A DNA stretch of 64,000 nt. It comes from Halosolutus gelatinilyticus. Its GTDB lineage: Archaea; Halobacteriota; Halobacteria; Halobacteriales; Natrialbaceae. The notes beneath the pieces are model-generated. The model saw only the letters and a list, made by a program, of their open reading frames with translations, was not told the origin of the DNA and searched no databases. How positions within the stretch are numbered: the stretch's first letter is position 1; each line of letters opens with the position of its first letter. The stretch spans positions 124,001-188,000 of the forward strand of contig NZ_CP095491.1 in NCBI RefSeq assembly GCF_023028105.1, written 5' to 3'. Positions 1 to 64,000 of the stretch are shown here, one piece after another. The position numbers and the translations under genes are program-made.

Positions 1-167
1 TCGCGCCGATCTTCGCCGCCGTCATGGGCTGGCTCCTCCTGGACGAGGTCGTCGACGCGACGACCGTGTTCGGCTTCCTGCTCATCGCCGTCGGGTTCGT
101 TCTCGTGAAACGGCGGGCGCTCCGCGAGGAGTTCGGTCACGTTCGCCGACAGTACTCGGGCGAGTAA
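1..167 (+). CDS. EamA/DMT-family transporter, C-terminal end (partial)
   Basis: The reading frame is open from the window edge and ends at TAA 165-167. The visible 54 residues hold one last hydrophobic helix (MGWLLLDEVVDATTVFGFLLIAVGFVLV) followed by a basic/acidic tail ending in QYSGE. The pattern 'GWLLLDE...G..LI..G..L..R' is typical of the last repeat of EamA drug/metabolite transporters, in which an acidic residue closes helix 9 and helix 10 leads to a cytoplasmic tail. The substrate cannot be told from this fragment; the start lies outside the window. Confidence 0.75.
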   Translation, partial: APIFAAVMGWLLLDEVVDATTVFGFLLIAVGFVLVKRRALREEFGHVRRQYSGE

Positions 168-211
168 CGGTGTCCGGTCGCCGAATCGGGGCCGCCCGGG
201 GGCGGCGATCG

Positions 212-484
212 TCAGCGTCTGTGCGCGTGCCCGACGTAGAGGGCGACGAGATTCACGGCGAGTAGGGCGAGAAAGGTCATGGTTTCGCTCGAGCTCGACA
301 GCCCGGTCGCGAGCAGCGGGACGTACAGGAACGGCAGGACGATCGCCGCCCAGAATCCCGTGCGCCGGATCGGGGTTGCGAGTGAGGGGACGGTGCGTTC
401 GAGGACGCCTCGGTCGCCGGTGCTCTTGTGGGACTCGTCTGGCGCCGCGGATTGCCGATCGTGGACAGCAGGGGACTTCGACAT
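212..484 (-). CDS. small two-helix membrane protein, unknown function
   Basis: A 90-residue protein with a hydrophilic N-terminus rich in Ser, Asp and Lys and two hydrophobic stretches (WAAIVLPFLYVPLLATGL and MTFLALLAVNLVALYVGHA), ending in HRR. The frame is open to a GTG at 523, but that codon lies inside a TATA-like block (521-529, minus strand atatatgtg), so I place the start at ATG 484, about 40 bases downstream. It is convergent with the transporter at the window edge and stands alone. I recognise no family; the layout resembles small haloarchaeal inner-membrane proteins. Function unknown. Confidence 0.6.
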   Translation of the reverse strand: MSKSPAVHDRQSAAPDESHKSTGDRGVLERTVPSLATPIRRTGFWAAIVLPFLYVPLLATGLSSSSETMTFLALLAVNLVALYVGHAHRR

Positions 485-600
485 GGAACGACTGACCCGC
501 GCCACGATTTCACGGTGGGACACATATATCGCCCCGACCGTTTCGATCGTTTGGTACTAATTCACACGAATAAGGCGCGAACTGAACGAACGGCGGCCTA

Positions 601-888
601 TCAGCCATCGAACAGCTGTGAGCGGAGAGAGATCGGTGGAAAGACGCGATAACGCCGGCTGACAGCGGCTCCTACCGAAAATCGTCCTCCGTTAGGGGAA
701 CAATACGGCTCGACTCGGTCGACGACAATCGGCGGACGGAGCCACGGTCCGTTCGGCGTCGGCGAGCTGTGTAACGGCGGACGAACGCTTCGGTGCCAAC
801 TCAGCGTGGTATACGCCGCCCTGAAGGTGCCGAAAACCGACAGTGACATGAATCGGATAAAAATCGGGCATCGCCGTTTTGCGTCCGG
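601..888. other. gene-poor spacer between the small membrane protein and cdc48
   Basis: The stretch 485-888 holds the promoter of the small membrane gene (TATA-like block 521-529) and then about 350 bases without a convincing gene. The minus-strand frame at 601-849 is Arg/Pro/Ser-rich with no family signature. As the 3' side of cdc48 it may carry that gene's trailer; a T-run is not evident. Confidence 0.5.
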
Positions 889-3117
889 TTACTGGAAGCC
901 GATCCGGCTGCCGCGGCGGCCCGTCGGGTCCGGTCCGGTGGTACCACCCTGAAACTCCTCTTCGATCCGCTCGTAGTAGTCGAGGATGTCGTCGGTGATC
1001 GTCGGGCGGACGTTCTCCATGGCCTTGCGGAAGTGGCGCATCTCGACGACGTCGGCCTCGTGGTCCTCGCGCAGCGCCTCGATCGCGGCCTCGCGGGCGA
1101 TCGACTCGAGATCGCTGCCGACGTAGCCGTCGGTGATCTCGGCGACCTCCCGGAGATTGACGTCCGCGGCCAGCGGCGTGTTCTGGGTGTGGATCTCGAG
1201 GATCTGCTCGCGGCCGTCCATGTCGGGTTCGCCGATCATGACGAGCCGATCGAATCGACCCGATCGCAACAGGGCCGGATCGATCATGTCCGGCCGGTTG
1301 GTCGCGCCGATGACCATCACGTTCTCCATCTCCTCGAGCCCGTCCAGTTCCGTCAGCAGCTGGTTGACGACCCGCTCGGAGACGTTCGAGCCGGTTTCGT
1401 TACCCCGGCCCGGCGCGAGCGCGTCGAGTTCGTCGAAGAAGATCACCGTCGGCGAAACCTGCCGCGCCTTGCGGAAGGTCTGCCGGATAGCCTTCTCGGA
1501 CTCGCCGACCCACTTCGAGAGCAGTTGCGGCCCACGAACCGAGATGAAGTTGGCGTTGGTCTCGTTGGCGACCGCCTTCGCCATCAGGGTCTTCCCGGTA
1601 CCTGGCGGCCCGTACAGCAGGACGCCGGCCGGTGGATCGATCCCGAGCCGATCGAACCGTTCGGGGTTGTTCAGCGGCCACTCGACCGACTCCTCGACCT
1701 GTTCCTGGGCGTCGCGGAGGCCGCCGACGTCGTCCCAGGAGATCTTGGGGAGCTCGACGAGCACCTCCCGCATCGCCGACGGCTCCACTTCGTTGAGGGC
1801 GCCGCGGAAGTCCTCGCGCTTGACGATCATCCGATCGATCAGGCTCGGCGGGATGTCCTCCTCGTCGAGATCGATCTCGGGGAGGTACCGGCGCAGCGCC
1901 TTCATCGCCGCCTCCTTGGTCAAACTCTCGATGTCCGCGCCGACGAAGCCGTGGGTCTCGTCGGCGAGGTGGCCGAGGTTGACGTCGTCGGACAGCGGCA
2001 TGCCGCGCGTGTGGATCTGGAGTATCTCCTCGCGGCCCATCTCGTCCGGGACGCCGATCTCGATCTCGCGGTCGAACCGGCCCGGACGGCGAAGCGCGGG
2101 GTCGACGCTGTCGACGCGGTTGGTCGCGGCGATGACGATCACCTGGCCGCGGGCCTCGAGGCCGTCCATCATCGTCAGCAGCTGCGCGACGACGCGGCGC
2201 TCGACTTCGCCGGTGACGTCCTCCCGCTTCGGAGCGATCGAGTCGAGCTCGTCGATGAAGATGATGGAGGGCGACTCCTCGCTCGCGTCCTCGAAGATCT
2301 CCCGGAGTTGCTGTTCGGACTCGCCGTAGTACTTCGAGATGATCTCCGGCCCGGCGATCGAGAAGAAACTTGCCGAGGTCTCGTTGGCGACCGCCTTCGC
2401 GAGGAGGGTCTTCCCGGTGCCCGGCGGGCCGTGCAGGAGGACGCCCTGCGGGGGCTCGATTCCCAGTTTCTTGAAGATCTGCGGGTGCTTCATCGGGAGT
2501 TCGACCATCTCCCGGACCCGCTGAATCTCGCCCTGGAGGCCGCCGATGTCCTCGTAGGTGATCCCGCCGCCGGTCTTCTCAAAGCCGGAGATGGGCTCCT
2601 CGCGGAGTTCGACGTCGGTATCCTCGGTGATGAGGACGACGCCCTCGGGATCGGTCTCGACGGCGATCAGCGGGATGGCCTGGCCCGGCGATCGCATGAA
2701 CGGGTGGTTCGTCGAGGACATGACGGGGACGATGTCGCGGCCGACGACCGGCCGCTTCAAGATCTGGCGTTTGACCATGCCGGCGGCGTCCGAGCCGAAC
2801 TGGACCGACGCCTCCTCCGGCGGCGCGAGGACCAGTTTGTCGGCTTTCGTCGCCTCGGCCTTGCGGATGGTGACCCGCTCGCCGATGCCGACGTCCGCGT
2901 TCTGGCGCGTGAAGCCGTCGATTCTGACGGTGTCCGTGTTCCAGTCTTGCCGATCCGCTCGCCACACCTTCGCGGCGGTGGTGTCTGCACCTTCGATCTC
3001 GATGATGTCGCCCGGACTCAGCTTCAGGTGGAGCAGCGTGTCCGGGTCGAGTCGGGCGATACCACGACCCGAGTCGTTCGGGTATGCCTTCGCAACCTCC
3101 AGTTGGACTTCGTTCAT
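889..3117 (-). CDS. cdc48: Cdc48/p97-type AAA ATPase (two AAA domains)
   Basis: A 742-residue archaeal Cdc48 (CdcH/VAT). It unfolds proteins with ATP and in archaea probably feeds the proteasome. The order is the Cdc48 N domain (residues 1-185: double-psi barrel [24 protein letters not shown], then the NPFMRSPGQ region), AAA D1 with Walker A GPPGTGKT near 230 and Walker [11 protein letters not shown], then AAA D2 with a second GPPGTGKT near 503 and Walker [11 protein letters not shown]. Both domains have arginine fingers in RPGRFDRE / RSGRFDR. Full length matches the family. It is single-gene and divergent from larC; the shared 200-base upstream region contains AT-rich stretches (3170-3215) suitable as core promoter. 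Confidence 0.97.
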
Positions 3118-3321
3118 GATTCGGGATGGACGGCGATGTCAGTCACTCCGATTCGGTGCCGGATAGATCTTTTGCTAGCGCCAATCACTGTGTTATATGA
3201 TACCATATCAGAATGAGGGAGGCAGCTACATAGCTGTACCGGCATCGGTCGGTTTTGTCGCGGCTAGTCGTCCGATCGGGAGTGACGTGGCTTTTTGCCG
3301 TTCCACCGCTCTCCCATACGT

Positions 3322-4683
3322 ATGACGACACTCGCCTTCGACGGTCGAATGGGAGCCAGCGGTGATATGATCCTCGCCGCCCTGCTCGACGCCGGCGCGG
3401 ACCCCGACGTTCTCGATCCCGTTACGACGGCACTCGATATCGAATACCGGATCGACGAGGCGGTCAAAAGCGGGATCTCCGCGACCGCCGTCGACGTCCT
3501 CCTCGCCGACGCCGATCGATCGGACGGCCGCGATCGCGACCGAGAACCCGATCACCAGCACGGAGAGAACGGTCACGAACACGAGGATCACGACCACGAG
3601 CACGGCGATCGCCACGATCACCATCATCACGACCACCACAATCACGATCACCAGCACGGAGCAAACGAGCACGTCCACGCCGAGGGTCACGGCCCGCACC
3701 GGAGCTATCTCGAGGTCCGCGAGATCGTCGACGCGATGGCCCTCGATCCGGCGATCGAACGGGACGCGCTCGCGATCTTCGAATTGCTCGGCGAGGCCGA
3801 AGCCGACGTCCACGGCGAATCCCTCGACGACATCCACTTTCACGAGGTCGGCGCCGACGACGCGATCGCGGACGTCGTCGGGGCCGTCCTGCTAGTCCAC
3901 GACCTCGATCCCGATCGGATCGTCACGACGCCGCTTTCGACCGGCGGCGGAACCGTCTCGATGAGCCACGGCGAGTACCCCGTGCCGACGCCCGCCGTCG
4001 TCGAGGTCGCCTCGCGATCGGACTTCTCGCTTCGCGGCGGTCCCCTCGACCGGGAACTCCTGACGCCGACCGGGGCGGCGATCCTCGGCTACTACGCCGA
4101 CGGCGTCGAATCGCTTCCCTCGATCGACCTCGACGGCGCGGGGTACGGCGCCGGCGGCTACGACCTCGATCCCCACCCGAACGTCCTGCGCGTCCTGGTC
4201 GGCGACGGCGGGAGCGAACTCGCGAGAGACGATATCGCGGTCCTCGAGACCAACCTCGACGACGCGACGCCCGAAGTACTCGGCGGCCTTCAGGAGTCCC
4301 TCGCGGACGCGGGCGCGAGAGACGTGTCGGTCCTTCCCGTCGCGATGAAGAAGTCCCGGCCGGGTCACCTCGTGAAAGTCGTCTGCAAGCCCGAGGATCG
4401 GGAGCGCGTGGCCCGGCGGCTGGCCGAGGAGACCGGCACGCTCGGCGTTCGAGACGCGGGGGCGACCCATCGTTGGATCGCTGAGCGATCGTTCGAGACC
4501 GTCACGCTGGAGGTGGACGGCGATCGCTACGACGTGACGGTCAAGATCGCCAGCGACGCCGGCGGAGAGATCTACGACGTGAGCGCGGAGTACGACGACG
4601 CCGCGCGCGTCGCGCAGGCCGCGGGCGCTCCCGTTCGAACGATCCTCGCGCGCGCGGAGGCGGCGTGGACCGATCGCCGGTAA
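3322..4683 (+). CDS. larC: LarC, nickel-pincer cofactor nickel insertase
   Basis: A 453-residue LarC, which inserts nickel into the pyridinium bis-thiocarboxylate cofactor of lactate racemase-type enzymes. The N-terminus TLAFDGRMGASGDM and the motif HFHEVGADDAIADVVG are signatures of the family. Between about residues 80 and 130 lies a strikingly His/Asp-rich segment (runs such as HDHHHHDHHNHDHQHG), a likely metal store. The C-terminal half (ETNLDDATPEVLGGLQ, KKSRPG) is fused in the same frame, so no programmed frameshift is needed as in Lactobacillus. Start at ATG 3322: a TATA-like tttttg block at about 3290 fits a leaderless start, whereas the upstream ATG 3295 overlaps it. No larB, larE or larA is adjacent. 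Confidence 0.93.
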   Translation: MTTLAFDGRMGASGDMILAALLDAGADPDVLDPVTTALDIEYRIDEAVKSGISATAVDVLLADADRSDGRDRDREPDHQHGENGHEHEDHDHEHGDRHDHHHHDHHNHDHQHGANEHVHAEGHGPHRSYLEVREIVDAMALDPAIERDALAIFELLGEAEADVHGESLDDIHFHEVGADDAIADVVGAVLLVHDLDPDRIVTTPLSTGGGTVSMSHGEYPVPTPAVVEVASRSDFSLRGGPLDRELLTPTGAAILGYYADGVESLPSIDLDGAGYGAGGYDLDPHPNVLRVLVGDGGSELARDDIAVLETNLDDATPEVLGGLQESLADAGARDVSVLPVAMKKSRPGHLVKVVCKPEDRERVARRLAEETGTLGVRDAGATHRWIAERSFETVTLEVDGDRYDVTVKIASDAGGEIYDVSAEYDDAARVAQAAGAPVRTILARAEAAWTDRR

Positions 4684-4916
4684 TCGGCCCGAATCCGGGC
4701 CGAAGAGCGGCTCCCGTTCAGTACCGACCGTTGACGGCCGATTCGCGGCGCCGATCGCGTCTTTCGACTCGATCTCGATACTGCAACTGTCCGTGATATA
4801 TTGGATATTGGGCTGACAGTAACAGCGGTAGCGGCCTCAGCGGACACCCGTCGCAGCCGCTGTACTGTCGCGGGGTACCCGAAAGAAAAACTGCCGGAAA
4901 CCGCTACGGATAGCGG

Positions 4917-5291
4917 TTACGCGCCCTCAGTGATGTCGAATTCGATCTCGTTCTCGGCTTCGGAGAACGAGACCGCGGTCACGTCGGCGTTGTTACTCTG
5001 CGTGACGTCCTGGTTCTGAAGCACTGCGGAGTTCGCCTCAGCAGCAGCGGCACCAGAGCCGCCGACACCGATCGAGCCCGCGTCAGCGTTCGCGCTGGAG
5101 ACGCCTACCTGCGCGTTTTCGTTGCTCTGGTCGACGTTAACAGTCGTGGTCGCGTCGGAATCGGCGTCCTGATCGATGTCGCCGACGTTGATGCTAACCT
5201 GTGCTGCGGCGCTTCCGGCGGCCCCCATGAACAGGAGCCCGCCGAACAGCGCTACTGTGAGCGTAATCGCAAGCGTTCGTTTGAATTCCAT
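4917..5291 (-). CDS. small secreted curlin-like repeat protein (paralogue 1)
   Basis: A 124-residue protein with a Sec signal peptide (LAITLTVALFGGLLFMGAAGSAAAQ, cleavage near residue 31 after AAA). The mature part is almost free of Lys/Arg and alternates Q/N, A and V: DIDQDADSDATTTVNVDQSN, ENAQVGVSSANADAG, LQNQDVTQSNNADVTAVSFS, ending DITEGA. The spacing Q.N...Q and A.V.V resembles curlin (CsgA-type) beta-solenoid repeats, but there is no exact family match that I can prove. Its paralogue at 6192 shares the signal peptide and both ends almost exactly. There is no C-terminal sorting signal, so it should be released or assembled outside the cell. Function inferred, not shown. Confidence 0.8.
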   Translation of the reverse strand: MEFKRTLAITLTVALFGGLLFMGAAGSAAAQVSINVGDIDQDADSDATTTVNVDQSNENAQVGVSSANADAGSIGVGGSGAAAAEANSAVLQNQDVTQSNNADVTAVSFSEAENEIEFDITEGA

Positions 5292-5450
5292 GGTGAATCA
5301 CGGCGAGTTGTTTTCGGGCGGCGCGTCACACGGTCCCTCCCCCAACGCGCGACAGTCGAGTATGGAGGGGTGACACATTACGGACTTTAAACGCATGTGA
5401 CGCAATGCCCAGTCGAGGCTCATCACTGCGTTCCACTTATACCCGGCAAA
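5292..5450 (-). promoter_or_regulatory. promoter and structured leader of curlin-like gene 1
   Basis: On the minus strand a TATA box (gggtataag, + strand 5436-5444) lies about 145 bases before the start codon, predicting a leader of roughly 120 bases, long for haloarchaea. The leader contains an 8-base perfect inverted repeat, 5323-5330 (gcgtcaca) with 5396-5403 (tgtgacgc). The block 5396-5480, including TATA and flanks, is closely repeated upstream of the paralogue (6664-6745). In the other copy the stem sequence differs by a base pair that keeps pairing (see findings). Confidence 0.6.
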
Positions 5451-5459
5451 CAGTTTCGA

Positions 5460-6185
5460 GAAAAGCAGCGGATTAGGGCGTGAAACGCTTTTTTAGTCGT
5501 GATAAGCGGACAGTCACGCACCACGAGGCGTACTGTACGCTGATGTGTCCCGACGGAACAGTGAGTTACTGACCGCCTCCATCGATAGGGGAGAACCGTT
5601 TGCTCGCCCCGGAGACCCGTTCGAACCGGTGTATCCGCCCGTTAGCTACCACCTGAAACCGGTTTCGACCCGGCAACGCGGTCGGATCGATCCGATCGTC
5701 TCGGACTTCCAGACTGACATCTTCCGGAAGCGCGCAACGAGCGCGCGATCGCGTCTCGTCGATTCGCGAGCGACGACCGATCGAATCCCATCGTTGCGCG
5801 AACCGGACGCTCGACGAGATAGCGCGCCGGGCGGTCGTCCGATTCGATCCGTGTCGAACGGTCCACCGAGCGAACCATCAATGACTTCTCGACGGGCTGC
5901 GTCGAGCGGCCGAACGTATCGGACCGCGGGCGGAGCCGTACGAACTGTGGGCGTCGGTTCGTCGTTTCACTCCGAGCTCGACACTCGACTCCGATCGGAC
6001 GCTCGCCGACGCGCCGAAACTTCGTCCCGCTCGCCGGATTCCACTCCGCGTCCGATCGGCGACTGCGGGTTCCGACCGCGGGATTCGGAGCGCGGACGTA
6101 GCATCGAAGAGGATCCGGCGTAGTCGTTCCCGTAGTCGGCGTGCCAACGCGTCGAATAATAAAAATCGCTGAAAACCGCTACGGA
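5460..6185. other. gene-poor stretch between the two curlin-like genes
   Basis: About 725 bases. The longest frames (5545-6123 plus, 5878-6147 minus) translate to Arg/Ser/Pro-rich sequence without hydrophobic periodicity, the look of shadow frames in GC-rich haloarchaeal DNA. The stretch carries the shared upstream block of gene 1 at its left end and ends beside the 3' end of gene 2, where the bases gaaaaccgctacggatagcg (6171-6190) repeat those beside gene 1 (4898-4917). The duplicated unit therefore includes the 3' flank. Confidence 0.6.
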
Positions 6186-6191
6186 TAGCGG

Positions 6192-6599
6192 TTACGCGCC
6201 CTCAGTGATGTCGAATTCGATCTCGTTTTCGGCGTTGGAGAACGAGACCGCGGTCACGTCAGCGTCGTTATCCTGAATGACGTTCTGATCCTGCAGCACC
6301 GCAGAGTTGGCTTCGGCACCGGCGAAGGCAGGAGCAGCACCCTTGTCTTTGGTGTGACCGCCGTGGTTACCGACCGAGATCGCACCCGCATCAGCGTTCG
6401 CGTTGGAGACGCCTACCTGCGCGTTGTCGTTGCTCTGGTCGACGTCGACGGTCGTAGTTGCGTTGGAATCGGCGTCCTGATCGATGTCGCCGACGTTGAT
6501 GTTGACCTGTGCCGCAGCCGATCCGGCGGCTCCCATGAACAAGAGACCACCGAACAGCGCTACCGTCAGTGTGATTGCGAGGCTCCGTTGCAGTTTCAT
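6192..6599 (-). CDS. small secreted curlin-like repeat protein (paralogue 2)
   Basis: A 135-residue paralogue of the protein at 4917-5291. Signal peptide, first repeats (INVGDIDQDADSNATTTVDV) and the C-terminus (DVTAVSF..AENEIEFDITEGA) are nearly identical. The difference is a loop GNHGGHTKDKGAAPAFAGAE that carries the only Lys and His residues of the mature chain. I start at ATG 6599 (MKLQRSLAITL) because it matches the start of paralogue 1; the frame runs on to 6644 without similarity. Probably the product of a tandem duplication covering promoter, leader, gene and 3' flank. Likely an extracellular subunit with Q/N-rich beta repeats; the role is inferred. Confidence 0.8.
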   Translation of the reverse strand: MKLQRSLAITLTVALFGGLLFMGAAGSAAAQVNINVGDIDQDADSNATTTVDVDQSNDNAQVGVSNANADAGAISVGNHGGHTKDKGAAPAFAGAEANSAVLQDQNVIQDNDADVTAVSFSNAENEIEFDITEGA

Positions 6600-6715
6600 A
6601 GTTTCTGATACTGTTTCGGGCCACGCATCACACCAACCGCTCACCGCGGATCGTGCCGTGTTGGTGATGCGTTGCCCGGTCGATTCTCATCACTGGGTCC
6701 GACTTATACCCGCCA
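6600..6715 (-). promoter_or_regulatory. promoter and structured leader of curlin-like gene 2
   Basis: The TATA box (gggtataag, + strand 6703-6711) sits about 105 bases before the start. The leader stem is 6624-6630 (cgcatca) plus 6633-6637 (ccaac) pairing with 6660-6671 (gttggtgatgcg), with a two-base bulge. The block from the 3' stem arm through TATA to about 6745 matches that of gene 1. Confidence 0.6.
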
Positions 6716-6739
6716 AACGGTTTCGCGGGAATTACGGGA

Positions 6740-7969
6740 TTAGACGCCCGAAGGCTAACGCTTGGTCGTGGAGTGTGAATGTCCATATTTCGTGCGTATT
6801 TCCCCACTGTCGTTACAGTATCACTATGTGTTCCGTTGCCGTTCCCTTCTTTCTCTAGACCCCGTACTGCATCTCCGAAACCGCTGATCTAGTAGAGATC
6901 TACAATATGCTGAACGCTAGATGCGTCTACTCGCAACTCGACTCCGAACGCTCCGGTCGCGATCGTCCCGTCGGTATGCACTACTGACCGTTGGCCGCGT
7001 CTTTCAGGACGGAAAATTAGTCCTCGACGATAGATTCGGATCGCGGTGTCGATCAATAAATCCCCCGGACAGTTTCGAGACGGTTATCGGGCGAGTGACC
7101 CGAGATGAAACGGTACAGAAACGGAACGGCCGGCCACCGCCTCGACGTCGCGGGCGTTACGGATACGGTCCGTTGAAAACGTACCTGTTCGATATCGAGT
7201 GCGGCTCGGCACGCTCACCGCGCCCAGATGGCTCGACGACGAACGGTAGTTACGGATCGCGAACGAGGCCGCTAGTACTGGTTTACGTCGCCGCGACGAA
7301 TATGTTCGCCTCACGACAGATCGGACTATCGATGCATTCGAGCGCGCTCGTCGGCGAGCGCTCCCGTAAGTTCATCAGAACGTCGCGGAACGTACCGGAT
7401 CAGGCACGGTTGCTTCTGGACGATTCGCGCACGAGAGGTTACCTCCGAACACGCCGAGTGAATCCGGCGAGTCGAAACACGGACCGCTGGCGCTCATGAC
7501 CGATCGAACGCCGGTGCTCGTGCCTCGCGACGCGAACGTTCAGCTACAACTGGTATCCTACTGGATCGCGAAGCGGCTAGGTCGATCGATAAGCCGGGGA
7601 ATCTCGCCAAGAGCGTGTGACGGTCGGATACCGCCGGATTCGCGGCCGGTAATGAACTGTTCGTCGGTCGGCGGATTATTTCTGGGTTGCGAGCGAGGGG
7701 AACTTATTTACTACCCAACAATGTGGCCTGTGCTATGCAACCGGTTGGACTCGCAGCGGCCCCTCAAACCCGCTCGCGATCGTCGAACGGGTTCACGGTG
7801 CTCACTGCAACCCGGTATACGAGGACCCGATTCGAGACCGCCGTTTCGAGCCGCCGTTCGGCCCGTTCACCCGCCCCACAACCGCTACTCGAGGTCGACA
7901 CCGCGGACGATTCGGTAACAAGCGGTACCGAGAAACTGGGCTGCGTCCCGTCCCCCGTCCGTTCGAACC
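6740..7969. other. 1.2 kb without a convincing gene
   Basis: Frames here (6921-7499, 7496-7918, 7687-7986) are Arg-rich and look like shadows. The only organised features I see are a short inverted repeat at 6888-6902 (gatct..agatc) and a TATA-like aacttattta at 7699-7708, about 265 bases before the DUF4330 gene and possibly its promoter. An unknown RNA or a decayed gene cannot be excluded. Confidence 0.5.
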
Positions 7970-8788
7970 ATGAAACTGATCGATGAAAACGGCAATCTCC
8001 TCGGCGTCGTCAACGTCATCGACGCACTCGCAGTCGTCCTGCTGCTCGCCGTGATCATCGCGGGGTTCGTCGTCGTTATGAGCGGTGGCGACGATCCGGG
8101 AGCGGAACCGAGCGGCGAACCGGCGACGAGATACGCGACCATCGACCTCGGGAAGCAACCAGACTACGTCGCTGACCGAATCGAGGAAGGAGACGTCGCG
8201 GTGGCCGGCGGCTCCACCGGCAACGTCACGGTGACGGACGTCCATATTACGCCGACCCTCTCCGGGCCGAGTATACTGATTCGAGCGGAGATCAACGGCG
8301 AACTCCGCGAGACCGGAGGACGGCAAGCGTTTCGAGTCGGCGATGAACCGCTTCGACTCGGAAGCGATCTCAGGCTCGATATGGACGCGTACGCCACGAA
8401 CGGAACGGTGACGGACCTCGGGACGGACAATTCGACCCTCCCGATCGAAGAAACGGCTACCACCGTCGACGTCGAACTTCGAAACGTCTCGACGGCCGTC
8501 GTGGACGGTCTCGAGGAAGGACTGTCAGAGACCGTCCGCGGCGAAACGATCGCGACGATCGAGTCGATCGAGAGCGAACCGGCCGCGGTCGTGCTCGAGA
8601 GCGACGACGGGCAGATTTACGAACGAGAACATCCCCGAAACGAGGACGTGACGCTAACCGTCGAATTGCGAACGACGGAGACCGAGGCTGGCGTCTATTT
8701 CAGAGGCACACCGCTCAAAGTAGGGACGATGCTCGATCTCAACTTCGAGACGATGACCGTGGAAGGTGAGGTCGTGCGAATAGAGTAG
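7970..8788 (+). CDS. DUF4330-family membrane-anchored protein
   Basis: A 272-residue protein. The N-terminus MKLIDENGNLLGVVNVIDAL followed by one helix (AVVLLLAVIIAGFVVVMSG) is the DUF4330 signature; the rest (from about residue 50) is an outside, beta-rich region (YVADRIEEGDVAV, VTDVHITPTLSGPSILIRAE). Family members are found next to polysaccharide genes in bacteria and haloarchaea, but their biochemical role is unknown. It is followed after 21 bases by another membrane protein and then by a glycosyltransferase, so it probably forms the head of the glycan operon and may act in export or assembly. Confidence 0.8.
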   Translation: MKLIDENGNLLGVVNVIDALAVVLLLAVIIAGFVVVMSGGDDPGAEPSGEPATRYATIDLGKQPDYVADRIEEGDVAVAGGSTGNVTVTDVHITPTLSGPSILIRAEINGELRETGGRQAFRVGDEPLRLGSDLRLDMDAYATNGTVTDLGTDNSTLPIEETATTVDVELRNVSTAVVDGLEEGLSETVRGETIATIESIESEPAAVVLESDDGQIYEREHPRNEDVTLTVELRTTETEAGVYFRGTPLKVGTMLDLNFETMTVEGEVVRIE

Positions 8789-8809
8789 AGACGCGAGGAT
8801 ATACGACGT

Positions 8810-9430
8810 ATGTTCGACGCCGCACGGGACCGATCGATCGTCGCGCGTCTGGTTAGCGAGGGGAGCAATCGAGTTCGTGCGGCTATCGCTCGCTCCGCGA
8901 TCGTACGGATATGGCCGGTTACGGGAGGGCTCCGAGGAGCGGTAAACCATGCACGGCTAACGACCGTCGGGCGGCGACTCAACCGATACGTCGTCTCCTC
9001 GTTCAGCTATCGGTGGCTCACGACGGAACCGGACGCGGAACCGATCGTTATCGATCTCAGCGAGGCGCGGATCGGCGGGCTCAGCATCCGCATCGCGGAT
9101 CGGATTTTCGATCGACTTCGCGTCGATACGTCTACGTCGAGTGTCGTACGCGGCTCGAAATGGCTTACATCGATCGGACGAAACTATCCGCTCCAAGCGG
9201 TATGCGGGCTCATCCTTTCGGTAGCGTTCGTCTCGCTCCTGAGCGGGACGGGCCAGTCTTCGGACGCGGTCGTCGTCGGGCACCTGCTGGTCGCCGGAAT
9301 CGCCGCCATCGGTTTTCGGTCGCGACGGCGTGCGGACGAGCTATTAGACACTCATCTCGGACGGACGCTTCTATCGGCATTTCTACCGCCCGAACTGCGG
9401 GAAGGACGGGACGACGAGCAAAAAACGTAA
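8810..9430 (+). CDS. membrane protein of the glycan locus, unknown function
   Basis: 206 residues. The N-terminal half is basic and amphipathic (RSIVARLVSEGSNRVRAAIARSAIV); residues 120-165 contain two hydrophobic helices (LQAVCGLILSVAFVSLL and VVVGHLLVAGIAAIGF), followed by a charged tail. It starts 21 bases after the DUF4330 gene and precedes a GT4 gene on the same strand by 75 bases, so it belongs to that unit. I recognise no family. A scaffold or export accessory is a guess from context only. Confidence 0.65.
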   Translation: MFDAARDRSIVARLVSEGSNRVRAAIARSAIVRIWPVTGGLRGAVNHARLTTVGRRLNRYVVSSFSYRWLTTEPDAEPIVIDLSEARIGGLSIRIADRIFDRLRVDTSTSSVVRGSKWLTSIGRNYPLQAVCGLILSVAFVSLLSGTGQSSDAVVVGHLLVAGIAAIGFRSRRRADELLDTHLGRTLLSAFLPPELREGRDDEQKT

Positions 9431-9505
9431 AAGAACATACGGGGTACTGATAGTGATCAGATACCATGCCTAACAATAAGACCGTCGCTCGTCACGGGAG
9501 GGATG

Positions 9506-10765
9506 ATGGACCGATCGAATGAGACACTATCCATATTATTTATCACTCAGTATTATCCCCCGGAAACCGGGGCTGCGCCGACTCGAGTAGGTGAATTGTC
9601 CAAACGGTGGGCGCAGGACGGACACGACGTCTCGGTTCTCACTAGCGCCCCTGATTACCCCGAGGGAGAAGTGTACGACGGGTACGATAACGATTGGATC
9701 ACTCGAACGGAACGCGACGGTGTAACCGTTTATACGACGAAGACAATACCCGCGTCCAACGAGGGGTTCGTGCGGCGTTCGCTAAAGTTCGTGTGGTTCA
9801 TGCTCATCGGGATCGTTGTCGGCCTTCGTCGTTTCGATCCGGACGTAGTAGTCGCCACCTCACCGCAACCGTTCACCGGCGTAATCGGCTGGATAGTGTC
9901 TCGCCTTCGCCGCGCTAAATTCGTATTCGAGGTTCGCGATCTCTGGCCGGAGAGCATCGCAGCTGTGAGCGATCTCGATAACGACGCTCTCATCACCGGT
10001 CTCGATATCCTCGTCACGTTCCTCTATCTGCGCGCGGACCGGATCGCCGTGGTTTCCCGCGGCTTCGTCCCGGGGATCGAGTCAACGGGAGTCGACACGG
10101 ACGATATTTGGGTGCATCCGAACGGCGTCGATCCGTCGTTCTTCGATCGATCCGATGACTCGTGGCACATTTCCGCGGAACTCCGGGAGAGATTAGCGGA
10201 TCGGTTCGTCGTTTCGTATATCGGGACGCTCGGTCGCGCTCACGGTCTCGACGTCGTGCTCGACGCCGCGGAACGATTCGATGGGGGAACAGACCCCGCC
10301 GAAGACCTATTATTCGTGTTCGTCGGGTTCGGCGCTCACGCGGACCGTCTCCAACGGGAGGCGTCGGAGCGGAACCTCGACAACGTCCTGTTTATCGGTC
10401 GGCGACCGAAACGGGAAGTCCCGGATTTCCTCAGGGTAACCGACGTGTCGGTAGTTCACCTGAAAGATCGGAGCCTGTTCCGATCGGCGATTCCGTCGAA
10501 AATATTCGAATCGCTGGCGAGCGGGACGCCGATCGCGCTCGGCGTTCGCGGAGAGGCCGAACGCATCATCGAAGACAGCGATACGGGGATCGTGTTCAAA
10601 CCGGAAGACGGCGAGGAGTTGGCTGCCGCAGTCGAGCGGTTCCGGGAAGACGAAGCCCTGTACGACCGGTGTGCGCAGAACAGTCGGGCCTACGTTCTGG
10701 AGAACTACTCGTGGGAAACCATCGCCCGCGAGTACCGACGGAACCTGGAATCGCTGGCCGCGTGA
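9506..10765 (+). CDS. glycosyltransferase family 4 (WbuB-like)
   Basis: A 419-residue GT-B glycosyltransferase. The acceptor domain starts with LSILFITQYYPPETGAAPTR and a .DGHDVSVLTSAPDYPEG motif as in WbuB-type transferases acting on N-acetylfucosamine/N-acetylhexosamine lipids. The donor domain has VSYIGTLGRAHGLDVVLDAAE and the retaining-GT4 region SKIFESLASGTPIALG. A Shine-Dalgarno GGAGG at 9497-9501 is one base from ATG 9503 and four from ATG 9506; I prefer 9506. It transfers a sugar from a nucleotide donor to a growing lipid-linked glycan at the inner membrane face. The sugar is unknown. Confidence 0.88.
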   Translation: MDRSNETLSILFITQYYPPETGAAPTRVGELSKRWAQDGHDVSVLTSAPDYPEGEVYDGYDNDWITRTERDGVTVYTTKTIPASNEGFVRRSLKFVWFMLIGIVVGLRRFDPDVVVATSPQPFTGVIGWIVSRLRRAKFVFEVRDLWPESIAAVSDLDNDALITGLDILVTFLYLRADRIAVVSRGFVPGIESTGVDTDDIWVHPNGVDPSFFDRSDDSWHISAELRERLADRFVVSYIGTLGRAHGLDVVLDAAERFDGGTDPAEDLLFVFVGFGAHADRLQREASERNLDNVLFIGRRPKREVPDFLRVTDVSVVHLKDRSLFRSAIPSKIFESLASGTPIALGVRGEAERIIEDSDTGIVFKPEDGEELAAAVERFREDEALYDRCAQNSRAYVLENYSWETIAREYRRNLESLAA

Positions 10766-10810
10766 ACGCGTCCGATCACCCTGTACTGCCCACGAGCGGG
10801 TCCAACGCCG

Positions 10811-12214
10811 TTACTCCGACGGGGATCGCTCCTCGATCCCTCGGCCGATCGTGTACACGCGGGTCGGGATCTCGTTCGACTCGAGCGATCGTCTTCCGTC
10901 GACGACGATCGCGACCCCGCCGTCGTCGACCAACTCCGACCACCGAATACCGTCGAACTCCTCGTGAGGCGTTACCACTACGACGGCGTCGAGATCGAGG
11001 TGATAGATCCCCTCGAGCGCAACCGATTCGACGGCGAATTCTTCGACGCTATCGAGCAGCGGGTCGACGCCGTACACGTCGGCGCCTAATTCCGCCAGCC
11101 GGTTCGAAATCGGAATCGACGGCGACGCGCGGGTTTCCTCGACTCCGGGGCGGTAGGTTAACCCGAGGACGAGCACGGTCGCGTCCTCGATCGCGATCCC
11201 TTCCGCTTCGAGTCCGCGGTGCACCTTTCCGACCGCGAACTCCGGCATCGAGTCGTTCACTTCGCGAGCCGTTGTGAGTAACGGAGCGGGCGTCTCGAAC
11301 GGTTCTATCAGAAAGTATGGGTAGTACGGAATACAGTGGCCCCCGACTCCCGGGCCAGGGTCGTGAATTTCGCAAAATGGTTGGGTGTTCGCGATCTCGA
11401 TCGCCTCGAGAACGTCGATTTCGAGTTCGTCGGCGAAGCGAGCCAGTTCGTTCGCCAGCGCGATGTTGACGTCCCTGTAAACGCCTTCGAACACTTTGAC
11501 CGCTTCGGCGGTCGTCGCGTCGGAGACCGCGAGGACTCCCTTCGAGTTTATCTCGTCGTAGACTACCGCGGCCGCCCGGCTACTTTCCGTATCGACGCCG
11601 CCGACGACTTTCGGGTAGGCGCCTCGAATATCCTTCAAGGCGCGTCCGGAGGACGTTCGTTCGGGACAGAAGGCGACGCCGAAGTCGCCGCGCGAAAGGC
11701 CCGACTCCGCTTCGAGTAGATTCGAGACGCGACGGCCCGTCGTTCCCGGAGGGACCGTACACTCAAGCAGGACGAGATCGCCCTCGTCGAGACCGGTTGC
11801 GATGTCGGCGATCGCGGTATCAAGCATTGCTAAGTCCGGTTCGTCGTCGCTGGTGATCGGCGTCGGGACGATGACGACGTGGATCGACGCCTCGCGAGCG
11901 GCGCGGCGCGGATCCGCCGTCGCTCGAAGCGCGCCCGTCGAGACGAGGTCGCGGACGAGTTGCCGGAGCCCGGGCTCGCGGTCGACGGGACAGCCGCCGT
12001 TCTCGACAGTCTCGACGACGTTAGGATCGACGTCCACCCCGACGACGTTACCCCCGACGTCCGCGAACACTGCCGCTAACGGCAGCCCCATTTTACCGAG
12101 CCCGTAGACCGCCACGGGAACGTTTCCGTTCGTGAACGACCGTCGTTGAACGCTCTCGTCAACCGCTGTCCCGTACAGCGCCCCGACGCGCGTCCGCGTT
12201 GTCGTATCAGTCAT
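10811..12214 (-). CDS. UDP-N-acetylhexosamine 6-dehydrogenase (WbpA/WecC-like)
   Basis: 467 residues of the UDP-glucose/UDP-GlcNAc dehydrogenase family, which oxidises C6 of the sugar to a carboxylate with 2 NAD+. NAD site GLGKMGLPLAAVFADVGG near residue 40, then CPERTSSGRALKDI, and the catalytic Cys in GGHCIPYYPYF; the C-terminal UDP-binding domain carries LGLTYRPGVEETRASPS. ATG 12214 overlaps the stop of the next upstream gene by eight bases, so the four sugar genes 14804-10811 are translationally coupled. In the Pseudomonas Wbp set this step makes UDP-GlcNAc-uronate. The frame also allows GTG 12217. Confidence 0.9.
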   Translation of the reverse strand: MTDTTTRTRVGALYGTAVDESVQRRSFTNGNVPVAVYGLGKMGLPLAAVFADVGGNVVGVDVDPNVVETVENGGCPVDREPGLRQLVRDLVSTGALRATADPRRAAREASIHVVIVPTPITSDDEPDLAMLDTAIADIATGLDEGDLVLLECTVPPGTTGRRVSNLLEAESGLSRGDFGVAFCPERTSSGRALKDIRGAYPKVVGGVDTESSRAAAVVYDEINSKGVLAVSDATTAEAVKVFEGVYRDVNIALANELARFADELEIDVLEAIEIANTQPFCEIHDPGPGVGGHCIPYYPYFLIEPFETPAPLLTTAREVNDSMPEFAVGKVHRGLEAEGIAIEDATVLVLGLTYRPGVEETRASPSIPISNRLAELGADVYGVDPLLDSVEEFAVESVALEGIYHLDLDAVVVVTPHEEFDGIRWSELVDDGGVAIVVDGRRSLESNEIPTRVYTIGRGIEERSPSE

Positions 12215-13193
12215 CACCCAGATTGGCCAGTTCCGACGTCGCCGATTCTGCGGTTTTCGCTTCGATCTCCAAGGCGACCGAGAGCGCGTTCAGACCGTCC
12301 TGGACCGACACGTCTGGCGTCCCGTTTGTGGCAGTCACCTCGAGGAACGATTCGAGTTCCCTCCGCAACGGTTCGACGTTCGGGACCGTCGGCCGTTCGA
12401 TAATGCTCTCGTGTTTAAACCGGACGTCCCCGTTCCGCTCGATGTACTCCGGCACCGAATTTCGGTAGATCTCGATCGACTTGTCGAGGTAGTCGAGTTC
12501 GATAAAACACTCTTCCGCGGTGATCTCGAGCGTTCGGACCTTTCGCTGGGTTTTTCGACTCGCCGTCAACGACGCCATTACGCCGTTATCGAACTCGACC
12601 AGCGCGGAGCTGTGTCTGTTTCCGCGGACACCGGTCGCTGCTATTTCGACGGGCTCGGACCGGATAAGCGACAGCAGCACGTCGATATCGTGAATCATCA
12701 AATCGTACACGATATTGTCCCCGAGTTCCCGCGTTATCGGCGGGCCGAGCCGTTGCGCTCGAAGGCTCACGATCGAGAGATCGCGGATGATCCGTTCGAG
12801 TTCGCTCACCGCCGGGTTGAATCGCTCGATGTGCCCGACTTGAACGGGCACCTCGGCCGACGCCACTCGCGATCGCAACTCGTCGGCCCGACTGAGATCT
12901 TCGATGACCGGTTTCTCGACCAAGGTGGCGACGTCGGCGTCGAGACACGTCGCGATCATCTCGTAGTGACAGCGGGTGGGCACGACTACGGAAACGGCGT
13001 CCGCGGCCGCTAACAGCGCGTCGCGATCCAGCGCTTCCGTGTCGTACTTGCTTGCGACGTCGCGCGCCCGAGCCTCATCGAGGTCGGAGACGCCGACGAG
13101 GTTTGCGCCGGGAATCTCGTTGTACACTCGCGCGTGGTGTTGCCCCATCGTGCCGACGCCGATCACGCCGACGTCGATCCGTTCATGAGTCAT
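12207..13193 (-). CDS. Gfo/Idh/MocA oxidoreductase (WbpB-like)
   Basis: 328 residues. N-terminal Rossmann motif VGVIGVGTMGQHHARVYNE and the EKP motif (TLVEKPVI) near residue 93 that carries the family's catalytic Lys; the C-terminal alpha/beta domain contains GNRHSSALVEFDNGVMASL. In the UDP-GlcNAc(3NAc)A pathway WbpB oxidises C3 of the uronate to a 3-keto sugar for transamination. The stop overlaps the dehydrogenase start and its own start overlaps the aminotransferase stop by 11 bases, supporting one pathway. Substrate assigned from context. Confidence 0.87.
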   Translation of the reverse strand: MTHERIDVGVIGVGTMGQHHARVYNEIPGANLVGVSDLDEARARDVASKYDTEALDRDALLAAADAVSVVVPTRCHYEMIATCLDADVATLVEKPVIEDLSRADELRSRVASAEVPVQVGHIERFNPAVSELERIIRDLSIVSLRAQRLGPPITRELGDNIVYDLMIHDIDVLLSLIRSEPVEIAATGVRGNRHSSALVEFDNGVMASLTASRKTQRKVRTLEITAEECFIELDYLDKSIEIYRNSVPEYIERNGDVRFKHESIIERPTVPNVEPLRRELESFLEVTATNGTPDVSVQDGLNALSVALEIEAKTAESATSELANLGDD

Positions 13194-14256
13194 GATCGCT
13201 GATCACCTCGACGATACGCTCGAGTTCGTTCTCCGAAACGTTCGGATGAACTGGCAGCGAAAGGACTTCCCTCGCGGCCTCCTCCGCGTTCGGTACCGTC
13301 GCGTCGATCCGGTCGTATGCCGGTTGGTTGTGTATGCATGTCGGGTAGTAGACGCCGGTGTCGATGCCGTGGTTTTCCAGGTGTGTCTCGAGTCTCTCTC
13401 GATTATCGCAGCGGATCGTATACTGGTTGTAGACGTGGGTCGTCCGAGCCGGCTCGATCGGCGCGGTCACCGAGGTGGATTCGAGGCCGGCGTTCAGACG
13501 CGCGGCGTTCGCTCGACGCGTTTCGACGAACTCGGGGAGTCGCTCGAACTGCGCACGGCCGATCGCGGCGGCAATATTCGTCATCCGGAAGTTGTGTCCG
13601 AGAGACGCGTGCTCGTGCGTCTTCGTCCGACCGTGATCGATAAATCGGCGGGCCGATTCGGCGATAGCTTCGCGATCGGTGACGACCATTCCGCCCTCTC
13701 CCGTGGTCATGTTCTTCGTCGGGTAAAACGAGAAGCAGGCGACGTCCCCGATTGCGCCGACGCGTTCACCATCGTACGTCGCACCGTGTGCCTGGGCCGC
13801 GTCCTCGATAACCGGCACGTCGAGTTCTGCGGCGAGTTCACAGATCGCCTCCATCTCGGCCGGCAGTCCGTAGAGGTGGACCGGAACGATCGCATCGATA
13901 TCCCGTTCTCGAGCGATCGCCTCGGCGTCGCGGGGATCCATATTGTACGTCCCGGGATCGATGTCGGCAAAGACCGGTTCAGCTCCGGCGAACCGGATCG
14001 CGTTGGCGGTCGCGATAAACGAAAACGGCGTCGTCAGAACGGCGTCGCTGTCGCCGATACCGACCGCCTCGAGGGCCGCGTGAAGGGCGGCCGTCCCGTT
14101 CGCTGTCGCGACGCCGTGATCGACCCCGCAGTAGTCGGAGAACTCCGCTTCGAACTCCCGTACCTCCGATCCGTCCGCGAGTATTCCGCTGTCGATAACG
14201 TTCTCGACGCGGGCTCGCGCATCGTCACTTATCGCTGGGTCTGCGATTGGAATCAT
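13183..14256 (-). CDS. DegT/DnrJ/EryC1/StrS aminotransferase (WbpE-like)
   Basis: 357 residues of the PLP sugar aminotransferases. N-terminus IPIADPAISDDARARVENVIDSG, then EDAAQAHGATYDGERVGAIG and the PLP-lysine motif FYPTKNMTTGEGGMVVT; later GHNFRMTNIAAAIGRAQFERL. It would transfer an amino group from glutamate to the 3-keto-uronate made by the neighbouring oxidoreductase. Start ATG 14256 touches the stop of the acetyltransferase (14256). Full family length. Confidence 0.92.
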   Translation of the reverse strand: MIPIADPAISDDARARVENVIDSGILADGSEVREFEAEFSDYCGVDHGVATANGTAALHAALEAVGIGDSDAVLTTPFSFIATANAIRFAGAEPVFADIDPGTYNMDPRDAEAIARERDIDAIVPVHLYGLPAEMEAICELAAELDVPVIEDAAQAHGATYDGERVGAIGDVACFSFYPTKNMTTGEGGMVVTDREAIAESARRFIDHGRTKTHEHASLGHNFRMTNIAAAIGRAQFERLPEFVETRRANAARLNAGLESTSVTAPIEPARTTHVYNQYTIRCDNRERLETHLENHGIDTGVYYPTCIHNQPAYDRIDATVPNAEEAAREVLSLPVHPNVSENELERIVEVISDHDS

Positions 14257-14804
14257 CAGATATCGTTCCTCGTTCGAAGTGACTCCGGTAGCGATCGGTT
14301 CTCCGCCGGAACGCCGGTGGCTAACGTGTCCGGAGGGACGTCGTCGACGACGACCGCCCCCGCGGCCACGAAAGAGCCGGTACCGACCGTCACATCCGGG
14401 AGCACCGTTGCAGCGGCGCCGATAGAGACGTGATCTTCGAGGGTCGGCCCGGTGAGCTCCGTTTCGCGCCGGATCGGGTACGGATCGTTCGTGAGCACCG
14501 CGTGTGGCCCGACGAATACGTTATCACCGACGGCCGTCCCCGACGGAACGTAACCGCCGGTTTGAAGGCTGACGCTCGACCCGATCGTCGTCTCCCCGTC
14601 GATAACGGTCCTCGTCCCGACGAGGACGTCGTCACCGATTTCGGTCCGCTCTCGAACAAGCGCGTAGTGGCCCGTCGAGAACCGATCTCCGATCACGACG
14701 TCGTCGTATATGATCGTCCCCGATCGAACGGTTGCGTTCGCCCCGATCACCGGCGCCGCCGAATCTTCGGCGTAAGAATACCCGATCGTGGTCAGTTCAT
14801 TCAT
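14256..14804 (-). CDS. hexapeptide-repeat N-acetyltransferase (WbpD-like)
   Basis: 182 residues forming a left-handed beta-helix: repeats such as APVIGANATVRSGTIIYDDV, IGDDVLVGTRTVIDGE, VSIGAAATVLPDVTVGTGSF and VAAGAVVVDDVPPDTLATG. WbpD/WlbB-type enzymes acetylate the 3-amino group of the UDP-uronate with acetyl-CoA. It is the first gene of the minus-strand sugar operon 14804-10811. The upstream side (14805-14880) is AT-rich and likely holds the promoter. Specificity is inferred from the four-gene set. Confidence 0.9.
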   Translation of the reverse strand: MNELTTIGYSYAEDSAAPVIGANATVRSGTIIYDDVVIGDRFSTGHYALVRERTEIGDDVLVGTRTVIDGETTIGSSVSLQTGGYVPSGTAVGDNVFVGPHAVLTNDPYPIRRETELTGPTLEDHVSIGAAATVLPDVTVGTGSFVAAGAVVVDDVPPDTLATGVPAENRSLPESLRTRNDI

Positions 14805-15028
14805 TATTCATTTAGCGTCAGTTCTGGTGTCGGCGCGCGGTATAAAGTCGCCAGATGATCTTCGATTTAATCGTATGTTCAGGGGGATAAAAAATCGATT
14901 ACTGAATTTCGTTATCGCGCTGGGTACAGGCGGTCTACCTGGCCGAGTACCGCCAGGTCGTGTACGAGACCTTTTTCCGTCGTCGGTGCGGTCACAGCTC
15001 ATCAACGGCTTTGCAGTGTCGCGCGATC

Positions 15029-15300
15029 GTCTCGACGCGCGTGCGATACTGACGAGACGAACGGGAACTGGCGGTTATCGATCCCGTCGAGTACCTCGAC
15101 TTCATCACGCTCCAAGAGAACGCAGCGATCGTCGCACCAATCGGGCAGCGTGCGGAAGGAGTCGTTTTTTCCGAACGTACTGTGTCTCCCGCTCCGAGAA
15201 GAAATGGAGCGGCCCGAAACCGTCGAAGTGGGCAGGAACGTTCTCGTTGGTTCCCGGACGGGATTTGAGGCGCCCGTGAGGGTCCTTCAACGGCATCTGT
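15029..15300 (+). pseudogene. remnant of a UDP-N-acetylglucosamine 2-epimerase (WecB/WbpI-like)
   Basis: Two plus-strand frames join into the C-terminal end of the epimerase family. From 15065 one frame reads ELAVIDPVEYLDFITLQENA (compare family text VIDPVGYLDFL..E.NA); at about 15137 a frameshift moves to the frame reading SGSVRKESFFPNVLCLPLRE then ERPETVEVGRNVLVG, the conserved ERPE(T)VE.G.N.LVG end that follows SGGVQEE. Stops and the loss of all upstream domains show it is dead. It lies next to the Wbp-type operon, whose fifth enzyme would be this epimerase. Confidence 0.82.
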
Positions 15301-15366
15301 CACTGCTAAACCATACGGGGTGGAACTGCTCAGTAACAATCGGTCAGTTCCCTCCACCCTTCCCGC

Positions 15367-16473
15367 TCACAGTAGTTCTTCGTAGAGGGCGACGAGCGAT
15401 TCTGCTTCTGCTTCCCAGCTGTATTTGTCCTCGACAAGTGATTGCATTGCTGTCACATCGAAATCGCTCCTCACTGCTTCTTCGACGGCATCTGCGGCAG
15501 CGACGGTATCTTCCTGTGATACGGTGTAACAGTATTCGTCTGGAATGTATTGGTCAACAGCTTCGATGGGAGTCGCCACTATTGGCAATCCCGCATACAA
15601 ATATTCGAAAAGTTTCGTAGGGACGCCGTTTCGATAGTGTTCCGTGTCCAATAGTGCGAGTCCGACGTCAGCTGAGTAGAGATACTGAAACATCTCGCTA
15701 TATGTTAGATGTCCTGGGAACCGAATGTGTGACTCGAGATCGAAGTGACGAATGTGACGTCGTACTCGCACTTGATCGACGGCAGGCGACCAGGAACCGA
15801 GCAGCCATAATTCAACATCCATACCGCGATTAACCAGCGTATTGAGCAGAGTTATCATTCGATAGATTCCGCGATCCTGCTCGAGTCCGCCAACGTAACA
15901 AAGCACGTGTTCGGCCTTACGCTCGATCGGATCGTTGATCGTTGGAAGAGATTTTGTTTTTGGAAAGTTATGCGCAACTATTACACGAGTATCAGTGTCC
16001 GAAAACGGCGCTGCGATTCCCTGGGAGACGGCGACGACCCCGTCAAACCACTTAGCGGCGATCTGCTCAAACCGCGGTATTCCGTGTGAGAGGGGCAGTT
16101 CAAGCGGTTTCGGGATCCACGGCCTGATCGTGACAATGTGACCAAAATCTTCGTGTACATCGTATATTACTGCGCTGTCCGTGACTGATGAGAGGTACAC
16201 GCCTACCGGGATTAGTTCCGGATCGTGAAAGTGATAAATGGATGCATCTATCTCTTTCGCTCGCCGTGCGACTTGGGAGATACTTTGCCATCGGTCCAGG
16301 CGAGATGAGGTAGTTCCGAGGTCGTAGAACGTAACCCCGTTTTGCGCCCTTTGGGGGGGATTGTGAGCCATAATCCCGACGCTGAAACCCGCCTCTAGTA
16401 GACTCGTTGCTTCTTTATCGAATATTCGAGTGTCAACCGGATCGTGAGCGGTCGTCAGGTGAACTGCGTCCAT
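15367..16473 (-). CDS. glycosyltransferase family 4
   Basis: 368 residues, GT-B fold. N-terminal MDAVHLTTAHDPVDTRIFDKEA, the YHFHDPELIPVG and VIYDVHEDF motifs of a GT4 subgroup common in haloarchaeal and bacterial glycan loci, then the donor half with HVLCYVGGLEQDRGI and GVPTKLFEYLYAGLPIVAT (nucleotide-sugar binding Glu). Clearly lower GC than the flanking housekeeping genes, as is common for surface-glycan genes. The upstream intergenic space (16474-16608) is shared with the divergent gene at 16609. Donor and acceptor unknown. Confidence 0.88.
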   Translation of the reverse strand: MDAVHLTTAHDPVDTRIFDKEATSLLEAGFSVGIMAHNPPQRAQNGVTFYDLGTTSSRLDRWQSISQVARRAKEIDASIYHFHDPELIPVGVYLSSVTDSAVIYDVHEDFGHIVTIRPWIPKPLELPLSHGIPRFEQIAAKWFDGVVAVSQGIAAPFSDTDTRVIVAHNFPKTKSLPTINDPIERKAEHVLCYVGGLEQDRGIYRMITLLNTLVNRGMDVELWLLGSWSPAVDQVRVRRHIRHFDLESHIRFPGHLTYSEMFQYLYSADVGLALLDTEHYRNGVPTKLFEYLYAGLPIVATPIEAVDQYIPDEYCYTVSQEDTVAAADAVEEAVRSDFDVTAMQSLVEDKYSWEAEAESLVALYEELL

Positions 16474-16608
16474 TGTTGTACTACACAGAGTAGCTCGTGG
16501 CCCTCTTGTTTATCGTCGGGGTGTGCTAGTACTCAGTTCTGCGTCTAGTTGTCACTTGCTGAAAAGGTACCCTGTAGCTATCTTGGTCTGGGGCGTGAGT
16601 AACGGACT

Positions 16609-17994
16609 ATGCCCGACCAGCCCAACGTATTCGTTTTATCTATCGATTCGCTCCCGTATTCGCGCTTCGAGCAGAGTAGCCGTCAGCTCGCAAACCGTCT
16701 CGACGGCGTGAACTTCACCGATGCGATCGCACCGGCATCCTTTACGAGTTCGTCGATGCCCGCGCTGGTTACCGGATCTCACACGGATGAAATTTCAGCG
16801 TGGGGGCTCCCGAAGTCCGGTGGGCCAACGCCCGTCGCAGAGGAATTCACGAAAGCGGGATACGACTGCGCGTTGTGGACGGACAACTACCTCTTCGGCA
16901 CGGAATATAATTACGACCGCGGATTCAACGCCGGGAATCTCGGACGGCCGAGCCGAAAAAAACGCGTCGCGAACCGAGTCAAAGACGGTCCGCTTGAGCC
17001 CGCGTTCGGTTTCTTCGAAACGGTTTACTTCAACGTTGTACAGCCGATGCAGAACGTCGCAGGTATGAGTGATTCTTTCTACAGAACGGCGAACGAGCTG
17101 AACGAACGGGTGCTCACGTGGCTCGAAGAACGCCGATCGAACTCTCCGCTATTCTGTTGGATTCACTACATGGATACGCACCATCCGTATCAACCCCCGA
17201 GCGAGTATCTGGATCGCCGCCGATTCAACGACCGTCGTTCCCGAAGCGAGTTGGGAGAATTCACCCGGAACGCGATCAAGTCCAACGGCGACGACCTAAC
17301 TGAGTCGGAACTCGAGGACGTACAAACGGCGTACGCAGCGTGTTGCGAGTACATTCACGACGAGTTGACTGCCTTGATATCGACGCTTGAAAACCGGGGC
17401 CACTACGATCCGACTTCGGACGTACTCGTCGTTACGGCCGACCACGGGGAAATTCTAAATCGCGACGAACGAGACATGCTCGGTCACGTCCCGCCGGCGT
17501 TCTGGGAGGATATCGTTCACGTCCCGCTGATCATCGGACACCCGCGCTGGTCCGCAGCAAACTACGACGAGCAGGTAAGTCTGCTCGATCTCAAACGCTT
17601 TCTCTTAGAGGCTGCGGAGGTGTCCCGAACGACGAGTATAGATCCCGCTGATCTGCGCCGTGAGCGGGCGATGATGGTCTCCGAGTGGGAGGAACACGAC
17701 GACGGTTCGATCACAACCTTCCGCGGAATTCGATCGGCCGCCGGTCAGAAGTACTTCGGCGCGAGACGGAAGTCAACAGATCAAGTACTTTGCACAACCG
17801 TCGGCGATCGGTCGGAGGACGTTATCCACGCTACGAGCGCTACGTCCTCGCCGATCGATGTTCCTGTAGAATACGAATCGTTACACGAAGAACTGGTCAA
17901 CCGAGGCGGTGCCGTCGACGAACGAGCCGTGGCCGCAACACGTGAACGCGGCGCTGCCGAGGCTCATCTCCGCGACCTCGGATACCTCGACTGA
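16609..17994 (+). CDS. alkaline-phosphatase superfamily (sulfatase-like) protein with Thr nucleophile
   Basis: 461 residues. Metal ligands are visible in VFVLSIDSLPYSRF (Asp13), HYMDTHHPYQPP and VVTADHGE. At the place of the sulfatase Cys/Ser (C.PSR..L.TG) the sequence reads FTSSSMPALVTG, so the nucleophile position is Thr46 and no formylglycine motif is present. That favours a phospho-transfer enzyme (phosphoglycerol or phosphoethanolamine transferase-like) or a Thr-type hydrolase over a true sulfatase. No signal peptide is seen. It sits between GT genes; its stop is eight bases from the end of the convergent GT. Confidence 0.8.
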   Translation: MPDQPNVFVLSIDSLPYSRFEQSSRQLANRLDGVNFTDAIAPASFTSSSMPALVTGSHTDEISAWGLPKSGGPTPVAEEFTKAGYDCALWTDNYLFGTEYNYDRGFNAGNLGRPSRKKRVANRVKDGPLEPAFGFFETVYFNVVQPMQNVAGMSDSFYRTANELNERVLTWLEERRSNSPLFCWIHYMDTHHPYQPPSEYLDRRRFNDRRSRSELGEFTRNAIKSNGDDLTESELEDVQTAYAACCEYIHDELTALISTLENRGHYDPTSDVLVVTADHGEILNRDERDMLGHVPPAFWEDIVHVPLIIGHPRWSAANYDEQVSLLDLKRFLLEAAEVSRTTSIDPADLRRERAMMVSEWEEHDDGSITTFRGIRSAAGQKYFGARRKSTDQVLCTTVGDRSEDVIHATSATSSPIDVPVEYESLHEELVNRGGAVDERAVAATRERGAAEAHLRDLGYLD

Positions 17995-18001
17995 CCGGGC
18001 G

Positions 18002-19171
18002 CTATTCTCCGCGCTCGATCACCTCGCGAAAAATCCGCTCTATCGATATCGCGTTTCGCTTCCAACTGAACGCATTGAACGCGGTTCGTCGCGCACGATC
18101 TCCGACTCGCCGTCTCAGCTCCGTATCGCGTCGAAGGTTTCGGAGGACGTCCGATAGCGCATCCTGGTCGCGCGGCGGTACCAGGAATCCGGTCCGGCGG
18201 TCCGTGATGTAATCCGATGGCCCTTCACCTTCACAGCCGATGACTGGAAGCCCGCAGGCCATCGCCTCGAGATAGGCGACCCCGAACGCTTCTTCGTAAC
18301 TCGGAAGGACGAACACATCTGCGGACTTGAGGTACCCGAATACGTCCTCGTTGGGAACCGACCCCGTGAACGTAACGGCGTCGCGGACGCCGAGTTCGAT
18401 CGCATGCGCTTCGAGTTCTTCTCTAAGCGGTCCATCTCCGACGATCAGATAGTCGACGTCGACGTCGAGCGTCGAGATAGCGTCGAGAACGTAACGGTGC
18501 CCTTTCGTTTCGATCAAATTTCCCACGCTTATTATCCTGAAAGGCGTTTCCGACGATTCGTACGGTTCCGCGTCCGAGATCCGTTTGATAGGTATGCCGT
18601 TGTGGACGACTTCGATATCGTTCGTCGCGTCGAACTCCTGTACGAAGATGCGACGTAGCTTGTAACTATTTAAGATCGTCTTTTCGGACGCATCTATCAC
18701 GGTTTTGACCTGCGGTGCGACCAACGGTCGGTGAATTGATCGCTGCAGATCGGCACCGTGAATCGTCGTCACTAGCGGAATCTCGAGATTTCGGGCAAGC
18801 GGGGCGGCGGCGAAGCCATCAGGAACGGCAACGTGAGCGTTGATGAGGTCGGCGGACGTGAATAACTCACGTCGCTTCCGTAGCGCCCGCCGAACGGAGT
18901 AGGCGACTATCGGCATCGTTTCGGGCCGCGGGAGCGAGAGGTACCGTGGATAGATAACCGAAACGTCCCCGTAACGATCGGTCCGGGGGATAGACCGTGA
19001 CGACGAACGGTTTAGCACTCGCGACACCGCATCGGGGACGTAGGGGACGGGAGAGATTACGCGGACGGTGTGTCCTCGCGCCGAGAGCGCGGTCGCCTGT
19101 CGCTCGACGAAGATTCCGTTCGTCGGATCCGCGGGCGTCGGGAAGAGATGCGAAACGAAGAGGATATCCAT
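18002..19171 (-). CDS. glycosyltransferase family 4
   Basis: 389 residues. N-terminus MDILFVSHLFPTPADPTNGIFVERQA, ARGHTVRVISPVPYVP, INAHVAVPDGFAAAPLAR and VTTIHGADLQR; the donor domain has RIISVGNLIETKGHRYVLDAI, YLIVGDGPLREELE and SYEEAFGVAYLEAMACGLPV, the classical GT4 E..FG...EAMA.G.PV loop. Typical of capsule/EPS mannosyl- or glucosyl-type transferases. It stands alone on its strand, convergent with the enzyme at 16609 and divergent from the polymerase-like gene at 19307. Confidence 0.9.
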   Translation of the reverse strand: MDILFVSHLFPTPADPTNGIFVERQATALSARGHTVRVISPVPYVPDAVSRVLNRSSSRSIPRTDRYGDVSVIYPRYLSLPRPETMPIVAYSVRRALRKRRELFTSADLINAHVAVPDGFAAAPLARNLEIPLVTTIHGADLQRSIHRPLVAPQVKTVIDASEKTILNSYKLRRIFVQEFDATNDIEVVHNGIPIKRISDAEPYESSETPFRIISVGNLIETKGHRYVLDAISTLDVDVDYLIVGDGPLREELEAHAIELGVRDAVTFTGSVPNEDVFGYLKSADVFVLPSYEEAFGVAYLEAMACGLPVIGCEGEGPSDYITDRRTGFLVPPRDQDALSDVLRNLRRDTELRRRVGDRARRTAFNAFSWKRNAISIERIFREVIERGE

Positions 19172-19306
19172 GTACGAAGAGGGATCGATCGCGCAGTAAA
19201 AGTAGGCGCTGTATGATGCGATGAATGACTCCTAAAACGATAAAAAAGTAATTATAGCGGCGCGTTTCACGAGGTGATACCCTGCCCTCCGCTGAGTGAC
19301 AAACTG

Positions 19307-20560
19307 ATGATATATATGAATTCGCACCGAACCGTCGAACCGACGTCTCGTTCGCTCCCTACATGGGTACGATCTGCGACGATCCTTTTACTGGTTCTCG
19401 CCGTTCTCGGCCCCATTTTGCCCGGAATATCGGTGATGAACGTAAATCTCTTCCCCTTCCGCCTACTTCTCCCCTTTTACGCCGGGTCGGTATCGCTACT
19501 GTTCATATATAGAGGATACGACATTTTCCTCCCACACAGTGTCCTCTATCTATTGGGTTTTGCCATAGTCGGTGTATTGACATCTATCTCCGTGTTCCCG
19601 GCGGGATACGTCCTCCGTGGAGCGGTAATATTCAGTGCGTGCTTCACCGTATTTTTCGGCATCATCCTTACACTCACGACTCGGAAATGGGTATATTACG
19701 GCTGGATGACGGTATGCTCATTAGGGCTCGTTTCGTTTGTGGTCGCTGCATTCGAATATACGACCGGCTGGCATGCGAGTCTGAGTCAAGTCCACCAGTT
19801 ACCGAATCGGCCACCCTACGATAGTTACGTTACCGCTTGGTTCACAAATGTGAATGACATGTCGTTCTTCTTAGTTCTTTCGCTGATCCCCGCGTTGGTC
19901 CTCGGTTTTACGGCCAGAAAGACAACTACGCGTCTATTTTGGTTGGCGATGTGGATAACCGGATTTTCGCTCACGATTCATCTCGGGGCTCGAGCGTCGA
20001 TACTCGGGTTCGCGGTTGCGGGGTTCGTCGTCGTCGGTTTCGTCTATTCGGATCGTCTTCGGTACGTTGCAGGTCGATTCCCGACCCGTTTTGGCCAGGC
20101 CGCAGCGCCGCTTATAGGGATCTTCGCCGTGCTGATTTTCGCTCTCGTACCGAACCCCGCTTCGACGGCGAGTTCGTCCCTTTGGATCCGTTGGCAGTTG
20201 CAGAAGGCGGCCGCGTATAGCGGTGGGCTGACTGGGAACGGTCTTGGTTCGAGCTACACCGTTATCGGACGATCGCCCATCAGGACAAACGGCGTCGGCT
20301 CTCCGCACAGTTGGTACGGCGCCCTACTAACCGATACCGGTATCATAGGCCTCACGATATTTCTCGCCTTTTACGGGGGTCTAGTCAGTAGACTGTGCCG
20401 ATCGGCAGCACTGCGACAGCCGGTCCATTTGATGGGCGCCACTGCTGTCATTACGTTACCGATCGCAGGGTTGGGTCCGAGCAACGCGTTTCTCATGCCG
20501 CTATTTTGGATCGTCCTTGGTCTTGCGGTTTCGGCGCTCCAGATACAGGCGGAGCACTAG
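19307..20560 (+). CDS. O-antigen ligase/polymerase-like membrane protein
   Basis: A highly hydrophobic protein of about 417 residues with ten or more predicted helices (for instance SATILLLVLAVLGPILPGI, SLLFIYRG, RGAVIFSACFTVFFGIILTL) and one large outside loop near residues 290-350 (SSSLWIRWQLQKAAAYSGG, GVGSPHSWYGALLTDTG). The loop with a conserved His before W/Y and the 'LTDTGIIGL' helix start are features of the Wzy/WaaL family, which polymerises or ligates lipid-linked glycan on the outer face. GTG 19274 and ATG 19316 are alternative starts. Its presence suggests repeat-unit polymerisation in this locus. Confidence 0.8.
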   Translation: MIYMNSHRTVEPTSRSLPTWVRSATILLLVLAVLGPILPGISVMNVNLFPFRLLLPFYAGSVSLLFIYRGYDIFLPHSVLYLLGFAIVGVLTSISVFPAGYVLRGAVIFSACFTVFFGIILTLTTRKWVYYGWMTVCSLGLVSFVVAAFEYTTGWHASLSQVHQLPNRPPYDSYVTAWFTNVNDMSFFLVLSLIPALVLGFTARKTTTRLFWLAMWITGFSLTIHLGARASILGFAVAGFVVVGFVYSDRLRYVAGRFPTRFGQAAAPLIGIFAVLIFALVPNPASTASSSLWIRWQLQKAAAYSGGLTGNGLGSSYTVIGRSPIRTNGVGSPHSWYGALLTDTGIIGLTIFLAFYGGLVSRLCRSAALRQPVHLMGATAVITLPIAGLGPSNAFLMPLFWIVLGLAVSALQIQAEH

Positions 20561-20617
20561 GGGGTATCCGTACGGAGCGAGACGATTGCACCCGGCCGAC
20601 TCTACCCCCTCGCCAAC

Positions 20618-21769
20618 TTACACCGCCTCGAGTACGATTTCCGCGAGCTTTTCTCCGGCTTGTTCTCTCGTGTATTCGGCGTACGGCCCCTCTCCAAGCG
20701 ACCGTGGATCCGTGGCGACAATATCCGACAACGCTGCCTCGATGGCCGGGAATTCGTTCTCGGTGACGTAGCCGTGGTCGAACTGTGAGACGACTTCCGC
20801 CATCGCCCCGGCCGATGGCCCGCACGCAAGGATCGGCGTTTCGCACGCGATGTAATCGAAAATTTTGGTCGTCATCTCTTGGGGGGAGCCGCCCGAGACC
20901 GCCAGTCCGAGGTCGGCCCTGTGGATGTGTCGAGCGACGGCGGATCGATCGACGAACCCGGTACACGTAAACTGATCGGCGAGTCCGAACTCCGCGACGG
21001 TCGAGACGACGTCCTGCTCGGGTTCCCCGACGTGAACGAACTGAACTCCGGTTTCAGTTTTAATGTCGGCGAGCGCGCGGAGGAACGGAGCTACGTCCCT
21101 GTAGTGGCCGAACTTACCGACGTAGACGATCGTAAATCGGTTCGGTTGTTCGACGTCGACGTCCGGGAAATCGTCCGGATCGTATCCGTTCTCCACCGTC
21201 TTGAACTTCGAAGATAACTCCGGATACCGATTTTGATACGCTCGCGTAATGCCGCTCGTTGCGGTCGTCACAGCAGTTGCCCGTCGAAGAATTCTCGGTT
21301 CGGCGCTCGTCGAAACGACATCGTGCATCTGTCCGAAGACTGTTCGTTTCGGCCTGTACGGCTGGAGCGTCCACGCGTCTCGGAAATCGACGAGATAGGG
21401 GACCTCTACGGAGGACGTTATAACCACTGTCGATAGAAGCGGGAGAAACGGTCCTGCCGTGTGCCAAATGGCATCGAAGCTGTATCTCTCGTGGAGTTGC
21501 CTTATCTTCCAACACAGAGGCGGAACCCATCGTATCTTATTGAATTCTTTCGGCGAGTTCGGCAGAAATTCCGACACCTCGTGGACCGTTACGTTTCCGC
21601 CGTCGTCGATCGATATGTCGGTGTTTGGTCCGATATTATCGGCCGCAGTAAGAACGTGTATATTCCATTGATCCGGGAGATACTTCGCGAATTTGGACGC
21701 GCGTATCGAACCGACCCCGCCGCCGGGCGGATAGTTGTAGGTGATAAGAAGGATTCGAATCTGATTCAC
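20618..21769 (-). CDS. glycosyltransferase family 4
   Basis: About 383 residues. I start at GTG 21769 (NQIRILLITYNYPPGGGVGS), the usual beginning for this subgroup; the frame extends to GTG 21793. Visible motifs: IWHTAGPFLPLLS, VPYLVDFRDAW, FTIVYVGKFGHYRDVAPFL and a C-terminal TTKIFDYIACETPILACGPS with the binding Glu replaced by an Asp-Tyr pair (KIFDYIA), as in some GT4 relatives. A retaining transferase acting on the lipid-linked glycan; sugar unknown. Convergent with the polymerase-like gene. Confidence 0.85.
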   Translation of the reverse strand: MNQIRILLITYNYPPGGGVGSIRASKFAKYLPDQWNIHVLTAADNIGPNTDISIDDGGNVTVHEVSEFLPNSPKEFNKIRWVPPLCWKIRQLHERYSFDAIWHTAGPFLPLLSTVVITSSVEVPYLVDFRDAWTLQPYRPKRTVFGQMHDVVSTSAEPRILRRATAVTTATSGITRAYQNRYPELSSKFKTVENGYDPDDFPDVDVEQPNRFTIVYVGKFGHYRDVAPFLRALADIKTETGVQFVHVGEPEQDVVSTVAEFGLADQFTCTGFVDRSAVARHIHRADLGLAVSGGSPQEMTTKIFDYIACETPILACGPSAGAMAEVVSQFDHGYVTENEFPAIEAALSDIVATDPRSLGEGPYAEYTREQAGEKLAEIVLEAV

Positions 21770-21964
21770 ATCAGTAGTTAGGAACGATACCACAAAGTTA
21801 GTACCCCGGTTTCGGTAAGCAACCCACTCTGCATGATGGGTTACATTGGTGAATACTTCTCGTAGAATGCGCTTTAGAACACGTAGAGCAACTCAAGTAC
21901 ACACGCGTATTCAGAAGATCGATGTGACACACTCGATCGTCCTTATACATGTGACTCTCTGGCA

Positions 21965-23173
21965 TTATTGTTCGGAGTCACTGTTCTCCACGATAGTAAG
22001 AACGGTTTCCAACTCGGCCCGTATATTGAATCGCTTTTCGACGGCTTGACGGCCGTTTTCTCCCATTTCGGACAGTATCTTCGGTTGCGTCACCAGTCTT
22101 TTGAGTTCGGTAGCGATCGCACCGGGGGTTTCCGCGGTCGTCGTGCCGGCGCCGGTCTCGGCGAGAATTCTACGCATAGTTGGCAGATCGGTCGCAAGGA
22201 TCGGCGTTTGAAACGCCATCGCCTGAAACAATTTATTCGGGAGAGCGTATTGCGAGGCTTTTCGCCGGTGATACGGGATCACAGTGACCGTGGATGCCTC
22301 GTAGTAGGCGGGCACCTTCTCAAAATCGACCCAGCCCGTAAATTCGACCGCGTCGCTAACCTCCCGTCTCCGGACAAGACGTCGAAGTGATTCGACGTAT
22401 TCATCGTTTCCATCGCCAACGAGGAGGAGTTTCGTGTCGGGGATCTCCTCGAGTATCGAGGGCAGCGCTTGGATCAACGTTTCGATCCCTCGCTGGGGCG
22501 TGAAACCGCCGATGTACGAAATGACATAGTCAGCGTCGTAGTCGAGGGGAGTTACATCCATACTATCCAAGCGCTCTAGATCGGGGACGTTTCGGACTAC
22601 TCCGGAAGTGAGATTACGACGGTTGTATCTAGCAGCGAAATAATTTAGGAGTTCTTCACTAATGGTGATGAGTGCGTCTGTCCGTTTAACGGCGTATCGT
22701 TCGAGACGCTGGTATCGCCACGGTGGAGTCAAGAGGATTTTCGAGTTCAGCCGATCTCGAAACGAGAGCCCTTCTCTCCATAGCTTGACCGCTTCCGGAT
22801 ACATTTCGTGTAGATCTGCAACGATAGAAAGATCGTATTGGTTCGCGAACATCGTCGCAAGTTTCGCATGTTCTATATCGTGATAATAGATCGTATCGAA
22901 ATGTTTGTTGCTGAGTATCCGCTCCAGTTCTCGCAACCAAATAGGGTGATACCAGGTTGCCGCGTACACTCGCTCTGCAGCGTGGTGGACGACTTTCGAA
23001 TTTGCACAAACTCTAGTGACAGCGACGTCATTTAACGAGTAGCAGCATTTCTCGTCGTACTGTCCTCGACAAACAACGTGTACGTCGTGACCTGCCGTTA
23101 CGAGCCCTTCAGCTTCTCGTCTGACTCGAATATCGGGTTCGTACTTACCATTTGTCACCATCAAGACGTTCAT
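21965..23173 (-). CDS. glycosyltransferase family 4
   Basis: 402 residues. N-terminus MNVLMVTNGKYEPDIRVRRE, IYYHDIEHAKLAT, IVADLHEMYPEA (the D.HE.YP signature), then the donor half with VISYIGGFTPQRGIETLI, KLLLVGDGNDEYVESL and NKLFQAMAFQTPILATD. The gene follows the ABC exporter on the same strand with a gap of about 45 bases, so both are probably one unit (25028-21965). It is distinctly AT-richer than neighbours outside the locus, consistent with horizontal exchange of glycan genes. Confidence 0.88.
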   Translation of the reverse strand: MNVLMVTNGKYEPDIRVRREAEGLVTAGHDVHVVCRGQYDEKCCYSLNDVAVTRVCANSKVVHHAAERVYAATWYHPIWLRELERILSNKHFDTIYYHDIEHAKLATMFANQYDLSIVADLHEMYPEAVKLWREGLSFRDRLNSKILLTPPWRYQRLERYAVKRTDALITISEELLNYFAARYNRRNLTSGVVRNVPDLERLDSMDVTPLDYDADYVISYIGGFTPQRGIETLIQALPSILEEIPDTKLLLVGDGNDEYVESLRRLVRRREVSDAVEFTGWVDFEKVPAYYEASTVTVIPYHRRKASQYALPNKLFQAMAFQTPILATDLPTMRRILAETGAGTTTAETPGAIATELKRLVTQPKILSEMGENGRQAVEKRFNIRAELETVLTIVENSDSEQ

Positions 23174-23219
23174 AGTATGATCGATCTATCCCGTGATTTT
23201 ACCGTTAATCTCGAACGCA

Positions 23220-25028
23220 TTACGATTGTAACGAGTACAGATTGGAGTACTTCCCGTCTCGCGTCACGAGTTCCTCGTGATTACCGGCTTCGACGATTTC
23301 GCCGCTCTCCATCGTATAGATCCGATCGGCATTCGTAACGGTCGAGAGGCGGTGAGCGATTACGAGCATAGCGTACTCCCGTTCCATCGACTCGATTCCG
23401 TCGTGTACTTGCTTCTCGAGTGAGGTATCCAGATCGCTCGTTGCCTCGTCGAGGATCAGAAGATCGGACTCCTTCAGGAGAGCGCGGGCAATCGCGACTC
23501 GCTGTCGTTGCCCGCCGGACAGTTTCACGCCCTGATCGCCGAGGACCGTCTCGTATCCGTTCGGCAACTCGTCGAAGAATTCAGTCACCCGCGCGACCTC
23601 GCACACGCGATCGATCTCCGCCCGCGTTGCGTCCCGGTTACCGATCGTCAAGTTCCGTCGGAGCGTATCGTTGAAGATGTGAGGGTCCTGCCGAACGATC
23701 GACACCCTCGAACGCCACTCGTCGACGCTGAATTCGGTTATCGGAACGTCGTGCACTCGAATCCCGCCCCGGTCCGGTTCGTACATCCGCGCGAGCAGCG
23801 ACGCGATCGTTGATTTCCCCGCGCCGGACGGACCAACGAACGCGACGAACTCGCCACGATCGAGGCTGAATGAAACGCCGCGAAGCACCGGTTCATCGTT
23901 CGAATTGTAGCTGAAATGGACGTCACGAAACTCCGTCCGTTCGATCGGCGTCGGGACCGGTTTCGAACCGGCGTTCGACTCGCTGTTGCGCTGGAGCTCG
24001 TCGATGAACTCCTGGGTACGGACGAGGTGAGGGAGTTCGCCCTCAACCTGGTAGACTGCCGTGTTGAGGGTACTCACCTTGGGCCCGAGTTTGAACATCG
24101 CGAATAGAAACACGCCCAGTTCAGCTAGAGTCATCGAGGAAAACGTCAGCCCGAAATAGATGAGTACGAACACCGTGATCGCCGTGGTCAGCTGGTAAAA
24201 GTTCGTGATCGCTTCGCTGTTTCGTAACAGTTTGATCCGGTACTGCTCGAACCGCGTTACCGACTCGCTGAATCCTGAGCGCAGTTCGTCGGACATCCCG
24301 AACAATTTCACCTCTCGGACGCCCTGTGTACCGGCCTGTGCGCGCGACTGAATCCCTTCTTTGGCCTCGGCGACTTCGTCGCCGAGTGCGTACCCAGTGT
24401 CGAGGACGTATCGAAACAGGACGGTCGCTCCGCCGAGGAAAATAGCTGTGAAGATCGTAAGCAACGGTGACACGAACAGCGCGAGTGAGACGTACACCAG
24501 CGCGAGCAGCCCTTGTTCAATACAGTTTAACACGTATTTGATCACTCGTCCAGCGTATTCAGCCTGAGTGACGATCGCGTTCATGATGTCGTCGGACCCT
24601 TCCTCGTCGAAATAGGCGATCTCGGCGTCGAGGGCGTTGTCGAACGCGGTCTCCTGCAGGTGCTTGACGTATCTCGTTACGATCGATGCTTTAAACCAGC
24701 CGACAACGAACGATAGTGTGAATCGAACGGCCATCACGGTTGCAACACCGGTCACCAGATACCCGAGTGTGAACGGAACTCCGAGAAATTGGTAGATGCC
24801 CAAAAAGAGCTCAAGCAGCCCGCTGGCGTCTTTTTTCGGTGTATCAGTTTGAGCGATTTCGACGATCGGCATTATGAAACTGAGCCCGAATCCCTCGAGC
24901 AACGCGGCCACGACACTCAGCCCGATAACGAAGATGGCAAATCGAGGTTGGAACTTTGCAACGCGATACAGCGACGCGCCTTTCTCCCGCCAGGTGAGAT
25001 CGACGTCGATATCGTTGGTGTCAGACAT
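23220..25028 (-). CDS. ABC exporter, permease-ATPase fusion (MsbA/PglK-like)
   Basis: A 602-residue half-transporter. Residues 1-330 hold six membrane helices (FAIFVIGLSVVAALLEGFGL, LVYVSLALFVSPLLTIFTA and others); residues 365-600 form the ATPase with Walker A GPSGAGKST near 400, Q-loop VRQDPHIFND, signature LSGGQRQRVAIARALL near 500, Walker B LLILDEATSDLD and the switch His in VIAHRLSTV. In this context, next to glycosyltransferases and with no Wzx-like flippase in the locus, a PglK-type role is likely: flipping lipid-linked oligosaccharide across the membrane for the STT3 enzyme at 27113. That role is inference. Confidence 0.9.
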   Translation of the reverse strand: MSDTNDIDVDLTWREKGASLYRVAKFQPRFAIFVIGLSVVAALLEGFGLSFIMPIVEIAQTDTPKKDASGLLELFLGIYQFLGVPFTLGYLVTGVATVMAVRFTLSFVVGWFKASIVTRYVKHLQETAFDNALDAEIAYFDEEGSDDIMNAIVTQAEYAGRVIKYVLNCIEQGLLALVYVSLALFVSPLLTIFTAIFLGGATVLFRYVLDTGYALGDEVAEAKEGIQSRAQAGTQGVREVKLFGMSDELRSGFSESVTRFEQYRIKLLRNSEAITNFYQLTTAITVFVLIYFGLTFSSMTLAELGVFLFAMFKLGPKVSTLNTAVYQVEGELPHLVRTQEFIDELQRNSESNAGSKPVPTPIERTEFRDVHFSYNSNDEPVLRGVSFSLDRGEFVAFVGPSGAGKSTIASLLARMYEPDRGGIRVHDVPITEFSVDEWRSRVSIVRQDPHIFNDTLRRNLTIGNRDATRAEIDRVCEVARVTEFFDELPNGYETVLGDQGVKLSGGQRQRVAIARALLKESDLLILDEATSDLDTSLEKQVHDGIESMEREYAMLVIAHRLSTVTNADRIYTMESGEIVEAGNHEELVTRDGKYSNLYSLQS

Positions 25029-25503
25029 ACTCTCTAGTCGTTTTTCGGCCTCGACTCCCTGAACTGGGTATTGACCCAGTGCTCCTCCTCGAAGGTGATG
25101 TTTGGGGGATTCACTTAGTAATCGGATCGCTTCACCTTCGTGAAGAACCGTTGCAGCGTGATCACGCCTGATTACTTTGCGCGTACGGAGGCAATAGTCG
25201 GTAGGATGTAGATCATCGCCACGACGTGAGCGACCGTCTAGTGAGCGTCACCGTCGATTTCCACCGTGTAACGGGCTGTTACGCAAATAAGCGTATAAAC
25301 CCCTCTACCCGGTAAGTAATCGTACATTCTCCAGAGGCTTCATCCGCCTCTCCCCGTGATGATCCCGTCGAGTTCTCCCTTGCAGAAAGCATGTTCGATC
25401 TACACGCGGCGTATCACAAATCCTGAATCCCGCATCGCTGTGCGTACAGGTGCGGGGGAGTGGAGGTCCGCGCATCGTACGGTCGCTCTGGCAACTAGCC
25501 GTC
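25029..25503. other. intergenic space upstream of the ABC exporter
   Basis: About 475 bases with no convincing frame; 25400-25732 minus is a shadow of the sugar transferase end. A run with cgtgtaacgggctgttacgc (25264-25283) contains an inverted pair gtaac / gttac. Probably carries the promoter of the exporter-glycosyltransferase unit and the 3' trailer of nothing else, since the next gene ends toward it. Confidence 0.45.
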
Positions 25504-26928
25504 TTATTTTAAAACGGATATGACGATTTTCCAGACCTGGCGGATCACGATCTTCAGATCGAACCAGAACGACTGCTGCCGAATGTACTCGAGATCGTAT
25601 CGTAACTTTTCTTCGGGATCGGTGCTCTTCGCGTCGTTTATCTGTGCGAGCCCGGTTAGGCCGGGCTTCACGAACCAGCGTTTCCGCCACGCCGGTGCAT
25701 CCTCCTCGAGCAACACTTCCTCCTCGGTCCAAGCCGCTCGCGGGCCGACCACGCTCATATTACCGGCCAAAATCGACCACAGCTGCGGCAACTCGTCGAG
25801 GTGAGTCCTCCGTAACGCGCAGCCCACGCGCGTGATCCGATCGTTCTTTTCATCCCCGGTCGGTGTCACCGACTCGCCCTCGGGAACCATCGATCGGAAC
25901 TTGTATACGGGAAAGGTCTCGCCGAAGCCGGTCGTCCGGTCCTGGCTGTACAGCACCGGGCCGTGACTGTCGAGCTTGATCGCGACGGTGATCGCGATCA
26001 TCAGCGGGACGGACGCGACGAGTCCGACGAGCGCAAACGCGAAATCGAACGCCCGTTTGAACAGGTGATCGAGCGGGTCCCACGGTTCGAGATCGACGTC
26101 GACGATTTCGTCCACGTCTCCCTCGGAGACCAGCACGCTGTCGGTGTACTCCCGGTGGACCTTGGCGTCGACTCCGTGTTCGTGGCAGGTGTCGAGCGCG
26201 CCGAAAAATTCCGCTCGATCGGCCTGACGAAACGCTAATACCACCGTGTCGACGTCGTACTCGACGAGCGCGTCCTCGAGTCGTGACAAACCGCCCAAGC
26301 GGGTCAACGCGTCGACTCCGCCCCACGATTTGACGCCGCCATCGTGGGCGATGATGCCGTCGTGTGACGCAGTTTCTGCGAAGGTGGACTCACCGCGAAC
26401 GCTCACCACGGACGGACAGAGATAGCCGAGAACCGGCACCTCGATCGACGGGATGATCTGTTCGATCTGCCCGAGGTCGTCGCCGACGACGAGCGTTCGA
26501 CCGGGATCTTCGACCGGCCGGTGGCGAATCCAGACGAACCAGACGGGAATCGCGATCGACAACACCCCGATCGTCATCGTGAGCGTCGCTCGCGGAAGTC
26601 GATACGACCAGCGAAAATAGCCCAACGTCGCAAGCGCGAACCCACCGACGAGGACGCGCTTTTGCGCCAGAAATACGGTGTCGAGTATCCGCCGCGGTTG
26701 CGGTTTGTACAGCGGGAACAGGACGCCTGCGATCGCGATCGCGCTCAACGTGATCGCCCAGTATAACGATCTCCCGGATAAAACGGTGACGTCGAGACGG
26801 TTGAACAAGGGGACGTACGTCGTGAAAATAGATTGCGAGAACTGGTGATTTACAACGAGCACCGCGCAGATCGTCAGTAGAATCACTCCGAGGGAGCTTA
26901 CTGTGCGATACTGCCATCCGGTTAACAT
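25504..26928 (-). CDS. polyprenyl-phosphate glycosylphosphotransferase (initiating sugar transferase)
   Basis: 474 residues. Four N-terminal helices (VSSLGVILLTICAVLVV etc.), a central Rossmann-like CoA-binding-type region (LVVGDDLGQIEQI, DTVVLAFRQADRAEFFGAL), then the bacterial sugar transferase domain: KRAFDFAFALVGLVASVPLM, PVLYSQDRTTGFGETFPVYK, RRTHLDELPQLWSILAGNMS, VVGPR and KPGLTGLAQI. It moves a sugar phosphate from UDP-sugar to dolichyl/polyprenyl phosphate, the first step of the glycan. I choose ATG 26928 (MLTGWQY), because residues upstream of it in the open frame to 27042 are Cys/Tyr-rich and unlike the family. Confidence 0.92.
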   Translation of the reverse strand: MLTGWQYRTVSSLGVILLTICAVLVVNHQFSQSIFTTYVPLFNRLDVTVLSGRSLYWAITLSAIAIAGVLFPLYKPQPRRILDTVFLAQKRVLVGGFALATLGYFRWSYRLPRATLTMTIGVLSIAIPVWFVWIRHRPVEDPGRTLVVGDDLGQIEQIIPSIEVPVLGYLCPSVVSVRGESTFAETASHDGIIAHDGGVKSWGGVDALTRLGGLSRLEDALVEYDVDTVVLAFRQADRAEFFGALDTCHEHGVDAKVHREYTDSVLVSEGDVDEIVDVDLEPWDPLDHLFKRAFDFAFALVGLVASVPLMIAITVAIKLDSHGPVLYSQDRTTGFGETFPVYKFRSMVPEGESVTPTGDEKNDRITRVGCALRRTHLDELPQLWSILAGNMSVVGPRAAWTEEEVLLEEDAPAWRKRWFVKPGLTGLAQINDAKSTDPEEKLRYDLEYIRQQSFWFDLKIVIRQVWKIVISVLK

Positions 26929-27112
26929 ACATCGTTTGAGGCAACCGCTGATGATATAACATATTTCGTATTCAGTGGTGGAGGTTCGTTTTTGTAAAAT
27001 ATAATGTGATGTAAATGCCACAATCAGACAGAAATCAATCAACTAGAAACGGGAGAGATGCGAGCGGAGCGTCCGCTTCCGATTTTTCGCGGATCCGGCG
27101 CGTGAGAACCGG

Positions 27113-29560
27113 TTAGGAGGATTCGACCCGCGATCCGTTTTCGACCGCCGCCGTCGGAACGTCGATTTCCCGATCGCCAACCGTGTACTTGCCGGGATAC
27201 GGGACCGTCACTTCCAGCGTCCCGTCTTCATCGACGGTGACTTCCCGCTCGTACGTAACCGTCTCCCCCGAAACCGTCGCTTCGGTTTTGACGGTCATCG
27301 TTTCGCCCGGTTCGCCGGTCGTCACGATCGTCGCGCCGGGGACGACGGCGAACGCCGTCGTATCCTCGTCGAGATAGATCGCCTGATAGTGCTTGAGCGG
27401 GTCGGCGTCGTCACCGCCAGCGCCGTAGTCGTCGTGAAGCCGCGCCTGTGCGCTCGGTTCCGAGTACTCGCTGTCCGAATCCGTCATGACGACGTATCCG
27501 ACGCCGTTCCGCTCGAATTCCTCGTACCACTCGTCCGGATCGCCGTCGGCCTGGAATTCGTCGAACTTGTTTATCGCGTACGAATAGGACTTCGATTCTC
27601 CGCTGACGAAGTAGTTGTACATCCGATTATCCCCCCACTTACTCAATACGAAATTCTCCGGGTACTCTCGACCGGTCTCCGTCGCGTGCTCGTCGATGGC
27701 CATCGCGGCTTCGTACTGCGAATCGCTGTAAGCCGTCTGCGCGACTAACGACGGCGTGTAAAACAGGCCGCCGCTACAGACCAACAGCCCGATCCAGACG
27801 ATCGCGACGAGCGTCCAACGGCTTCGCGGCACGATGATACTCCGGGAGTGCGTTCCGCCGTCGGTTACCGTACCTCGACCCGCCCGATCGCTCGTATCCT
27901 CTTCGTCCTCGTCACGCCCCCTCAACGGCGCCGGAATCCGCGCGAGATCAGCCCACGCGAGTATCCAGACGAAGCCCATTCCGCCGAACACGGAAAGCGG
28001 GATCGCCAGTTGAGCTGCGAACCGCCCCTGTAACGTCGCCAGCAGGAGCCAGAAGACGACGTAAACCGAGAGCAACAGCCATCCGGGTTCGTACCGACGA
28101 GACGCGATCCAGCAGGCCCACGCCACGACCAGGATCCCGAGATAGAAGGTCAGACCGAGTTGTGCTAACGGGCCGAAGACGATCGCGTCGTCGAGGGTGA
28201 ACAACGAGGTCGTCTCCGCAATGCCCTCCCGAAAGAACAGGTCGGCGGCCTCCGCTCGCAGCCGGGCCCACTCCTCGGGACGCAGAAACCGAAACGCCGC
28301 GAATCCCCCTCCCACGAGGATACTTTCGAGGATAAGCAATCCGCTAATCGGCCAGCCGAGTCGTCGCCACAATTCTCCAAGACCGATCGTGACGACGGCA
28401 CCGCCCACGACCAGAACGGGCACAATTGCCGTGAACGCCTCGTGCCAACCCCAACTGACGTGCAGAAGCGCGATGAGTACGCTGCTCAGTACCAACCCGA
28501 CGAGAATCGGCGCGTTAGCCAGCGCGGGCCGGAACCCGGAACGGACGTCGATCGCCACTTTCAATCCCGCGTACGCTGCGACGGGCATGAACATCAGGAC
28601 CGATCCGCCCCAGGAAAGCGCCGAGAAGGAGAGGGCGATCCCAAGGACGACGGCAGCGATCCACGTCCACGGATGCCGAAGGTATCCGGCGGTCACCGCT
28701 TCCACCGCCGAATCGCCGTTCCACCGCCGTTCGAGATCGACGGCGAGCCAGGCGAGTGTCAATAGCGTCACGCCGAGCCAGAGGTACTGGTGCAGGCGAT
28801 GTTCGAGGAAGCCAACGCCGGTGTAAGCGGCGTGTGCCGGTGTAAGTGCCAAGAGGAGCAGCGAAGCGATACCGACGCGAACGTCGTCGGTAACGACCAC
28901 GGCGAGCCAGTAGACCACGACGCCGAGAACGACCGTTGCGACGATCGGCAACCAGGCGGCGACCATGTCAGCCGCCCACTGATCGCCGCCGAGTAACTCC
29001 GCGAAAAACCAGTTCGCGGCGTGGGTTACCGGACGCCGTTCGGCCGCCTCCACGGGCATATCCGTGATAACGCTCACGTCCGTGATCCCGCCCGATTCGG
29101 CGAGCATCCTCTCCATCCAGTACCGGTAGTAGTACGGGTCGTTCCCCGGCGAAACGACGGCACCTCCGCGAAAGACCGATCGGTAGTTCAACAGCCGCAT
29201 TCCGACCAGCACCGCGAGGGCGCCCACGAGCGCTGCCGTCGCGCGTGCGTCGAACGCGATCGGGATCGAAAACTCGAATCGATCGGTCGATCGATCCTCC
29301 GGGATCTCTTCGCCGGCGAGCCCCGCTTTCACCCCCTGACGACTGGAAACGCGATACTCGCCGTCGACCTTCGTCACGAGTCCGCGCGAGACGAGCTCGC
29401 CGAACGTCCCCGAATCGAGCGGTACGTCGTCGAAGGTCCAGCTATCGTGTTTGGCGTCGACGTCGAGGACGGTGTCGAGGATCGCATCACCGTCTTCGTA
29501 TTCCTCGCGGAAGGCCGCTGCTGCTTCGGCGACTGCCGCAGGATCCGATGCGTCGGCCAT
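27113..29560 (-). CDS. STT3/AglB-type oligosaccharyltransferase, divergent
   Basis: 815 residues. It would transfer a lipid-linked glycan to Asn of surface proteins. Residues 1-90 are a soluble N-terminal extension (EEYEDGDAILDTVLDVDA, GTFGELVSRGLVTKVDGEYR, winged-helix-like); then about 13 membrane helices; the first outside loop has GNDPYYYRYWMERML with the metal-binding Asp, and ERRPVTHAANWF. At the place of the STT3 signature WWDYG the protein reads SKWGDNRMYNYFV (Trp near 641). The C-terminus is a beta domain (VTVDEDGTLEVTVPYPGKYT). A TATA box at 29584-29592 makes the ATG 29560 start nearly leaderless. Confidence 0.88.
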   Translation of the reverse strand: MADASDPAAVAEAAAAFREEYEDGDAILDTVLDVDAKHDSWTFDDVPLDSGTFGELVSRGLVTKVDGEYRVSSRQGVKAGLAGEEIPEDRSTDRFEFSIPIAFDARATAALVGALAVLVGMRLLNYRSVFRGGAVVSPGNDPYYYRYWMERMLAESGGITDVSVITDMPVEAAERRPVTHAANWFFAELLGGDQWAADMVAAWLPIVATVVLGVVVYWLAVVVTDDVRVGIASLLLLALTPAHAAYTGVGFLEHRLHQYLWLGVTLLTLAWLAVDLERRWNGDSAVEAVTAGYLRHPWTWIAAVVLGIALSFSALSWGGSVLMFMPVAAYAGLKVAIDVRSGFRPALANAPILVGLVLSSVLIALLHVSWGWHEAFTAIVPVLVVGGAVVTIGLGELWRRLGWPISGLLILESILVGGGFAAFRFLRPEEWARLRAEAADLFFREGIAETTSLFTLDDAIVFGPLAQLGLTFYLGILVVAWACWIASRRYEPGWLLLSVYVVFWLLLATLQGRFAAQLAIPLSVFGGMGFVWILAWADLARIPAPLRGRDEDEEDTSDRAGRGTVTDGGTHSRSIIVPRSRWTLVAIVWIGLLVCSGGLFYTPSLVAQTAYSDSQYEAAMAIDEHATETGREYPENFVLSKWGDNRMYNYFVSGESKSYSYAINKFDEFQADGDPDEWYEEFERNGVGYVVMTDSDSEYSEPSAQARLHDDYGAGGDDADPLKHYQAIYLDEDTTAFAVVPGATIVTTGEPGETMTVKTEATVSGETVTYEREVTVDEDGTLEVTVPYPGKYTVGDREIDVPTAAVENGSRVESS

Positions 29561-29583
29561 TGGCACGTTGCTCCATGTACATT

Positions 29584-29592
29584 CTGATAAAG
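29584..29592 (-). promoter_or_regulatory. TATA box of the STT3 gene
   Basis: Minus-strand ctttatcag, centred 28 bases before ATG 29560, the spacing expected for a leaderless haloarchaeal transcript. It also disfavours the GTG at 29566, which would leave too little room. Confidence 0.5.
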
Positions 29593-29739
29593 ACTGGGTC
29601 CGTAACGGCGCATCTATGTCGCGGACGGACCAATAAGCATGGGATACTGTGCGATGAGCTGATACAAGAGGTACGCGCCATCTCGCCCCGACGCCGGTGA
29701 ACTCGAGAGAGTCTCAGAAGACGGTTCTAACTCCGTTCA

Positions 29740-30630
29740 CTAGTCCTTACGCGCCTCAAGAAAAACGACTTTCCCCCTGGAGTCTACTCCGACTGAATGA
29801 GGATCCAGTATTTCACACTCGAAATCGTTCGATTCCAATATACGTTCTACCTCGCCAGGGTCTACACCGTAGTTTTTGTGTATCTCACAGATGACGTATT
29901 TGCAATCCGGATTCGCCAAGGTCTTTGAGAGACCGTTGAGAACCGCTACCTCTACTCCCTCGACATCGATTTTGATCGCGTTTGGCGAGGCGAGGTCCCG
30001 TTCGACGAGGTCGTCACCCCGGACCAGCGAAACGTCTATTTCGTTTCCTGACTCAACGGGTACAGTCTCATCGCTTTGTTCCGGTATTAGCGTATGGCCA
30101 CCGGTTCCAACGTTCTCGCTTTCGAGCGACAGTTCTACACGACCGTTCGAATCAGATAGCGCGACTTTTTTAATGGAGATATTTGAGTAACCGTTAAGTG
30201 CCGCGTTCTTTCTAACTTTTCTCGCATTTTCCGGGTGGGGTTCAAAAGCAATAACAGCACCTCGCGGGACGTTTGAAGCGGCAAAACAACTGTACGTCCC
30301 GATGTTAGCACCGATATCCCATACGATGTCGCTATCGTCTAGCTGCTCTATAAATCGACCGATTAGTTTTTCTTCCCTGACAAAACCGCTGTCCATCCGA
30401 GCGTATTCGACTTCGGTATCGATCATGAACGAGACTTCGGTTCCGTCGATACGTTCGGTGTGCCGAAACGGCAATCGAAGTAAATCGATACGCCGAAAAA
30501 AAGATCGGAGATGACCGTGATAGATGTTTGAGAGACTGCTATGAAGGCCCGTTTGATCCGCTATATTTCTAGCCGATCCAGAATATATCGTTTCAATTAT
30601 TTTTTCGAAGTAGTGTTTGACCAATGCCAT
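29740..30630 (-). CDS. FkbM-family methyltransferase
   Basis: 296 residues. The SAM-binding Rossmann motif IVWDIGANIGTYSCFAA near residue 105 is followed by GAVIAFEPHPENARKVRKNA and the FkbM pair NAIKIDVEGVEVAVLNGL and YVICEIH. FkbM proteins O-methylate sugars or polyketides. Placed between the oligosaccharyltransferase and a secreted protein and markedly AT-rich, it most likely methylates a sugar of the glycan made in this locus (methylated hexuronates are known in haloarchaeal N-glycans). Target not provable from sequence. Confidence 0.92.
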   Translation of the reverse strand: MALVKHYFEKIIETIYSGSARNIADQTGLHSSLSNIYHGHLRSFFRRIDLLRLPFRHTERIDGTEVSFMIDTEVEYARMDSGFVREEKLIGRFIEQLDDSDIVWDIGANIGTYSCFAASNVPRGAVIAFEPHPENARKVRKNAALNGYSNISIKKVALSDSNGRVELSLESENVGTGGHTLIPEQSDETVPVESGNEIDVSLVRGDDLVERDLASPNAIKIDVEGVEVAVLNGLSKTLANPDCKYVICEIHKNYGVDPGEVERILESNDFECEILDPHSVGVDSRGKVVFLEARKD

Positions 30631-30915
30631 AATCGCTGGTCGAGCAGTAGAAGTATAAATCTCATCCCCTTACTGGATACCCGATTGGAATACATATTTA
30701 TAATCTATCGTCCGTATTCATGAATTTACAGATATTATATCATTTTTATCGTACTGATCGTCACCAGACATAACTGCCAGCCACATGCTCACAGAGAGAA
30801 CGTCTTCGATAGAGGGAGGCGATCATTCACACGACATCTTGAGCAAAATAGCCCTCCGCAATACCGTGTCGATCACTGCCCCCATCAGGAACGCCCTTGT
30901 CGAATTTGAAAGACG

Positions 30916-31842
30916 TTACACTCGATACTGCCGATACCAAGCCATGGTACCGATCGCTAGCGCGACGACCGCAGCCGCCGTACCGAACCCGATTCCGCCC
31001 GCAGGGTCAAGCAGCCCGCCGCCGCCGTCGTCCGATTGGCTCTCCCCTGCCCCTTCGCCCCCTTCGAGTTGCAACACGACGACGGTTTGTCCGTGCGAGT
31101 CGTTGGGTTCGTAGGTCCAGCCGCCCTCCGTGGCGTCGTAGGGCTCAGCGTCGGCGATCGGATCGACGTCGGTGTCCCAGCCGTCGCCGCCCGGAAGTTG
31201 CTTGATGTAGCCGACGACGTTGATCTTGTCGGCGTGCTCGCCCTCGACCTGCGCCTCGCCGAACTCGACGGTTTCGTTTTCCGGCAGGCCGTGCCACTCG
31301 AGGCAGTGTGCGTCGAGGATGCCGTCGCCCTGCGGATAGTCGGAACTCGTCCCGAACTGATCGCCGTCGAAGGGGCGCACGTAGTGTTCGGTCAGCGGGA
31401 AGTCGACGACGAACGGATCCGCCTGGGAGTGCCACGCCAGCGACTCGCCCGTCTCGATCGTAACGCTCGTGTTGGGGACGCTCTCGCCGACGATCGGTTC
31501 GCCGGCCTCGTTGAGCAGCGTCACGCAGATCTTCCCGGAGCCCTCGCCGAGATACGGGTCCCGATACTCGTCGCGCGGATTGACGTAACTGACCCAGCTT
31601 CCGTCGTCGGCGGCCTCCTCGAAGTACGGATCGCCCTCCGTGGGGACCGGTTCGTCGTAGGCCGCTTCCGAGACGTTGCCCTGAGCGATCGCTCCGGACG
31701 CCGACGGTGACGCGGCGGTTCCGGCGGCGATCGACGGCCCGGCGAGCGCGCCGATCACCAGCCCGGCGACGACGACGAGTGCGAGCCCCGCGACCGAGGC
31801 GCGTCGATCCGAGCCGTCGGTCGCCGTGATCGATCCGACCAT
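30916..31842 (-). CDS. secreted membrane-anchored protein, unknown function
   Basis: 308 residues. N-terminal signal or anchor helix (VAGLALVVVAGLVIGALAG), an acidic outside domain of about 230 residues with two visible Cys (KICVTLLNEAGEP, DAHCLEWHGLP) that may pair, and a C-terminal helix (GIGFGTAAAVVALAIGTMAW) ending in a short basic tail YRQYRV after a Gly/Asp/Ser linker. The region DKINVVGYIKQLPGGDGWD looks beta-rich. The C-terminal layout is like a sorting-signal tripartite tail, but there is no PGF motif. No family recognised. Confidence 0.75.
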   Translation of the reverse strand: MVGSITATDGSDRRASVAGLALVVVAGLVIGALAGPSIAAGTAASPSASGAIAQGNVSEAAYDEPVPTEGDPYFEEAADDGSWVSYVNPRDEYRDPYLGEGSGKICVTLLNEAGEPIVGESVPNTSVTIETGESLAWHSQADPFVVDFPLTEHYVRPFDGDQFGTSSDYPQGDGILDAHCLEWHGLPENETVEFGEAQVEGEHADKINVVGYIKQLPGGDGWDTDVDPIADAEPYDATEGGWTYEPNDSHGQTVVVLQLEGGEGAGESQSDDGGGGLLDPAGGIGFGTAAAVVALAIGTMAWYRQYRV

Positions 31843-32322
31843 CGCTACCCTCTCGAAACGGTCGAGTCGGCCGCGATCGATCGGAGAGCTGTCCCGCGGT
31901 CCGGCGCGAACTCCCGTAGTGAACCGTCGTGTGCCGTCCCGATTTCGGCGTCGGTCGTCGTCGGTGCGGGCCGGCCGGTCACGGTCGGTCGATCCAGCGT
32001 ATCACGGAGCGTGAGCATCGCGTTGTGTCACCCGGTCTAGCATACTATATATGAGCACCGTACCGATCGCAAACCGGGCGTTTCCGCGCGAGACCGGCGG
32101 ATCTCTCCCGTTCGCTTTCTCTCGCCGCCGACGCCCGTTCTCGTTTCAGTATCGGCGCCACCGCCGCGTGGACGAACCGGCACGGCCGGGAGGACGCGGT
32201 TCGAAAATCGATCGGCGTGACGACGTCCGCGATGGGCGCACGACGCGGGCCCGCCACTAAGACCGACTTATCGAAGTGTAGTAATACCATTAACAATACG
32301 TCGGGGGACGTCAGTGGGGAGC
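31843..32322. other. divergent intergenic region
   Basis: 480 bases between divergent genes. Frames here (for example 32045-32779 minus) are Arg-rich shadows. AT-rich blocks at 32039-32052 (gcatactatatatga) and 32279-32300 (gtagtaataccattaacaat) are candidates for the minus- and plus-strand core promoters; the second lies about 30 bases before ATG 32323. Confidence 0.5.
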
Positions 32323-33039
32323 ATGTCATGGGTGGCACAGCTCCCGGGAATGCGATCCGGCCACCGCGTCCGGAACGTGGCGCTGGGGATCGGATACGCG
32401 CTCGTCCTGCTCCCGATCGCCGTCGTGATAGCGCCGCTTCTCGCCGTCGGAGCTGTGGCGACGAACTATCGAGACGCAGCGACGCGACTGTCAGGACTCC
32501 CCGGCGTCGATTCCGGCGGCGGAATGCAAGCCGGCGTCGTCGCTGGCGTCTACGTCTTCGCCCTTTGGGGAGCGGTACTCGGAGCCGGGATGGGAGCCGC
32601 GGACCTCGCGGGCGACTCCGGAGAGGCCGACGCCGACCAGCCGGCGAGTATCGACGCCACGAGCGACAACGGCACCGCAGAGCAAGCGCGATCGGAGGAG
32701 GAACTCCTGGTGTTTTTCGAAACGAACGTCCAGCAGTGGGGCGTGGAACTTCGTTCGGTCGAGCTGTCCGACAACGCACTCGTCGTCGAGTATTACGCCA
32801 ACACGACGTCCGAAGAGGGGTTCACCAACGAGATGGCGTACCTCATCGGAACGTACGTCGACACCGTGGACGCCGGGCTCGAGACGGAGCGAATGGACGT
32901 CACGGGCGTCGATTCGGACGACGATAGCGACCACGTGTACTGGCACGTCGAGTCCGAATGGGCGAAGGCGTACCTCGACGAGGAACTTACCGAGGAAGAC
33001 GTCTTCGATCGGGTATTTGAGACTGTCGAAGTGGTGTAA
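32323..33039 (+). CDS. DUF5518-like/unknown membrane protein with soluble acidic domain
   Basis: 238 residues. Two N-terminal helices (LGIGYALVLLPIAVVIAPLL and AGVVAGVYVFALWGAVLGAG) with a short loop, then from about residue 100 a soluble acidic domain (EEELLVFFETNVQQWGVELR, NALVVEYYANTTSEEGFTNE) of alpha/beta character. ATG 32323 (MSWVAQL) is preferred over GTG 32314. The membrane part looks like the small DUF5518-type pairs of helices, but I cannot assign the soluble domain. Convergent with the next gene (gap 34 bases). Function unknown. Confidence 0.7.
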   Translation: MSWVAQLPGMRSGHRVRNVALGIGYALVLLPIAVVIAPLLAVGAVATNYRDAATRLSGLPGVDSGGGMQAGVVAGVYVFALWGAVLGAGMGAADLAGDSGEADADQPASIDATSDNGTAEQARSEEELLVFFETNVQQWGVELRSVELSDNALVVEYYANTTSEEGFTNEMAYLIGTYVDTVDAGLETERMDVTGVDSDDDSDHVYWHVESEWAKAYLDEELTEEDVFDRVFETVEVV

Positions 33040-33073
33040 CCGCGACGCCGCGGTCTCCGCTGCGCGGCGATCG

Positions 33074-33907
33074 CTACGACCCCGCCCGGTCCGGCGGCGC
33101 GACGAGTCTGCGGACGATCGGATAGGCGACGCCGAGGACGAGGCCGAATCCGACGAGCGCGACGAAACTCGCCCGGTGGACGTACGGGATCGGTCGCGAT
33201 CGGGCGAGCATCACGCGCATCCAGACGGGAACGCCGACCGTGACGCCGACCGCCCAGGCGGCGACGGCGAAGCACAGCCCGAGTACCGCGCTCGAGACCG
33301 GATTCCTCGCGCCCAGCCTCGCGTCGACGATCGCGACGAGGGCGGCGAACGCCGCGGTCGCGGCCCAGCTGAGCGCCAGTAGGAGGGCCCAGCCGACGCC
33401 GTTGGTTTCGCGGCCGAACAGCGCAGCCAGGGAGTCGATTCGACCGGTCCGGGCGAACGCGACCCCGACCACGGCTCCCGCGAGGACGCCCGTGATCGCG
33501 ATCGCGTAACTCGAGACGAGCGCTCGCGCCGCGAGCGCGTGCCGGCCGGATCGAGTGCCGCGCCGCGTCCGCGCGCCGATCGAATCCGCCGCCGTGAACA
33601 CGGAGACGGCGACGACGAAGAGCGCGACCGCCGCCGCGGTGCTCTGGATCGGGTTGGTGTCGAACGGCGGCCGATCGAGCGTGTAATGGAACGCGAAGAG
33701 GTCGGCCCAGGGCGATCCGTGAACCCGATTCAATTCGGCGCGGAAGGCGGGCGCGATCTTGTGGAAGTCCGGGCTCATCCCCCAGAGACCGCCGATCGCG
33801 ACGAACCACAGGTGGTGCCTGGACGCGCCGCCGCGCAGCGCCAGCGGCGCCGCTAGCAGCAGGACGAGCGCCGCGCCGACGAGGAAGTGCACGATTGCGG
33901 GCGCCAT
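33074..33907 (-). CDS. integral membrane protein, metal-dependent hydrolase-like N-terminus
   Basis: 277 residues from ATG 33907. It begins MAPAIVHFLVGAALVLLLAA; the motif pair HF (start) and GMSPDFHK (near residue 45) plus FHYTLD recall membrane hydrolases of the YdjM/LexA-regulated type (PF04307), in which 'GxLxPDxH' binds metal. Six or seven helices follow (AAAVALFVVAVSVFTAA, LVSSYAIAITGVLAGAVVG, and others). The longer open frame to 34228 translates to Arg-rich non-coding text. The assignment is tentative. Confidence 0.65.
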   Translation of the reverse strand: MAPAIVHFLVGAALVLLLAAPLALRGGASRHHLWFVAIGGLWGMSPDFHKIAPAFRAELNRVHGSPWADLFAFHYTLDRPPFDTNPIQSTAAAVALFVVAVSVFTAADSIGARTRRGTRSGRHALAARALVSSYAIAITGVLAGAVVGVAFARTGRIDSLAALFGRETNGVGWALLLALSWAATAAFAALVAIVDARLGARNPVSSAVLGLCFAVAAWAVGVTVGVPVWMRVMLARSRPIPYVHRASFVALVGFGLVLGVAYPIVRRLVAPPDRAGS

Positions 33908-34516
33908 CGGATGCTCGACGGTGCGAACCGTCGGTGGGGGTAATTCGACCGGGCAAATAAAGCACGTCCCTGACCCGATCGCGCGTCGACCGGGGCGCCT
34001 GGCCGATCGCGTATCGGTCGGCGACCTCGATTCGATCGCGTTTCGGTGGCGATCGGCTCCCGGTCGGCACCGGCGACAGTCGCGGCGAGGTCCGTCGTCC
34101 GAATGGCACCCGAAGGTAATCCTACCGAGGGGGAATCGATCGTCGAGGCGCGTTCCTCGCGATCGTCTCGTCGCGGCGAAACGTAACCGATCGGCCGACT
34201 GGACCACCGCCGAAGTAATCGATGCCAAACCGCTCTCAAGAAGTGATTTGAATCCGTTTTCGGACCGGTTAAAACCGGTTCAGTCGGGCGGTTTTCGACG
34301 GCTCGAGGACGAGTAGCGCATCGAGAACTGTTTGCGATCGATCCGCCGCGATAACGGACCCTTACGGAGAATAAATAGGCCACACGAAATCGATAGGCGA
34401 CTTCTTCTTCGGTGCAACCGACAGATAACAAAGACGTTCTTCCGGGAAGACCGGTCTGCGTCGCAAACATTCAGCAACGAAAGACCCTCACAGGTCATTT
34501 CAAAGACGTTGCGACA
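33908..34516. promoter_or_regulatory. upstream region and leader of the large curlin-like gene
   Basis: 610 bases without a gene. A TATA box aataaatag at 34370-34378 lies about 145 bases before ATG 34517, giving a leader of roughly 115 bases, like the leaders of the two small paralogues. Just before the start an inverted pair gtcgcaa (34461-34467) / ttgcgac (34509-34515) could form a stem, but seven bases may be chance. The element aaagacgtt occurs twice (34428 and 34502 areas). Confidence 0.45.
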
Positions 34517-36397
34517 ATGACCATGACCAGACGATCACAGTTTACGACCGCTCTCGTGGCCGCGATGGTGGCCATCTCGATGCTTGGGATGGCTGTCCCC
34601 GTGGGCGCAAACAGTAGTACCGGTCCGACAAAACAAGTACACACTCTCCAGGACGGGGAGGATCTCTACCTCCTGTTCGGCGTCGAAGGAGACGTCACCC
34701 AAGACGAAATAGAGGGAATGATCGCCGAGGGCGCATCAGCCGATAGCCCGAGCGCGATGGCGACCCAGCAGGACAGCGTCTCGGACGTCATCCAGTACCA
34801 GGACGTCGGCCAGGTGAACCTCGTCGAGCAGGGCGAGGCAGTGTCCGTCGCAATCGGCGGTGGCGAAGCGACCGCCATCCAGGACGTGGACCAGCGGAAC
34901 GCCAACTCCCAGACCGGCGAAGCGAACGCCGAGAACTACAACAGCAACCACGCCCAGACGTCGTTCGAAGACGTCGGCGACGTCTACGTGGTCATGGGCC
35001 AAAGCGATAACCCGCAGTTCAACGGCTGGGGCGTCGCTAATGATGACGGCGAGACGACGGTCGCGCAGACGGCGCAGGCGTCCGTCTCCCAGGCCCAGGC
35101 AGTCCAGCAGGCGAACGTCAAGCAGGGCACCGTCGCCTTCGCGTTCGCGGAGAACGAGAGCTCGGCGACCGCCGTCCAGGTGACCGAGCAGGCCAACCAG
35201 AACCTCCAGGAAGGCTCGTCCGTTGCGACGAACGTCTACGCGGAGGATCTCGACAACGATCCGAACAAGAGCTACCACGAACGACACAAGAAGCACGACG
35301 GCGTGAGCGCTGTCCAGAACGCCAACGCGTCCGTCGAACAGGCCCAGGAAGTCCAGCAGGCGAACGTCTACGAAATGGGCGGCGCCGTCGCGATCGCGGT
35401 CGGCGAGAACGCCACCGCGACGGCCGTTCAGATGACCGAACAATCGAACCTCAACGAACAGATCGGCACCGCCGAGGCCATCAACATCATGCTGGACTCG
35501 CCGGGAATGAACATCGCGACCGCCAGCATGGACGGCGAATCCAGCATCGTCGACCAGGAGGTCAAAGCGCAGGGCGCCGATCAGAAGGACCACGACAAGA
35601 AGAAAGACGACGGCGAGACGGACCTCGAACAGGCCGCCGAAGCCAGCGTCACGCAGTACCAGAGCGTCGAACAGGCGAACGTTCAGCTCAACAGTACGGC
35701 CGCGGCGATCGCCACGAACGGCAGCGAAGCTGAAGCGGTTCAGCTGACCTTCCAGGAGAACATCAACGCGCAGGTCGCCTCGGCGCAGGCCCTGAACGTC
35801 TACCTCGGCGATCTCAGCCCCCACGACAAGTCGCTCGAGGAGAAAGGACTCAAGGAAGGACAGAACCTCAGCGGCGCCGTCATCACCGAAACGACGGGCG
35901 TGACGGTTAACGGCGACGCGATCGAGGGCACCGATACCGTCGCCTTCGACTACGACGGCCAGAACGAACAGCTGAACGACGTCGATCAGTACTCGACGGC
36001 GGAAGTCGCACAGAGCCAGAACATCACGCAGCTGAACCTCGAATCGAACACCGCCCTCGCGGTCGCCGAAGACAACGGCAACGCGTCCGCGCTCCAGCTG
36101 ACGATCCAGGAGAACGAGAACGTCCAGATCACGGAGTCCAACGCGACGACCGTCAACAACGGCACGATCGAGGACGGCACGGACGGCGAGGACGGCACGG
36201 ACGGCGAAGACGGCACGGACGGCGAAGACGGTACTAACAGTAGCGACGGAGCCAACGGAACCGACGGCAACAGCGTCGAAGCGGCCCAGAGCGACGACGA
36301 TGGCGGAAACTCGGGCGACGAATCGATGCCCGGCTTCGGTGCCGGCGTCGCGCTCGTCGCGGTGGTCGCCGCGGCCATGCTCGCACGACGCAGCTAA
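34517..36397 (+). CDS. large curlin-like repeat surface protein with PGF-CTERM anchor
   Basis: 626 residues. Signal peptide (TTALVAAMVAISMLGMAVPVGA), an opening block LQDGEDLYLLFGVEGD, then five copies of a 50-110-residue repeat. Each reads roughly Q.Q.V.QaN - A.A.A - A.AvQ.T.Q.N.N.Q - A.N.Y.D, e.g. QAQAVQQANVKQG..AVQVTEQANQNLQ; QAQEVQQANVYEM..AVQMTEQSNLNEQ; QYQSVEQANVQLN..AVQLTFQENINAQ. The spacing resembles curlin repeats. A GTDGED linker leads to MPGFGAGVALVAVVAAAMLARRS, a textbook PGF-CTERM signal for archaeosortase A. The mature chain is acidic and poor in aromatics. Predicted: lipid-anchored beta-solenoid or amyloid-like surface component. Long leader; ATG 34523 is an alternative start. 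Confidence 0.85.
   Translation: MTMTRRSQFTTALVAAMVAISMLGMAVPVGANSSTGPTKQVHTLQDGEDLYLLFGVEGDVTQDEIEGMIAEGASADSPSAMATQQDSVSDVIQYQDVGQVNLVEQGEAVSVAIGGGEATAIQDVDQRNANSQTGEANAENYNSNHAQTSFEDVGDVYVVMGQSDNPQFNGWGVANDDGETTVAQTAQASVSQAQAVQQANVKQGTVAFAFAENESSATAVQVTEQANQNLQEGSSVATNVYAEDLDNDPNKSYHERHKKHDGVSAVQNANASVEQAQEVQQANVYEMGGAVAIAVGENATATAVQMTEQSNLNEQIGTAEAINIMLDSPGMNIATASMDGESSIVDQEVKAQGADQKDHDKKKDDGETDLEQAAEASVTQYQSVEQANVQLNSTAAAIATNGSEAEAVQLTFQENINAQVASAQALNVYLGDLSPHDKSLEEKGLKEGQNLSGAVITETTGVTVNGDAIEGTDTVAFDYDGQNEQLNDVDQYSTAEVAQSQNITQLNLESNTALAVAEDNGNASALQLTIQENENVQITESNATTVNNGTIEDGTDGEDGTDGEDGTDGEDGTNSSDGANGTDGNSVEAAQSDDDGGNSGDESMPGFGAGVALVAVVAAAMLARRS
36173..36232 (+). repeat. 18-base tandem repeat coding GTDGED
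   Basis: Three full copies and one degenerate copy of gacggcacggacggcgaa (36173, 36191, 36209, 36227) in frame inside the surface protein gene; they code the flexible, Ca-binding-like GTDGED linker before the anchor and could change in number by slippage. Confidence 0.9.
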
Positions 36398-36558
36398 TCC
36401 GACCCGTCGTTCCCGACGTACCGACTCCGGTCGACTGTGACCGCGAAGCGTCGACGAATCATATCATTTTCTGCGCGGTCGATCGCCGACGAGCGGCGCC
36501 GCCGTCTTGGTAGCGATCCGTCTCGACAAAGAGCGATCCGCTCCGGCCGAGTAACCGA

Positions 36559-37341
36559 TTAGTCGGTCGGCTCGTCAGCCGCCGGCTCGGAGTCGTCATC
36601 GTCGGAACCGCCGGTTTGGCCGCGGTGTTCGGCCAGCGCTTCCTCGATCGTCAACTCGCCGGCCGCGACCCGCCTGGCGAGCAGTTCGTCGATCGCCCGG
36701 TTCGTCTCGCTTTGCTCGCGGGACCGATCCTTGATCACCTGCAACTCGCCGTCGGTCGGCTCGATCGTTCGGGCGTCGACGACTTCTCCTTCGAGACGGG
36801 CGATGTTGACCGCGGCGAGGACGTCGCCCATCCCTCGCGATCCGGTGCCGAGATAGGGGGTCGTCCCGGTTTCGTCGACGAGTTCGACTCGAACGTCCTC
36901 GAGATCGTTGACCAGTGTCGCGCTCTCGAGGCGGGAGCCGTCGCCGATCCGGACGACCGGCGACGGGGCCTCGCTCGCCTCGCGCTGGATGACCTCGACG
37001 GCGTCCGACAGCGGGACCTGGAACGCGGCGACGACCATCTCGCCCGCCAGCACGGCGATACCGGGTTTCCGACCCGGATCGACGCCGATGATCGTCCGGC
37101 CGCCGCCGCCGCGCACAGCCGTCAGCGCCTGGTCGACGGCGCGTCGCGGATCGTCCGGATCGGCGACGATCGTCGTCACGTCCGCGAACTCGTCGGCATA
37201 TTCCTCGCCGGTGACGACGACCGACGTTTCCGCCGGCAGCGCCGCGTCGGGCTCGATCGTGGTGAACGCGGTGCCGCGATCGCGCAGCTCGTTGACGACG
37301 CCGTGGTACACTTCGAAGTCTGCGGTGGCGACGACGATCAC
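36559..37341 (-). CDS. RNase H-fold protein, DUF460-like, next to radB
   Basis: 260 residues from GTG 37341. The segment GGGRTIIGVDPGRKPGIAVLAGEMVVAA (residues 78-105) is the first strand pair of an RNase H/RuvC-like nuclease fold with its Asp, as in Holliday-junction-resolvase-like proteins; a later strand VRVELVDETGTTPYLGTGSR and acidic helix positions follow. The C-terminal 70 residues are charged helix and disordered acidic tail. A TATA-like gtttattc at 37366-37374 fits a leaderless start. The divergent neighbour is radB, so a role in recombination or repair is plausible. Nuclease activity is inference. Confidence 0.7.
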   Translation of the reverse strand: MIVVATADFEVYHGVVNELRDRGTAFTTIEPDAALPAETSVVVTGEEYADEFADVTTIVADPDDPRRAVDQALTAVRGGGGRTIIGVDPGRKPGIAVLAGEMVVAAFQVPLSDAVEVIQREASEAPSPVVRIGDGSRLESATLVNDLEDVRVELVDETGTTPYLGTGSRGMGDVLAAVNIARLEGEVVDARTIEPTDGELQVIKDRSREQSETNRAIDELLARRVAAGELTIEEALAEHRGQTGGSDDDDSEPAADEPTD

Positions 37342-37475
37342 GCCCGGCCCTTCGCGGCGGGAGCGAATAAACGTACGCGACCCGCGCAGAGGGTCCGGTG
37401 TCGGTCGGGGAGCGCGAGCCGCGATCGTCGATCCCGTTTCGGGGCCTTTTTGCTCGTCACGGTGTAAGAGGAACC

Positions 37476-38240
37476 GTGAGCGACGAGGCGATCCCGACCG
37501 GCTGTGAACCGGTCGACGAGTTACTCGGCGGGGGATTCGAACGCGGGACCGTCACGCAGTTGTACGGACCGCCGGCGGCGGGCAAGACCAATCTCGCACT
37601 CTCGGGCGCGGTCGAGGCGGCCGCCCACGGCGGCACCGCCGTCTATATCGACACCGAGGGGGTCTCGATCGATCGGTTCCAGCAATTGCTCTCGGCTCGC
37701 GCCGAGGGCTCGGCCGGCGCGAGTCAACTCTCGCTGGATGACAGCGACGGTGCGGAAGCTGACGACGAGGAACCCGACGTCGAGTCGATCGCCTCCCAAA
37801 TCGTCATCGAGGAGGCTCTCGATTTCGAGGAACAGGCCGAGGCCGTCCGGGACGCCGAGGGGTTCGCCCAACGGGCCGACCTGATCGTCCTCGACAGCGC
37901 GACCGGCTTCTACCGCCTCGAGCGCACCGGCGAAAGTGACGACGGCGAGGCCCTTCGCCGCGTCGCTCGCCAGATAACGCACCTGCTCTCGCTGTCGCGC
38001 AAGCACGACCTCGCCGTCGTGGTGACGAACCAGGTGTTTTCGGATCCCGACGCCGATCGGACCCGCGCACTCGGCGGGAACACCCTGGAACACTGGACCG
38101 GCACGGTGGTTCGTATCGACCGCTTCCGGGGCGGGAACCGGCGCGCGACGCTCGAAAAACACCGATCGAAGCCGGTCGGCGAATCGGTTCAGTTCCGGAT
38201 CACGGGATCAGGGCTCGAAGGCGGCGACGAACTGCCGTAG
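37476..38240 (+). CDS. radB: RadB recombinase paralogue
   Basis: 254 residues from GTG 37476. The RecA-like core begins EAIPTGCEPVDELLGGGFERG with Walker A YGPPAAGKTNLA, Walker B LIVLDSATGFYRLE, and the DNA-repair signature VVVTNQVFSDPDADRTRALG with GNTLEHWTGTVVRI. Like all RadB proteins it lacks the N-terminal helix-hairpin domain of RadA. A haloarchaeal insert (residues 75-110, acidic) interrupts the core. In Haloferax RadB acts as a recombination mediator for RadA. TATA-like cctttttgc at 37445-37453 supports this start. Confidence 0.95.
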   Translation: MSDEAIPTGCEPVDELLGGGFERGTVTQLYGPPAAGKTNLALSGAVEAAAHGGTAVYIDTEGVSIDRFQQLLSARAEGSAGASQLSLDDSDGAEADDEEPDVESIASQIVIEEALDFEEQAEAVRDAEGFAQRADLIVLDSATGFYRLERTGESDDGEALRRVARQITHLLSLSRKHDLAVVVTNQVFSDPDADRTRALGGNTLEHWTGTVVRIDRFRGGNRRATLEKHRSKPVGESVQFRITGSGLEGGDELP

Positions 38241-38295
38241 TACTGACTCAGCTCCGGCGTCGACGTTCGGAAAACCGAACGCTTAGAGATCGCCC

Positions 38296-39453
38296 CTAGA
38301 GTTCGTTGAGCTTTCGCAGGAGCTGGCCGCGGTACTCCTCGTCGCTCGTGACGCCCTTCATCTCGAGGACGTTCCGTTCGAGCTTGTCCAGCGCCACCCG
38401 GAAGGAGTTCTCCGCGCCGTAGCCCTCGCCGGTGCCGGCGACCTGGCCCTTGTTGGTCCGCAGGCGGATCTGGCAGTGGATCAGCGGCGTCCCGCGGAGC
38501 TTCTCCTGGTGCTCCTTGAAGCGGACGTGGGCGTGGACCACCTGCATGTCCTGGTACTTGTCCGAGACGTCCTGGATGCTCTCGACGATCGACTCGCGGG
38601 TGATCGTATCCAGCAGCGAGATGTTCGTGATCTGGACGTCCATGTGGTCCTCCTCGGTGTAGGTCAGCGCCCGGAGGACGTCGGTCTTGGTGACGACGCC
38701 GATGACGATCCGATCGTCATCCTCGGGGGTGACCATCAGCCCCGCGTAATCCTTCTCGAGCATCGTCTCGACGGCGTCCTTCACGGAGGCGTCGAGCGTC
38801 GTCGTCTCGACCGGGCTGTTCATGATGTCGTAGACGGGCACGTCGAGCAGTCGCTGGGTGTCGCCGACCCGATCGCCCGTCGTCGTCGAGTGGTTCTCGC
38901 GGATGACGAAATCGGCGATGTCGTGGGTCGTCACGACGCCGGTGAGGTAGCCGTTCTCGTTGAGCACCGGCAGTCGGGAGATGCCGTGTTCCCGGAGATG
39001 GTTGATCGCCTTGCCGACCCCGTCGTCCTCCTGGATCGTCACCGGATCGTCGGTGTAGATGTCGTCGACGTCGAGCGTGTCTAGGTTCTCCAGAACCGCC
39101 TCCAGGATCGCGTCGTCCGTGATGACGCCCCAGAGATCGTCGTGTTCGAACACCGGCGCGACCTTCGTGTTGGACTCGATCAGCACCCGCGCGGTCTCCC
39201 GGACATCCTCTTGGCGGTCGACCTTCGGAGCCGGCGAGTTCCGACTGGGTTTGATCAGCGCCGCCACTTTGGCGTCGTCCTCGACGTGCGATTGGAGGAC
39301 CTCCCGCTCGCTGATGACGCCCTCGTACGCCTCATCGTTCGTGACGATGATTCCCTTGGGGTTGCCGTTCTCGAAGGTCGAACGGACCTTCCCCATGCGC
39401 GTTCCGACGTCGACTTCGATGTAGTCCTGGGTGGCGATATCAGCGATATTCAT
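38296..39453 (-). CDS. four-CBS-domain protein with C-terminal HPF/S30AE-like domain
   Basis: 385 residues. Four CBS modules in tandem: residues 1-60 (IATQDYIEVDVGTRMGKV), 65-130 (RETARVLIESNTKVAPVFEH), 135-200 (VDDIYTDDPVTIQEDDG) and 215-275 (VYDIMNSPVETTTLDASVKD). The last 110 residues (DVQITNISLLDTITRESIVE, VVHAHVRFKEHQEKLRGTPL) resemble ribosome hibernation/sigma-54 modulation proteins. CBS pairs bind adenylates, so a ribosome or RNA target gated by energy state is a reasonable hypothesis. The promoter carries a palindrome (see 39459). Confidence 0.88.
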   Translation of the reverse strand: MNIADIATQDYIEVDVGTRMGKVRSTFENGNPKGIIVTNDEAYEGVISEREVLQSHVEDDAKVAALIKPSRNSPAPKVDRQEDVRETARVLIESNTKVAPVFEHDDLWGVITDDAILEAVLENLDTLDVDDIYTDDPVTIQEDDGVGKAINHLREHGISRLPVLNENGYLTGVVTTHDIADFVIRENHSTTTGDRVGDTQRLLDVPVYDIMNSPVETTTLDASVKDAVETMLEKDYAGLMVTPEDDDRIVIGVVTKTDVLRALTYTEEDHMDVQITNISLLDTITRESIVESIQDVSDKYQDMQVVHAHVRFKEHQEKLRGTPLIHCQIRLRTNKGQVAGTGEGYGAENSFRVALDKLERNVLEMKGVTSDEEYRGQLLRKLNEL

Positions 39454-39458
39454 CTCTA

Positions 39459-39490
39459 CGGCCGGTTGTTTGCCGGCCGAGGTATTTAAG
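39459..39490 (-). promoter_or_regulatory. TATA box with overlapping 7-base palindrome before the CBS gene
   Basis: Minus-strand TATA cttaaatac at 39482-39490, about 30 bases before ATG 39453. Between TATA and start lies a perfect inverted repeat, 39459-39465 (cggccgg) with 39473-39479 (ccggccg), seven-base loop. A factor bound there would block the core promoter, so this is a candidate operator. Confidence 0.5.
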
Positions 39491-39556
39491 ATACCGCCCG
39501 GGATACTCGGATTCCGCCGACCAAGCGCTTTTCCCTGGCGTCATCGTACCCGGCGT

Positions 39557-39874
39557 ATGGCACCGGACATCGGCGTGTTCGGCCGGTACACCTACCTCGC
39601 CACGGAACTGTTCTGGGGAGCCGTCGCCGTTCTCTTGCTCCGGCGGGCCGACGCCCTCCGGAAGGCGGCTGTGACGATACTCGCGCTGTACCCGATCGCC
39701 TACGTCTGGGACCGGTACACGCTGGCCGTCGGCGTCTTCGACATCAAACTCCGAACGGGGGTCGACGTCGCCGGCATCCCGCTTGAGGAGCACCTGTTCA
39801 TGGCCGTCGTCCCCGGCCTCGTCATCGGCGTCCACGAGACTCTCTTCGGATCGGAATCGACCGCGGATCGGTAA
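39557..39874 (+). CDS. lycopene cyclase-domain protein, single-domain
   Basis: 105 residues with three helices. The motifs YLATELFWGAVAVLLL, YPIAYVWDRYTLAVGVF and GIPLEEHLFMAVVP match the lycopene cyclase CrtYc/CrtYd domain (TIGR03462), including the PLEE pair thought to be catalytic. A full cyclase needs two such domains, as in haloarchaeal CrtY of about 240 residues; this is half of one, so it is either a partner of another half-protein or has another role. ATG 39557 gives the first conserved residues. Opposite strand to the CBS gene. Confidence 0.85.
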   Translation: MAPDIGVFGRYTYLATELFWGAVAVLLLRRADALRKAAVTILALYPIAYVWDRYTLAVGVFDIKLRTGVDVAGIPLEEHLFMAVVPGLVIGVHETLFGSESTADR

Positions 39875-39963
39875 GGATTCGAGAACAGTCTCGATTCACG
39901 AACTGTGTCAGCGATTGCGAGCTACCGCGCCAGCCTTATCCGATCGCATGATATTCCCGATTG

Positions 39964-40716
39964 ATGATCGGCCGCCCCGACGCCTCTTCGGACGGTGACG
40001 ACCGCAGCGATCGGGCCCTCATCGGATCGGCGATCCGGGTGTTCGCCGCCGCGTTGCTCGTGTGTGCGATCGTCCTCGGATCGCTCCTCGTCGCCCCGCA
40101 GTTCGTCGGCGACGTCGAGATCGGCGACGTCGAAATCGGATCGCAGCCCGAACCCAGTTCGGAGCCCCCGCCGGCCGGCGAGCGGAACCCCAACGTCACG
40201 GACCCGGCCGATCCCGGCGAATCGGCGTACGTGACCGACGTCGAAACCGTCTCCTCGGTAACGGTCGAGGACTTCGTCCACGCGGAAGTCAACGATCGCC
40301 GCGCCGAACACGGACTCGGACCCCTGGAGTGGGACGGCACCGTCGCCTCCGTCTCCCGCGCCCACAGCGCCGACATGGCTCAACGCGATTACTTCGCGCA
40401 CACGAACCCCGACGGCGAGGAACCCTACGACCGGTTCTCCGACGTCGACAACTACTGTCAGGGATACGGCGAGAACATCGCCCTGACGTGGGTCGACCGA
40501 CCCGTCGAGCGACCCGGCGGTGACGGCGCCGTCGAGTACCGGACGGCCGAGGCGCTCGCCGTCGGACTCGTCGACCAGTGGATGAACTCGTCCGACCACC
40601 GGGCCGCGATCCTCGAGGAACACGCCGACTACGGCTGGGACCGCGGCGGCGTCGGCGTCTACATCGCGGACGACGGGGCCGTCTACGCGACGCACAACTT
40701 CTGTCACGAGTGGTGA
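39964..40716 (+). CDS. secreted CAP/SCP-domain protein
   Basis: 250 residues. One N-terminal helix (RVFAAALLVCAIVLGSLLVA) acts as anchor or signal, then a Pro/Glu linker to about residue 95 and a CAP domain: DFVHAEVNDRRAEHGLGPLE, VSRAHSADMAQRDYFAHTNP, CQGYGENIALTW and HRAAILEEHADYGWDRGGVG, ending ATHNFCHEW. The His and Glu pairs of the CAP cavity (H in SRAHS, E in GENI) are present. Two Cys may form a disulfide. CAP proteins in archaea are extracellular, of unknown activity. ATG 39964 is preferred over the TTG three bases upstream. Confidence 0.92.
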   Translation: MIGRPDASSDGDDRSDRALIGSAIRVFAAALLVCAIVLGSLLVAPQFVGDVEIGDVEIGSQPEPSSEPPPAGERNPNVTDPADPGESAYVTDVETVSSVTVEDFVHAEVNDRRAEHGLGPLEWDGTVASVSRAHSADMAQRDYFAHTNPDGEEPYDRFSDVDNYCQGYGENIALTWVDRPVERPGGDGAVEYRTAEALAVGLVDQWMNSSDHRAAILEEHADYGWDRGGVGVYIADDGAVYATHNFCHEW

Positions 40717-40816
40717 ACGCCCCTGTCACGAGTGGACCGCGTCCCCGTCCAAGTCGTCGCCTCCGCCGGTTGCGAGGGCGTTTCAGGTATTTGGTCGCGG
40801 AGGCCCTAAGACCGCC

Positions 40817-41629
40817 ATGGAGGTTCCGGACACGCTGACCGCCGTCTACCGGACGGCGAGCGATCGCGACGTCACGTTTCTGGCCGCCGGCTTCGCGTAC
40901 TACGCGTTCGTTTCGCTGATCCCGCTGGTGGTGCTCGCGCTCGTCGCCGGCTCCCTCGTCGGCGGCGAGGCGGCCGCCGAGCGACTCATCCTGCTCGCCG
41001 GCGACTTCCTCCCGACCGCGGGCGAAGAGCTGGTCCGAGCGGCGCTCACTACCGAGGCCGGTCGCACCGAGGCGACGATCGTCGCGCTCGCGATCGCCGC
41101 GTGGGGTGCGTTAAAGGTGTTTCGCGGCCTCAGCCTCGCGTTCGACGAGGTCTACGACGAGGTCGCCGAGGACTCGCTGGTCGACGAGATCCGCGACGGG
41201 ATCACCGTGATCCTCGCTGGCGCGGCCGCGCTCGCGCTGATGATCGCGATCGGGGCGATCATTCGGCTTGCGTCGGGGACGATTCCCTTCACCGGGCTGT
41301 TGAGTAGCGTCGCCCTGCTCGTCGGGCTCGTACTCGTCTTCCTGCCGATCTACTACGTCCTCCCGCCGATCCCGGTCGCGGCGAGCGAGATCCTTCCCGG
41401 CGCGGTCTTCGCCGCGATCGGCTGGACCGTCCTCCAGCTGGGATTCCAGCTTTACGCGGCGAACGCCGGACAGTACGCGGCGTACGGCGCCGTCGGCGTC
41501 GTCCTCCTCTTCGTCACGTGGCTGTACTTCGCGGGCGTCCTGATCCTCGTGGGAGCCGTGATCAACGTCGTCCTCGCCAGGCCCGAACTCGCCGAGGAGG
41601 TTCCCGCCGAGTCGGCCGCCTCCGACTAA
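40817..41629 (+). CDS. YihY/BrkB-family membrane protein
   Basis: 270 residues, six or seven helices. Conserved features: DVTFLAAGFAYYAFVSLIPLV at the N-terminus, WGALKVFRGLSLAFDEVYDE in the centre and AYGAVGVVLLFVTWLYFAGV near the end (the family's G..G....L.W.Y). Function is unknown across the family (formerly mislabelled ribonuclease BN). It stands 100 bases after the CAP gene on the same strand. Confidence 0.93.
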   Translation: MEVPDTLTAVYRTASDRDVTFLAAGFAYYAFVSLIPLVVLALVAGSLVGGEAAAERLILLAGDFLPTAGEELVRAALTTEAGRTEATIVALAIAAWGALKVFRGLSLAFDEVYDEVAEDSLVDEIRDGITVILAGAAALALMIAIGAIIRLASGTIPFTGLLSSVALLVGLVLVFLPIYYVLPPIPVAASEILPGAVFAAIGWTVLQLGFQLYAANAGQYAAYGAVGVVLLFVTWLYFAGVLILVGAVINVVLARPELAEEVPAESAASD

Positions 41630-41761
41630 TCGCCGCCGAGCCGTACCGTTTCGGGCCGGGTCCGAACCCGGCGTTCGGTCCGCGTCGTCCGAGTCCGGTT
41701 AGATACTCTGAACGTCACCGTGGGGGAAACGTTATGGGTACGGGACCGACACTCACTCACC

Positions 41762-42628
41762 ATGAGCGACGGACGATCATCTGCGGGTGGGTCCGGCGAA
41801 TCGACCGAGAAGGGGGACAGTCTCGAGCCGGGCGGCGGACCCAGGCGAGTCGTCTCGAATAAGAGCGTCGACGACATCCTCGACTCGCTCGACGAGACGC
41901 CGTCCGACGGGAACGAAGAAGACGGCTCGACGACGAGCGCACAACCGCCGAGCGATTCCGACGACTCGGGCGCCGAGGACCCCTCGGACGAGGACGGACC
42001 GACGTCGGATTCCTCGTCCGCTTCCTCCGGCGGTTCCGCAGCCGACGCAGGCGGGTCCGAATCGGAACCGACGGCGGGAGTCGAACGCGACGATCCGGAC
42101 GGGGCGCCGGCCGGCGACGGTCCCGAAAGTGACGCCGGTGGCGCTCGATCGACTGCGTCCGAGTCGACGTCGTCTGCAGCGTCGATCGACGATCAGGCCG
42201 CCGCACTCAACGAGACGAACTCGACCGCCGAGACACAGAATCTGGACGACGAGGAAGCAGCGGCTGCCGACGAGGCGGAAACGACCATCGACGACGACGC
42301 GCTCGCCGCTCGCATCGACCGGGGCGCCGTCACCGGCGCGGACGTGCGAGCGGCAGAAACGGGCGAAGGACGCGAGGAAACGCCCGAAGTCGACGAGATC
42401 GACCTCTCGATCGACGATCTCGAGGCGACGCAGTCCATGGCCGGTTCCGCGCCGACGTCCACGGGCGCCGATATCGGTGACGACGCCGGCCCACTTGCGG
42501 GGTCGATCGACGACGCCGGTCCGCTCGCGGGATCGATCGACGCCGACGCGACCGGTTCGGCGGACGAAGCCGACGCCGGCGGATCGACGGGATTGCTCGA
42601 TCGGCTCAAGGGGCTCTTTTCGCGCTAA
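41762..42628 (+). CDS. acidic disordered protein with small ordered tail
   Basis: 288 residues starting at ATG 41762 (MSDGRSSAGG). Nearly the whole chain is low-complexity Ser/Asp/Glu/Gly/Ala. Short ordered-looking islands are RRVVSNKSVDDILDSLDETP near residue 30, IDDDALAARIDRGAVTGADV near residue 180 and the C-terminal amphipathic helix STGLLDRLKGLFSR. A tandem pair DAGPLAGSID is present near residue 245. The opening and closing islands suggest a tether between two partners. No family recognised; similar low-complexity proteins are common in haloarchaea. Confidence 0.7.
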   Translation: MSDGRSSAGGSGESTEKGDSLEPGGGPRRVVSNKSVDDILDSLDETPSDGNEEDGSTTSAQPPSDSDDSGAEDPSDEDGPTSDSSSASSGGSAADAGGSESEPTAGVERDDPDGAPAGDGPESDAGGARSTASESTSSAASIDDQAAALNETNSTAETQNLDDEEAAAADEAETTIDDDALAARIDRGAVTGADVRAAETGEGREETPEVDEIDLSIDDLEATQSMAGSAPTSTGADIGDDAGPLAGSIDDAGPLAGSIDADATGSADEADAGGSTGLLDRLKGLFSR

Positions 42629-42943
42629 CCGGATCGCACTCCGGCGGAGTTCGAGTTGTCCCCGCCGCATCTCACGGGGCCGTTTCGTCGGGACGTCGCT
42701 GATCGCGATCGTCCCCATCAGCACCGCCGACGGCCATGATACAACCGTCTCCCGAAGTATCGGCGCAGGCTCGTCGCCGCGAGGAGGCGATCGCATCCGC
42801 TACAGCGCTTCGCATTATTCTATTCTAAAATTGGTAACCGATAGTATCAAAACATGAAGAGGGATTCCGTGTATTATTCCACTAGGTTATAAGTTGGTGT
42901 TACCATATAATATCTGATATCAAACGGCGTACCTTCGTCAAGA
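42629..42943. other. AT-rich intergenic space
   Basis: Roughly 315 bases, clearly AT-rich from 42810 to 42920 (for example ataatatctgatatcaaac), with no frame worth calling. It leads into the tRNA-associated repeat at 42944. Its base composition is unlike both neighbours, as at a former insertion site. Confidence 0.5.
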
Positions 42944-43015
42944 AGGAAGACGTTCTTGCTCACCAACTATGTTCGCTGCGCGAGCTGCGACTTCCAGGGT
43001 TCAAATCTGCCCAAC
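42944..43015 (+). repeat. tRNA-associated antisense repeat, copy A
   Basis: Runs from aaggaagacg through gctgcgacttccagggttc to tctgcccaac. It lies 44 bases 3' of tRNA-Val but on the opposite strand, and its end ttcaaatctgccc is an inverted copy of the T-loop and acceptor part of that tRNA. Copy B sits in the same relative position behind tRNA-Leu (56711-56769). Confidence 0.7.
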
Positions 43016-43058
43016 GTCACGATCCCGTCGCTTGCGAATTTGCTCGCGACAGAAGTAG

Positions 43059-43133
43059 TGGGTTGGGGCAGATTTGAACTGCCGACTTCCTCCGTGTGAA
43101 GGAGGTATCATAACCGGACTAGATCACCAACCC
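43059..43133 (-). tRNA. tRNA-Val (anticodon CAC)
   Basis: 75 bases, read on the minus strand: acceptor GGGTTGG pairs with CCAACCC, anticodon stem CCTCC/GGAGG with loop TTCACAC (anticodon CAC), T-arm GGCAG-TTCAAAT-CTGCC, discriminator A. No intron and no encoded CCA. All four stems close perfectly or nearly so. Confidence 0.97.
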
Positions 43134-43173
43134 GCAGGGTGATCTTTCCGTGCGTTCAACTTAAGGCTTCCTT

Positions 43174-43449
43174 TCACGATCGGTCGATCGGCGTCTCGGA
43201 TCGGCGCCGGTACGCCGAGATCGACGTCCGCGCCTCCTCGAGCGCCGCCTTCGCTCGGCCCTCGACTTGCGCCTCGAGCGCTTCCAGTTCGCCGCGGATT
43301 CGGTCGAGTCGGGTCTCGGGTTCGGCCTCGCGGCCGGTCAGCGTTCGAACGCGGGTTTCGACGCGATCGAGCGCCTCTCGAAGGCCGAGTCGGGCGTGTT
43401 CGCCGGCGCGCTTGAGGTAGTACAGGCTGTCGCTGAAGTGCTTGTTCAT
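43174..43449 (-). CDS. small coiled-coil protein (DUF7553-like)
   Basis: 91 residues, almost all helical: MNKHFSDSLYYLKRAGEHAR, LGLREALDRVETRVRTLTG, then ELEALEAQVEGRAKAALEEA with heptad spacing. The opening MNKHF..S.YYLKRAGE is shared by a haloarchaeal family that I recall as DUF7553. Starts near the tRNA on the same strand but is probably transcribed alone. Cytoplasmic; role unknown. Confidence 0.8.
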   Translation of the reverse strand: MNKHFSDSLYYLKRAGEHARLGLREALDRVETRVRTLTGREAEPETRLDRIRGELEALEAQVEGRAKAALEEARTSISAYRRRSETPIDRS

Positions 43450-43848
43450 GGGTGTGACTCACAGACCGTAGGTCGCCGGCGAATATAGACCTTTCGTGGA
43501 CAACAGAATATTCGGCTGATCGGACTGGCGGCTGTCTCGGTGAGCGTCGGCGGACGATTCGACCGCCGTCGGATACTCGGCGGTCGAGCGAGGGATTTCG
43601 AGAGGACCCGAAGGTTCGAGGCACGATACGTCTTGTGTCCCCCATCCGACAGTTAGATCCGCTCCGACGATCGAGCTGGACGCGACACGAGCGGGTTGGT
43701 CGGTCGCTGATGACCGACCAGACGTCGCGTTCGCGCCGGTCCAGCGCTCAACCTACCGCCGTCGGGGTGTCGCCGCGCTCGGTCGATCGCCGGTCGGCCT
43801 CGATTCTGACGAATCGGGACGCGAGAGCGACGTACGGTAGGAGAGAAG
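43450..43848. other. intergenic space
   Basis: About 400 bases. The plus-strand frame 43635-43892 overlaps the adenosyltransferase end and is Arg/Ser-rich; I see no gene, RNA fold or repeat that I can support. Confidence 0.5.
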
Positions 43849-44382
43849 TCAGTACTGCGGCGCTTCTTCGGGTTCGCCGTCGCGCATATTGACGACCCGA
43901 GCGATCGTGAACAGGCCGTCAGAGAGCCGATTCAGGTACTGGACAGCCTGTTCGTTGATCCGTTCCTCGCTCGCGAGGGCGACCGCCCGTCGCTCGGCGC
44001 GCCGACACACCGTCCGCGCGTGGTGCAGCCGAGCCCCCGTGTCGCTTCCCGTCGGCAAGATGAACGACATCAGCGGCTCGAGTTCCTCGTCGTACTCGTC
44101 GATCCAGGTTTCGATCGTCTCGACGTGCTCGGAGCGGATGACGGGGTCGTCCTCGTCGGGGTCGGGATTCGCGAAGTCCGCCTGGACGACGTGGAGGTCG
44201 TTCTGCACCGTCCGCAGGCGCTCGTCGACGTCGTCGTAGCCGGTCGGGCGGATGGTCCCGAGCAGGGCGTTGAGTTCGTCGACGGTCCCGTACGCTTCGA
44301 TCCGGGCACTGGCCTTCGACACGCGCGTCATGTCCCGGAGATCGGTCTGTCCGTCGTCGCCGCGACCGGTGTAGATCGACAT
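43849..44382 (-). CDS. cob(I)alamin adenosyltransferase, PduO type
   Basis: 177 residues from ATG 44382 (MSIYTGRGDDGQTDL). The ATP-binding TGRGDDGQT.L at the start, VSKASARIEAYGTVDELNAL and the C-terminal RRAERRAVALASEERINEQA plus QYLNRLSDGLFTIARVVN are the PduO-type signatures. The enzyme adds the adenosyl group to cobalamin with ATP, making coenzyme B12. The frame continues upstream to 44490, but family alignment puts the start here. It is divergent from the zinc-ribbon gene at 44530. Confidence 0.95.
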   Translation of the reverse strand: MSIYTGRGDDGQTDLRDMTRVSKASARIEAYGTVDELNALLGTIRPTGYDDVDERLRTVQNDLHVVQADFANPDPDEDDPVIRSEHVETIETWIDEYDEELEPLMSFILPTGSDTGARLHHARTVCRRAERRAVALASEERINEQAVQYLNRLSDGLFTIARVVNMRDGEPEEAPQY

Positions 44383-44529
44383 GTGCGAACCGACGACCGC
44401 CCGTAACTTAACTCCGCTGTCGTATTTTTTCGCCTCAGCCCCGAGAACGATTGTTTGGAGCATCTCGGGAGCGACGGTTGCGACCCGCAAACCAGTACGT
44501 TAAACTCGCCTCGGTCGATACCCTCGCAC

Positions 44530-44700
44530 ATGACGATGGAACTCGACCACGAGTGCCCCAACTGCGGCGAGGTCACGTTCTACCGCGCGGCGAGCACGAC
44601 GCTGCACCTTGGCGAGAAGGTGAAGTGGCACTGTCCGAACTGCGACTACGGCTTCGTCCGGATCGACGGCATCGACTCCAGCGCCGACGCGGACGCGTAA
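44530..44700 (+). CDS. small zinc-ribbon protein
   Basis: 56 residues with two CPNC knuckles: HECPNCGEVTFYRAAS and WHCPNCDYGFVRIDG, a zinc-ribbon as in many haloarchaeal tiny proteins. ATG 44530 (MTMELDHE) with an in-frame ATG two codons later; the longer frame to 44455 overlaps the divergent promoter region. Probably a nucleic-acid or protein adaptor. Confidence 0.85.
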   Translation: MTMELDHECPNCGEVTFYRAASTTLHLGEKVKWHCPNCDYGFVRIDGIDSSADADA

Positions 44701-44783
44701 GCCGGTCCTCGGAGCGCCGGTTTTCGACGCTGTTGATCGGCGATCGAATTCCCGAATCGGGTATCGCGATCGGGCCTCCTCGA

Positions 44784-46274
44784 TCACTCGTCGTCGAGCG
44801 CCTGCCACGACAGCCGCGGGTTCCGCGCCGCGCTGGTCTGGTCGATCCGGCGGGCGGTGGTCCGATCGGGCGCAGCCTCGAGCGTCTCATCGTCCTCGGC
44901 GACGACCGCGTCGAAGGCGGCGGCGAGCCGATCGAGCGTGTCCTTCCCCTCGACTTCGGTCGGTTCGGTCATCAGGGCCTCGGGGACGATCTCGGGCCAC
45001 TTGGTCGTCGGCGGGTGGACGCCGTAGTCGAGCATCCGCTTGGCGACGTCAGCGGCATCCTGGTCGCCCGCGCTGGCGACGAACTCGTGGTGGAACGGCC
45101 CGTAGGGCACGTCGTACTCGATCTGGCTGGCGAGGTAGTTCGCGTTGAGCACCGCCTTCGCGCTGGCATCCAGCAGCCCCTCGTCGCCGAGGCGGGCGAT
45201 GTAGGCGAAGGCCTTCACGAGCACGAGCCAGTTGCCGTGGTAGCCGTGGACCTTCCCGATCGTGTGCTCGGGATCGAACAGTTCGTACGCTGGTTCGGTC
45301 CCCTTCCCCGACCCGTCCTCGCGGACGCGCGGGGCGGGCAGGAACGGCGCGAGGTCCCCGACGACGCCGACGGGGCCGGCGCCGGGACCGCCGCCGCCGT
45401 GGGGCGTCGCGAACGTCTTGTGGACGTTGTAGTGCATCACGTCGAAGCCCATATCGCCGGGCCGGGCGCGGCCGAGCAGGGCGTTCAGGTTCGCCCCGTC
45501 GTAGTAGAGCAATCCGCCGACGTCGTGGACCATCTCGGCGATCTCGGCGATGTCGCGCTCGAACAGCCCGAGCGTGTTCGGGTTCGTCAGCATGAGCGCC
45601 GCGGTGTTCTCCGACAGCGCCGCCTCGAGCGCGTCGAGGTCGACCCGTCCCGCGTCGTTGCTGGGCAGCGAGACGACGTCGTAGCCGCCGAGCGCGGCGG
45701 TCGCGAAGTTCGTCCCGTGGGCGCTCTCCGGGATGATCACTTCGTCGCGGTGATCCTCGCCGTTGTGTTCGTGGTAGGCCGCGGCGACCCGGATGCCGAC
45801 GAACTCGCCCGCCGCTCCCGCGGGCGGCTGGAGGGTCACGGCGTCCATTCCGCCGATCCGCCCGAGGTAGTCCTGCAACCGGTACATGAGTTCGAGCGCC
45901 CCTTGGATCGATCGGTCGGACCGATCGGGGTGGACCGCCGCGGTCGGCAGCGCGGCCACGTCCTCGGTGAACTTCGGATTGTACTTCATCGTACACGACC
46001 CGAGCGGGTACGGACCGCTGTCGATCCCGTAGACCATCTGGGAGAGCCGCGTGTAGTGGCGGGCCAGTTCCGGCTCGGAGAGTTCCGGGAGCTCGAGCGA
46101 GTCCCGGGTGAGGTCGTCCGGTAGCGGCGAATCGTCGCCGTCGATCTCGACCCTCGTTCGATCCTTCTCCGAGAGCAGCGGTTCGTACTGCCCGTCGTCG
46201 ACGTAGCGGGCTTGGTCGTACCGACTGCCGCGAGATCCGCCTCCGTTACCGAATCCGTCCTGGTCGGCCGTCAT
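44784..46274 (-). CDS. gcvPB: glycine dehydrogenase (decarboxylating) subunit 2
   Basis: 496 residues. The PLP lysine is in [20 protein letters not shown]; other motifs are [27 protein letters not shown] and [12 protein letters not shown]. With subunit 1 it forms the P protein of the glycine cleavage system (glycine to CO2 and aminomethyl-lipoyl-H). ATG 46274 overlaps the stop of gcvPA (ATGA), so both subunits are translated together. The frame extends much further upstream, but that part is the shadow of gcvPA. Confidence 0.97.
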
Positions 46275-47608
46275 CCCATCACCCCCTCGATCGCCTCGAC
46301 GAAGGCGTCGACCCGATCGTCCGGGACGCCGGCGACGCAGACCTGGAGCAGGTGATCGTCGATGACGTGCACCGCGAAGCCGTACGTTTCGAGGTCCGCA
46401 GCGACCGCCGCCGCGGGCTGGTCGACGTGCGCGACGAACTCGCGGAGGTGCCGACGATCGTGGACCGGCGCCTTGACGCCGACGATCGGGTCGAGTCGCG
46501 CGGCGAGGTCCTCCGCCCGCGTGACGCCGCGTTTGGCGAGGTCGATCATGCCGGACGGCCCCAGGTAGGCGGCGTGCATCGCGGTTCGCAGCGCCACCCA
46601 GGCCTGGTTCGTGCAGATGTTGCTCGTCGCCCGCTCGCGCCGGATGTGCTGTTCGCGGGTCTGCAGCGTGAGCGTGTACGCGCGCCGATCGGTCGCGTCC
46701 TCGCTGGCGCCGACCAGCCTGCCGGGGACCTGGCGCAAATACTCCTCGCGACAGGCGAACAGACCCAGCCCCATCCCGTAGCTGGTCGGCAGCCCGAGCA
46801 CGCTCGCGTCGCCGACGACGACGTCGGCGCCGACGTCGGCGGGCCGCCGGAGCAGGGAGAGCGCGATCGGATCGGAGCCGAGCACGAACAGCGCGTCGCG
46901 GTCGGCCGCGATATCGCCGATCGCGTCGAGGCGCTCCTCGATCGTCCCGCGGACGGTCGGGTTCTCGGCGTAGACCATCACGCACTCCTCGTCGACGCGC
47001 TCTTCGAGCGCCGCGAGGTCGACGTTGCCGTCGTCCATCGGGTACGTCTCGATCTCGAGGTCGGTGCCGGCGACGTAGTTCGAGAGCGTGCTCTTTCGTC
47101 CGTCGAGCAACAGGTCGGGGACGAGCACGCGGTGGCCGCTCGTCTCGCGGACCCGATCGGCGAGCGTGGCGGCCTCGCCGAGGGCCGTCGCGGCGTCGTA
47201 CATCGAGCAGTTCGCGATCTCGAGGCCGGCCAGCTCGACCAGCAGCGACTGGTACTCGAACAGCGCCTGGAGGAACCCCTGCGAGATCTCCGGCTGGTAC
47301 TGGGTGTACGACGTGAGAAACTCCGATCGATCGGCGAGGTGGTCGACCAGCGACGGCACGTAGTAGCCGTAGTGGCCGCGTCCGAGCAACTCCGTCAGGT
47401 CGTCGTTGCGACCGAGGACCGAGCGAACGAGCCGTCGGGTCTCGCGTTCCGTCCGCGCGTCGATCCCGAACTCGTCGTCGAACTGTACGTCCGCGGGAAT
47501 GTCGAAGAGGTCGTCGATCGCGTCGACGCCGATCGCCTCGAGCATCGCCGCCTGTTCGTCGGCCGTGTGGGGAGCGTACGGACTCCCCGTGGTGTCTGTT
47601 CCGTGCAT
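46271..47608 (-). CDS. gcvPA: glycine dehydrogenase (decarboxylating) subunit 1
   Basis: 445 residues from ATG 47608 ([14 protein letters not shown]). Motifs typical of subunit 1: [50 protein letters not shown] and [17 protein letters not shown]; no PLP lysine, which sits in subunit 2. No gcvT or gcvH is next to the pair in this window. The frame runs on to 47806 but without family similarity. Confidence 0.96.
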
Positions 47609-47795
47609 AGTTAGGCCAGGTCGCGCAGGTCTCGGTCGACCGATCCGGACAGTCCCTTCCCACACCGATGCGGTCGGCAGCGCGGTTCGATCCGAGACAC
47701 GATACACGGCTCTAACGGGTACGGGATAATGAACGCACCCCTTCGGCCCCTCTACGGCGCGCCGAGGGTCGAACCGCGACCGCACCAGGGACCGG

Positions 47796-49094
47796 TCACG
47801 ACGCATCCTCGTCCGGATCGGCGTCGGACTCGAGTTCGGGATCGCGGCCGGGGTCGACGCCGGGAGCGTCGGGCGTCGAGGGGTCGGTGCGCTCGTTTCT
47901 CACCGTCGCCTCGGCGTCAGCGTCCTCCGGATCCGCGTCCGCCGCGGCATTTTCGGTCCGAATCCCGGTGTCCGGATCGGTATCCGTCGCCGCGTCGTCG
48001 GTCGCGTCGGTCGCGTCGGCGGGACCGACGTCGGCGGGAGCCGCGTGCTGTGCCGGCGGAACGTCGGGACTGGCCGATCGCTCGCGGGCGAACAGATCGA
48101 GCGCGATCTTCGCGCCGCCGAGGACGACCGGTCCGACGAAGAGGCCGACGCCGCCGAAGACGACGATACCACCGAAGATGCCGACGACGATGATCGCGGA
48201 GTTGAACGCGCCGGTCTTGCCGATGAGCGCCGGTCGCAGGTACGTATCCGACATGCTGACGATCGATCCGTAAGCGACGAGCACGACCGCCGGGATCAAC
48301 TGCCCGACCGCGATGAGATAGAGCGAAACCGGGACCCAGACCCCGAACGCGCCGACTAGCGGTAGTAACGCGAGCACGAACGTCGCGACGGTGAGGAACG
48401 CGATCGCGGGGACGCCGAGCAGCACCAGTCCGACGCCGAGCAACACCGCCTGGATGGCCGCGACGGCGACGTTGCCGACGACGGACGCCCACATGAGCTG
48501 ATCCAGTCCGGCGAACAACTCCGCCAACACGTCGTCCTCGACCGGAACGACCCGTTGGGTCCAGGCGACCAGCCGATCGCCGTCGCGCAGCAGCGCGAAG
48601 AGGACGAACAACGTCACGGTCAATCCGATGAGAATTGCAGGGAGACCGGTGACGAAATCGATGCCGGTGGTCGCAAATCCCTGTAACGTCGTCTCGATCG
48701 GCTGCTGGTACGTCTCGTACAGGTCGACGAGATCGACCGAGAGACCTGTCGTCTCGAGGCGTTCCTCCACGTCCTCGACGGCGAGGGTCCCCTGTTGAAT
48801 CGCCGTAATCAGTTCGAGCGCCTGCCGGAGCGCGAGCGCGAGCACGTACATCGTCGGCAGCAGGATCGCGAGGATCGCGACGACGACGAGCGTGAGTGCC
48901 GCAATCATCGGTCGCACGTACGTCTCGAGACGCCGCTGTGCCGGCATGAGAATGTACGCGAGCACGACTCCGAGGAGGATGTACTGGAGGTACGGCAGGA
49001 TGATGAGCATCGCGAGCAGGGCGCTCGCCACCGTGAGCAGGGTCAGCCCCGTTCGCTCCGAGATCCACCCCCGGCCGTCCGAATCGTCGTCCAT
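47796..49094 (-). CDS. AI-2E family transporter
   Basis: 432 residues from ATG 49094 ([10 protein letters not shown]). Eight helices of the AI-2E (PF01594/PerM) family: [52 protein letters not shown], and [29 protein letters not shown] near the end. The last 110 residues are an acidic Asp/Ala/Thr tail ([19 protein letters not shown]), an unusual length for the family. Proton-driven export is known for some members; the substrate here is unknown. Confidence 0.93.
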
Positions 49095-49190
49095 ACTCGT
49101 AGGTAGACGGCGCGCCCTCATTTATCCGGGGTATCGATCGCGGAGAAAACCCGCGGAGAAAACTTCGCCGCTCGGATCGATCGGAACCGC

Positions 49191-50528
49191 CTACTCGACG
49201 TAGCGGTACTTCCGCTCGCCCATGCGACCCCAGCCGTCGAAGACGAACTCGTCGCTCGGCGTCGTGAACTCCTCGACGTCGACGTCCATCTCGTGGTTGT
49301 GGGCGTCGTGGATCTCCTCGTAGTCCGCCCAGGAGAGTTCGTAGCGGGCGTCGAGTTGCTCGTCGACGTCGAGCGCTTCGATCTCCGACTCCCAGCCCTC
49401 CTGGACGGTTTCGGCGTGGATCTCCGCCTGCGCGCCGCTGCCGTAGGAGCCGATGAGCAGCGTCTCGCCGGTCAGATCCCTGCCGGCCTCGAACGCCGTC
49501 TTGAGCGCGCTCGCGCGGGCGACGTGGACGGATCCGGTATACCAGTTGCCGACCTCGCGGGAGATCGTCAGCGTCGGATCGATCGTCGCGTCGTACCACG
49601 CCTGGTAGCGCTCCGTTTCTTTGAGCGCGTCCATGTACTCGCGCAGCGCGTCGTGGTACGCTTCGTCGTCGTCGAACGCCTCGGCGCGCGGCTGGCGGCC
49701 GATCTCCGCGGCCAGATCGTCTTCGATACTCGTGTCCCGGATGACGTGCCGGTACGCGAGCAGGGCCGCCCTCCGGACCATGCCGGGGAACGGCGTGTGG
49801 AACGGCGCGAAGGTGAAATCGTCGGGATGGACGTCGCCCGCGACGCTTTCGTAGTCCTCCAAGGCTTCGCGCATCCGGGCGAGGTATACCTGGATCGATC
49901 GCTTACCGTCGACGGAGGGGAACTGCTGGTTCGGCTTGAGGAAGTCGGTCTCGTCGGCCGAGCCGTAGCCCTGATCGGTCGAGAGTTCGACGAGGCTCGG
50001 ATCCTCGCTGATGTACATCGCGACCGCGCCCGCACCCTGGGTCGCCTCGCCGGCGTCGCCGCGGGCGTAGAGAGCGGTGTCGGTCGCGATCACGAGCGCA
50101 CCGCGGCCGCGGTTGCGGCCCGCGCGGATCCAGTTGTACGCGTCGTCCAAGCTCTGGGTGCCCGCGATGCAGGCGAACTTGCGCTCGCCCTTGTTCGCGT
50201 GGTGGAAGTCGCTGCCGAACACCTGTTCGAGGCAGCCTGCGACGTACGTCGAAACCGGCTTCGAGTTGTCGAACGCGCTCTCGGTCGCGACGTCGATCCG
50301 GCCGATGTCGTCCGGCTCGAGCCCCTTTCGCTCCATCAGTCGGCGGGCGGCGTTCGCCGCCATCGTCACGATGTCCTCGTAACTGTCGGGGAACGAGCTG
50401 GCGTTGAGTCCGAGCCCCTTCGTGTACTTCTCGGGGTCTTCGCCCTTCTGCGGCGCGAACGTGCCGGGCAAGTCGAGTTTGAGATTCCCGGTCCAGATCT
50501 CGATCGCGTCGATACCGACTGCTGTCAT
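49191..50528 (-). CDS. hmgB: hydroxymethylglutaryl-CoA synthase
   Basis: 445 residues. It condenses acetyl-CoA with acetoacetyl-CoA for the mevalonate route to archaeal lipids. The catalytic triad is visible: Glu in DVATESAFDN, Cys in KFACIAGTQSLDDA and His in APFHTPFPGM. Also GKRSIQVYLARM and LIGSYGSGAQAEIH. The length and start ATG 50528 fit haloarchaeal enzymes. TATA-like box at 50549-50557 (minus ccatatagc) 25 bases upstream predicts a leaderless mRNA. Confidence 0.97.
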   Translation of the reverse strand: MTAVGIDAIEIWTGNLKLDLPGTFAPQKGEDPEKYTKGLGLNASSFPDSYEDIVTMAANAARRLMERKGLEPDDIGRIDVATESAFDNSKPVSTYVAGCLEQVFGSDFHHANKGERKFACIAGTQSLDDAYNWIRAGRNRGRGALVIATDTALYARGDAGEATQGAGAVAMYISEDPSLVELSTDQGYGSADETDFLKPNQQFPSVDGKRSIQVYLARMREALEDYESVAGDVHPDDFTFAPFHTPFPGMVRRAALLAYRHVIRDTSIEDDLAAEIGRQPRAEAFDDDEAYHDALREYMDALKETERYQAWYDATIDPTLTISREVGNWYTGSVHVARASALKTAFEAGRDLTGETLLIGSYGSGAQAEIHAETVQEGWESEIEALDVDEQLDARYELSWADYEEIHDAHNHEMDVDVEEFTTPSDEFVFDGWGRMGERKYRYVE

Positions 50529-50607
50529 GGGTGGTGAATAATGACGACGCTATATGGTATTGTCGTTTGGTGTTTCGACGATCGTCGGAGAAGCGATTAC
50601 AGTCGCC

Positions 50608-52683
50608 TCATGAACAGAGATCGAACGGACCGTTTCCGTCGCCGTCGTCGATCATTACGTTACAGGTTTCGCCACCGACCACGCTGGCCTCGGCTTCGAC
50701 CGGGCGCGGTTCCCGTCCGGGCGAAGTCGAACCGGCGTCGACGTCCACGGCGACCTCCGTAAACGCCCCGGTAGAGGTCTCCGTGACGGTGTCGCTGACC
50801 GCGTTCCCGTTGGTGTCGTAGACGGTGAACGCGACGTCGACGCCCGGGTTGATCTCGTAGGCGAACGTCACTTGGGAGACGCCCGCCTGTCCCCCGCCGC
50901 TCTCGCCGGTGATTTCGGCGGTTGCGACCTCGAACGTCGGTTCGGTCACCGTCACGTTCGTCTCGTCTTGGTCTTCGGACCAGTAGCCGCTTACGATGGC
51001 TGTGAGCGTGTGCGTGCCGGCGTCACCCGCTACGGTGTCCCAGGTGAGCGTGACCTCGCCGTTTTCGTTGACGGAGGTTCGGTCGACCTCGGTGCCGTCG
51101 ACTTCGAGTATCACGTCCGCGCCGAAGGTCTGACGCACGTCAACGGTCACTTCCATGGTTTCGCCCTCGGTAACTGGGTCGTCCGTGTCGACGATTTTGA
51201 CGCCCAGGAAGTCGTCGATCGTGTACACTTCCGCAGCCCGAACGATGCCAGTATCGTCGTCGATCGTCCGTCCGCGAACGTCAATTTCCGGTTCGTCCCC
51301 CGTCTGGGTCGTGTACGTTAGCGTGACCCTCTCGGTCGCACCGGGGGCAACGGTTTCCTCGATCCCGTCGACCGCGTCGAACGTGCCGTCCTGCTCGCTG
51401 TCGACGTCCAACGTGATCTCCTGAGTCGTCGCTCGCTCGCCCCGATTCTCGACGACGACGTCGACGAGCAGGTCCTCGCCCTCTTCGACGGGATCTTGCG
51501 GATCAACCTCGGTCACGACGAGGCCCTTGCGCTCCCTGACATCGATCGTGAGCGTATCGCTGCTGCCGCCGCTAGAGACGTACAGTTCGAGCGTCCCCTC
51601 TCCCTCGACGTCAAATTCGGTTTCACCCCGGTTACTGTCCTCGCTGAAGTTTTCGACCGTTACGCCGGCAGCGGTGTCGTAGGCGAAGTCGAACGACGCT
51701 TCGGAGGCGCCGGCGTCGGCCGTGAACCGTGGCGTTGCCCCCGCCTCGATATAGTAGTCACAGCCCTCGCCATCCTCGCATTCCGACGCATTCTTCGCGG
51801 CGCCTTCGAACCAGACCTCGTACGCACCGCTCCCGTTTCCATCTCCCCCAGTGTTCCTCTCGGATCCGATAGCAAAGCCGTCTCCCAACGATTCTCCACC
51901 GCTCCCCACGCCGACCCGAGCGATCTCGAGTTCGAACTCGTCCTCGAGGTCGATCGTCACCACGCTGGAACCGCTCTCGGTATCGTTATAGCTCACCCCG
52001 CCGGTTTCGTCGAGCGCCGCTTCCCACCGTTCGACGCTTCGGGTCGGCAACGTGATCGTCGTTCCGGCGTCGAGCGTCGTCGTCCGCACCGGATCGAGCG
52101 ATTCGACGGTCACCGACGCCGTACCGGCCGCCTGTTCGTGTAGGTCCCCGTCGAGGAGCATCAGCGAGATGCGTTCGTTCCCGACCAACCGCTGTGCCCC
52201 AACGGAGACGTTCGCGTCGCCGAACTGATCGTAGACGAAGGAGTGTTCGATGACCGTCCGAGGAGCCCGCTCGTACTCGTTGTAGTCGGGTTCGTACACC
52301 AAGTGTCGAGTTTCGAATTCGTGTTCGCTGCCGTCGGGTTCCGCGATCGTAACGTTCGATCCCGGTTCGATCGTCCGTACAGTTCCCCTCGGATGGGACG
52401 GATTGATAGTAGCGTACCGGGATCGGTACTGCGTGCCGAGTTCGATCGACACGCCGAGCGTTCCGCCGGTCGTTCCCGTGTTCAATATCGAATCTCGTAG
52501 CTCGACGAGATCGCCCCGGACGCGATCGTTGTGATCGATCTCGACGGCCCGGTTCTGCTCGGGAACGGCGTTGACCTGATAGAGGGCGAGGGCGGAGAAC
52601 GCGATCGCGAGGAGGAGGACCGCGCCGATCTGGATCGTCACGGCGCGCTCGCCGATCGTGCGCCCGGCCCCCCATCGTGACAT
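50608..52683 (-). CDS. large exported protein with pilin-like N-terminus and CARDB-like domains
   Basis: 691 residues. The N-terminus RTIGERAVTIQIGAVLLLAI with a helix to about residue 40, followed by VPEQNRAVEIDHNDRV, resembles the archaeal 'type IV pilin N-terminal' proteins that carry a signal-anchor helix. Beta-rich domains follow: one at 60-190, one at 210-380 with a Cys pair (CEDGEGCDYY), then a CARDB-like domain (VTEVDPQDPVEEGEDLLVDV, TTQEITLDVDSEQDG) near 390-470 and two further immunoglobulin-like parts to the end. A cell-surface structural or adhesion role is likely. No close family name. Confidence 0.8.
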   Translation of the reverse strand: MSRWGAGRTIGERAVTIQIGAVLLLAIAFSALALYQVNAVPEQNRAVEIDHNDRVRGDLVELRDSILNTGTTGGTLGVSIELGTQYRSRYATINPSHPRGTVRTIEPGSNVTIAEPDGSEHEFETRHLVYEPDYNEYERAPRTVIEHSFVYDQFGDANVSVGAQRLVGNERISLMLLDGDLHEQAAGTASVTVESLDPVRTTTLDAGTTITLPTRSVERWEAALDETGGVSYNDTESGSSVVTIDLEDEFELEIARVGVGSGGESLGDGFAIGSERNTGGDGNGSGAYEVWFEGAAKNASECEDGEGCDYYIEAGATPRFTADAGASEASFDFAYDTAAGVTVENFSEDSNRGETEFDVEGEGTLELYVSSGGSSDTLTIDVRERKGLVVTEVDPQDPVEEGEDLLVDVVVENRGERATTQEITLDVDSEQDGTFDAVDGIEETVAPGATERVTLTYTTQTGDEPEIDVRGRTIDDDTGIVRAAEVYTIDDFLGVKIVDTDDPVTEGETMEVTVDVRQTFGADVILEVDGTEVDRTSVNENGEVTLTWDTVAGDAGTHTLTAIVSGYWSEDQDETNVTVTEPTFEVATAEITGESGGGQAGVSQVTFAYEINPGVDVAFTVYDTNGNAVSDTVTETSTGAFTEVAVDVDAGSTSPGREPRPVEAEASVVGGETCNVMIDDGDGNGPFDLCS

Positions 52684-52754
52684 ACGCGACGATAGTTCTG
52701 ACTCCTTAAACGCTTACTGGCCACGAGAGGGGCCGCTACCGAAGCTGGTGGTCG

Positions 52755-55010
52755 TTATTCCTGCTGGGCGTCGACGACCGCCACGCCCGCGAGGTTCACG
52801 ATGTCCTTCACCTCGTCGCCGCGCTGGAGGACGTGGACGGGTTTGTCCATCCCGACGAGCATCGGGCCGATCGCGTCCGCGCCGCCCAGCCGCTGGAGCA
52901 GCTTGTAGCCGATGTTACCCGACTCGAGGTTCGGAAAGACGAGGACGTTCGCGGGCTCCTCGAGTTCCGAGAAGCCGTAGGTTCCCTCGAGGATGTCCTC
53001 GACGACCGCCGTGTCGGCCTGCATCTCGCCGTCGACCGGGAAGTCGACGTCGGGATCGGCCTGGAGCATCTTCGCGGCTCGGCGGGGTTTGCGGGTCCCC
53101 TCGTTGTTGACGCTGCCGAAGTTGGAGTAGGACAGCAGCGCCGCCCGCGGCTCGATGTTGAACCGTCGGGCGAGCTTGCCGGTCTGCTTCGTCACTTCCG
53201 CGAGGACCTCCTCGTCGGGGGCCTGGTTGACCGTCGCGTCGGCCACGAAGATCACGCGGTTCTTGAACGTGAGCAAGTAGACACCCGCGGCGTAGTCGAC
53301 ATCGTCTGCGGTTCCAATCACCTGCAGCGGCGGCCGCAGCGCGGAGGGGTAGTGGTGGGAGAGGCCGGTCAGGAGTGCGTCGGCGTCGCCCCGTTCGACC
53401 ATCACGCTGCCGAAGTAGTTCGAGTCGTTCTCGATGAGCTCGCCTGCTTCGGTCCGCGTGATCCCCTTTCGGTGGCGCAGTTCATGGAGCCGTTCGGCGT
53501 AAGCGTCGTAGTCGCCGACCTCGGGGTCGGCGATCGTCGGATCGAAGTCGAGGCCGAGGCTCGCGGCGGTCTGTCGGATCTCTCCTTCGTCGCCGATGAG
53601 GATCGGAAGCGCGATCCCCTGCTCCTGGATCTGGTAGGCCGCCCGGATCATCTTCTCGTTCTCTCCCTCGGCGAGCGCGACCGTCTTGGGATCGCTCTTG
53701 GCCTTGTTGAGCACGACGCGCATCATCTCGCGGGACTTGCCCAGGCGCGCCTCGAGTTCCTCCTCGTACTCGTCGAGGTCGATCTCGGTGCGGGCTGCGC
53801 CCGACTCCATCGCGGCCTCGGCGATCGATGGCGCAACGGTGAAGAGGACGCGCGGATCGACCGGCTTCGGGATGATGTAGTCGGGCCCGAACTGGATCGG
53901 GTCGTCGCCGTAGGCCTTAACGACCGCGTCCGGCACGTCCTCGCGGGCGAGTTCCGCCAGCGCCCTGGCGCAGGCGACTTTCATCTCCTCGTTGATCTCG
54001 GTGGCGCGGACGTCGAGGGCGCCGCGGAAGATGAACGGGAACCCGAGGACGTTGTTGACCTGGTTCGGGTAGTCCGATCGGCCCGTCGCCATGATGACCG
54101 TGTCGTTGCGCGCGGCCTTGGCCTCCTCGTAGCCGATCTCCGGATCGGGATTGGCCATCGCGAAGACGATCGGATTCTCGGCCATCGACTGCACCATCTC
54201 CTGGCTGACGATGCCGCCGATCGAGAGGCCGACGAAGACGTCCGTGCCCCGCATCGCGTCGGCGAGGTCGCCCTCGGGGACGTCGCGGGCGAACTGTCGC
54301 TTGTACTCGTTGACGTCGCCGCGCCGCGCGCGCTCCTCGGTGATGATCCCCGAGGAGTCGCACATGGTGATGTTTTCCTTCTTACAGCCCAGCGAGACGT
54401 AGAAGCGGGCCGTCGCGATCGCACTCGCCCCGGCGCCGGAGAAGACGATCTCGAGGTCTTCGAGGTCCTTCCCGGCGATGTCGGCGGCGTTGAGCAGCGC
54501 GGCGCCGGAGATGATCGCCGTCCCGTGCTGGTCGTCGTGGAAGACGGGGATATCGATCTCCTCGCGGAGACGCTCCTCGATCGTGAAACAGCCGGGCGCC
54601 TTGATGTCCTCTAAGTTGACGCCGCCGAAGGTCGGTTCCATCATCTTCACCGCCTCGACGAGTTTGTCGGGATCCGCCTCGTCGAGTTCGATGTCGAAGA
54701 CGTCGATGTCGGCGAACCGCTTGAAGAGCACGCCTTTCCCCTCCATGACGGGTTTCGAGGCTTGCGCGCCGATGTCCCCCAGTCCGAGCACGGCGGAGCC
54801 GTTCGAGACGACGCCGACGAGGTTCCCCTTCGCCGTGTACGTGTAGGCGTCGGTCGGGTCCTCGTCGATCTCCATACACGGTGCGGCCACGCCGGGTGAG
54901 TACGCGAGCGAGAGGTCCCGTTGCGTGTTCGTCGGTTTCGTCGTCGATATCTCGATCTTTCCGGGCGGGTCCGTCCGGTGATACTCCAGGGCGTCCTCGT
55001 CTAGTCCCAT
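52755..55010 (-). CDS. maeB: NADP-dependent malic enzyme fused to phosphotransacetylase-like domain
   Basis: 751 residues from ATG 55010 ([10 protein letters not shown]). Residues 1-430 are the malic enzyme part: [53 protein letters not shown] and the NAD(P) site [14 protein letters not shown]. Residues 440-751 are the phosphate acetyltransferase-like C-terminal domain ([40 protein letters not shown]). It decarboxylates malate to pyruvate with NADP. T-rich stretch 55030-55040 may be the TATA. Full family length; the extended frame upstream to 55304 is not coding. Confidence 0.96.
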
Positions 55011-55160
55011 ACCGACGACAGTGTGGGGGAGGGTAAAAAACGATGCGAAAGGTAGTTTCGACGACTGTCGAAAACCTAGCTGGGAACGGACGACGGCGAC
55101 CGAATCGCGGGGGAGGGGTGATTCGACCGTTTTATACGCACCGCGGGATTGGGATGGGGT

Positions 55161-55631
55161 ATGGACGTCGCGCTTGGTGGGACGTTCGACCCCGTTCACG
55201 ACGGCCACCGGCGGCTGTTCGAACGAGCGTTCGAACTCGGAGACGTGACTGTCGGGTTGACGACCGACGAGCTCGCGCCGAAGACGCGCCACGTCGAACG
55301 GCACGTCAGGCCGTACGACGATCGGAAGCGAGCCCTCGAAACCGAACTCAATCGACTCGCGGACGAGTACGATCGCGAGTTCGAGGTCCGGCCGCTCGGA
55401 GAGCCGACCGGCATCGCGACCGAACCGCAGTTCGAGTATCTGGTCGTCTCACCCGAAACCCGCGACGGGGGCGAGCGAATTAACGAGATCCGGCGCGAAC
55501 GAGGCCACGAGCCGCTGGAGATCGTCGTCGTCCCGCACGTCCTCGCCGAGGACGGCGACATCATCTCGAGTACCCGGATCGTCCAGGGGGAAATCGACGA
55601 GCACGGCGCCGTCTTCTCCGACGAGGAGTGA
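55161..55631 (+). CDS. coaD: phosphopantetheine adenylyltransferase, archaeal type
   Basis: 156 residues. Nucleotidyltransferase fold: [20 protein letters not shown] (HxGH) near the start and [11 protein letters not shown] near residue 140 in the KMSKS position; [20 protein letters not shown] between. It makes dephospho-CoA from 4'-phosphopantetheine and ATP. A TATA box tttatac (55130-55137) lies about 25 bases before ATG 55161, so leaderless; the earlier in-frame start at 55149 is too near. Confidence 0.94.
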
Positions 55632-55791
55632 CGGCGGTCCGGGCGATCGGTCGCCGCGTCGCGCGGATTGGGGCACCGTTTTGCGATCCGGAGACTCGGC
55701 TTCGCGGACCGTTTCGTCGATTTCGTCAGCGTAGTGTACACTTACGAGCGAGAAGCGAGTACCTGACCGACGAAACGATCGGCAACTGGCG

Positions 55792-56100
55792 CTACCAGCC
55801 GGGCGGCTCGAGACCCGCGGCCTCGAGGAGGTCCTTCCAGCGCGACTGGATCGAGAGCCGAGAGACGTCTGCGGCGTCGGCGACCGCACCCTGCGTTCGG
55901 CCGTCGCCCGCCACGAGCGCGCCGGCGTAGACGCTGGCTGCGAGGACCGGTCGTTTCGAGCGATCGGACTCCGGGACGTCCAACAGAAAGAGGTCGGTCG
56001 CACACGACCGCGCCTCGGCCGACAGATCGAGTCGATCGCCGATCTCGTCGAGCTGCTCGAGCCACGGTTCGTATTCGAGGCGGTCCCTGGCGCTGTGCAT
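55792..56100 (-). CDS. mini TFIIB-like protein (single cyclin fold)
   Basis: 102 residues: helices LEYEPWLEQLDEIGDRLDLS, ARSCATDLFLLDV, RPVLAASVYAGALVAGDGRT, and the closing helix-turn-helix AVADAADVSRLSIQSRWKDL. This is one cyclin-like repeat of transcription factor B, without the zinc ribbon and the second repeat, so it cannot recruit polymerase in the usual way. Such short TFB relatives are widespread in haloarchaea and may act as transcription modulators. ATG 56100 is preferred over the longer frame to 56235. Confidence 0.85.
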   Translation of the reverse strand: MHSARDRLEYEPWLEQLDEIGDRLDLSAEARSCATDLFLLDVPESDRSKRPVLAASVYAGALVAGDGRTQGAVADAADVSRLSIQSRWKDLLEAAGLEPPGW

Positions 56101-56371
56101 ACGACCAGCTATCGCGGCATCGAGGATAAACCCACGGACCGACGCCGGCGGCGAGCGCGGCGCACCGACGCTCGTCGTCGCTCGATCGCCCGCCGTCGCT
56201 CGAACGATCGTCCAATACGGCGCTACGCTGACCAACGTGCAGATACCAATGATTCAGCGATCCGGCCGTTCAACCACCGAATCACTAGGAGACGACTACT
56301 AAAGCACGACAGGTGCGAACGAGACGACGACGCTCGTCGCTCGGGTTCGAGCCGCGGCTTGCGTCCCGCCC

Positions 56372-56545
56372 ATGAAAGAGCCAACATGCAAGCTCGTCTG
56401 TACTGGCTGCGGTCTCGAGATGCCGTACCGAGATCGATCACTGGCCGAACAGGCGGCGGAGCTCCACCAACTCCGCGACTCGGAGCACGTGACGTTCATC
56501 GTTCCCCCGGACTGGTCGCCCGAGGAGCCGGTGAAACACGAGTAA
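56372..56545 (+). CDS. small Cys-containing protein, unknown
   Basis: 57 residues: MKEPTCKLVCTGCGLEMPYR, DRSLAEQAAELHQLRDSEHV and TFIVPPDWSPEEPVKHE. CTGCG plus the earlier Cys and a His at HQL could bind a metal ion. Open frame with good codon composition, ends 46 bases before tRNA-Leu. Similar tiny proteins are frequent in haloarchaea. Function unknown. Confidence 0.75.
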   Translation: MKEPTCKLVCTGCGLEMPYRDRSLAEQAAELHQLRDSEHVTFIVPPDWSPEEPVKHE

Positions 56546-56591
56546 TGCGGATCGACAGGTTCTTACTCGATTCGAGAAAAGCGGGACGTGA

Positions 56592-56676
56592 GCGCGGGTA
56601 GCCAAGCCAGGCCAACGGCGCAGCGCTTAGGACGCTGTCCCGTAGGGGTCCGCCGGTTCGAATCCGGTCCCGCGCA
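56592..56676 (+). tRNA. tRNA-Leu (anticodon UAG)
   Basis: 85 bases, class II: acceptor GCGCGGG pairs with CCCGCGC, anticodon stem CAGCG/CGCTG with loop CTTAGGA (anticodon TAG), long variable arm TCCCGTAGGGGTCC, T-arm CCGG-TTCGAAT-CCGG, discriminator A. No intron or CCA. Confidence 0.97.
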
Positions 56677-56708
56677 TTCTCCGCGAACAACGCCGTGAGC
56701 GGAGAATG
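56675..56708 (+). repeat. hairpin directly 3' of tRNA-Leu
   Basis: Perfect 10-base inverted repeat, 56675-56684 (cattctccgc) with 56699-56708 (gcggagaatg), 14-base loop. It starts at the last two tRNA bases. It could stop transcription, guide 3' processing or belong to an attachment site. Confidence 0.8.
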
Positions 56709-56710
56709 CG

Positions 56711-56769
56711 GTCAGCGGTTTCGAACCCTGGGAGTCGCAGCGCGAACGAAGTGAGCGATCGTCTTCCTC
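56711..56769 (-). repeat. tRNA-associated antisense repeat, copy B
   Basis: On the minus strand reads gaggaagacg, gctcac, gttcgc, then gctgcgactcccagggttc. It aligns with copy A at 42944-43015 over some 60 bases with small gaps. Again 3' of a tRNA and on the opposite strand. Confidence 0.7.
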
Positions 56770-56792
56770 CGGTTCGAATCCGGTCCCGCGCA
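56769..56792 (+). repeat. duplicated 3' end of tRNA-Leu (att-like)
   Basis: The 24 bases 56769-56792 are identical to the last 24 bases of tRNA-Leu (56653-56676), covering the T-arm and acceptor to the discriminator. A direct repeat of a tRNA 3' end is the mark of integrase-mediated insertion. The 92 bases between the copies hold the hairpin and repeat B; a third copy bounding the island at its right end is not seen. Confidence 0.85.
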
Positions 56793-56836
56793 CTCAACCT
56801 CCTTCGCGTCTTGCGGTTTTGCTTGTGCCAGCAACC

Positions 56837-56983
56837 ATGACAGCCAAGCAAAACGAACGCTGCGACAGTCAAATCGAAGCAGGACGCACCATCAAACTGG
56901 TTCCAGCGGCGAACGCCGAATACCTCAACGAACAGCAACACGCAGACTACGCAGACCACTGTCATCGATTCATCAATGGATGA
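56837..56983 (+). CDS. small island protein, 48 residues
   Basis: MTAKQNERCDSQIEAGRTIK... ends HCHRFING. Polar, without helix-rich membrane parts; Cys and His positions (C9, H36, H42, CH) are suggestive but not a known metal site. TGA 56981 overlaps the ATG of the next gene (ATGA), so the two are coupled. First gene of the island behind the att-like repeat. No family recognised. Confidence 0.6.
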   Translation: MTAKQNERCDSQIEAGRTIKLVPAANAEYLNEQQHADYADHCHRFING

Positions 56984-57378
56984 GAACACGCGGGAAAACA
57001 CCAGAGAAAGGGGAAGGGTACTCCGACTACACCGCGTATGAAACTGGATACCGCGCCGCGCGATTCGATCGGTGGTCATGGGACCGCGAAGATCGGTACT
57101 CGATCCCACCTGAGCCCGCGCTCGCAACTGAGTACATCGAAGAGGACGTCCTTTACCGGGATGTTTCAAATTCAACGAAAGGTAAAACGGAGGAGGCAAT
57201 CGCTCGGTACTATATATATCTTGAAGACAATCACCCTGACTGTGAGTGGGATCACGACCAGAGATTCTCATCGAGCGACGACGACTCCCCACGAGACTAT
57301 CTGACCCGGCGCGAACGTAGACTGGTCCGTGAAGCCGCACTTGAAACCGGAAGCTGGCGTGTAGCAACCACGGGTTGA
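56980..57378 (+). CDS. hypothetical island protein
   Basis: 132 residues, polar and Tyr/Asp/Arg-rich: YSDYTAYETGYRAARFDRWS, TEEAIARYYIYLEDNHPDCE, DYLTRRERRLVREAALETGS. No membrane helix or known motif. Coupled to the preceding 48-residue gene by a 4-base overlap. Typical of plasmid- or virus-derived small haloarchaeal proteins. Confidence 0.65.
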   Translation: MRTRGKTPEKGEGYSDYTAYETGYRAARFDRWSWDREDRYSIPPEPALATEYIEEDVLYRDVSNSTKGKTEEAIARYYIYLEDNHPDCEWDHDQRFSSSDDDSPRDYLTRRERRLVREAALETGSWRVATTG

Positions 57379-57493
57379 GTTCGCCGTTTTCTTTGCTACA
57401 CTTTTACGCATCGGTTCATCGAGTCGAATCACCGCTCTCTCACGATTTGATGGCCGCGAATTCGCGGTTCGCGGCCGCGAAATCCGCTCCACC

Positions 57494-57503
57494 CTTTATA
57501 TGG
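57494..57503 (+). promoter_or_regulatory. TATA box of the HTH-membrane gene
   Basis: ccctttatatgg; the core tttatat is centred about 30 bases before GTG 57529, fitting a near-leaderless transcript and supporting GTG as the start codon. Confidence 0.55.
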
Positions 57504-57528
57504 ATCACAGAATATACCTCGGACTACC

Positions 57529-58116
57529 GTGCCCGGCCTTCCGACTTGGATCGACGACCGAATCGACCGAAACCTCGACAATACGCTGACACAGGAGCAT
57601 GTTGTCGAGACGATGATCGAATCAGATCGGCCATTCTTCTCGATTCGCCAGCTCCAAGCGCGTGTCAAGCCCGACGTTAGCAAGGCGACCGTCCGGAACC
57701 GGTTGAATGAGTTACAGGAAATTGACATCGTTGCCACTGAGACGTATCCTGAGTCAGTTACCCTGTACTACATCAACCATCCAGAGTCAAACTGGCCGTT
57801 GTCACCGGAAGGGAAGCGAGCCCTCACGACCGAGACCCCACTGGATCGGCTCTCCACACGCGGCTTCCTCACCATGTCGGATACGGCAGGAATCCGCACG
57901 CTCGTGCTCGCTGGCCTCCAACTCAGCCTTGTGCTGTTCGTATTCGGCGGCATTATAACCGTCATCGGGGCAGACATCAGCGGCACAGGAAGCGATATTG
58001 CCTTCTGGGATACGGCATTCGATGTACTGCTTGTGAGCCTCTTATTGCTCGTCACCGAACGCGCAGCTCGGTGGATTCGCAGACGTCACAGTCACAGGGA
58101 ATCGCCTTTCAACTGA
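57529..58116 (+). CDS. winged-helix protein with two membrane helices
   Basis: 195 residues from GTG 57529. N-terminal winged helix: VVETMIESDRPFFSIRQLQA, SKATVRNRLNELQEIDIVAT, YYINHPESNWPLSPEGKRAL. After residue 110 two helices follow (GIRTLVLAGLQLSLVLFVFG, and FWDTAFDVLLVSLLLLVTE). Membrane-tethered HTH proteins of this layout are frequent in haloarchaeal mobile islands. The DNA target is unknown. Confidence 0.8.
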   Translation: MPGLPTWIDDRIDRNLDNTLTQEHVVETMIESDRPFFSIRQLQARVKPDVSKATVRNRLNELQEIDIVATETYPESVTLYYINHPESNWPLSPEGKRALTTETPLDRLSTRGFLTMSDTAGIRTLVLAGLQLSLVLFVFGGIITVIGADISGTGSDIAFWDTAFDVLLVSLLLLVTERAARWIRRRHSHRESPFN

Positions 58117-58170
58117 CTGCGCTGATGAATCGATTAAAAGACACTTTAGACACTACAACACACGACACAA

Positions 58171-58620
58171 ATGACATCAACAACATCCACTCCGAGTCCC
58201 GGCCCAGAATTGCTCACTGAACGATCCATCGGCGGGATCTTAGTCCACATATTCGCACTTGGGACTGGCATTATTGGTGCTGGACTCGTCTACTTTATCT
58301 CGAATAACGAGTTCACACAAACGAATGCCCGTAACGCATTAAACTGGCACGCATCAGTATTAGCCCTCACCATTATTGCTATTCTCGTGTTCATTCCCGG
58401 TGCTGACGAGCTAACGATTGGTGGTGAGGTAATGGAGTGGTCCCTGCTTCCCTCACCACTTGATACCGTATTTGCTCTCATCGGTATACTGTTACTGATC
58501 CTAGCGATACTTGCGTGGTTCCTTACAGGGATCTTTACACTGATTGCCACGGCCAAAGCGATCTTCGGTACTGCATGGGAATACCCGCTCGCACGCAAAT
58601 TCGTTCAACGGTACACATGA
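58171..58620 (+). CDS. DUF4870-family membrane protein
   Basis: 149 residues with three or four helices: GGILVHIFALGTGIIGAGLV, NALNWHASVLALTIIAILVF, TVFALIGILLLILAILAWFL. The motif QTNARNALNWH is diagnostic of DUF4870 (Tic20-like) proteins, whose function is unclear. It follows the HTH-membrane gene after 54 bases. Lower GC than the core genes. Confidence 0.88.
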   Translation: MTSTTSTPSPGPELLTERSIGGILVHIFALGTGIIGAGLVYFISNNEFTQTNARNALNWHASVLALTIIAILVFIPGADELTIGGEVMEWSLLPSPLDTVFALIGILLLILAILAWFLTGIFTLIATAKAIFGTAWEYPLARKFVQRYT

Positions 58621-58747
58621 ACGTGGTGCTCTCACTTCATAATTGTCTAGATAGTGGCAATAGATGACATGCTACCGCCAGTATGGATTTAGAACCGGTA
58701 GATTCAAAGTGTATTAGGTCAATCTTCTTAGAAATAGATCTAAGATA

Positions 58748-59323
58748 ATGGACCAAAATAATAAGTACAATATCGATAGAATAGATTTTACTGACGACTC
58801 CTATACCGTCGAGCAAAATCTAACCCGAAATAAGTACGAAGCTCTTGACTCGAACGGTGAGACAGTTCTTCAGGGAAAACAAGAAACTTTCAAGTTGAAA
58901 GAAAAATTCCCGTTCACTAATCCATCAGGAGAAGAAGTATTCACCATAGACGCCCAACAGGTGAGAGACGTTGCGGGCGACTACGTTCTTTCGGAATCAA
59001 AAACAGGAAAAGAGATCGTTATTCTAGATAATGATTATTCTATTATCCAGGATACATGGCGAATACGCGATGCAGAAACAGAAGATGTACTCGCTGAGAT
59101 CAACTCACGAAAATTTGTGGACCTATTCCGGAATGGTCTATTGGGGAATTTAATTCCACATAAATACGAAATAACAGATGGAGACGGCGGTCATGTTGGT
59201 TCGATATCCGGACAGATATCGATGAAGGATCGCTATGAGATTAAGATAGATAATACTATCAACGTCCCCAAAGAGCCAATTGTAGCGGCTGCAATGGTGA
59301 TTGATGCAATTCAAGAAAACTGA
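58748..59323 (+). CDS. LURP-one/tubby-like (scramblase-fold) protein
   Basis: 191 residues, distinctly AT-rich codons. Beta-rich with the LURP-one/tubby-C layout: NLTRNKYEALDSNGETVLQG, KLKEKFPFTNPSGEEVFTID, SIIQDTWRIRDAETEDVLAE, then a hydrophobic central helix at the C-terminus (EPIVAAAMVIDAIQ). In this fold a 12-strand barrel wraps one helix. Haloarchaeal copies often sit in accessory regions. The role is unknown; lipid binding is a family-level guess. Confidence 0.8.
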   Translation: MDQNNKYNIDRIDFTDDSYTVEQNLTRNKYEALDSNGETVLQGKQETFKLKEKFPFTNPSGEEVFTIDAQQVRDVAGDYVLSESKTGKEIVILDNDYSIIQDTWRIRDAETEDVLAEINSRKFVDLFRNGLLGNLIPHKYEITDGDGGHVGSISGQISMKDRYEIKIDNTINVPKEPIVAAAMVIDAIQEN

Positions 59324-59424
59324 TTAGGTACTCTGGATTCATTCACATAATAGCGGGACTATCTTCAGGCTACTATCTAGTTGAGGGAGCTTGAGAAGTG
59401 AGCAGGTCGTAGTGAGTGGTGTCT

Positions 59425-60042
59425 ATGACACTCGAAGATCTGCTCACAGAGCGCTTCGACATGGATTGTGATGAGGTTTGGGAGAACGAGCGCACCCCGA
59501 ATACCCTGACGGGTGTCGCGGTGCGTCTCTATTCGATGGGATTGTCGGTAAGAGGAGTCGTCGCAGTCCTCGAATTACTCGGCATTGACCGATCTCACGG
59601 CGCAATTTGGAGTTGGACGCATACGCTGTCAGAGTCCCAGAGCGACCCGCCGACAGCGGAGCCGTCGCGGGTCGCGGTCGATGAGAAACAGATCGAGGTC
59701 GGTGGTGACAAGAAATGGCTGTACGCCGCGATCGATACGGAATCAAAGCTCTTGCTCGAAATTGGCGTGTTCAGCCGCCGCGGGGTCGGTCCCGCGGCGG
59801 CGTTTCTCCATCGACTCGACGAGAAACACGACATCGGCGAGACGGAGTTTCTCGTTGATGCTGGCGGCTATCTGACTGCCCTTGCGCGTCGAGAATTGAA
59901 CGGTCAGCTCGATTACAGCGAGCGGCACCAGATCCACAACAAGGGTCGGGAGTCGGCCCACGTCGTTGGGCACGACTTTGGTGGCTTTGTCGCTTGGAAC
60001 GTCGCCCTCCGGCACCCATCCACGGCCGATCGACTGCGCTAG
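59425..60042 (+). pseudogene. truncated IS6-family transposase fused to an alpha/beta-hydrolase fragment
   Basis: One open frame with two origins. Residues 1-172 (from ATG 59425, MTLEDLLTERFDMDCDEVWE) are the N-terminal part of a haloarchaeal IS6-type DDE transposase: SMGLSVRGVVAVLELLGI, RVAVDEKQIEVGG with the first Asp, EFLVDAGGYLTAL with the second; it breaks off after ERHQIHN, before the third catalytic residue. From about 59941 the frame reads ESAHVVGHDFGGFVAWNVAL, the nucleophile elbow (G-H-D-F-G-G) of an epoxide hydrolase/haloalkane-dehalogenase-type protein, ending at TAG 60040. Both parts are incomplete, so neither can work. Confidence 0.85.
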
Positions 60043-60458
60043 GCGGTGCGTTCCTCGAACTCGTCGAGGCCGGCCTCCGCGACGTCCATGTCCTGTTCGA
60101 CGGCGCCGCCGCTGACGCCGATCGCGCCGACGAGGTCGCCGTCCCGGGAGAGTGGATAGCCTCCGCCGAAGATGACGATCCGGCCCTGGTTGGTGTGCTG
60201 GACGCCGTAGAGGGATTCGCCGGGCGTCGCCGGGTCGGCCAACTCGTGGGTCGGCGTCTCCAGGGCGGCCGCCGTGTAGGCTTTGTTCCGCGAGATGTCG
60301 ACCGAGGCGAGCCACGCGCCGTCCATCCGGTGCTGGGCGATCAGGTTGCCTTCGTCGTTCGTGATTGCGATCACCATCGGGTTGTCGATCGCCTCCGCTC
60401 GTCGCTCTGCGGCGGCGATGAGGCGTTTCGCAGTGTCGAGGCTGAGTGGGTCGGTCAC
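60039..60458 (-). CDS. GlcG/HbpS-like heme-binding-family protein (DUF336)
   Basis: 139 residues from GTG 60458 (TDPLSLDTAKRLIAAAERRA). The motif VAITNDEGNLIAQHRMDGAW with SVDISRNKAYTAAALETPTH and GVSGGAVEQDMDVAEAG is the DUF336 family. Members bind heme or corrinoids or serve as chaperone-like subunits (GlcG, PduO-C). It overlaps the stop of the broken transposase by four bases at its 3' end. The longer frame to 60707 is not family-like. Confidence 0.9.
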   Translation of the reverse strand: MTDPLSLDTAKRLIAAAERRAEAIDNPMVIAITNDEGNLIAQHRMDGAWLASVDISRNKAYTAAALETPTHELADPATPGESLYGVQHTNQGRIVIFGGGYPLSRDGDLVGAIGVSGGAVEQDMDVAEAGLDEFEERTA

Positions 60459-60651
60459 GTACCAACTCGACGGGTCGAGGGCAACGGTGCTGTGCCGTCG
60501 AATGCCTGCATCGGTGTGGTGATACGAAGACCGGGCGATCGCCGACGGGTCGCGAGGGCCGCGAATTTCGGCCGCTCGAAACCTGAGCGCGAGACGGCGG
60601 ACGTCAGACGCTCCAAAACGCTTATTCGCGCGGGAGCAACTTGTATGAGCA

Positions 60652-61464
60652 ATGGCCGGATTAGACGACGTGTTCGGGGATCTCTTCTCGAGTGTCGATG
60701 CCGTCATGCTCTTTTCGCCGAGCGGGTCGTACTACGAGCGATTCACGGGACTCGAAGACCTCGACGTGATCGTCGTCGGGACGGAAAACGGCGTAGGCGC
60801 CGAGACGTTCGTCGAGCTGCCGCTCGCGTTCGACGACGTCTCAGAGCGGATCCGCTTCGGCATCGAGGGTGGCCTCGGACAGGACGTGATCGAGGACGGC
60901 GACGTGATCGCGTGCGCGATGAGCGTCTTCGGCGGCGAGATCGATACCGTCTCCAGGGTTCGCGCCGACGGAGATCAGCACACGGGCATCTACGATCTGT
61001 TCGCGAAGTCCCGCGCGGAACCCGAGGTGATCAAAGCGGTGCTCGAACTGGCGATCGAACTCGGGAAGAAAGGACAGAAGGGGAAACCCGTGGGCGCGCT
61101 GATCGTCGTCGGCGACGCGGGGAAGGTGATGAACAAGTCGCGGCCGCTCTCGTACAACCCCTTCGAGAAATCCCACGTCCACGTCGGCGATCCGATCGTG
61201 AACGTGATGCTGAAGGAGTTCTCGCGGCTCGACGGCGCGTTCGTCATCTCCGATGCGGGCAAGATCGTCTCGGCGTACCGTTACCTCGAACCGTCCGCGG
61301 AGGGGGTCGACATCCCGAAGGGGCTGGGTGCGCGACACATGGCCGGCGGTGCGATCACCCGGGACACGAACGCGATCGCGATCGTGCTCTCGGAAAGCGA
61401 CGGGCTCGTCCGCGCGTTCAAGGCGGGCGAGCTCATCCTGGAGGTCGATCCGGAGGCGTACTGA
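60652..61464 (+). CDS. dacZ: diadenylate cyclase DacZ (c-di-AMP synthase)
   Basis: 270 residues. The C-terminal DAC domain shows both catalytic signatures: RLDGAFVISDAGKIVSA (DGA) and GLGARHMAGGAITRDTNAIA (RHxA). The N-terminal domain (AVMLFSPSGSYYERFTGLED) is the archaeal pyruvate-kinase-like part. DacZ makes c-di-AMP from two ATP and is essential in Haloferax, where it affects osmotic balance. A TATA-like gcttattc at 60618-60625 precedes ATG 60652 by about 28 bases. The mscS gene follows directly (stop 61464, ATG 61466). Confidence 0.96.
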   Translation: MAGLDDVFGDLFSSVDAVMLFSPSGSYYERFTGLEDLDVIVVGTENGVGAETFVELPLAFDDVSERIRFGIEGGLGQDVIEDGDVIACAMSVFGGEIDTVSRVRADGDQHTGIYDLFAKSRAEPEVIKAVLELAIELGKKGQKGKPVGALIVVGDAGKVMNKSRPLSYNPFEKSHVHVGDPIVNVMLKEFSRLDGAFVISDAGKIVSAYRYLEPSAEGVDIPKGLGARHMAGGAITRDTNAIAIVLSESDGLVRAFKAGELILEVDPEAY

Positions 61465-61465
61465 T

Positions 61466-62233
61466 ATGGTAGAGTGGCAGACGCTGATCGACGAGCCGGC
61501 GGTCATCGCGGCGGCGGTGCTGGCGCTCGGCCTCGTCATCGGCTTTCTCGTCGGACGGCTGAATAAGGAGTTACTCTCGGCGTCGGGCGTGCCGGACGCC
61601 GTCGAAGGGACGCCGTTCGAGCGGACCGCCCAGTCGCTCGGCACCTCGACGGTCGACATCGTCGCCCGGCTGAGTTCGTGGTTCATCTACGGCATCGCCG
61701 TCCTGACGGCGATCCACATCGCTCAGTTGCTCGACACTGACGCCTTCTGGCTGCGCGTGACGAGCTACATCCCGCAGGTGTTCATCGCCATCCTCGTGCT
61801 CATCCTCGGATTCATCGTCGCGGACAAATCGGAACTGGTGGTCAGCGAGTACCTTCGAGGGGTGAAACTCCCGGAAGTGTCGGTGATACCGAAAATCGTC
61901 AAGTACACCGTGCTCTTCGTGGCCTTCGTCATCGCGCTGGGACAGATCAACGTCTACGTCGTGCCGCTGTTGATTCTGCTGACGGTGTACACGGCCGGAA
62001 TCGTCATTATCGGGGCGATCACGTTCAAAGACTTCCTCATCTCGAGCGCGGCCGGCATCTACCTGTTGCTCAACCAGCCGTACAGCATCGGCGACGAGAT
62101 CACGATCGGCGACCAGTCCGGGATCGTCCAGGAGGTCGACCTGTTCGTCACGAAGATCGAAGACGACTCGGAAGAATACATCGTCCCGAACCGCCGGGTG
62201 TTCGAGAACGGCATCATCCGGGACCGAGAGTAG
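61466..62233 (+). CDS. mscS: small-conductance mechanosensitive channel (MscS family)
   Basis: 255 residues. Three or four helices, the pore-like GIVIIGAITFKDFLISSAAG, and the MscS beta-domain start LLLNQPYSIGDEITIGDQSG, IVQEVDLFVTKIE, VPNRRVFENGII. It ends just after the beta domain, so the cytoplasmic cage is short. One base separates it from dacZ, so the two are co-transcribed; c-di-AMP control of osmotic release is known in bacteria and likely here. Confidence 0.94.
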   Translation: MVEWQTLIDEPAVIAAAVLALGLVIGFLVGRLNKELLSASGVPDAVEGTPFERTAQSLGTSTVDIVARLSSWFIYGIAVLTAIHIAQLLDTDAFWLRVTSYIPQVFIAILVLILGFIVADKSELVVSEYLRGVKLPEVSVIPKIVKYTVLFVAFVIALGQINVYVVPLLILLTVYTAGIVIIGAITFKDFLISSAAGIYLLLNQPYSIGDEITIGDQSGIVQEVDLFVTKIEDDSEEYIVPNRRVFENGIIRDRE

Positions 62234-62327
62234 GCTGCTACTGGCGTTCGATCGGCTGGCGGGGGCCGCCGGTTCGCGCGAGCAACTGATTCGCGGGAGC
62301 GGCCAGCGGGCGTCGCCACCGACGGCG

Positions 62328-63152
62328 TTACTCGTCGATCGAGAGCCCGGCGTGCCAGTGATCGACGCCAGCCTCGCGCTTTTTGGCGTCCATCTTCGCG
62401 AGCAGGTGGGTCGCGAGGGTCGCCGTCTCGGCGGCACGAGACTCGCCCTCCGTCCGGAACTCACCGGTCTCGCGGTTGGCGTAGACGGTACAGACCGCGC
62501 CCGCCCGGAGCCCGTAGACGGTCGCGATCGTGAGGATGGCGCTGGCCTCCATCTCGATGTTTTTGACGTTGGCCTCGGAGAGCTGGTCGACGAGGTCTTC
62601 GGCCCAGGCGGCCTCGAAGCCCTCGTAGCCCGGTCGCCCCTGCCCCGCGTAGAACGAATCCGCACTCATCGTCACGCCGGTGTGGTAGTCGTAGCCGAGC
62701 CGTTCGGCGGCTGCGACGAGCGCCGAGACGACCTCGTAGTCCGCCGCCGCAGGGTAGTCCTCGCGGACGTACTCGTCGCTGGTCCCCTCCTGGCGGACCG
62801 CGCCGGTCGTGATCACGAGGTCGCCGACGTCCATCTCGGCCTGGATCGCCCCGCAGGAGCCCACTCTGATGAACGTGTCCGACCCCGCGCGGGCGAGTTC
62901 CTCGACGGCGATCGCGGCCGAGGGACTGCCGATCCCGGTCGAGGTGACGGAGATCGGCGTCTCTCGGTACCGGCCGGTCGCCGTTCGGTACTCGCGATGG
63001 TGGGCGACGATCTCGTGATCGTCCCAGTGGGCGACGATCTTCTCGAGGCGTTCGGGGTTCCCCGGCAGGAGGACGGTATCGGCGACGTCCTCGGGGCCGA
63101 CTTCGAGGTGGTACTGCACGTCGGCGTTCGGATCTTCGCTGTGACCAGTCAT
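62328..63152 (-). CDS. udp: uridine phosphorylase-type nucleoside phosphorylase
   Basis: 274 residues from ATG 63152 (MTGHSEDPNADVQYH). Phosphate-binding VLLPGNPERLEKI, TSTGIGSPSAAIAVEELARA, RVGSCGAIQAEMDVGDLVI and the substrate-side NIEMEASAILTIA (M-E-x-E/A) are typical of family-1 nucleoside phosphorylases of the Udp branch. It releases uracil and ribose-1-phosphate. Divergent from the DUF488 gene. Confidence 0.92.
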   Translation of the reverse strand: MTGHSEDPNADVQYHLEVGPEDVADTVLLPGNPERLEKIVAHWDDHEIVAHHREYRTATGRYRETPISVTSTGIGSPSAAIAVEELARAGSDTFIRVGSCGAIQAEMDVGDLVITTGAVRQEGTSDEYVREDYPAAADYEVVSALVAAAERLGYDYHTGVTMSADSFYAGQGRPGYEGFEAAWAEDLVDQLSEANVKNIEMEASAILTIATVYGLRAGAVCTVYANRETGEFRTEGESRAAETATLATHLLAKMDAKKREAGVDHWHAGLSIDE

Positions 63153-63180
63153 CGAATAGCGGCGATTGGAGCCGACACCT

Positions 63181-63190
63181 GATATAAATG
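63181..63190. promoter_or_regulatory. shared TATA element between udp and the DUF488 gene
   Basis: gatataaatg: on the plus strand its tataaa is about 27 bases before ATG 63212; read on the minus strand (catttatatc) it is about 33 before ATG 63152. One AT block can serve both divergent leaderless genes. Confidence 0.55.
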
Positions 63191-63211
63191 CGGGGCGCGC
63201 GTAGCCCGCGT

Positions 63212-63652
63212 ATGGGAGATGCGACGCTTTCGGACACCTACGTCGCCGCAATCCAGCACGACCGGGCCGACGTCCCGCCGAACGTGACGCTCGTCGGCGT
63301 CGTCCGGAATCCGACGCCGTGGTTCCACGCGGCCGTCGACGAGAACGTCCCCGAACTGGGGCCGCCGCGGAGCCTGCTCGACTCGACGAAAGACGCCGAG
63401 GAGGACCTCAAGATGCAGGGGCTCTGCGAGGAGGGCGCGCACAACGCCGCCTGGGATCGGGTCGGATTCGACGATCGGTACCGCGAGCACCTCGACGAGT
63501 CTTCGGAGGCGCAGGCGGCGATCGAATCGCTGGCGGATCGGCTCGAAAGCGGCGAGTCGATCGCCCTCGTCTGTTTCGAGAACACGGACAAGAAGCGGTG
63601 TCACCGAACGATCCTCCGCGATCGGCTGGAGGGGAGTACGGACATCGCCTAG
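63212..63652 (+). CDS. DUF488 family protein
   Basis: 146 residues. VTLVGVVRNPTPWFHAAVDE, LKMQGLCEEGAHNAAWDRV and IALVCFENTDKKRCHRTILRD match DUF488, whose C-terminal C...(4-7)..CHR motif is conserved. Cytoplasmic; function unknown. ATG 63212 with the TATA above is the clear start. Confidence 0.9.
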   Translation: MGDATLSDTYVAAIQHDRADVPPNVTLVGVVRNPTPWFHAAVDENVPELGPPRSLLDSTKDAEEDLKMQGLCEEGAHNAAWDRVGFDDRYREHLDESSEAQAAIESLADRLESGESIALVCFENTDKKRCHRTILRDRLEGSTDIA

Positions 63653-63805
63653 TCCCGGTTTCGACTCGGGCGGGTCGATCCGATCGAGCGGTACATCTGC
63701 GTACTGAGCAGCGGATATGCATCGGGAACGGGTACCCTCACTTCGTTTTGAACGGGCGACGAATCGTCCCTCCTCTTTTTAACCCCTCAAACATATAATT
63801 TATCT

Positions 63806-64000
63806 ATGTCGTCACAACACTCGTTCATCGACGATGTCGGACTCCGGGATACCGGCTTTGCACTCGCCTGGCTTCTCGCTCTCGTCTTCCTCATTCCCAT
63901 CCAACTCGCTTCGATGATCGGTTTTGACGAAACTGGGCTCGACACGCTCTCACCCGATTTCGTCTTTATGGCCGTCGTTCCCGCTTTAATTCTCACCTTG
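63806..64000 (+). CDS. membrane protein, N-terminal part (partial)
   Basis: 65 residues up to the window edge: MSSQHSFIDDVGLRDTGFAL, helix AWLLALVFLIPIQLASMIGF, then FVFMAVVPALILTL. AT-rich blocks at 63790-63803 (catataatttatc) just before ATG 63806. Family cannot be named from this piece. Confidence 0.65.
   Translation, partial: MSSQHSFIDDVGLRDTGFALAWLLALVFLIPIQLASMIGFDETGLDTLSPDFVFMAVVPALILTL

Follow-up and report, generated by a model that had tools for sequence, protein, structure and literature searches.

The closest described counterparts of the locus reported here are functional amyloids. FapC consists of imperfect repeats, one layer each, in which a network of Asn and Gln is conserved and the linkers vary (PMC12392863). 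In a survey of curli systems from 2012 (PMC3521004), a single archaeal protein, not named there, is mentioned as having repeats like those of curli; it might belong to the family described below. For haloarchaea, we found no description of a gene set for an amyloid-type fibre, though the biofilms of one genus stain amyloid-like; that of Haloferax volcanii does so with Congo red and ThT, the gene being unknown (PMC4180959).

The window analysed here, a 64,000-nucleotide stretch of the Halosolutus gelatinilyticus genome, encodes a large surface protein with five Q/N-rich repeats and two small secreted proteins with one such repeat each. On balance, these probably make up a two-component, functional-amyloid-like surface fibre that works like FapC or curli and is homologous to neither. 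No paper on the large-protein family was found in the literature searched.

The five-repeat surface protein

The large gene and its leader comprise the following features (window coordinates).

34424..34516, plus strand: conserved non-coding promoter/leader, GATAACAAAG ... GTCTGCGTCG ... CAGCAACGAAAGACCCTCACAGGTC
34517..36397, plus strand: open reading frame of 626 aa for the large five-repeat Q/N-ladder surface protein, PGF-CTERM anchored
34517..34609, plus strand: N-terminal signal sequence MTMTRRSQFTTALVAAMVAISMLGMAVPVGA..., Sec type by inspection
34772..34939, plus strand: repeat 1, approximately residues 86-141 (from motif positions and homologue-model strands)
35063..35236, plus strand: repeat 2, approximately residues 183-240, with a sequon at the inter-strand turn (motif, homologue strands, sequon analysis)
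35312..35488, plus strand: repeat 3, approximately residues 266-324, with a turn sequon (same evidence as repeat 2)
35627..35803, plus strand: repeat 4, approximately residues 371-429, with a turn sequon (same evidence as repeat 2)
35984..36154, plus strand: repeat 5, approximately residues 490-546 (motif, homologue strands)
36170..36270, plus strand: GTDGED acidic linker, collagen-like in composition only and below the Pfam cutoff
36317..36391, plus strand: PGF-CTERM archaeosortase A signal (TIGR04126, E 7.6e-10)

Each repeat, about 60 aa long, carries the pattern QxQxxxQxN followed 28-30 residues on by QxxxQxNxN, and is built of two pseudo-symmetric halves of 27-30 aa. Repeats start at residues 93, 192, 275, 380 and 499, with variable linkers between them. 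The motif is hit 10 times in the protein, whereas 20,000 shuffles that preserved its composition gave 0.13 hits on average and never more than 4. The reading frame and the five repeats of regular Q, N and A spacing given in the initial annotation are confirmed. The chain is acidic (pI 4.05) and poor in aromatics (3.4%), as had also been claimed, and the GTDGED linker is present in the translation; the collagen match on that linker was set aside as composition only. Matches to the PDB sequences of NHP2 and PhoQ were treated as chance. A longer GTG start at 34412 is probably not real, because it would translate the conserved non-coding leader, within which length changes among relatives shift the frame.

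The C-terminus scores 38.2 bits against TIGR04126 (cutoff 24.5) and lies above the cutoff of PF18204 as well; the PGF motif, the transmembrane stretch and the basic tail are all present. Archaeosortase A (ArtA) is encoded elsewhere in the genome (TIGR04125, 332.9 bits, E 2.4e-99). The description as an anchored surface protein is supported.

Relatives of the large protein are found by protein search in 99 of 125 genomes of the same family, most of them co-linear over all five repeats at approximately 43-61% identity. Across the class the protein occurs in 84 of 391 genomes, nearly all of that same family. A scan of named genomes finds it within the Natrialbaceae in Natrinema, Haloterrigena, Natronorubrum, Natrialba, Natronococcus, Halopiger, Halostagnicola, Halovivax and others, and outside that list in Haladaptatus, Halalkalicoccus, Halocatena, Halomicrococcus and Halegenticoccus. 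Three forms can be told apart among the loci examined: Sec-type proteins without an anchor, mostly ending inside the last repeat (42 loci), Sec-type proteins with a PGF-CTERM anchor (14 of the 56 Sec-type loci, the window protein included), and Tat-type proteins (RRGYLKG) without an anchor, mostly with Lys-rich C-terminal tails (11 loci). The Tat-signal paralogues (among them L041, L044, L046, L051 and L106-L110) have few turn sequons.

In an alignment of 66 homologues, Q, N and A at alternate residues are invariant or nearly so, and the conserved face of each repeat's second strand differs from the variable one (permutation p <= 0.0008). N-glycosylation sequons fall at residues 213, 298 and 392 of the window protein, at or beside the inter-strand turns of repeats 2, 3 and 4; such turn sequons occur in 75%, 67% and 85% of the Sec-type homologues, respectively, and are rare in the Tat type. 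Repeats 1 and 5 are without conserved sequons.

AlphaFold2 gives a weak model of the large protein (pLDDT 54.7, pTM 0.45, much of it <50), in which every repeat has beta strands and none contains a helix. A homologue at 53% identity, modelled with 66 sequences, reaches pLDDT 65.9, and its model shows ten strands arranged as five pairs, each strand 26-33 residues long (~28) and mostly at pLDDT ~80-96, with disordered linkers (pLDDT <50). The structure prediction that the initial annotation had proposed as a check gives beta strands in every repeat rather than a helical or disordered fold, and the repeat periodicity is present. Models and alignment together yield repeats that are predicted to be all-beta and have a conserved Q/N face, as looked for in a functional amyloid.

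A Foldseek search of both models against 350,542 PDB chains places FapC in the top two positions for the large protein, and FapC, CsgA and FapC in the top three for the homologue; neither the E values of 0.41-2.6 (probability 0.01) nor the TM-scores reach significance, and chains rich in Q/N may be favoured by the amino-acid term. VIA-align against CsgA reaches a Z of only 3.2 (2.5 A over 97 residues). A second-look fold alignment of the large-protein model returned nothing with Z >= 2, and a viral fold library held no convincing match for the modelled protein. These few neighbours offer no more than a hint towards a functional-amyloid-like fold, for FapC a Greek-key cross-beta layer per repeat.

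One-repeat partners and the layout of the locus

The small genes and the cluster that separates them from the large gene are placed as follows.

4917..5291, minus strand: small secreted partner A of 124 aa, with a single repeat whose halves are permuted (B then A); A2 profile, E 4.6e-16
5435..5457, minus strand: promoter-like element of partner A, GAAACTGTTTGCCGGGTATAAGT
6192..6599, minus strand: small secreted partner B with a single permuted repeat, 135 aa when counted from the ATG at 6599, its likely start; A2 profile, E 4.7e-14
6702..6724, minus strand: promoter-like element of partner B, GAAACCGTTTGGCGGGTATAAGT
9503..30630 (wider bounds 7970-34400), no strand assigned: N-glycosylation/surface-glycan cluster with AglB at 27113-29566; context, not a proven part of the system

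In relatives, the small proteins encoded beside the large gene are ~100-250 aa long and Sec-secreted, with a signal of the type MKRALTLALTVALIGSLMFMGFAGTAAA and one repeat. Their profile aligns with the repeat of the large protein over all 60 residues (hhalign, 98% probability, E 1.3e-13), and the repeats of the two proteins are homologous. Their matches to Pfam and NCBIfam models were all under cutoffs, from low complexity. Both half-repeat orders, A-B and B-A, are seen among the small partners (the window pair, whose permuted order was read by inspection, and loci L007, L015, L030 and L031). Near one large gene (locus L049, 5760-6143, plus strand, in genome G056) there is a small Q/N-containing protein with a PGF-CTERM-like tail of its own.

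A small gene lies upstream of the large gene in 42 of 55 distinct Sec-type loci, divergently oriented in all 42 and within ~1.1 kb in 41 of them; the window is the exception, at 27.8 kb. For most of the 13 Sec-type loci in which no small gene was found, the flanking sequence at hand was just 1.5 kb. By the same count, no small gene was found at the 11 Tat-type loci. Among the 125 genomes, 99 have both proteins, 25 have neither and a single one (G015) has only a weak small-type match; the class-wide counts in 391 genomes are 84 (large) and 83 (small). Where the large gene is present these counts are partly circular, since the small profile also matches the repeats of the large protein, and only the shared absence is therefore independent evidence. 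Genomes lacking both are spread over several genera, a pattern suggestive of repeated joint loss.

Each gene type has a characteristic upstream element. The block GATAACAAAG, with 0-1 mismatch, precedes the large gene in 47 of the 56 Sec-type homologues and has a single match in the genome; it opens a conserved non-coding stretch, either a promoter or an RNA element, that extends in the direction of the start codon. The promoter-like sequence GAAACnGTTTnnCGGGTATAAGT has exactly two genome matches, one ahead of each small gene. The leaders of both small genes share a GACTGGGCAACGCG-like sequence with relatives, and a hairpin in the leader of the large gene, GACCCTCACGGGTC, is present in some relatives only.

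The usual gene order in relatives (names assigned by reading the sequences) is Cdc48, a LarC-like gene, the small gene or genes, the large gene, a RuvC-like gene and RadB. In the window, Cdc48 (889-3117) and the LarC-like gene (3295-4683) both lie on the small-gene side of the split. The ~28 kb between the small and large genes encode a DUF4330 protein, glycosyltransferases, a UDP-sugar dehydrogenase, a DegT aminotransferase, a sulfatase-family protein, an ABC transporter, AglB and an FkbM methyltransferase. One other genome (G016) has a like cluster with AglB in the same place, and in four more (G109, G084, G119 and G093), judged by coordinates, some 26-34 kb come between the two genes, which keep their divergent orientation. 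Splits of this kind occur in several other genera.

A probable fibre, and the less likely stalk or glycan scaffold

As a fibre, the system would work as follows. The large protein would be exported by Sec, and each ~60-residue repeat would form one beta layer of two ~28-residue strands, with Gln, Asn and Ala side chains that point inward and ladder onto the next layer, and with the variable, acidic, disordered linkers looping out. Since the protein of this genome ends in a PGF-CTERM, archaeosortase A should cleave it and fix it to the surface, which would display an anchored five-layer stub on the cell. The small, freely secreted one-repeat proteins could then polymerise on the stub by the same ladder pairing, a nucleator with diffusible subunits as in CsgB/CsgA or FapB/FapC. 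The two half-repeat orders could imply layers shared between adjacent subunits. The inter-strand turns with sequons would probably face outward and bear sugars, and an archaeon would need no outer-membrane exporter. A role in adhesion or biofilm may be supposed. Most homologues have no PGF anchor, so the system does not depend on being anchored. Of the beta-solenoid or amyloid-like fibre component suggested earlier, the all-beta repeats hold as a prediction and the fold neighbours, though not significant, are amyloids; that the large and small proteins form a fibre is still something we infer, with better support than before because one-repeat proteins are divergently encoded and co-occur with the large one.

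Against the fibre, a single chain with five homologous repeats could instead make a solenoid complete in itself. The large protein would then be a monomeric anchored stalk or adhesin, a rigid rod with stacking inside the chain only, and the small proteins its caps or ligands. Five repeats per chain suffice for a closed stack, the PGF-CTERM would anchor it, and the confident strands lie inside repeats, with none indicated between molecules. We nevertheless hold such a stalk to be unlikely: the small proteins have exactly one copy of the same repeat and are co-encoded and co-lost with the large one, which polymerisation fits better, and most homologues are unanchored. It is improbable, too, that the protein is a wall or matrix glycoprotein that mainly carries N-glycans, its repeats a scaffold for sugars tied to the neighbouring AglB cluster. 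The frequent turn sequons of repeats 2, 3 and 4 and the glycan cluster lying between the genes, in the window and in G016, are what such a protein would have; but most genomes have no intervening glycan cluster, repeats 1 and 5 have no conserved sequons, and the alternate conserved Q/N face is left unexplained. As a secondary feature, glycan carriage is compatible with the fibre.

Very little speaks for a low-complexity, intrinsically disordered acidic surface protein with no defined fold. The composition is rich in Q, N, A, D and E and much of the large-protein model lies at pLDDT <50, but the alternate-residue pattern is invariant over tens of genera and the strands of the homologue are confident. 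Least credible of all is a true homologue of curli in the CsgA/B family. Q/N repeats, divergent genes and CsgA as a weak fold neighbour recall curli, and the protein had been called curlin-like; as a statement of homology the name fails at the sequence level. The curlin repeat model PF07012, which had been put forward as the check, matches neither the large protein (at E 10) nor anything in the genome, with an E. coli control positive. Compared with E. coli CsgA by hhalign, the protein reaches a probability of 0.1%. K-12 CsgA has the minimal curli motif QxGxxN five times in 152 aa and the large protein has it once, and CsgG (PF03783) is absent from the genome, with controls positive.

A matching repeat pattern in Thermincola and comparison with known systems

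A metagenome-assembled genome of Thermincola ferriacetica contains three tandem genes with two repeats of the same pattern each (L183, 2986-5298; G415:C60). They score E 7e-36 to 8e-26 against the family profile (nine-sequence set), show no signal peptide by inspection, and are flanked by a YheC/D ATP-grasp gene and a PGA_cap gene on a contig that is AT-rich and bacterial; they are the sole copies found in that genome. No bacterial version of the repeat was found in the phages, plasmids or viral contigs searched. With the trio, possibly spore-coat proteins, the repeat would seem to reach beyond archaea, either by common descent with the haloarchaeal repeats or by convergence on one ladder pattern. 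We would propose, tentatively and with rather less assurance than the fibre itself, that the repeat may mark an independently evolved lineage of prokaryotic functional amyloids, with an often-anchored multi-repeat protein and diffusible one-repeat subunits in glycan-decorated haloarchaeal fibres, crossing domains to a form in Thermincola that is possibly spore-coat-related.

The locus offers a small system open to testing: a five-repeat protein, either anchored or secreted, with its one-repeat partners and dedicated promoters, naturally present in some close relatives and absent from others. Since it needs no outer-membrane exporter and is built for molar salt, one would learn from it how Q/N-ladder fibres are salt-proofed, and such a fibre could serve as a protein material.

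Among known systems, curli (CsgA/CsgB; PDB 8c50; E. coli K-12 csgBA) resemble this one in their Q/N-rich repeat, divergent locus and weak fold neighbourhood, and in a nucleator with a soluble subunit, which is presumed only for the haloarchaeal proteins. They differ in that the latter lack the curlin motif and CsgG, and have a ~60-aa repeat with two ~28-residue strands per layer in place of the short strand-turn-strand unit of curli. With haloarchaeal PGF-CTERM proteins (TIGR04126) the window protein shares the C-terminal processing signal and an ArtA in the genome; only a minority of its family, the 14 Sec-type loci counted above, has the anchor. The Methanospirillum sheath protein SH (PMC10593813) is likewise part of an archaeal extracellular amyloid-like assembly; it belongs to another lineage and is described as forming a tubular sheath. 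The Haloferax volcanii matrix (PMC4180959) is haloarchaeal too, and its material stains amyloid-like; the present family does not explain that staining, because it is mostly from Natrialbaceae and there is no Haloferax among the named matches.

FapC and FapB of Pseudomonas (PDB 9nqd, 9u4u; PMC12392863) come nearest. A search of all PDB chain sequences with profile A1 (E 10) does not return FapC. Both systems have large imperfect repeats with one predicted beta layer each, a conserved Gln/Asn array, long variable disordered linkers and secretion, and FapC is the top, non-significant neighbour of both models. The large protein differs from FapC in its five ~60-aa repeats of another motif and its halophilic acidic surface, and the haloarchaeal system differs from Fap in working without an outer membrane, with a PGF-CTERM anchor and with one-repeat partners.
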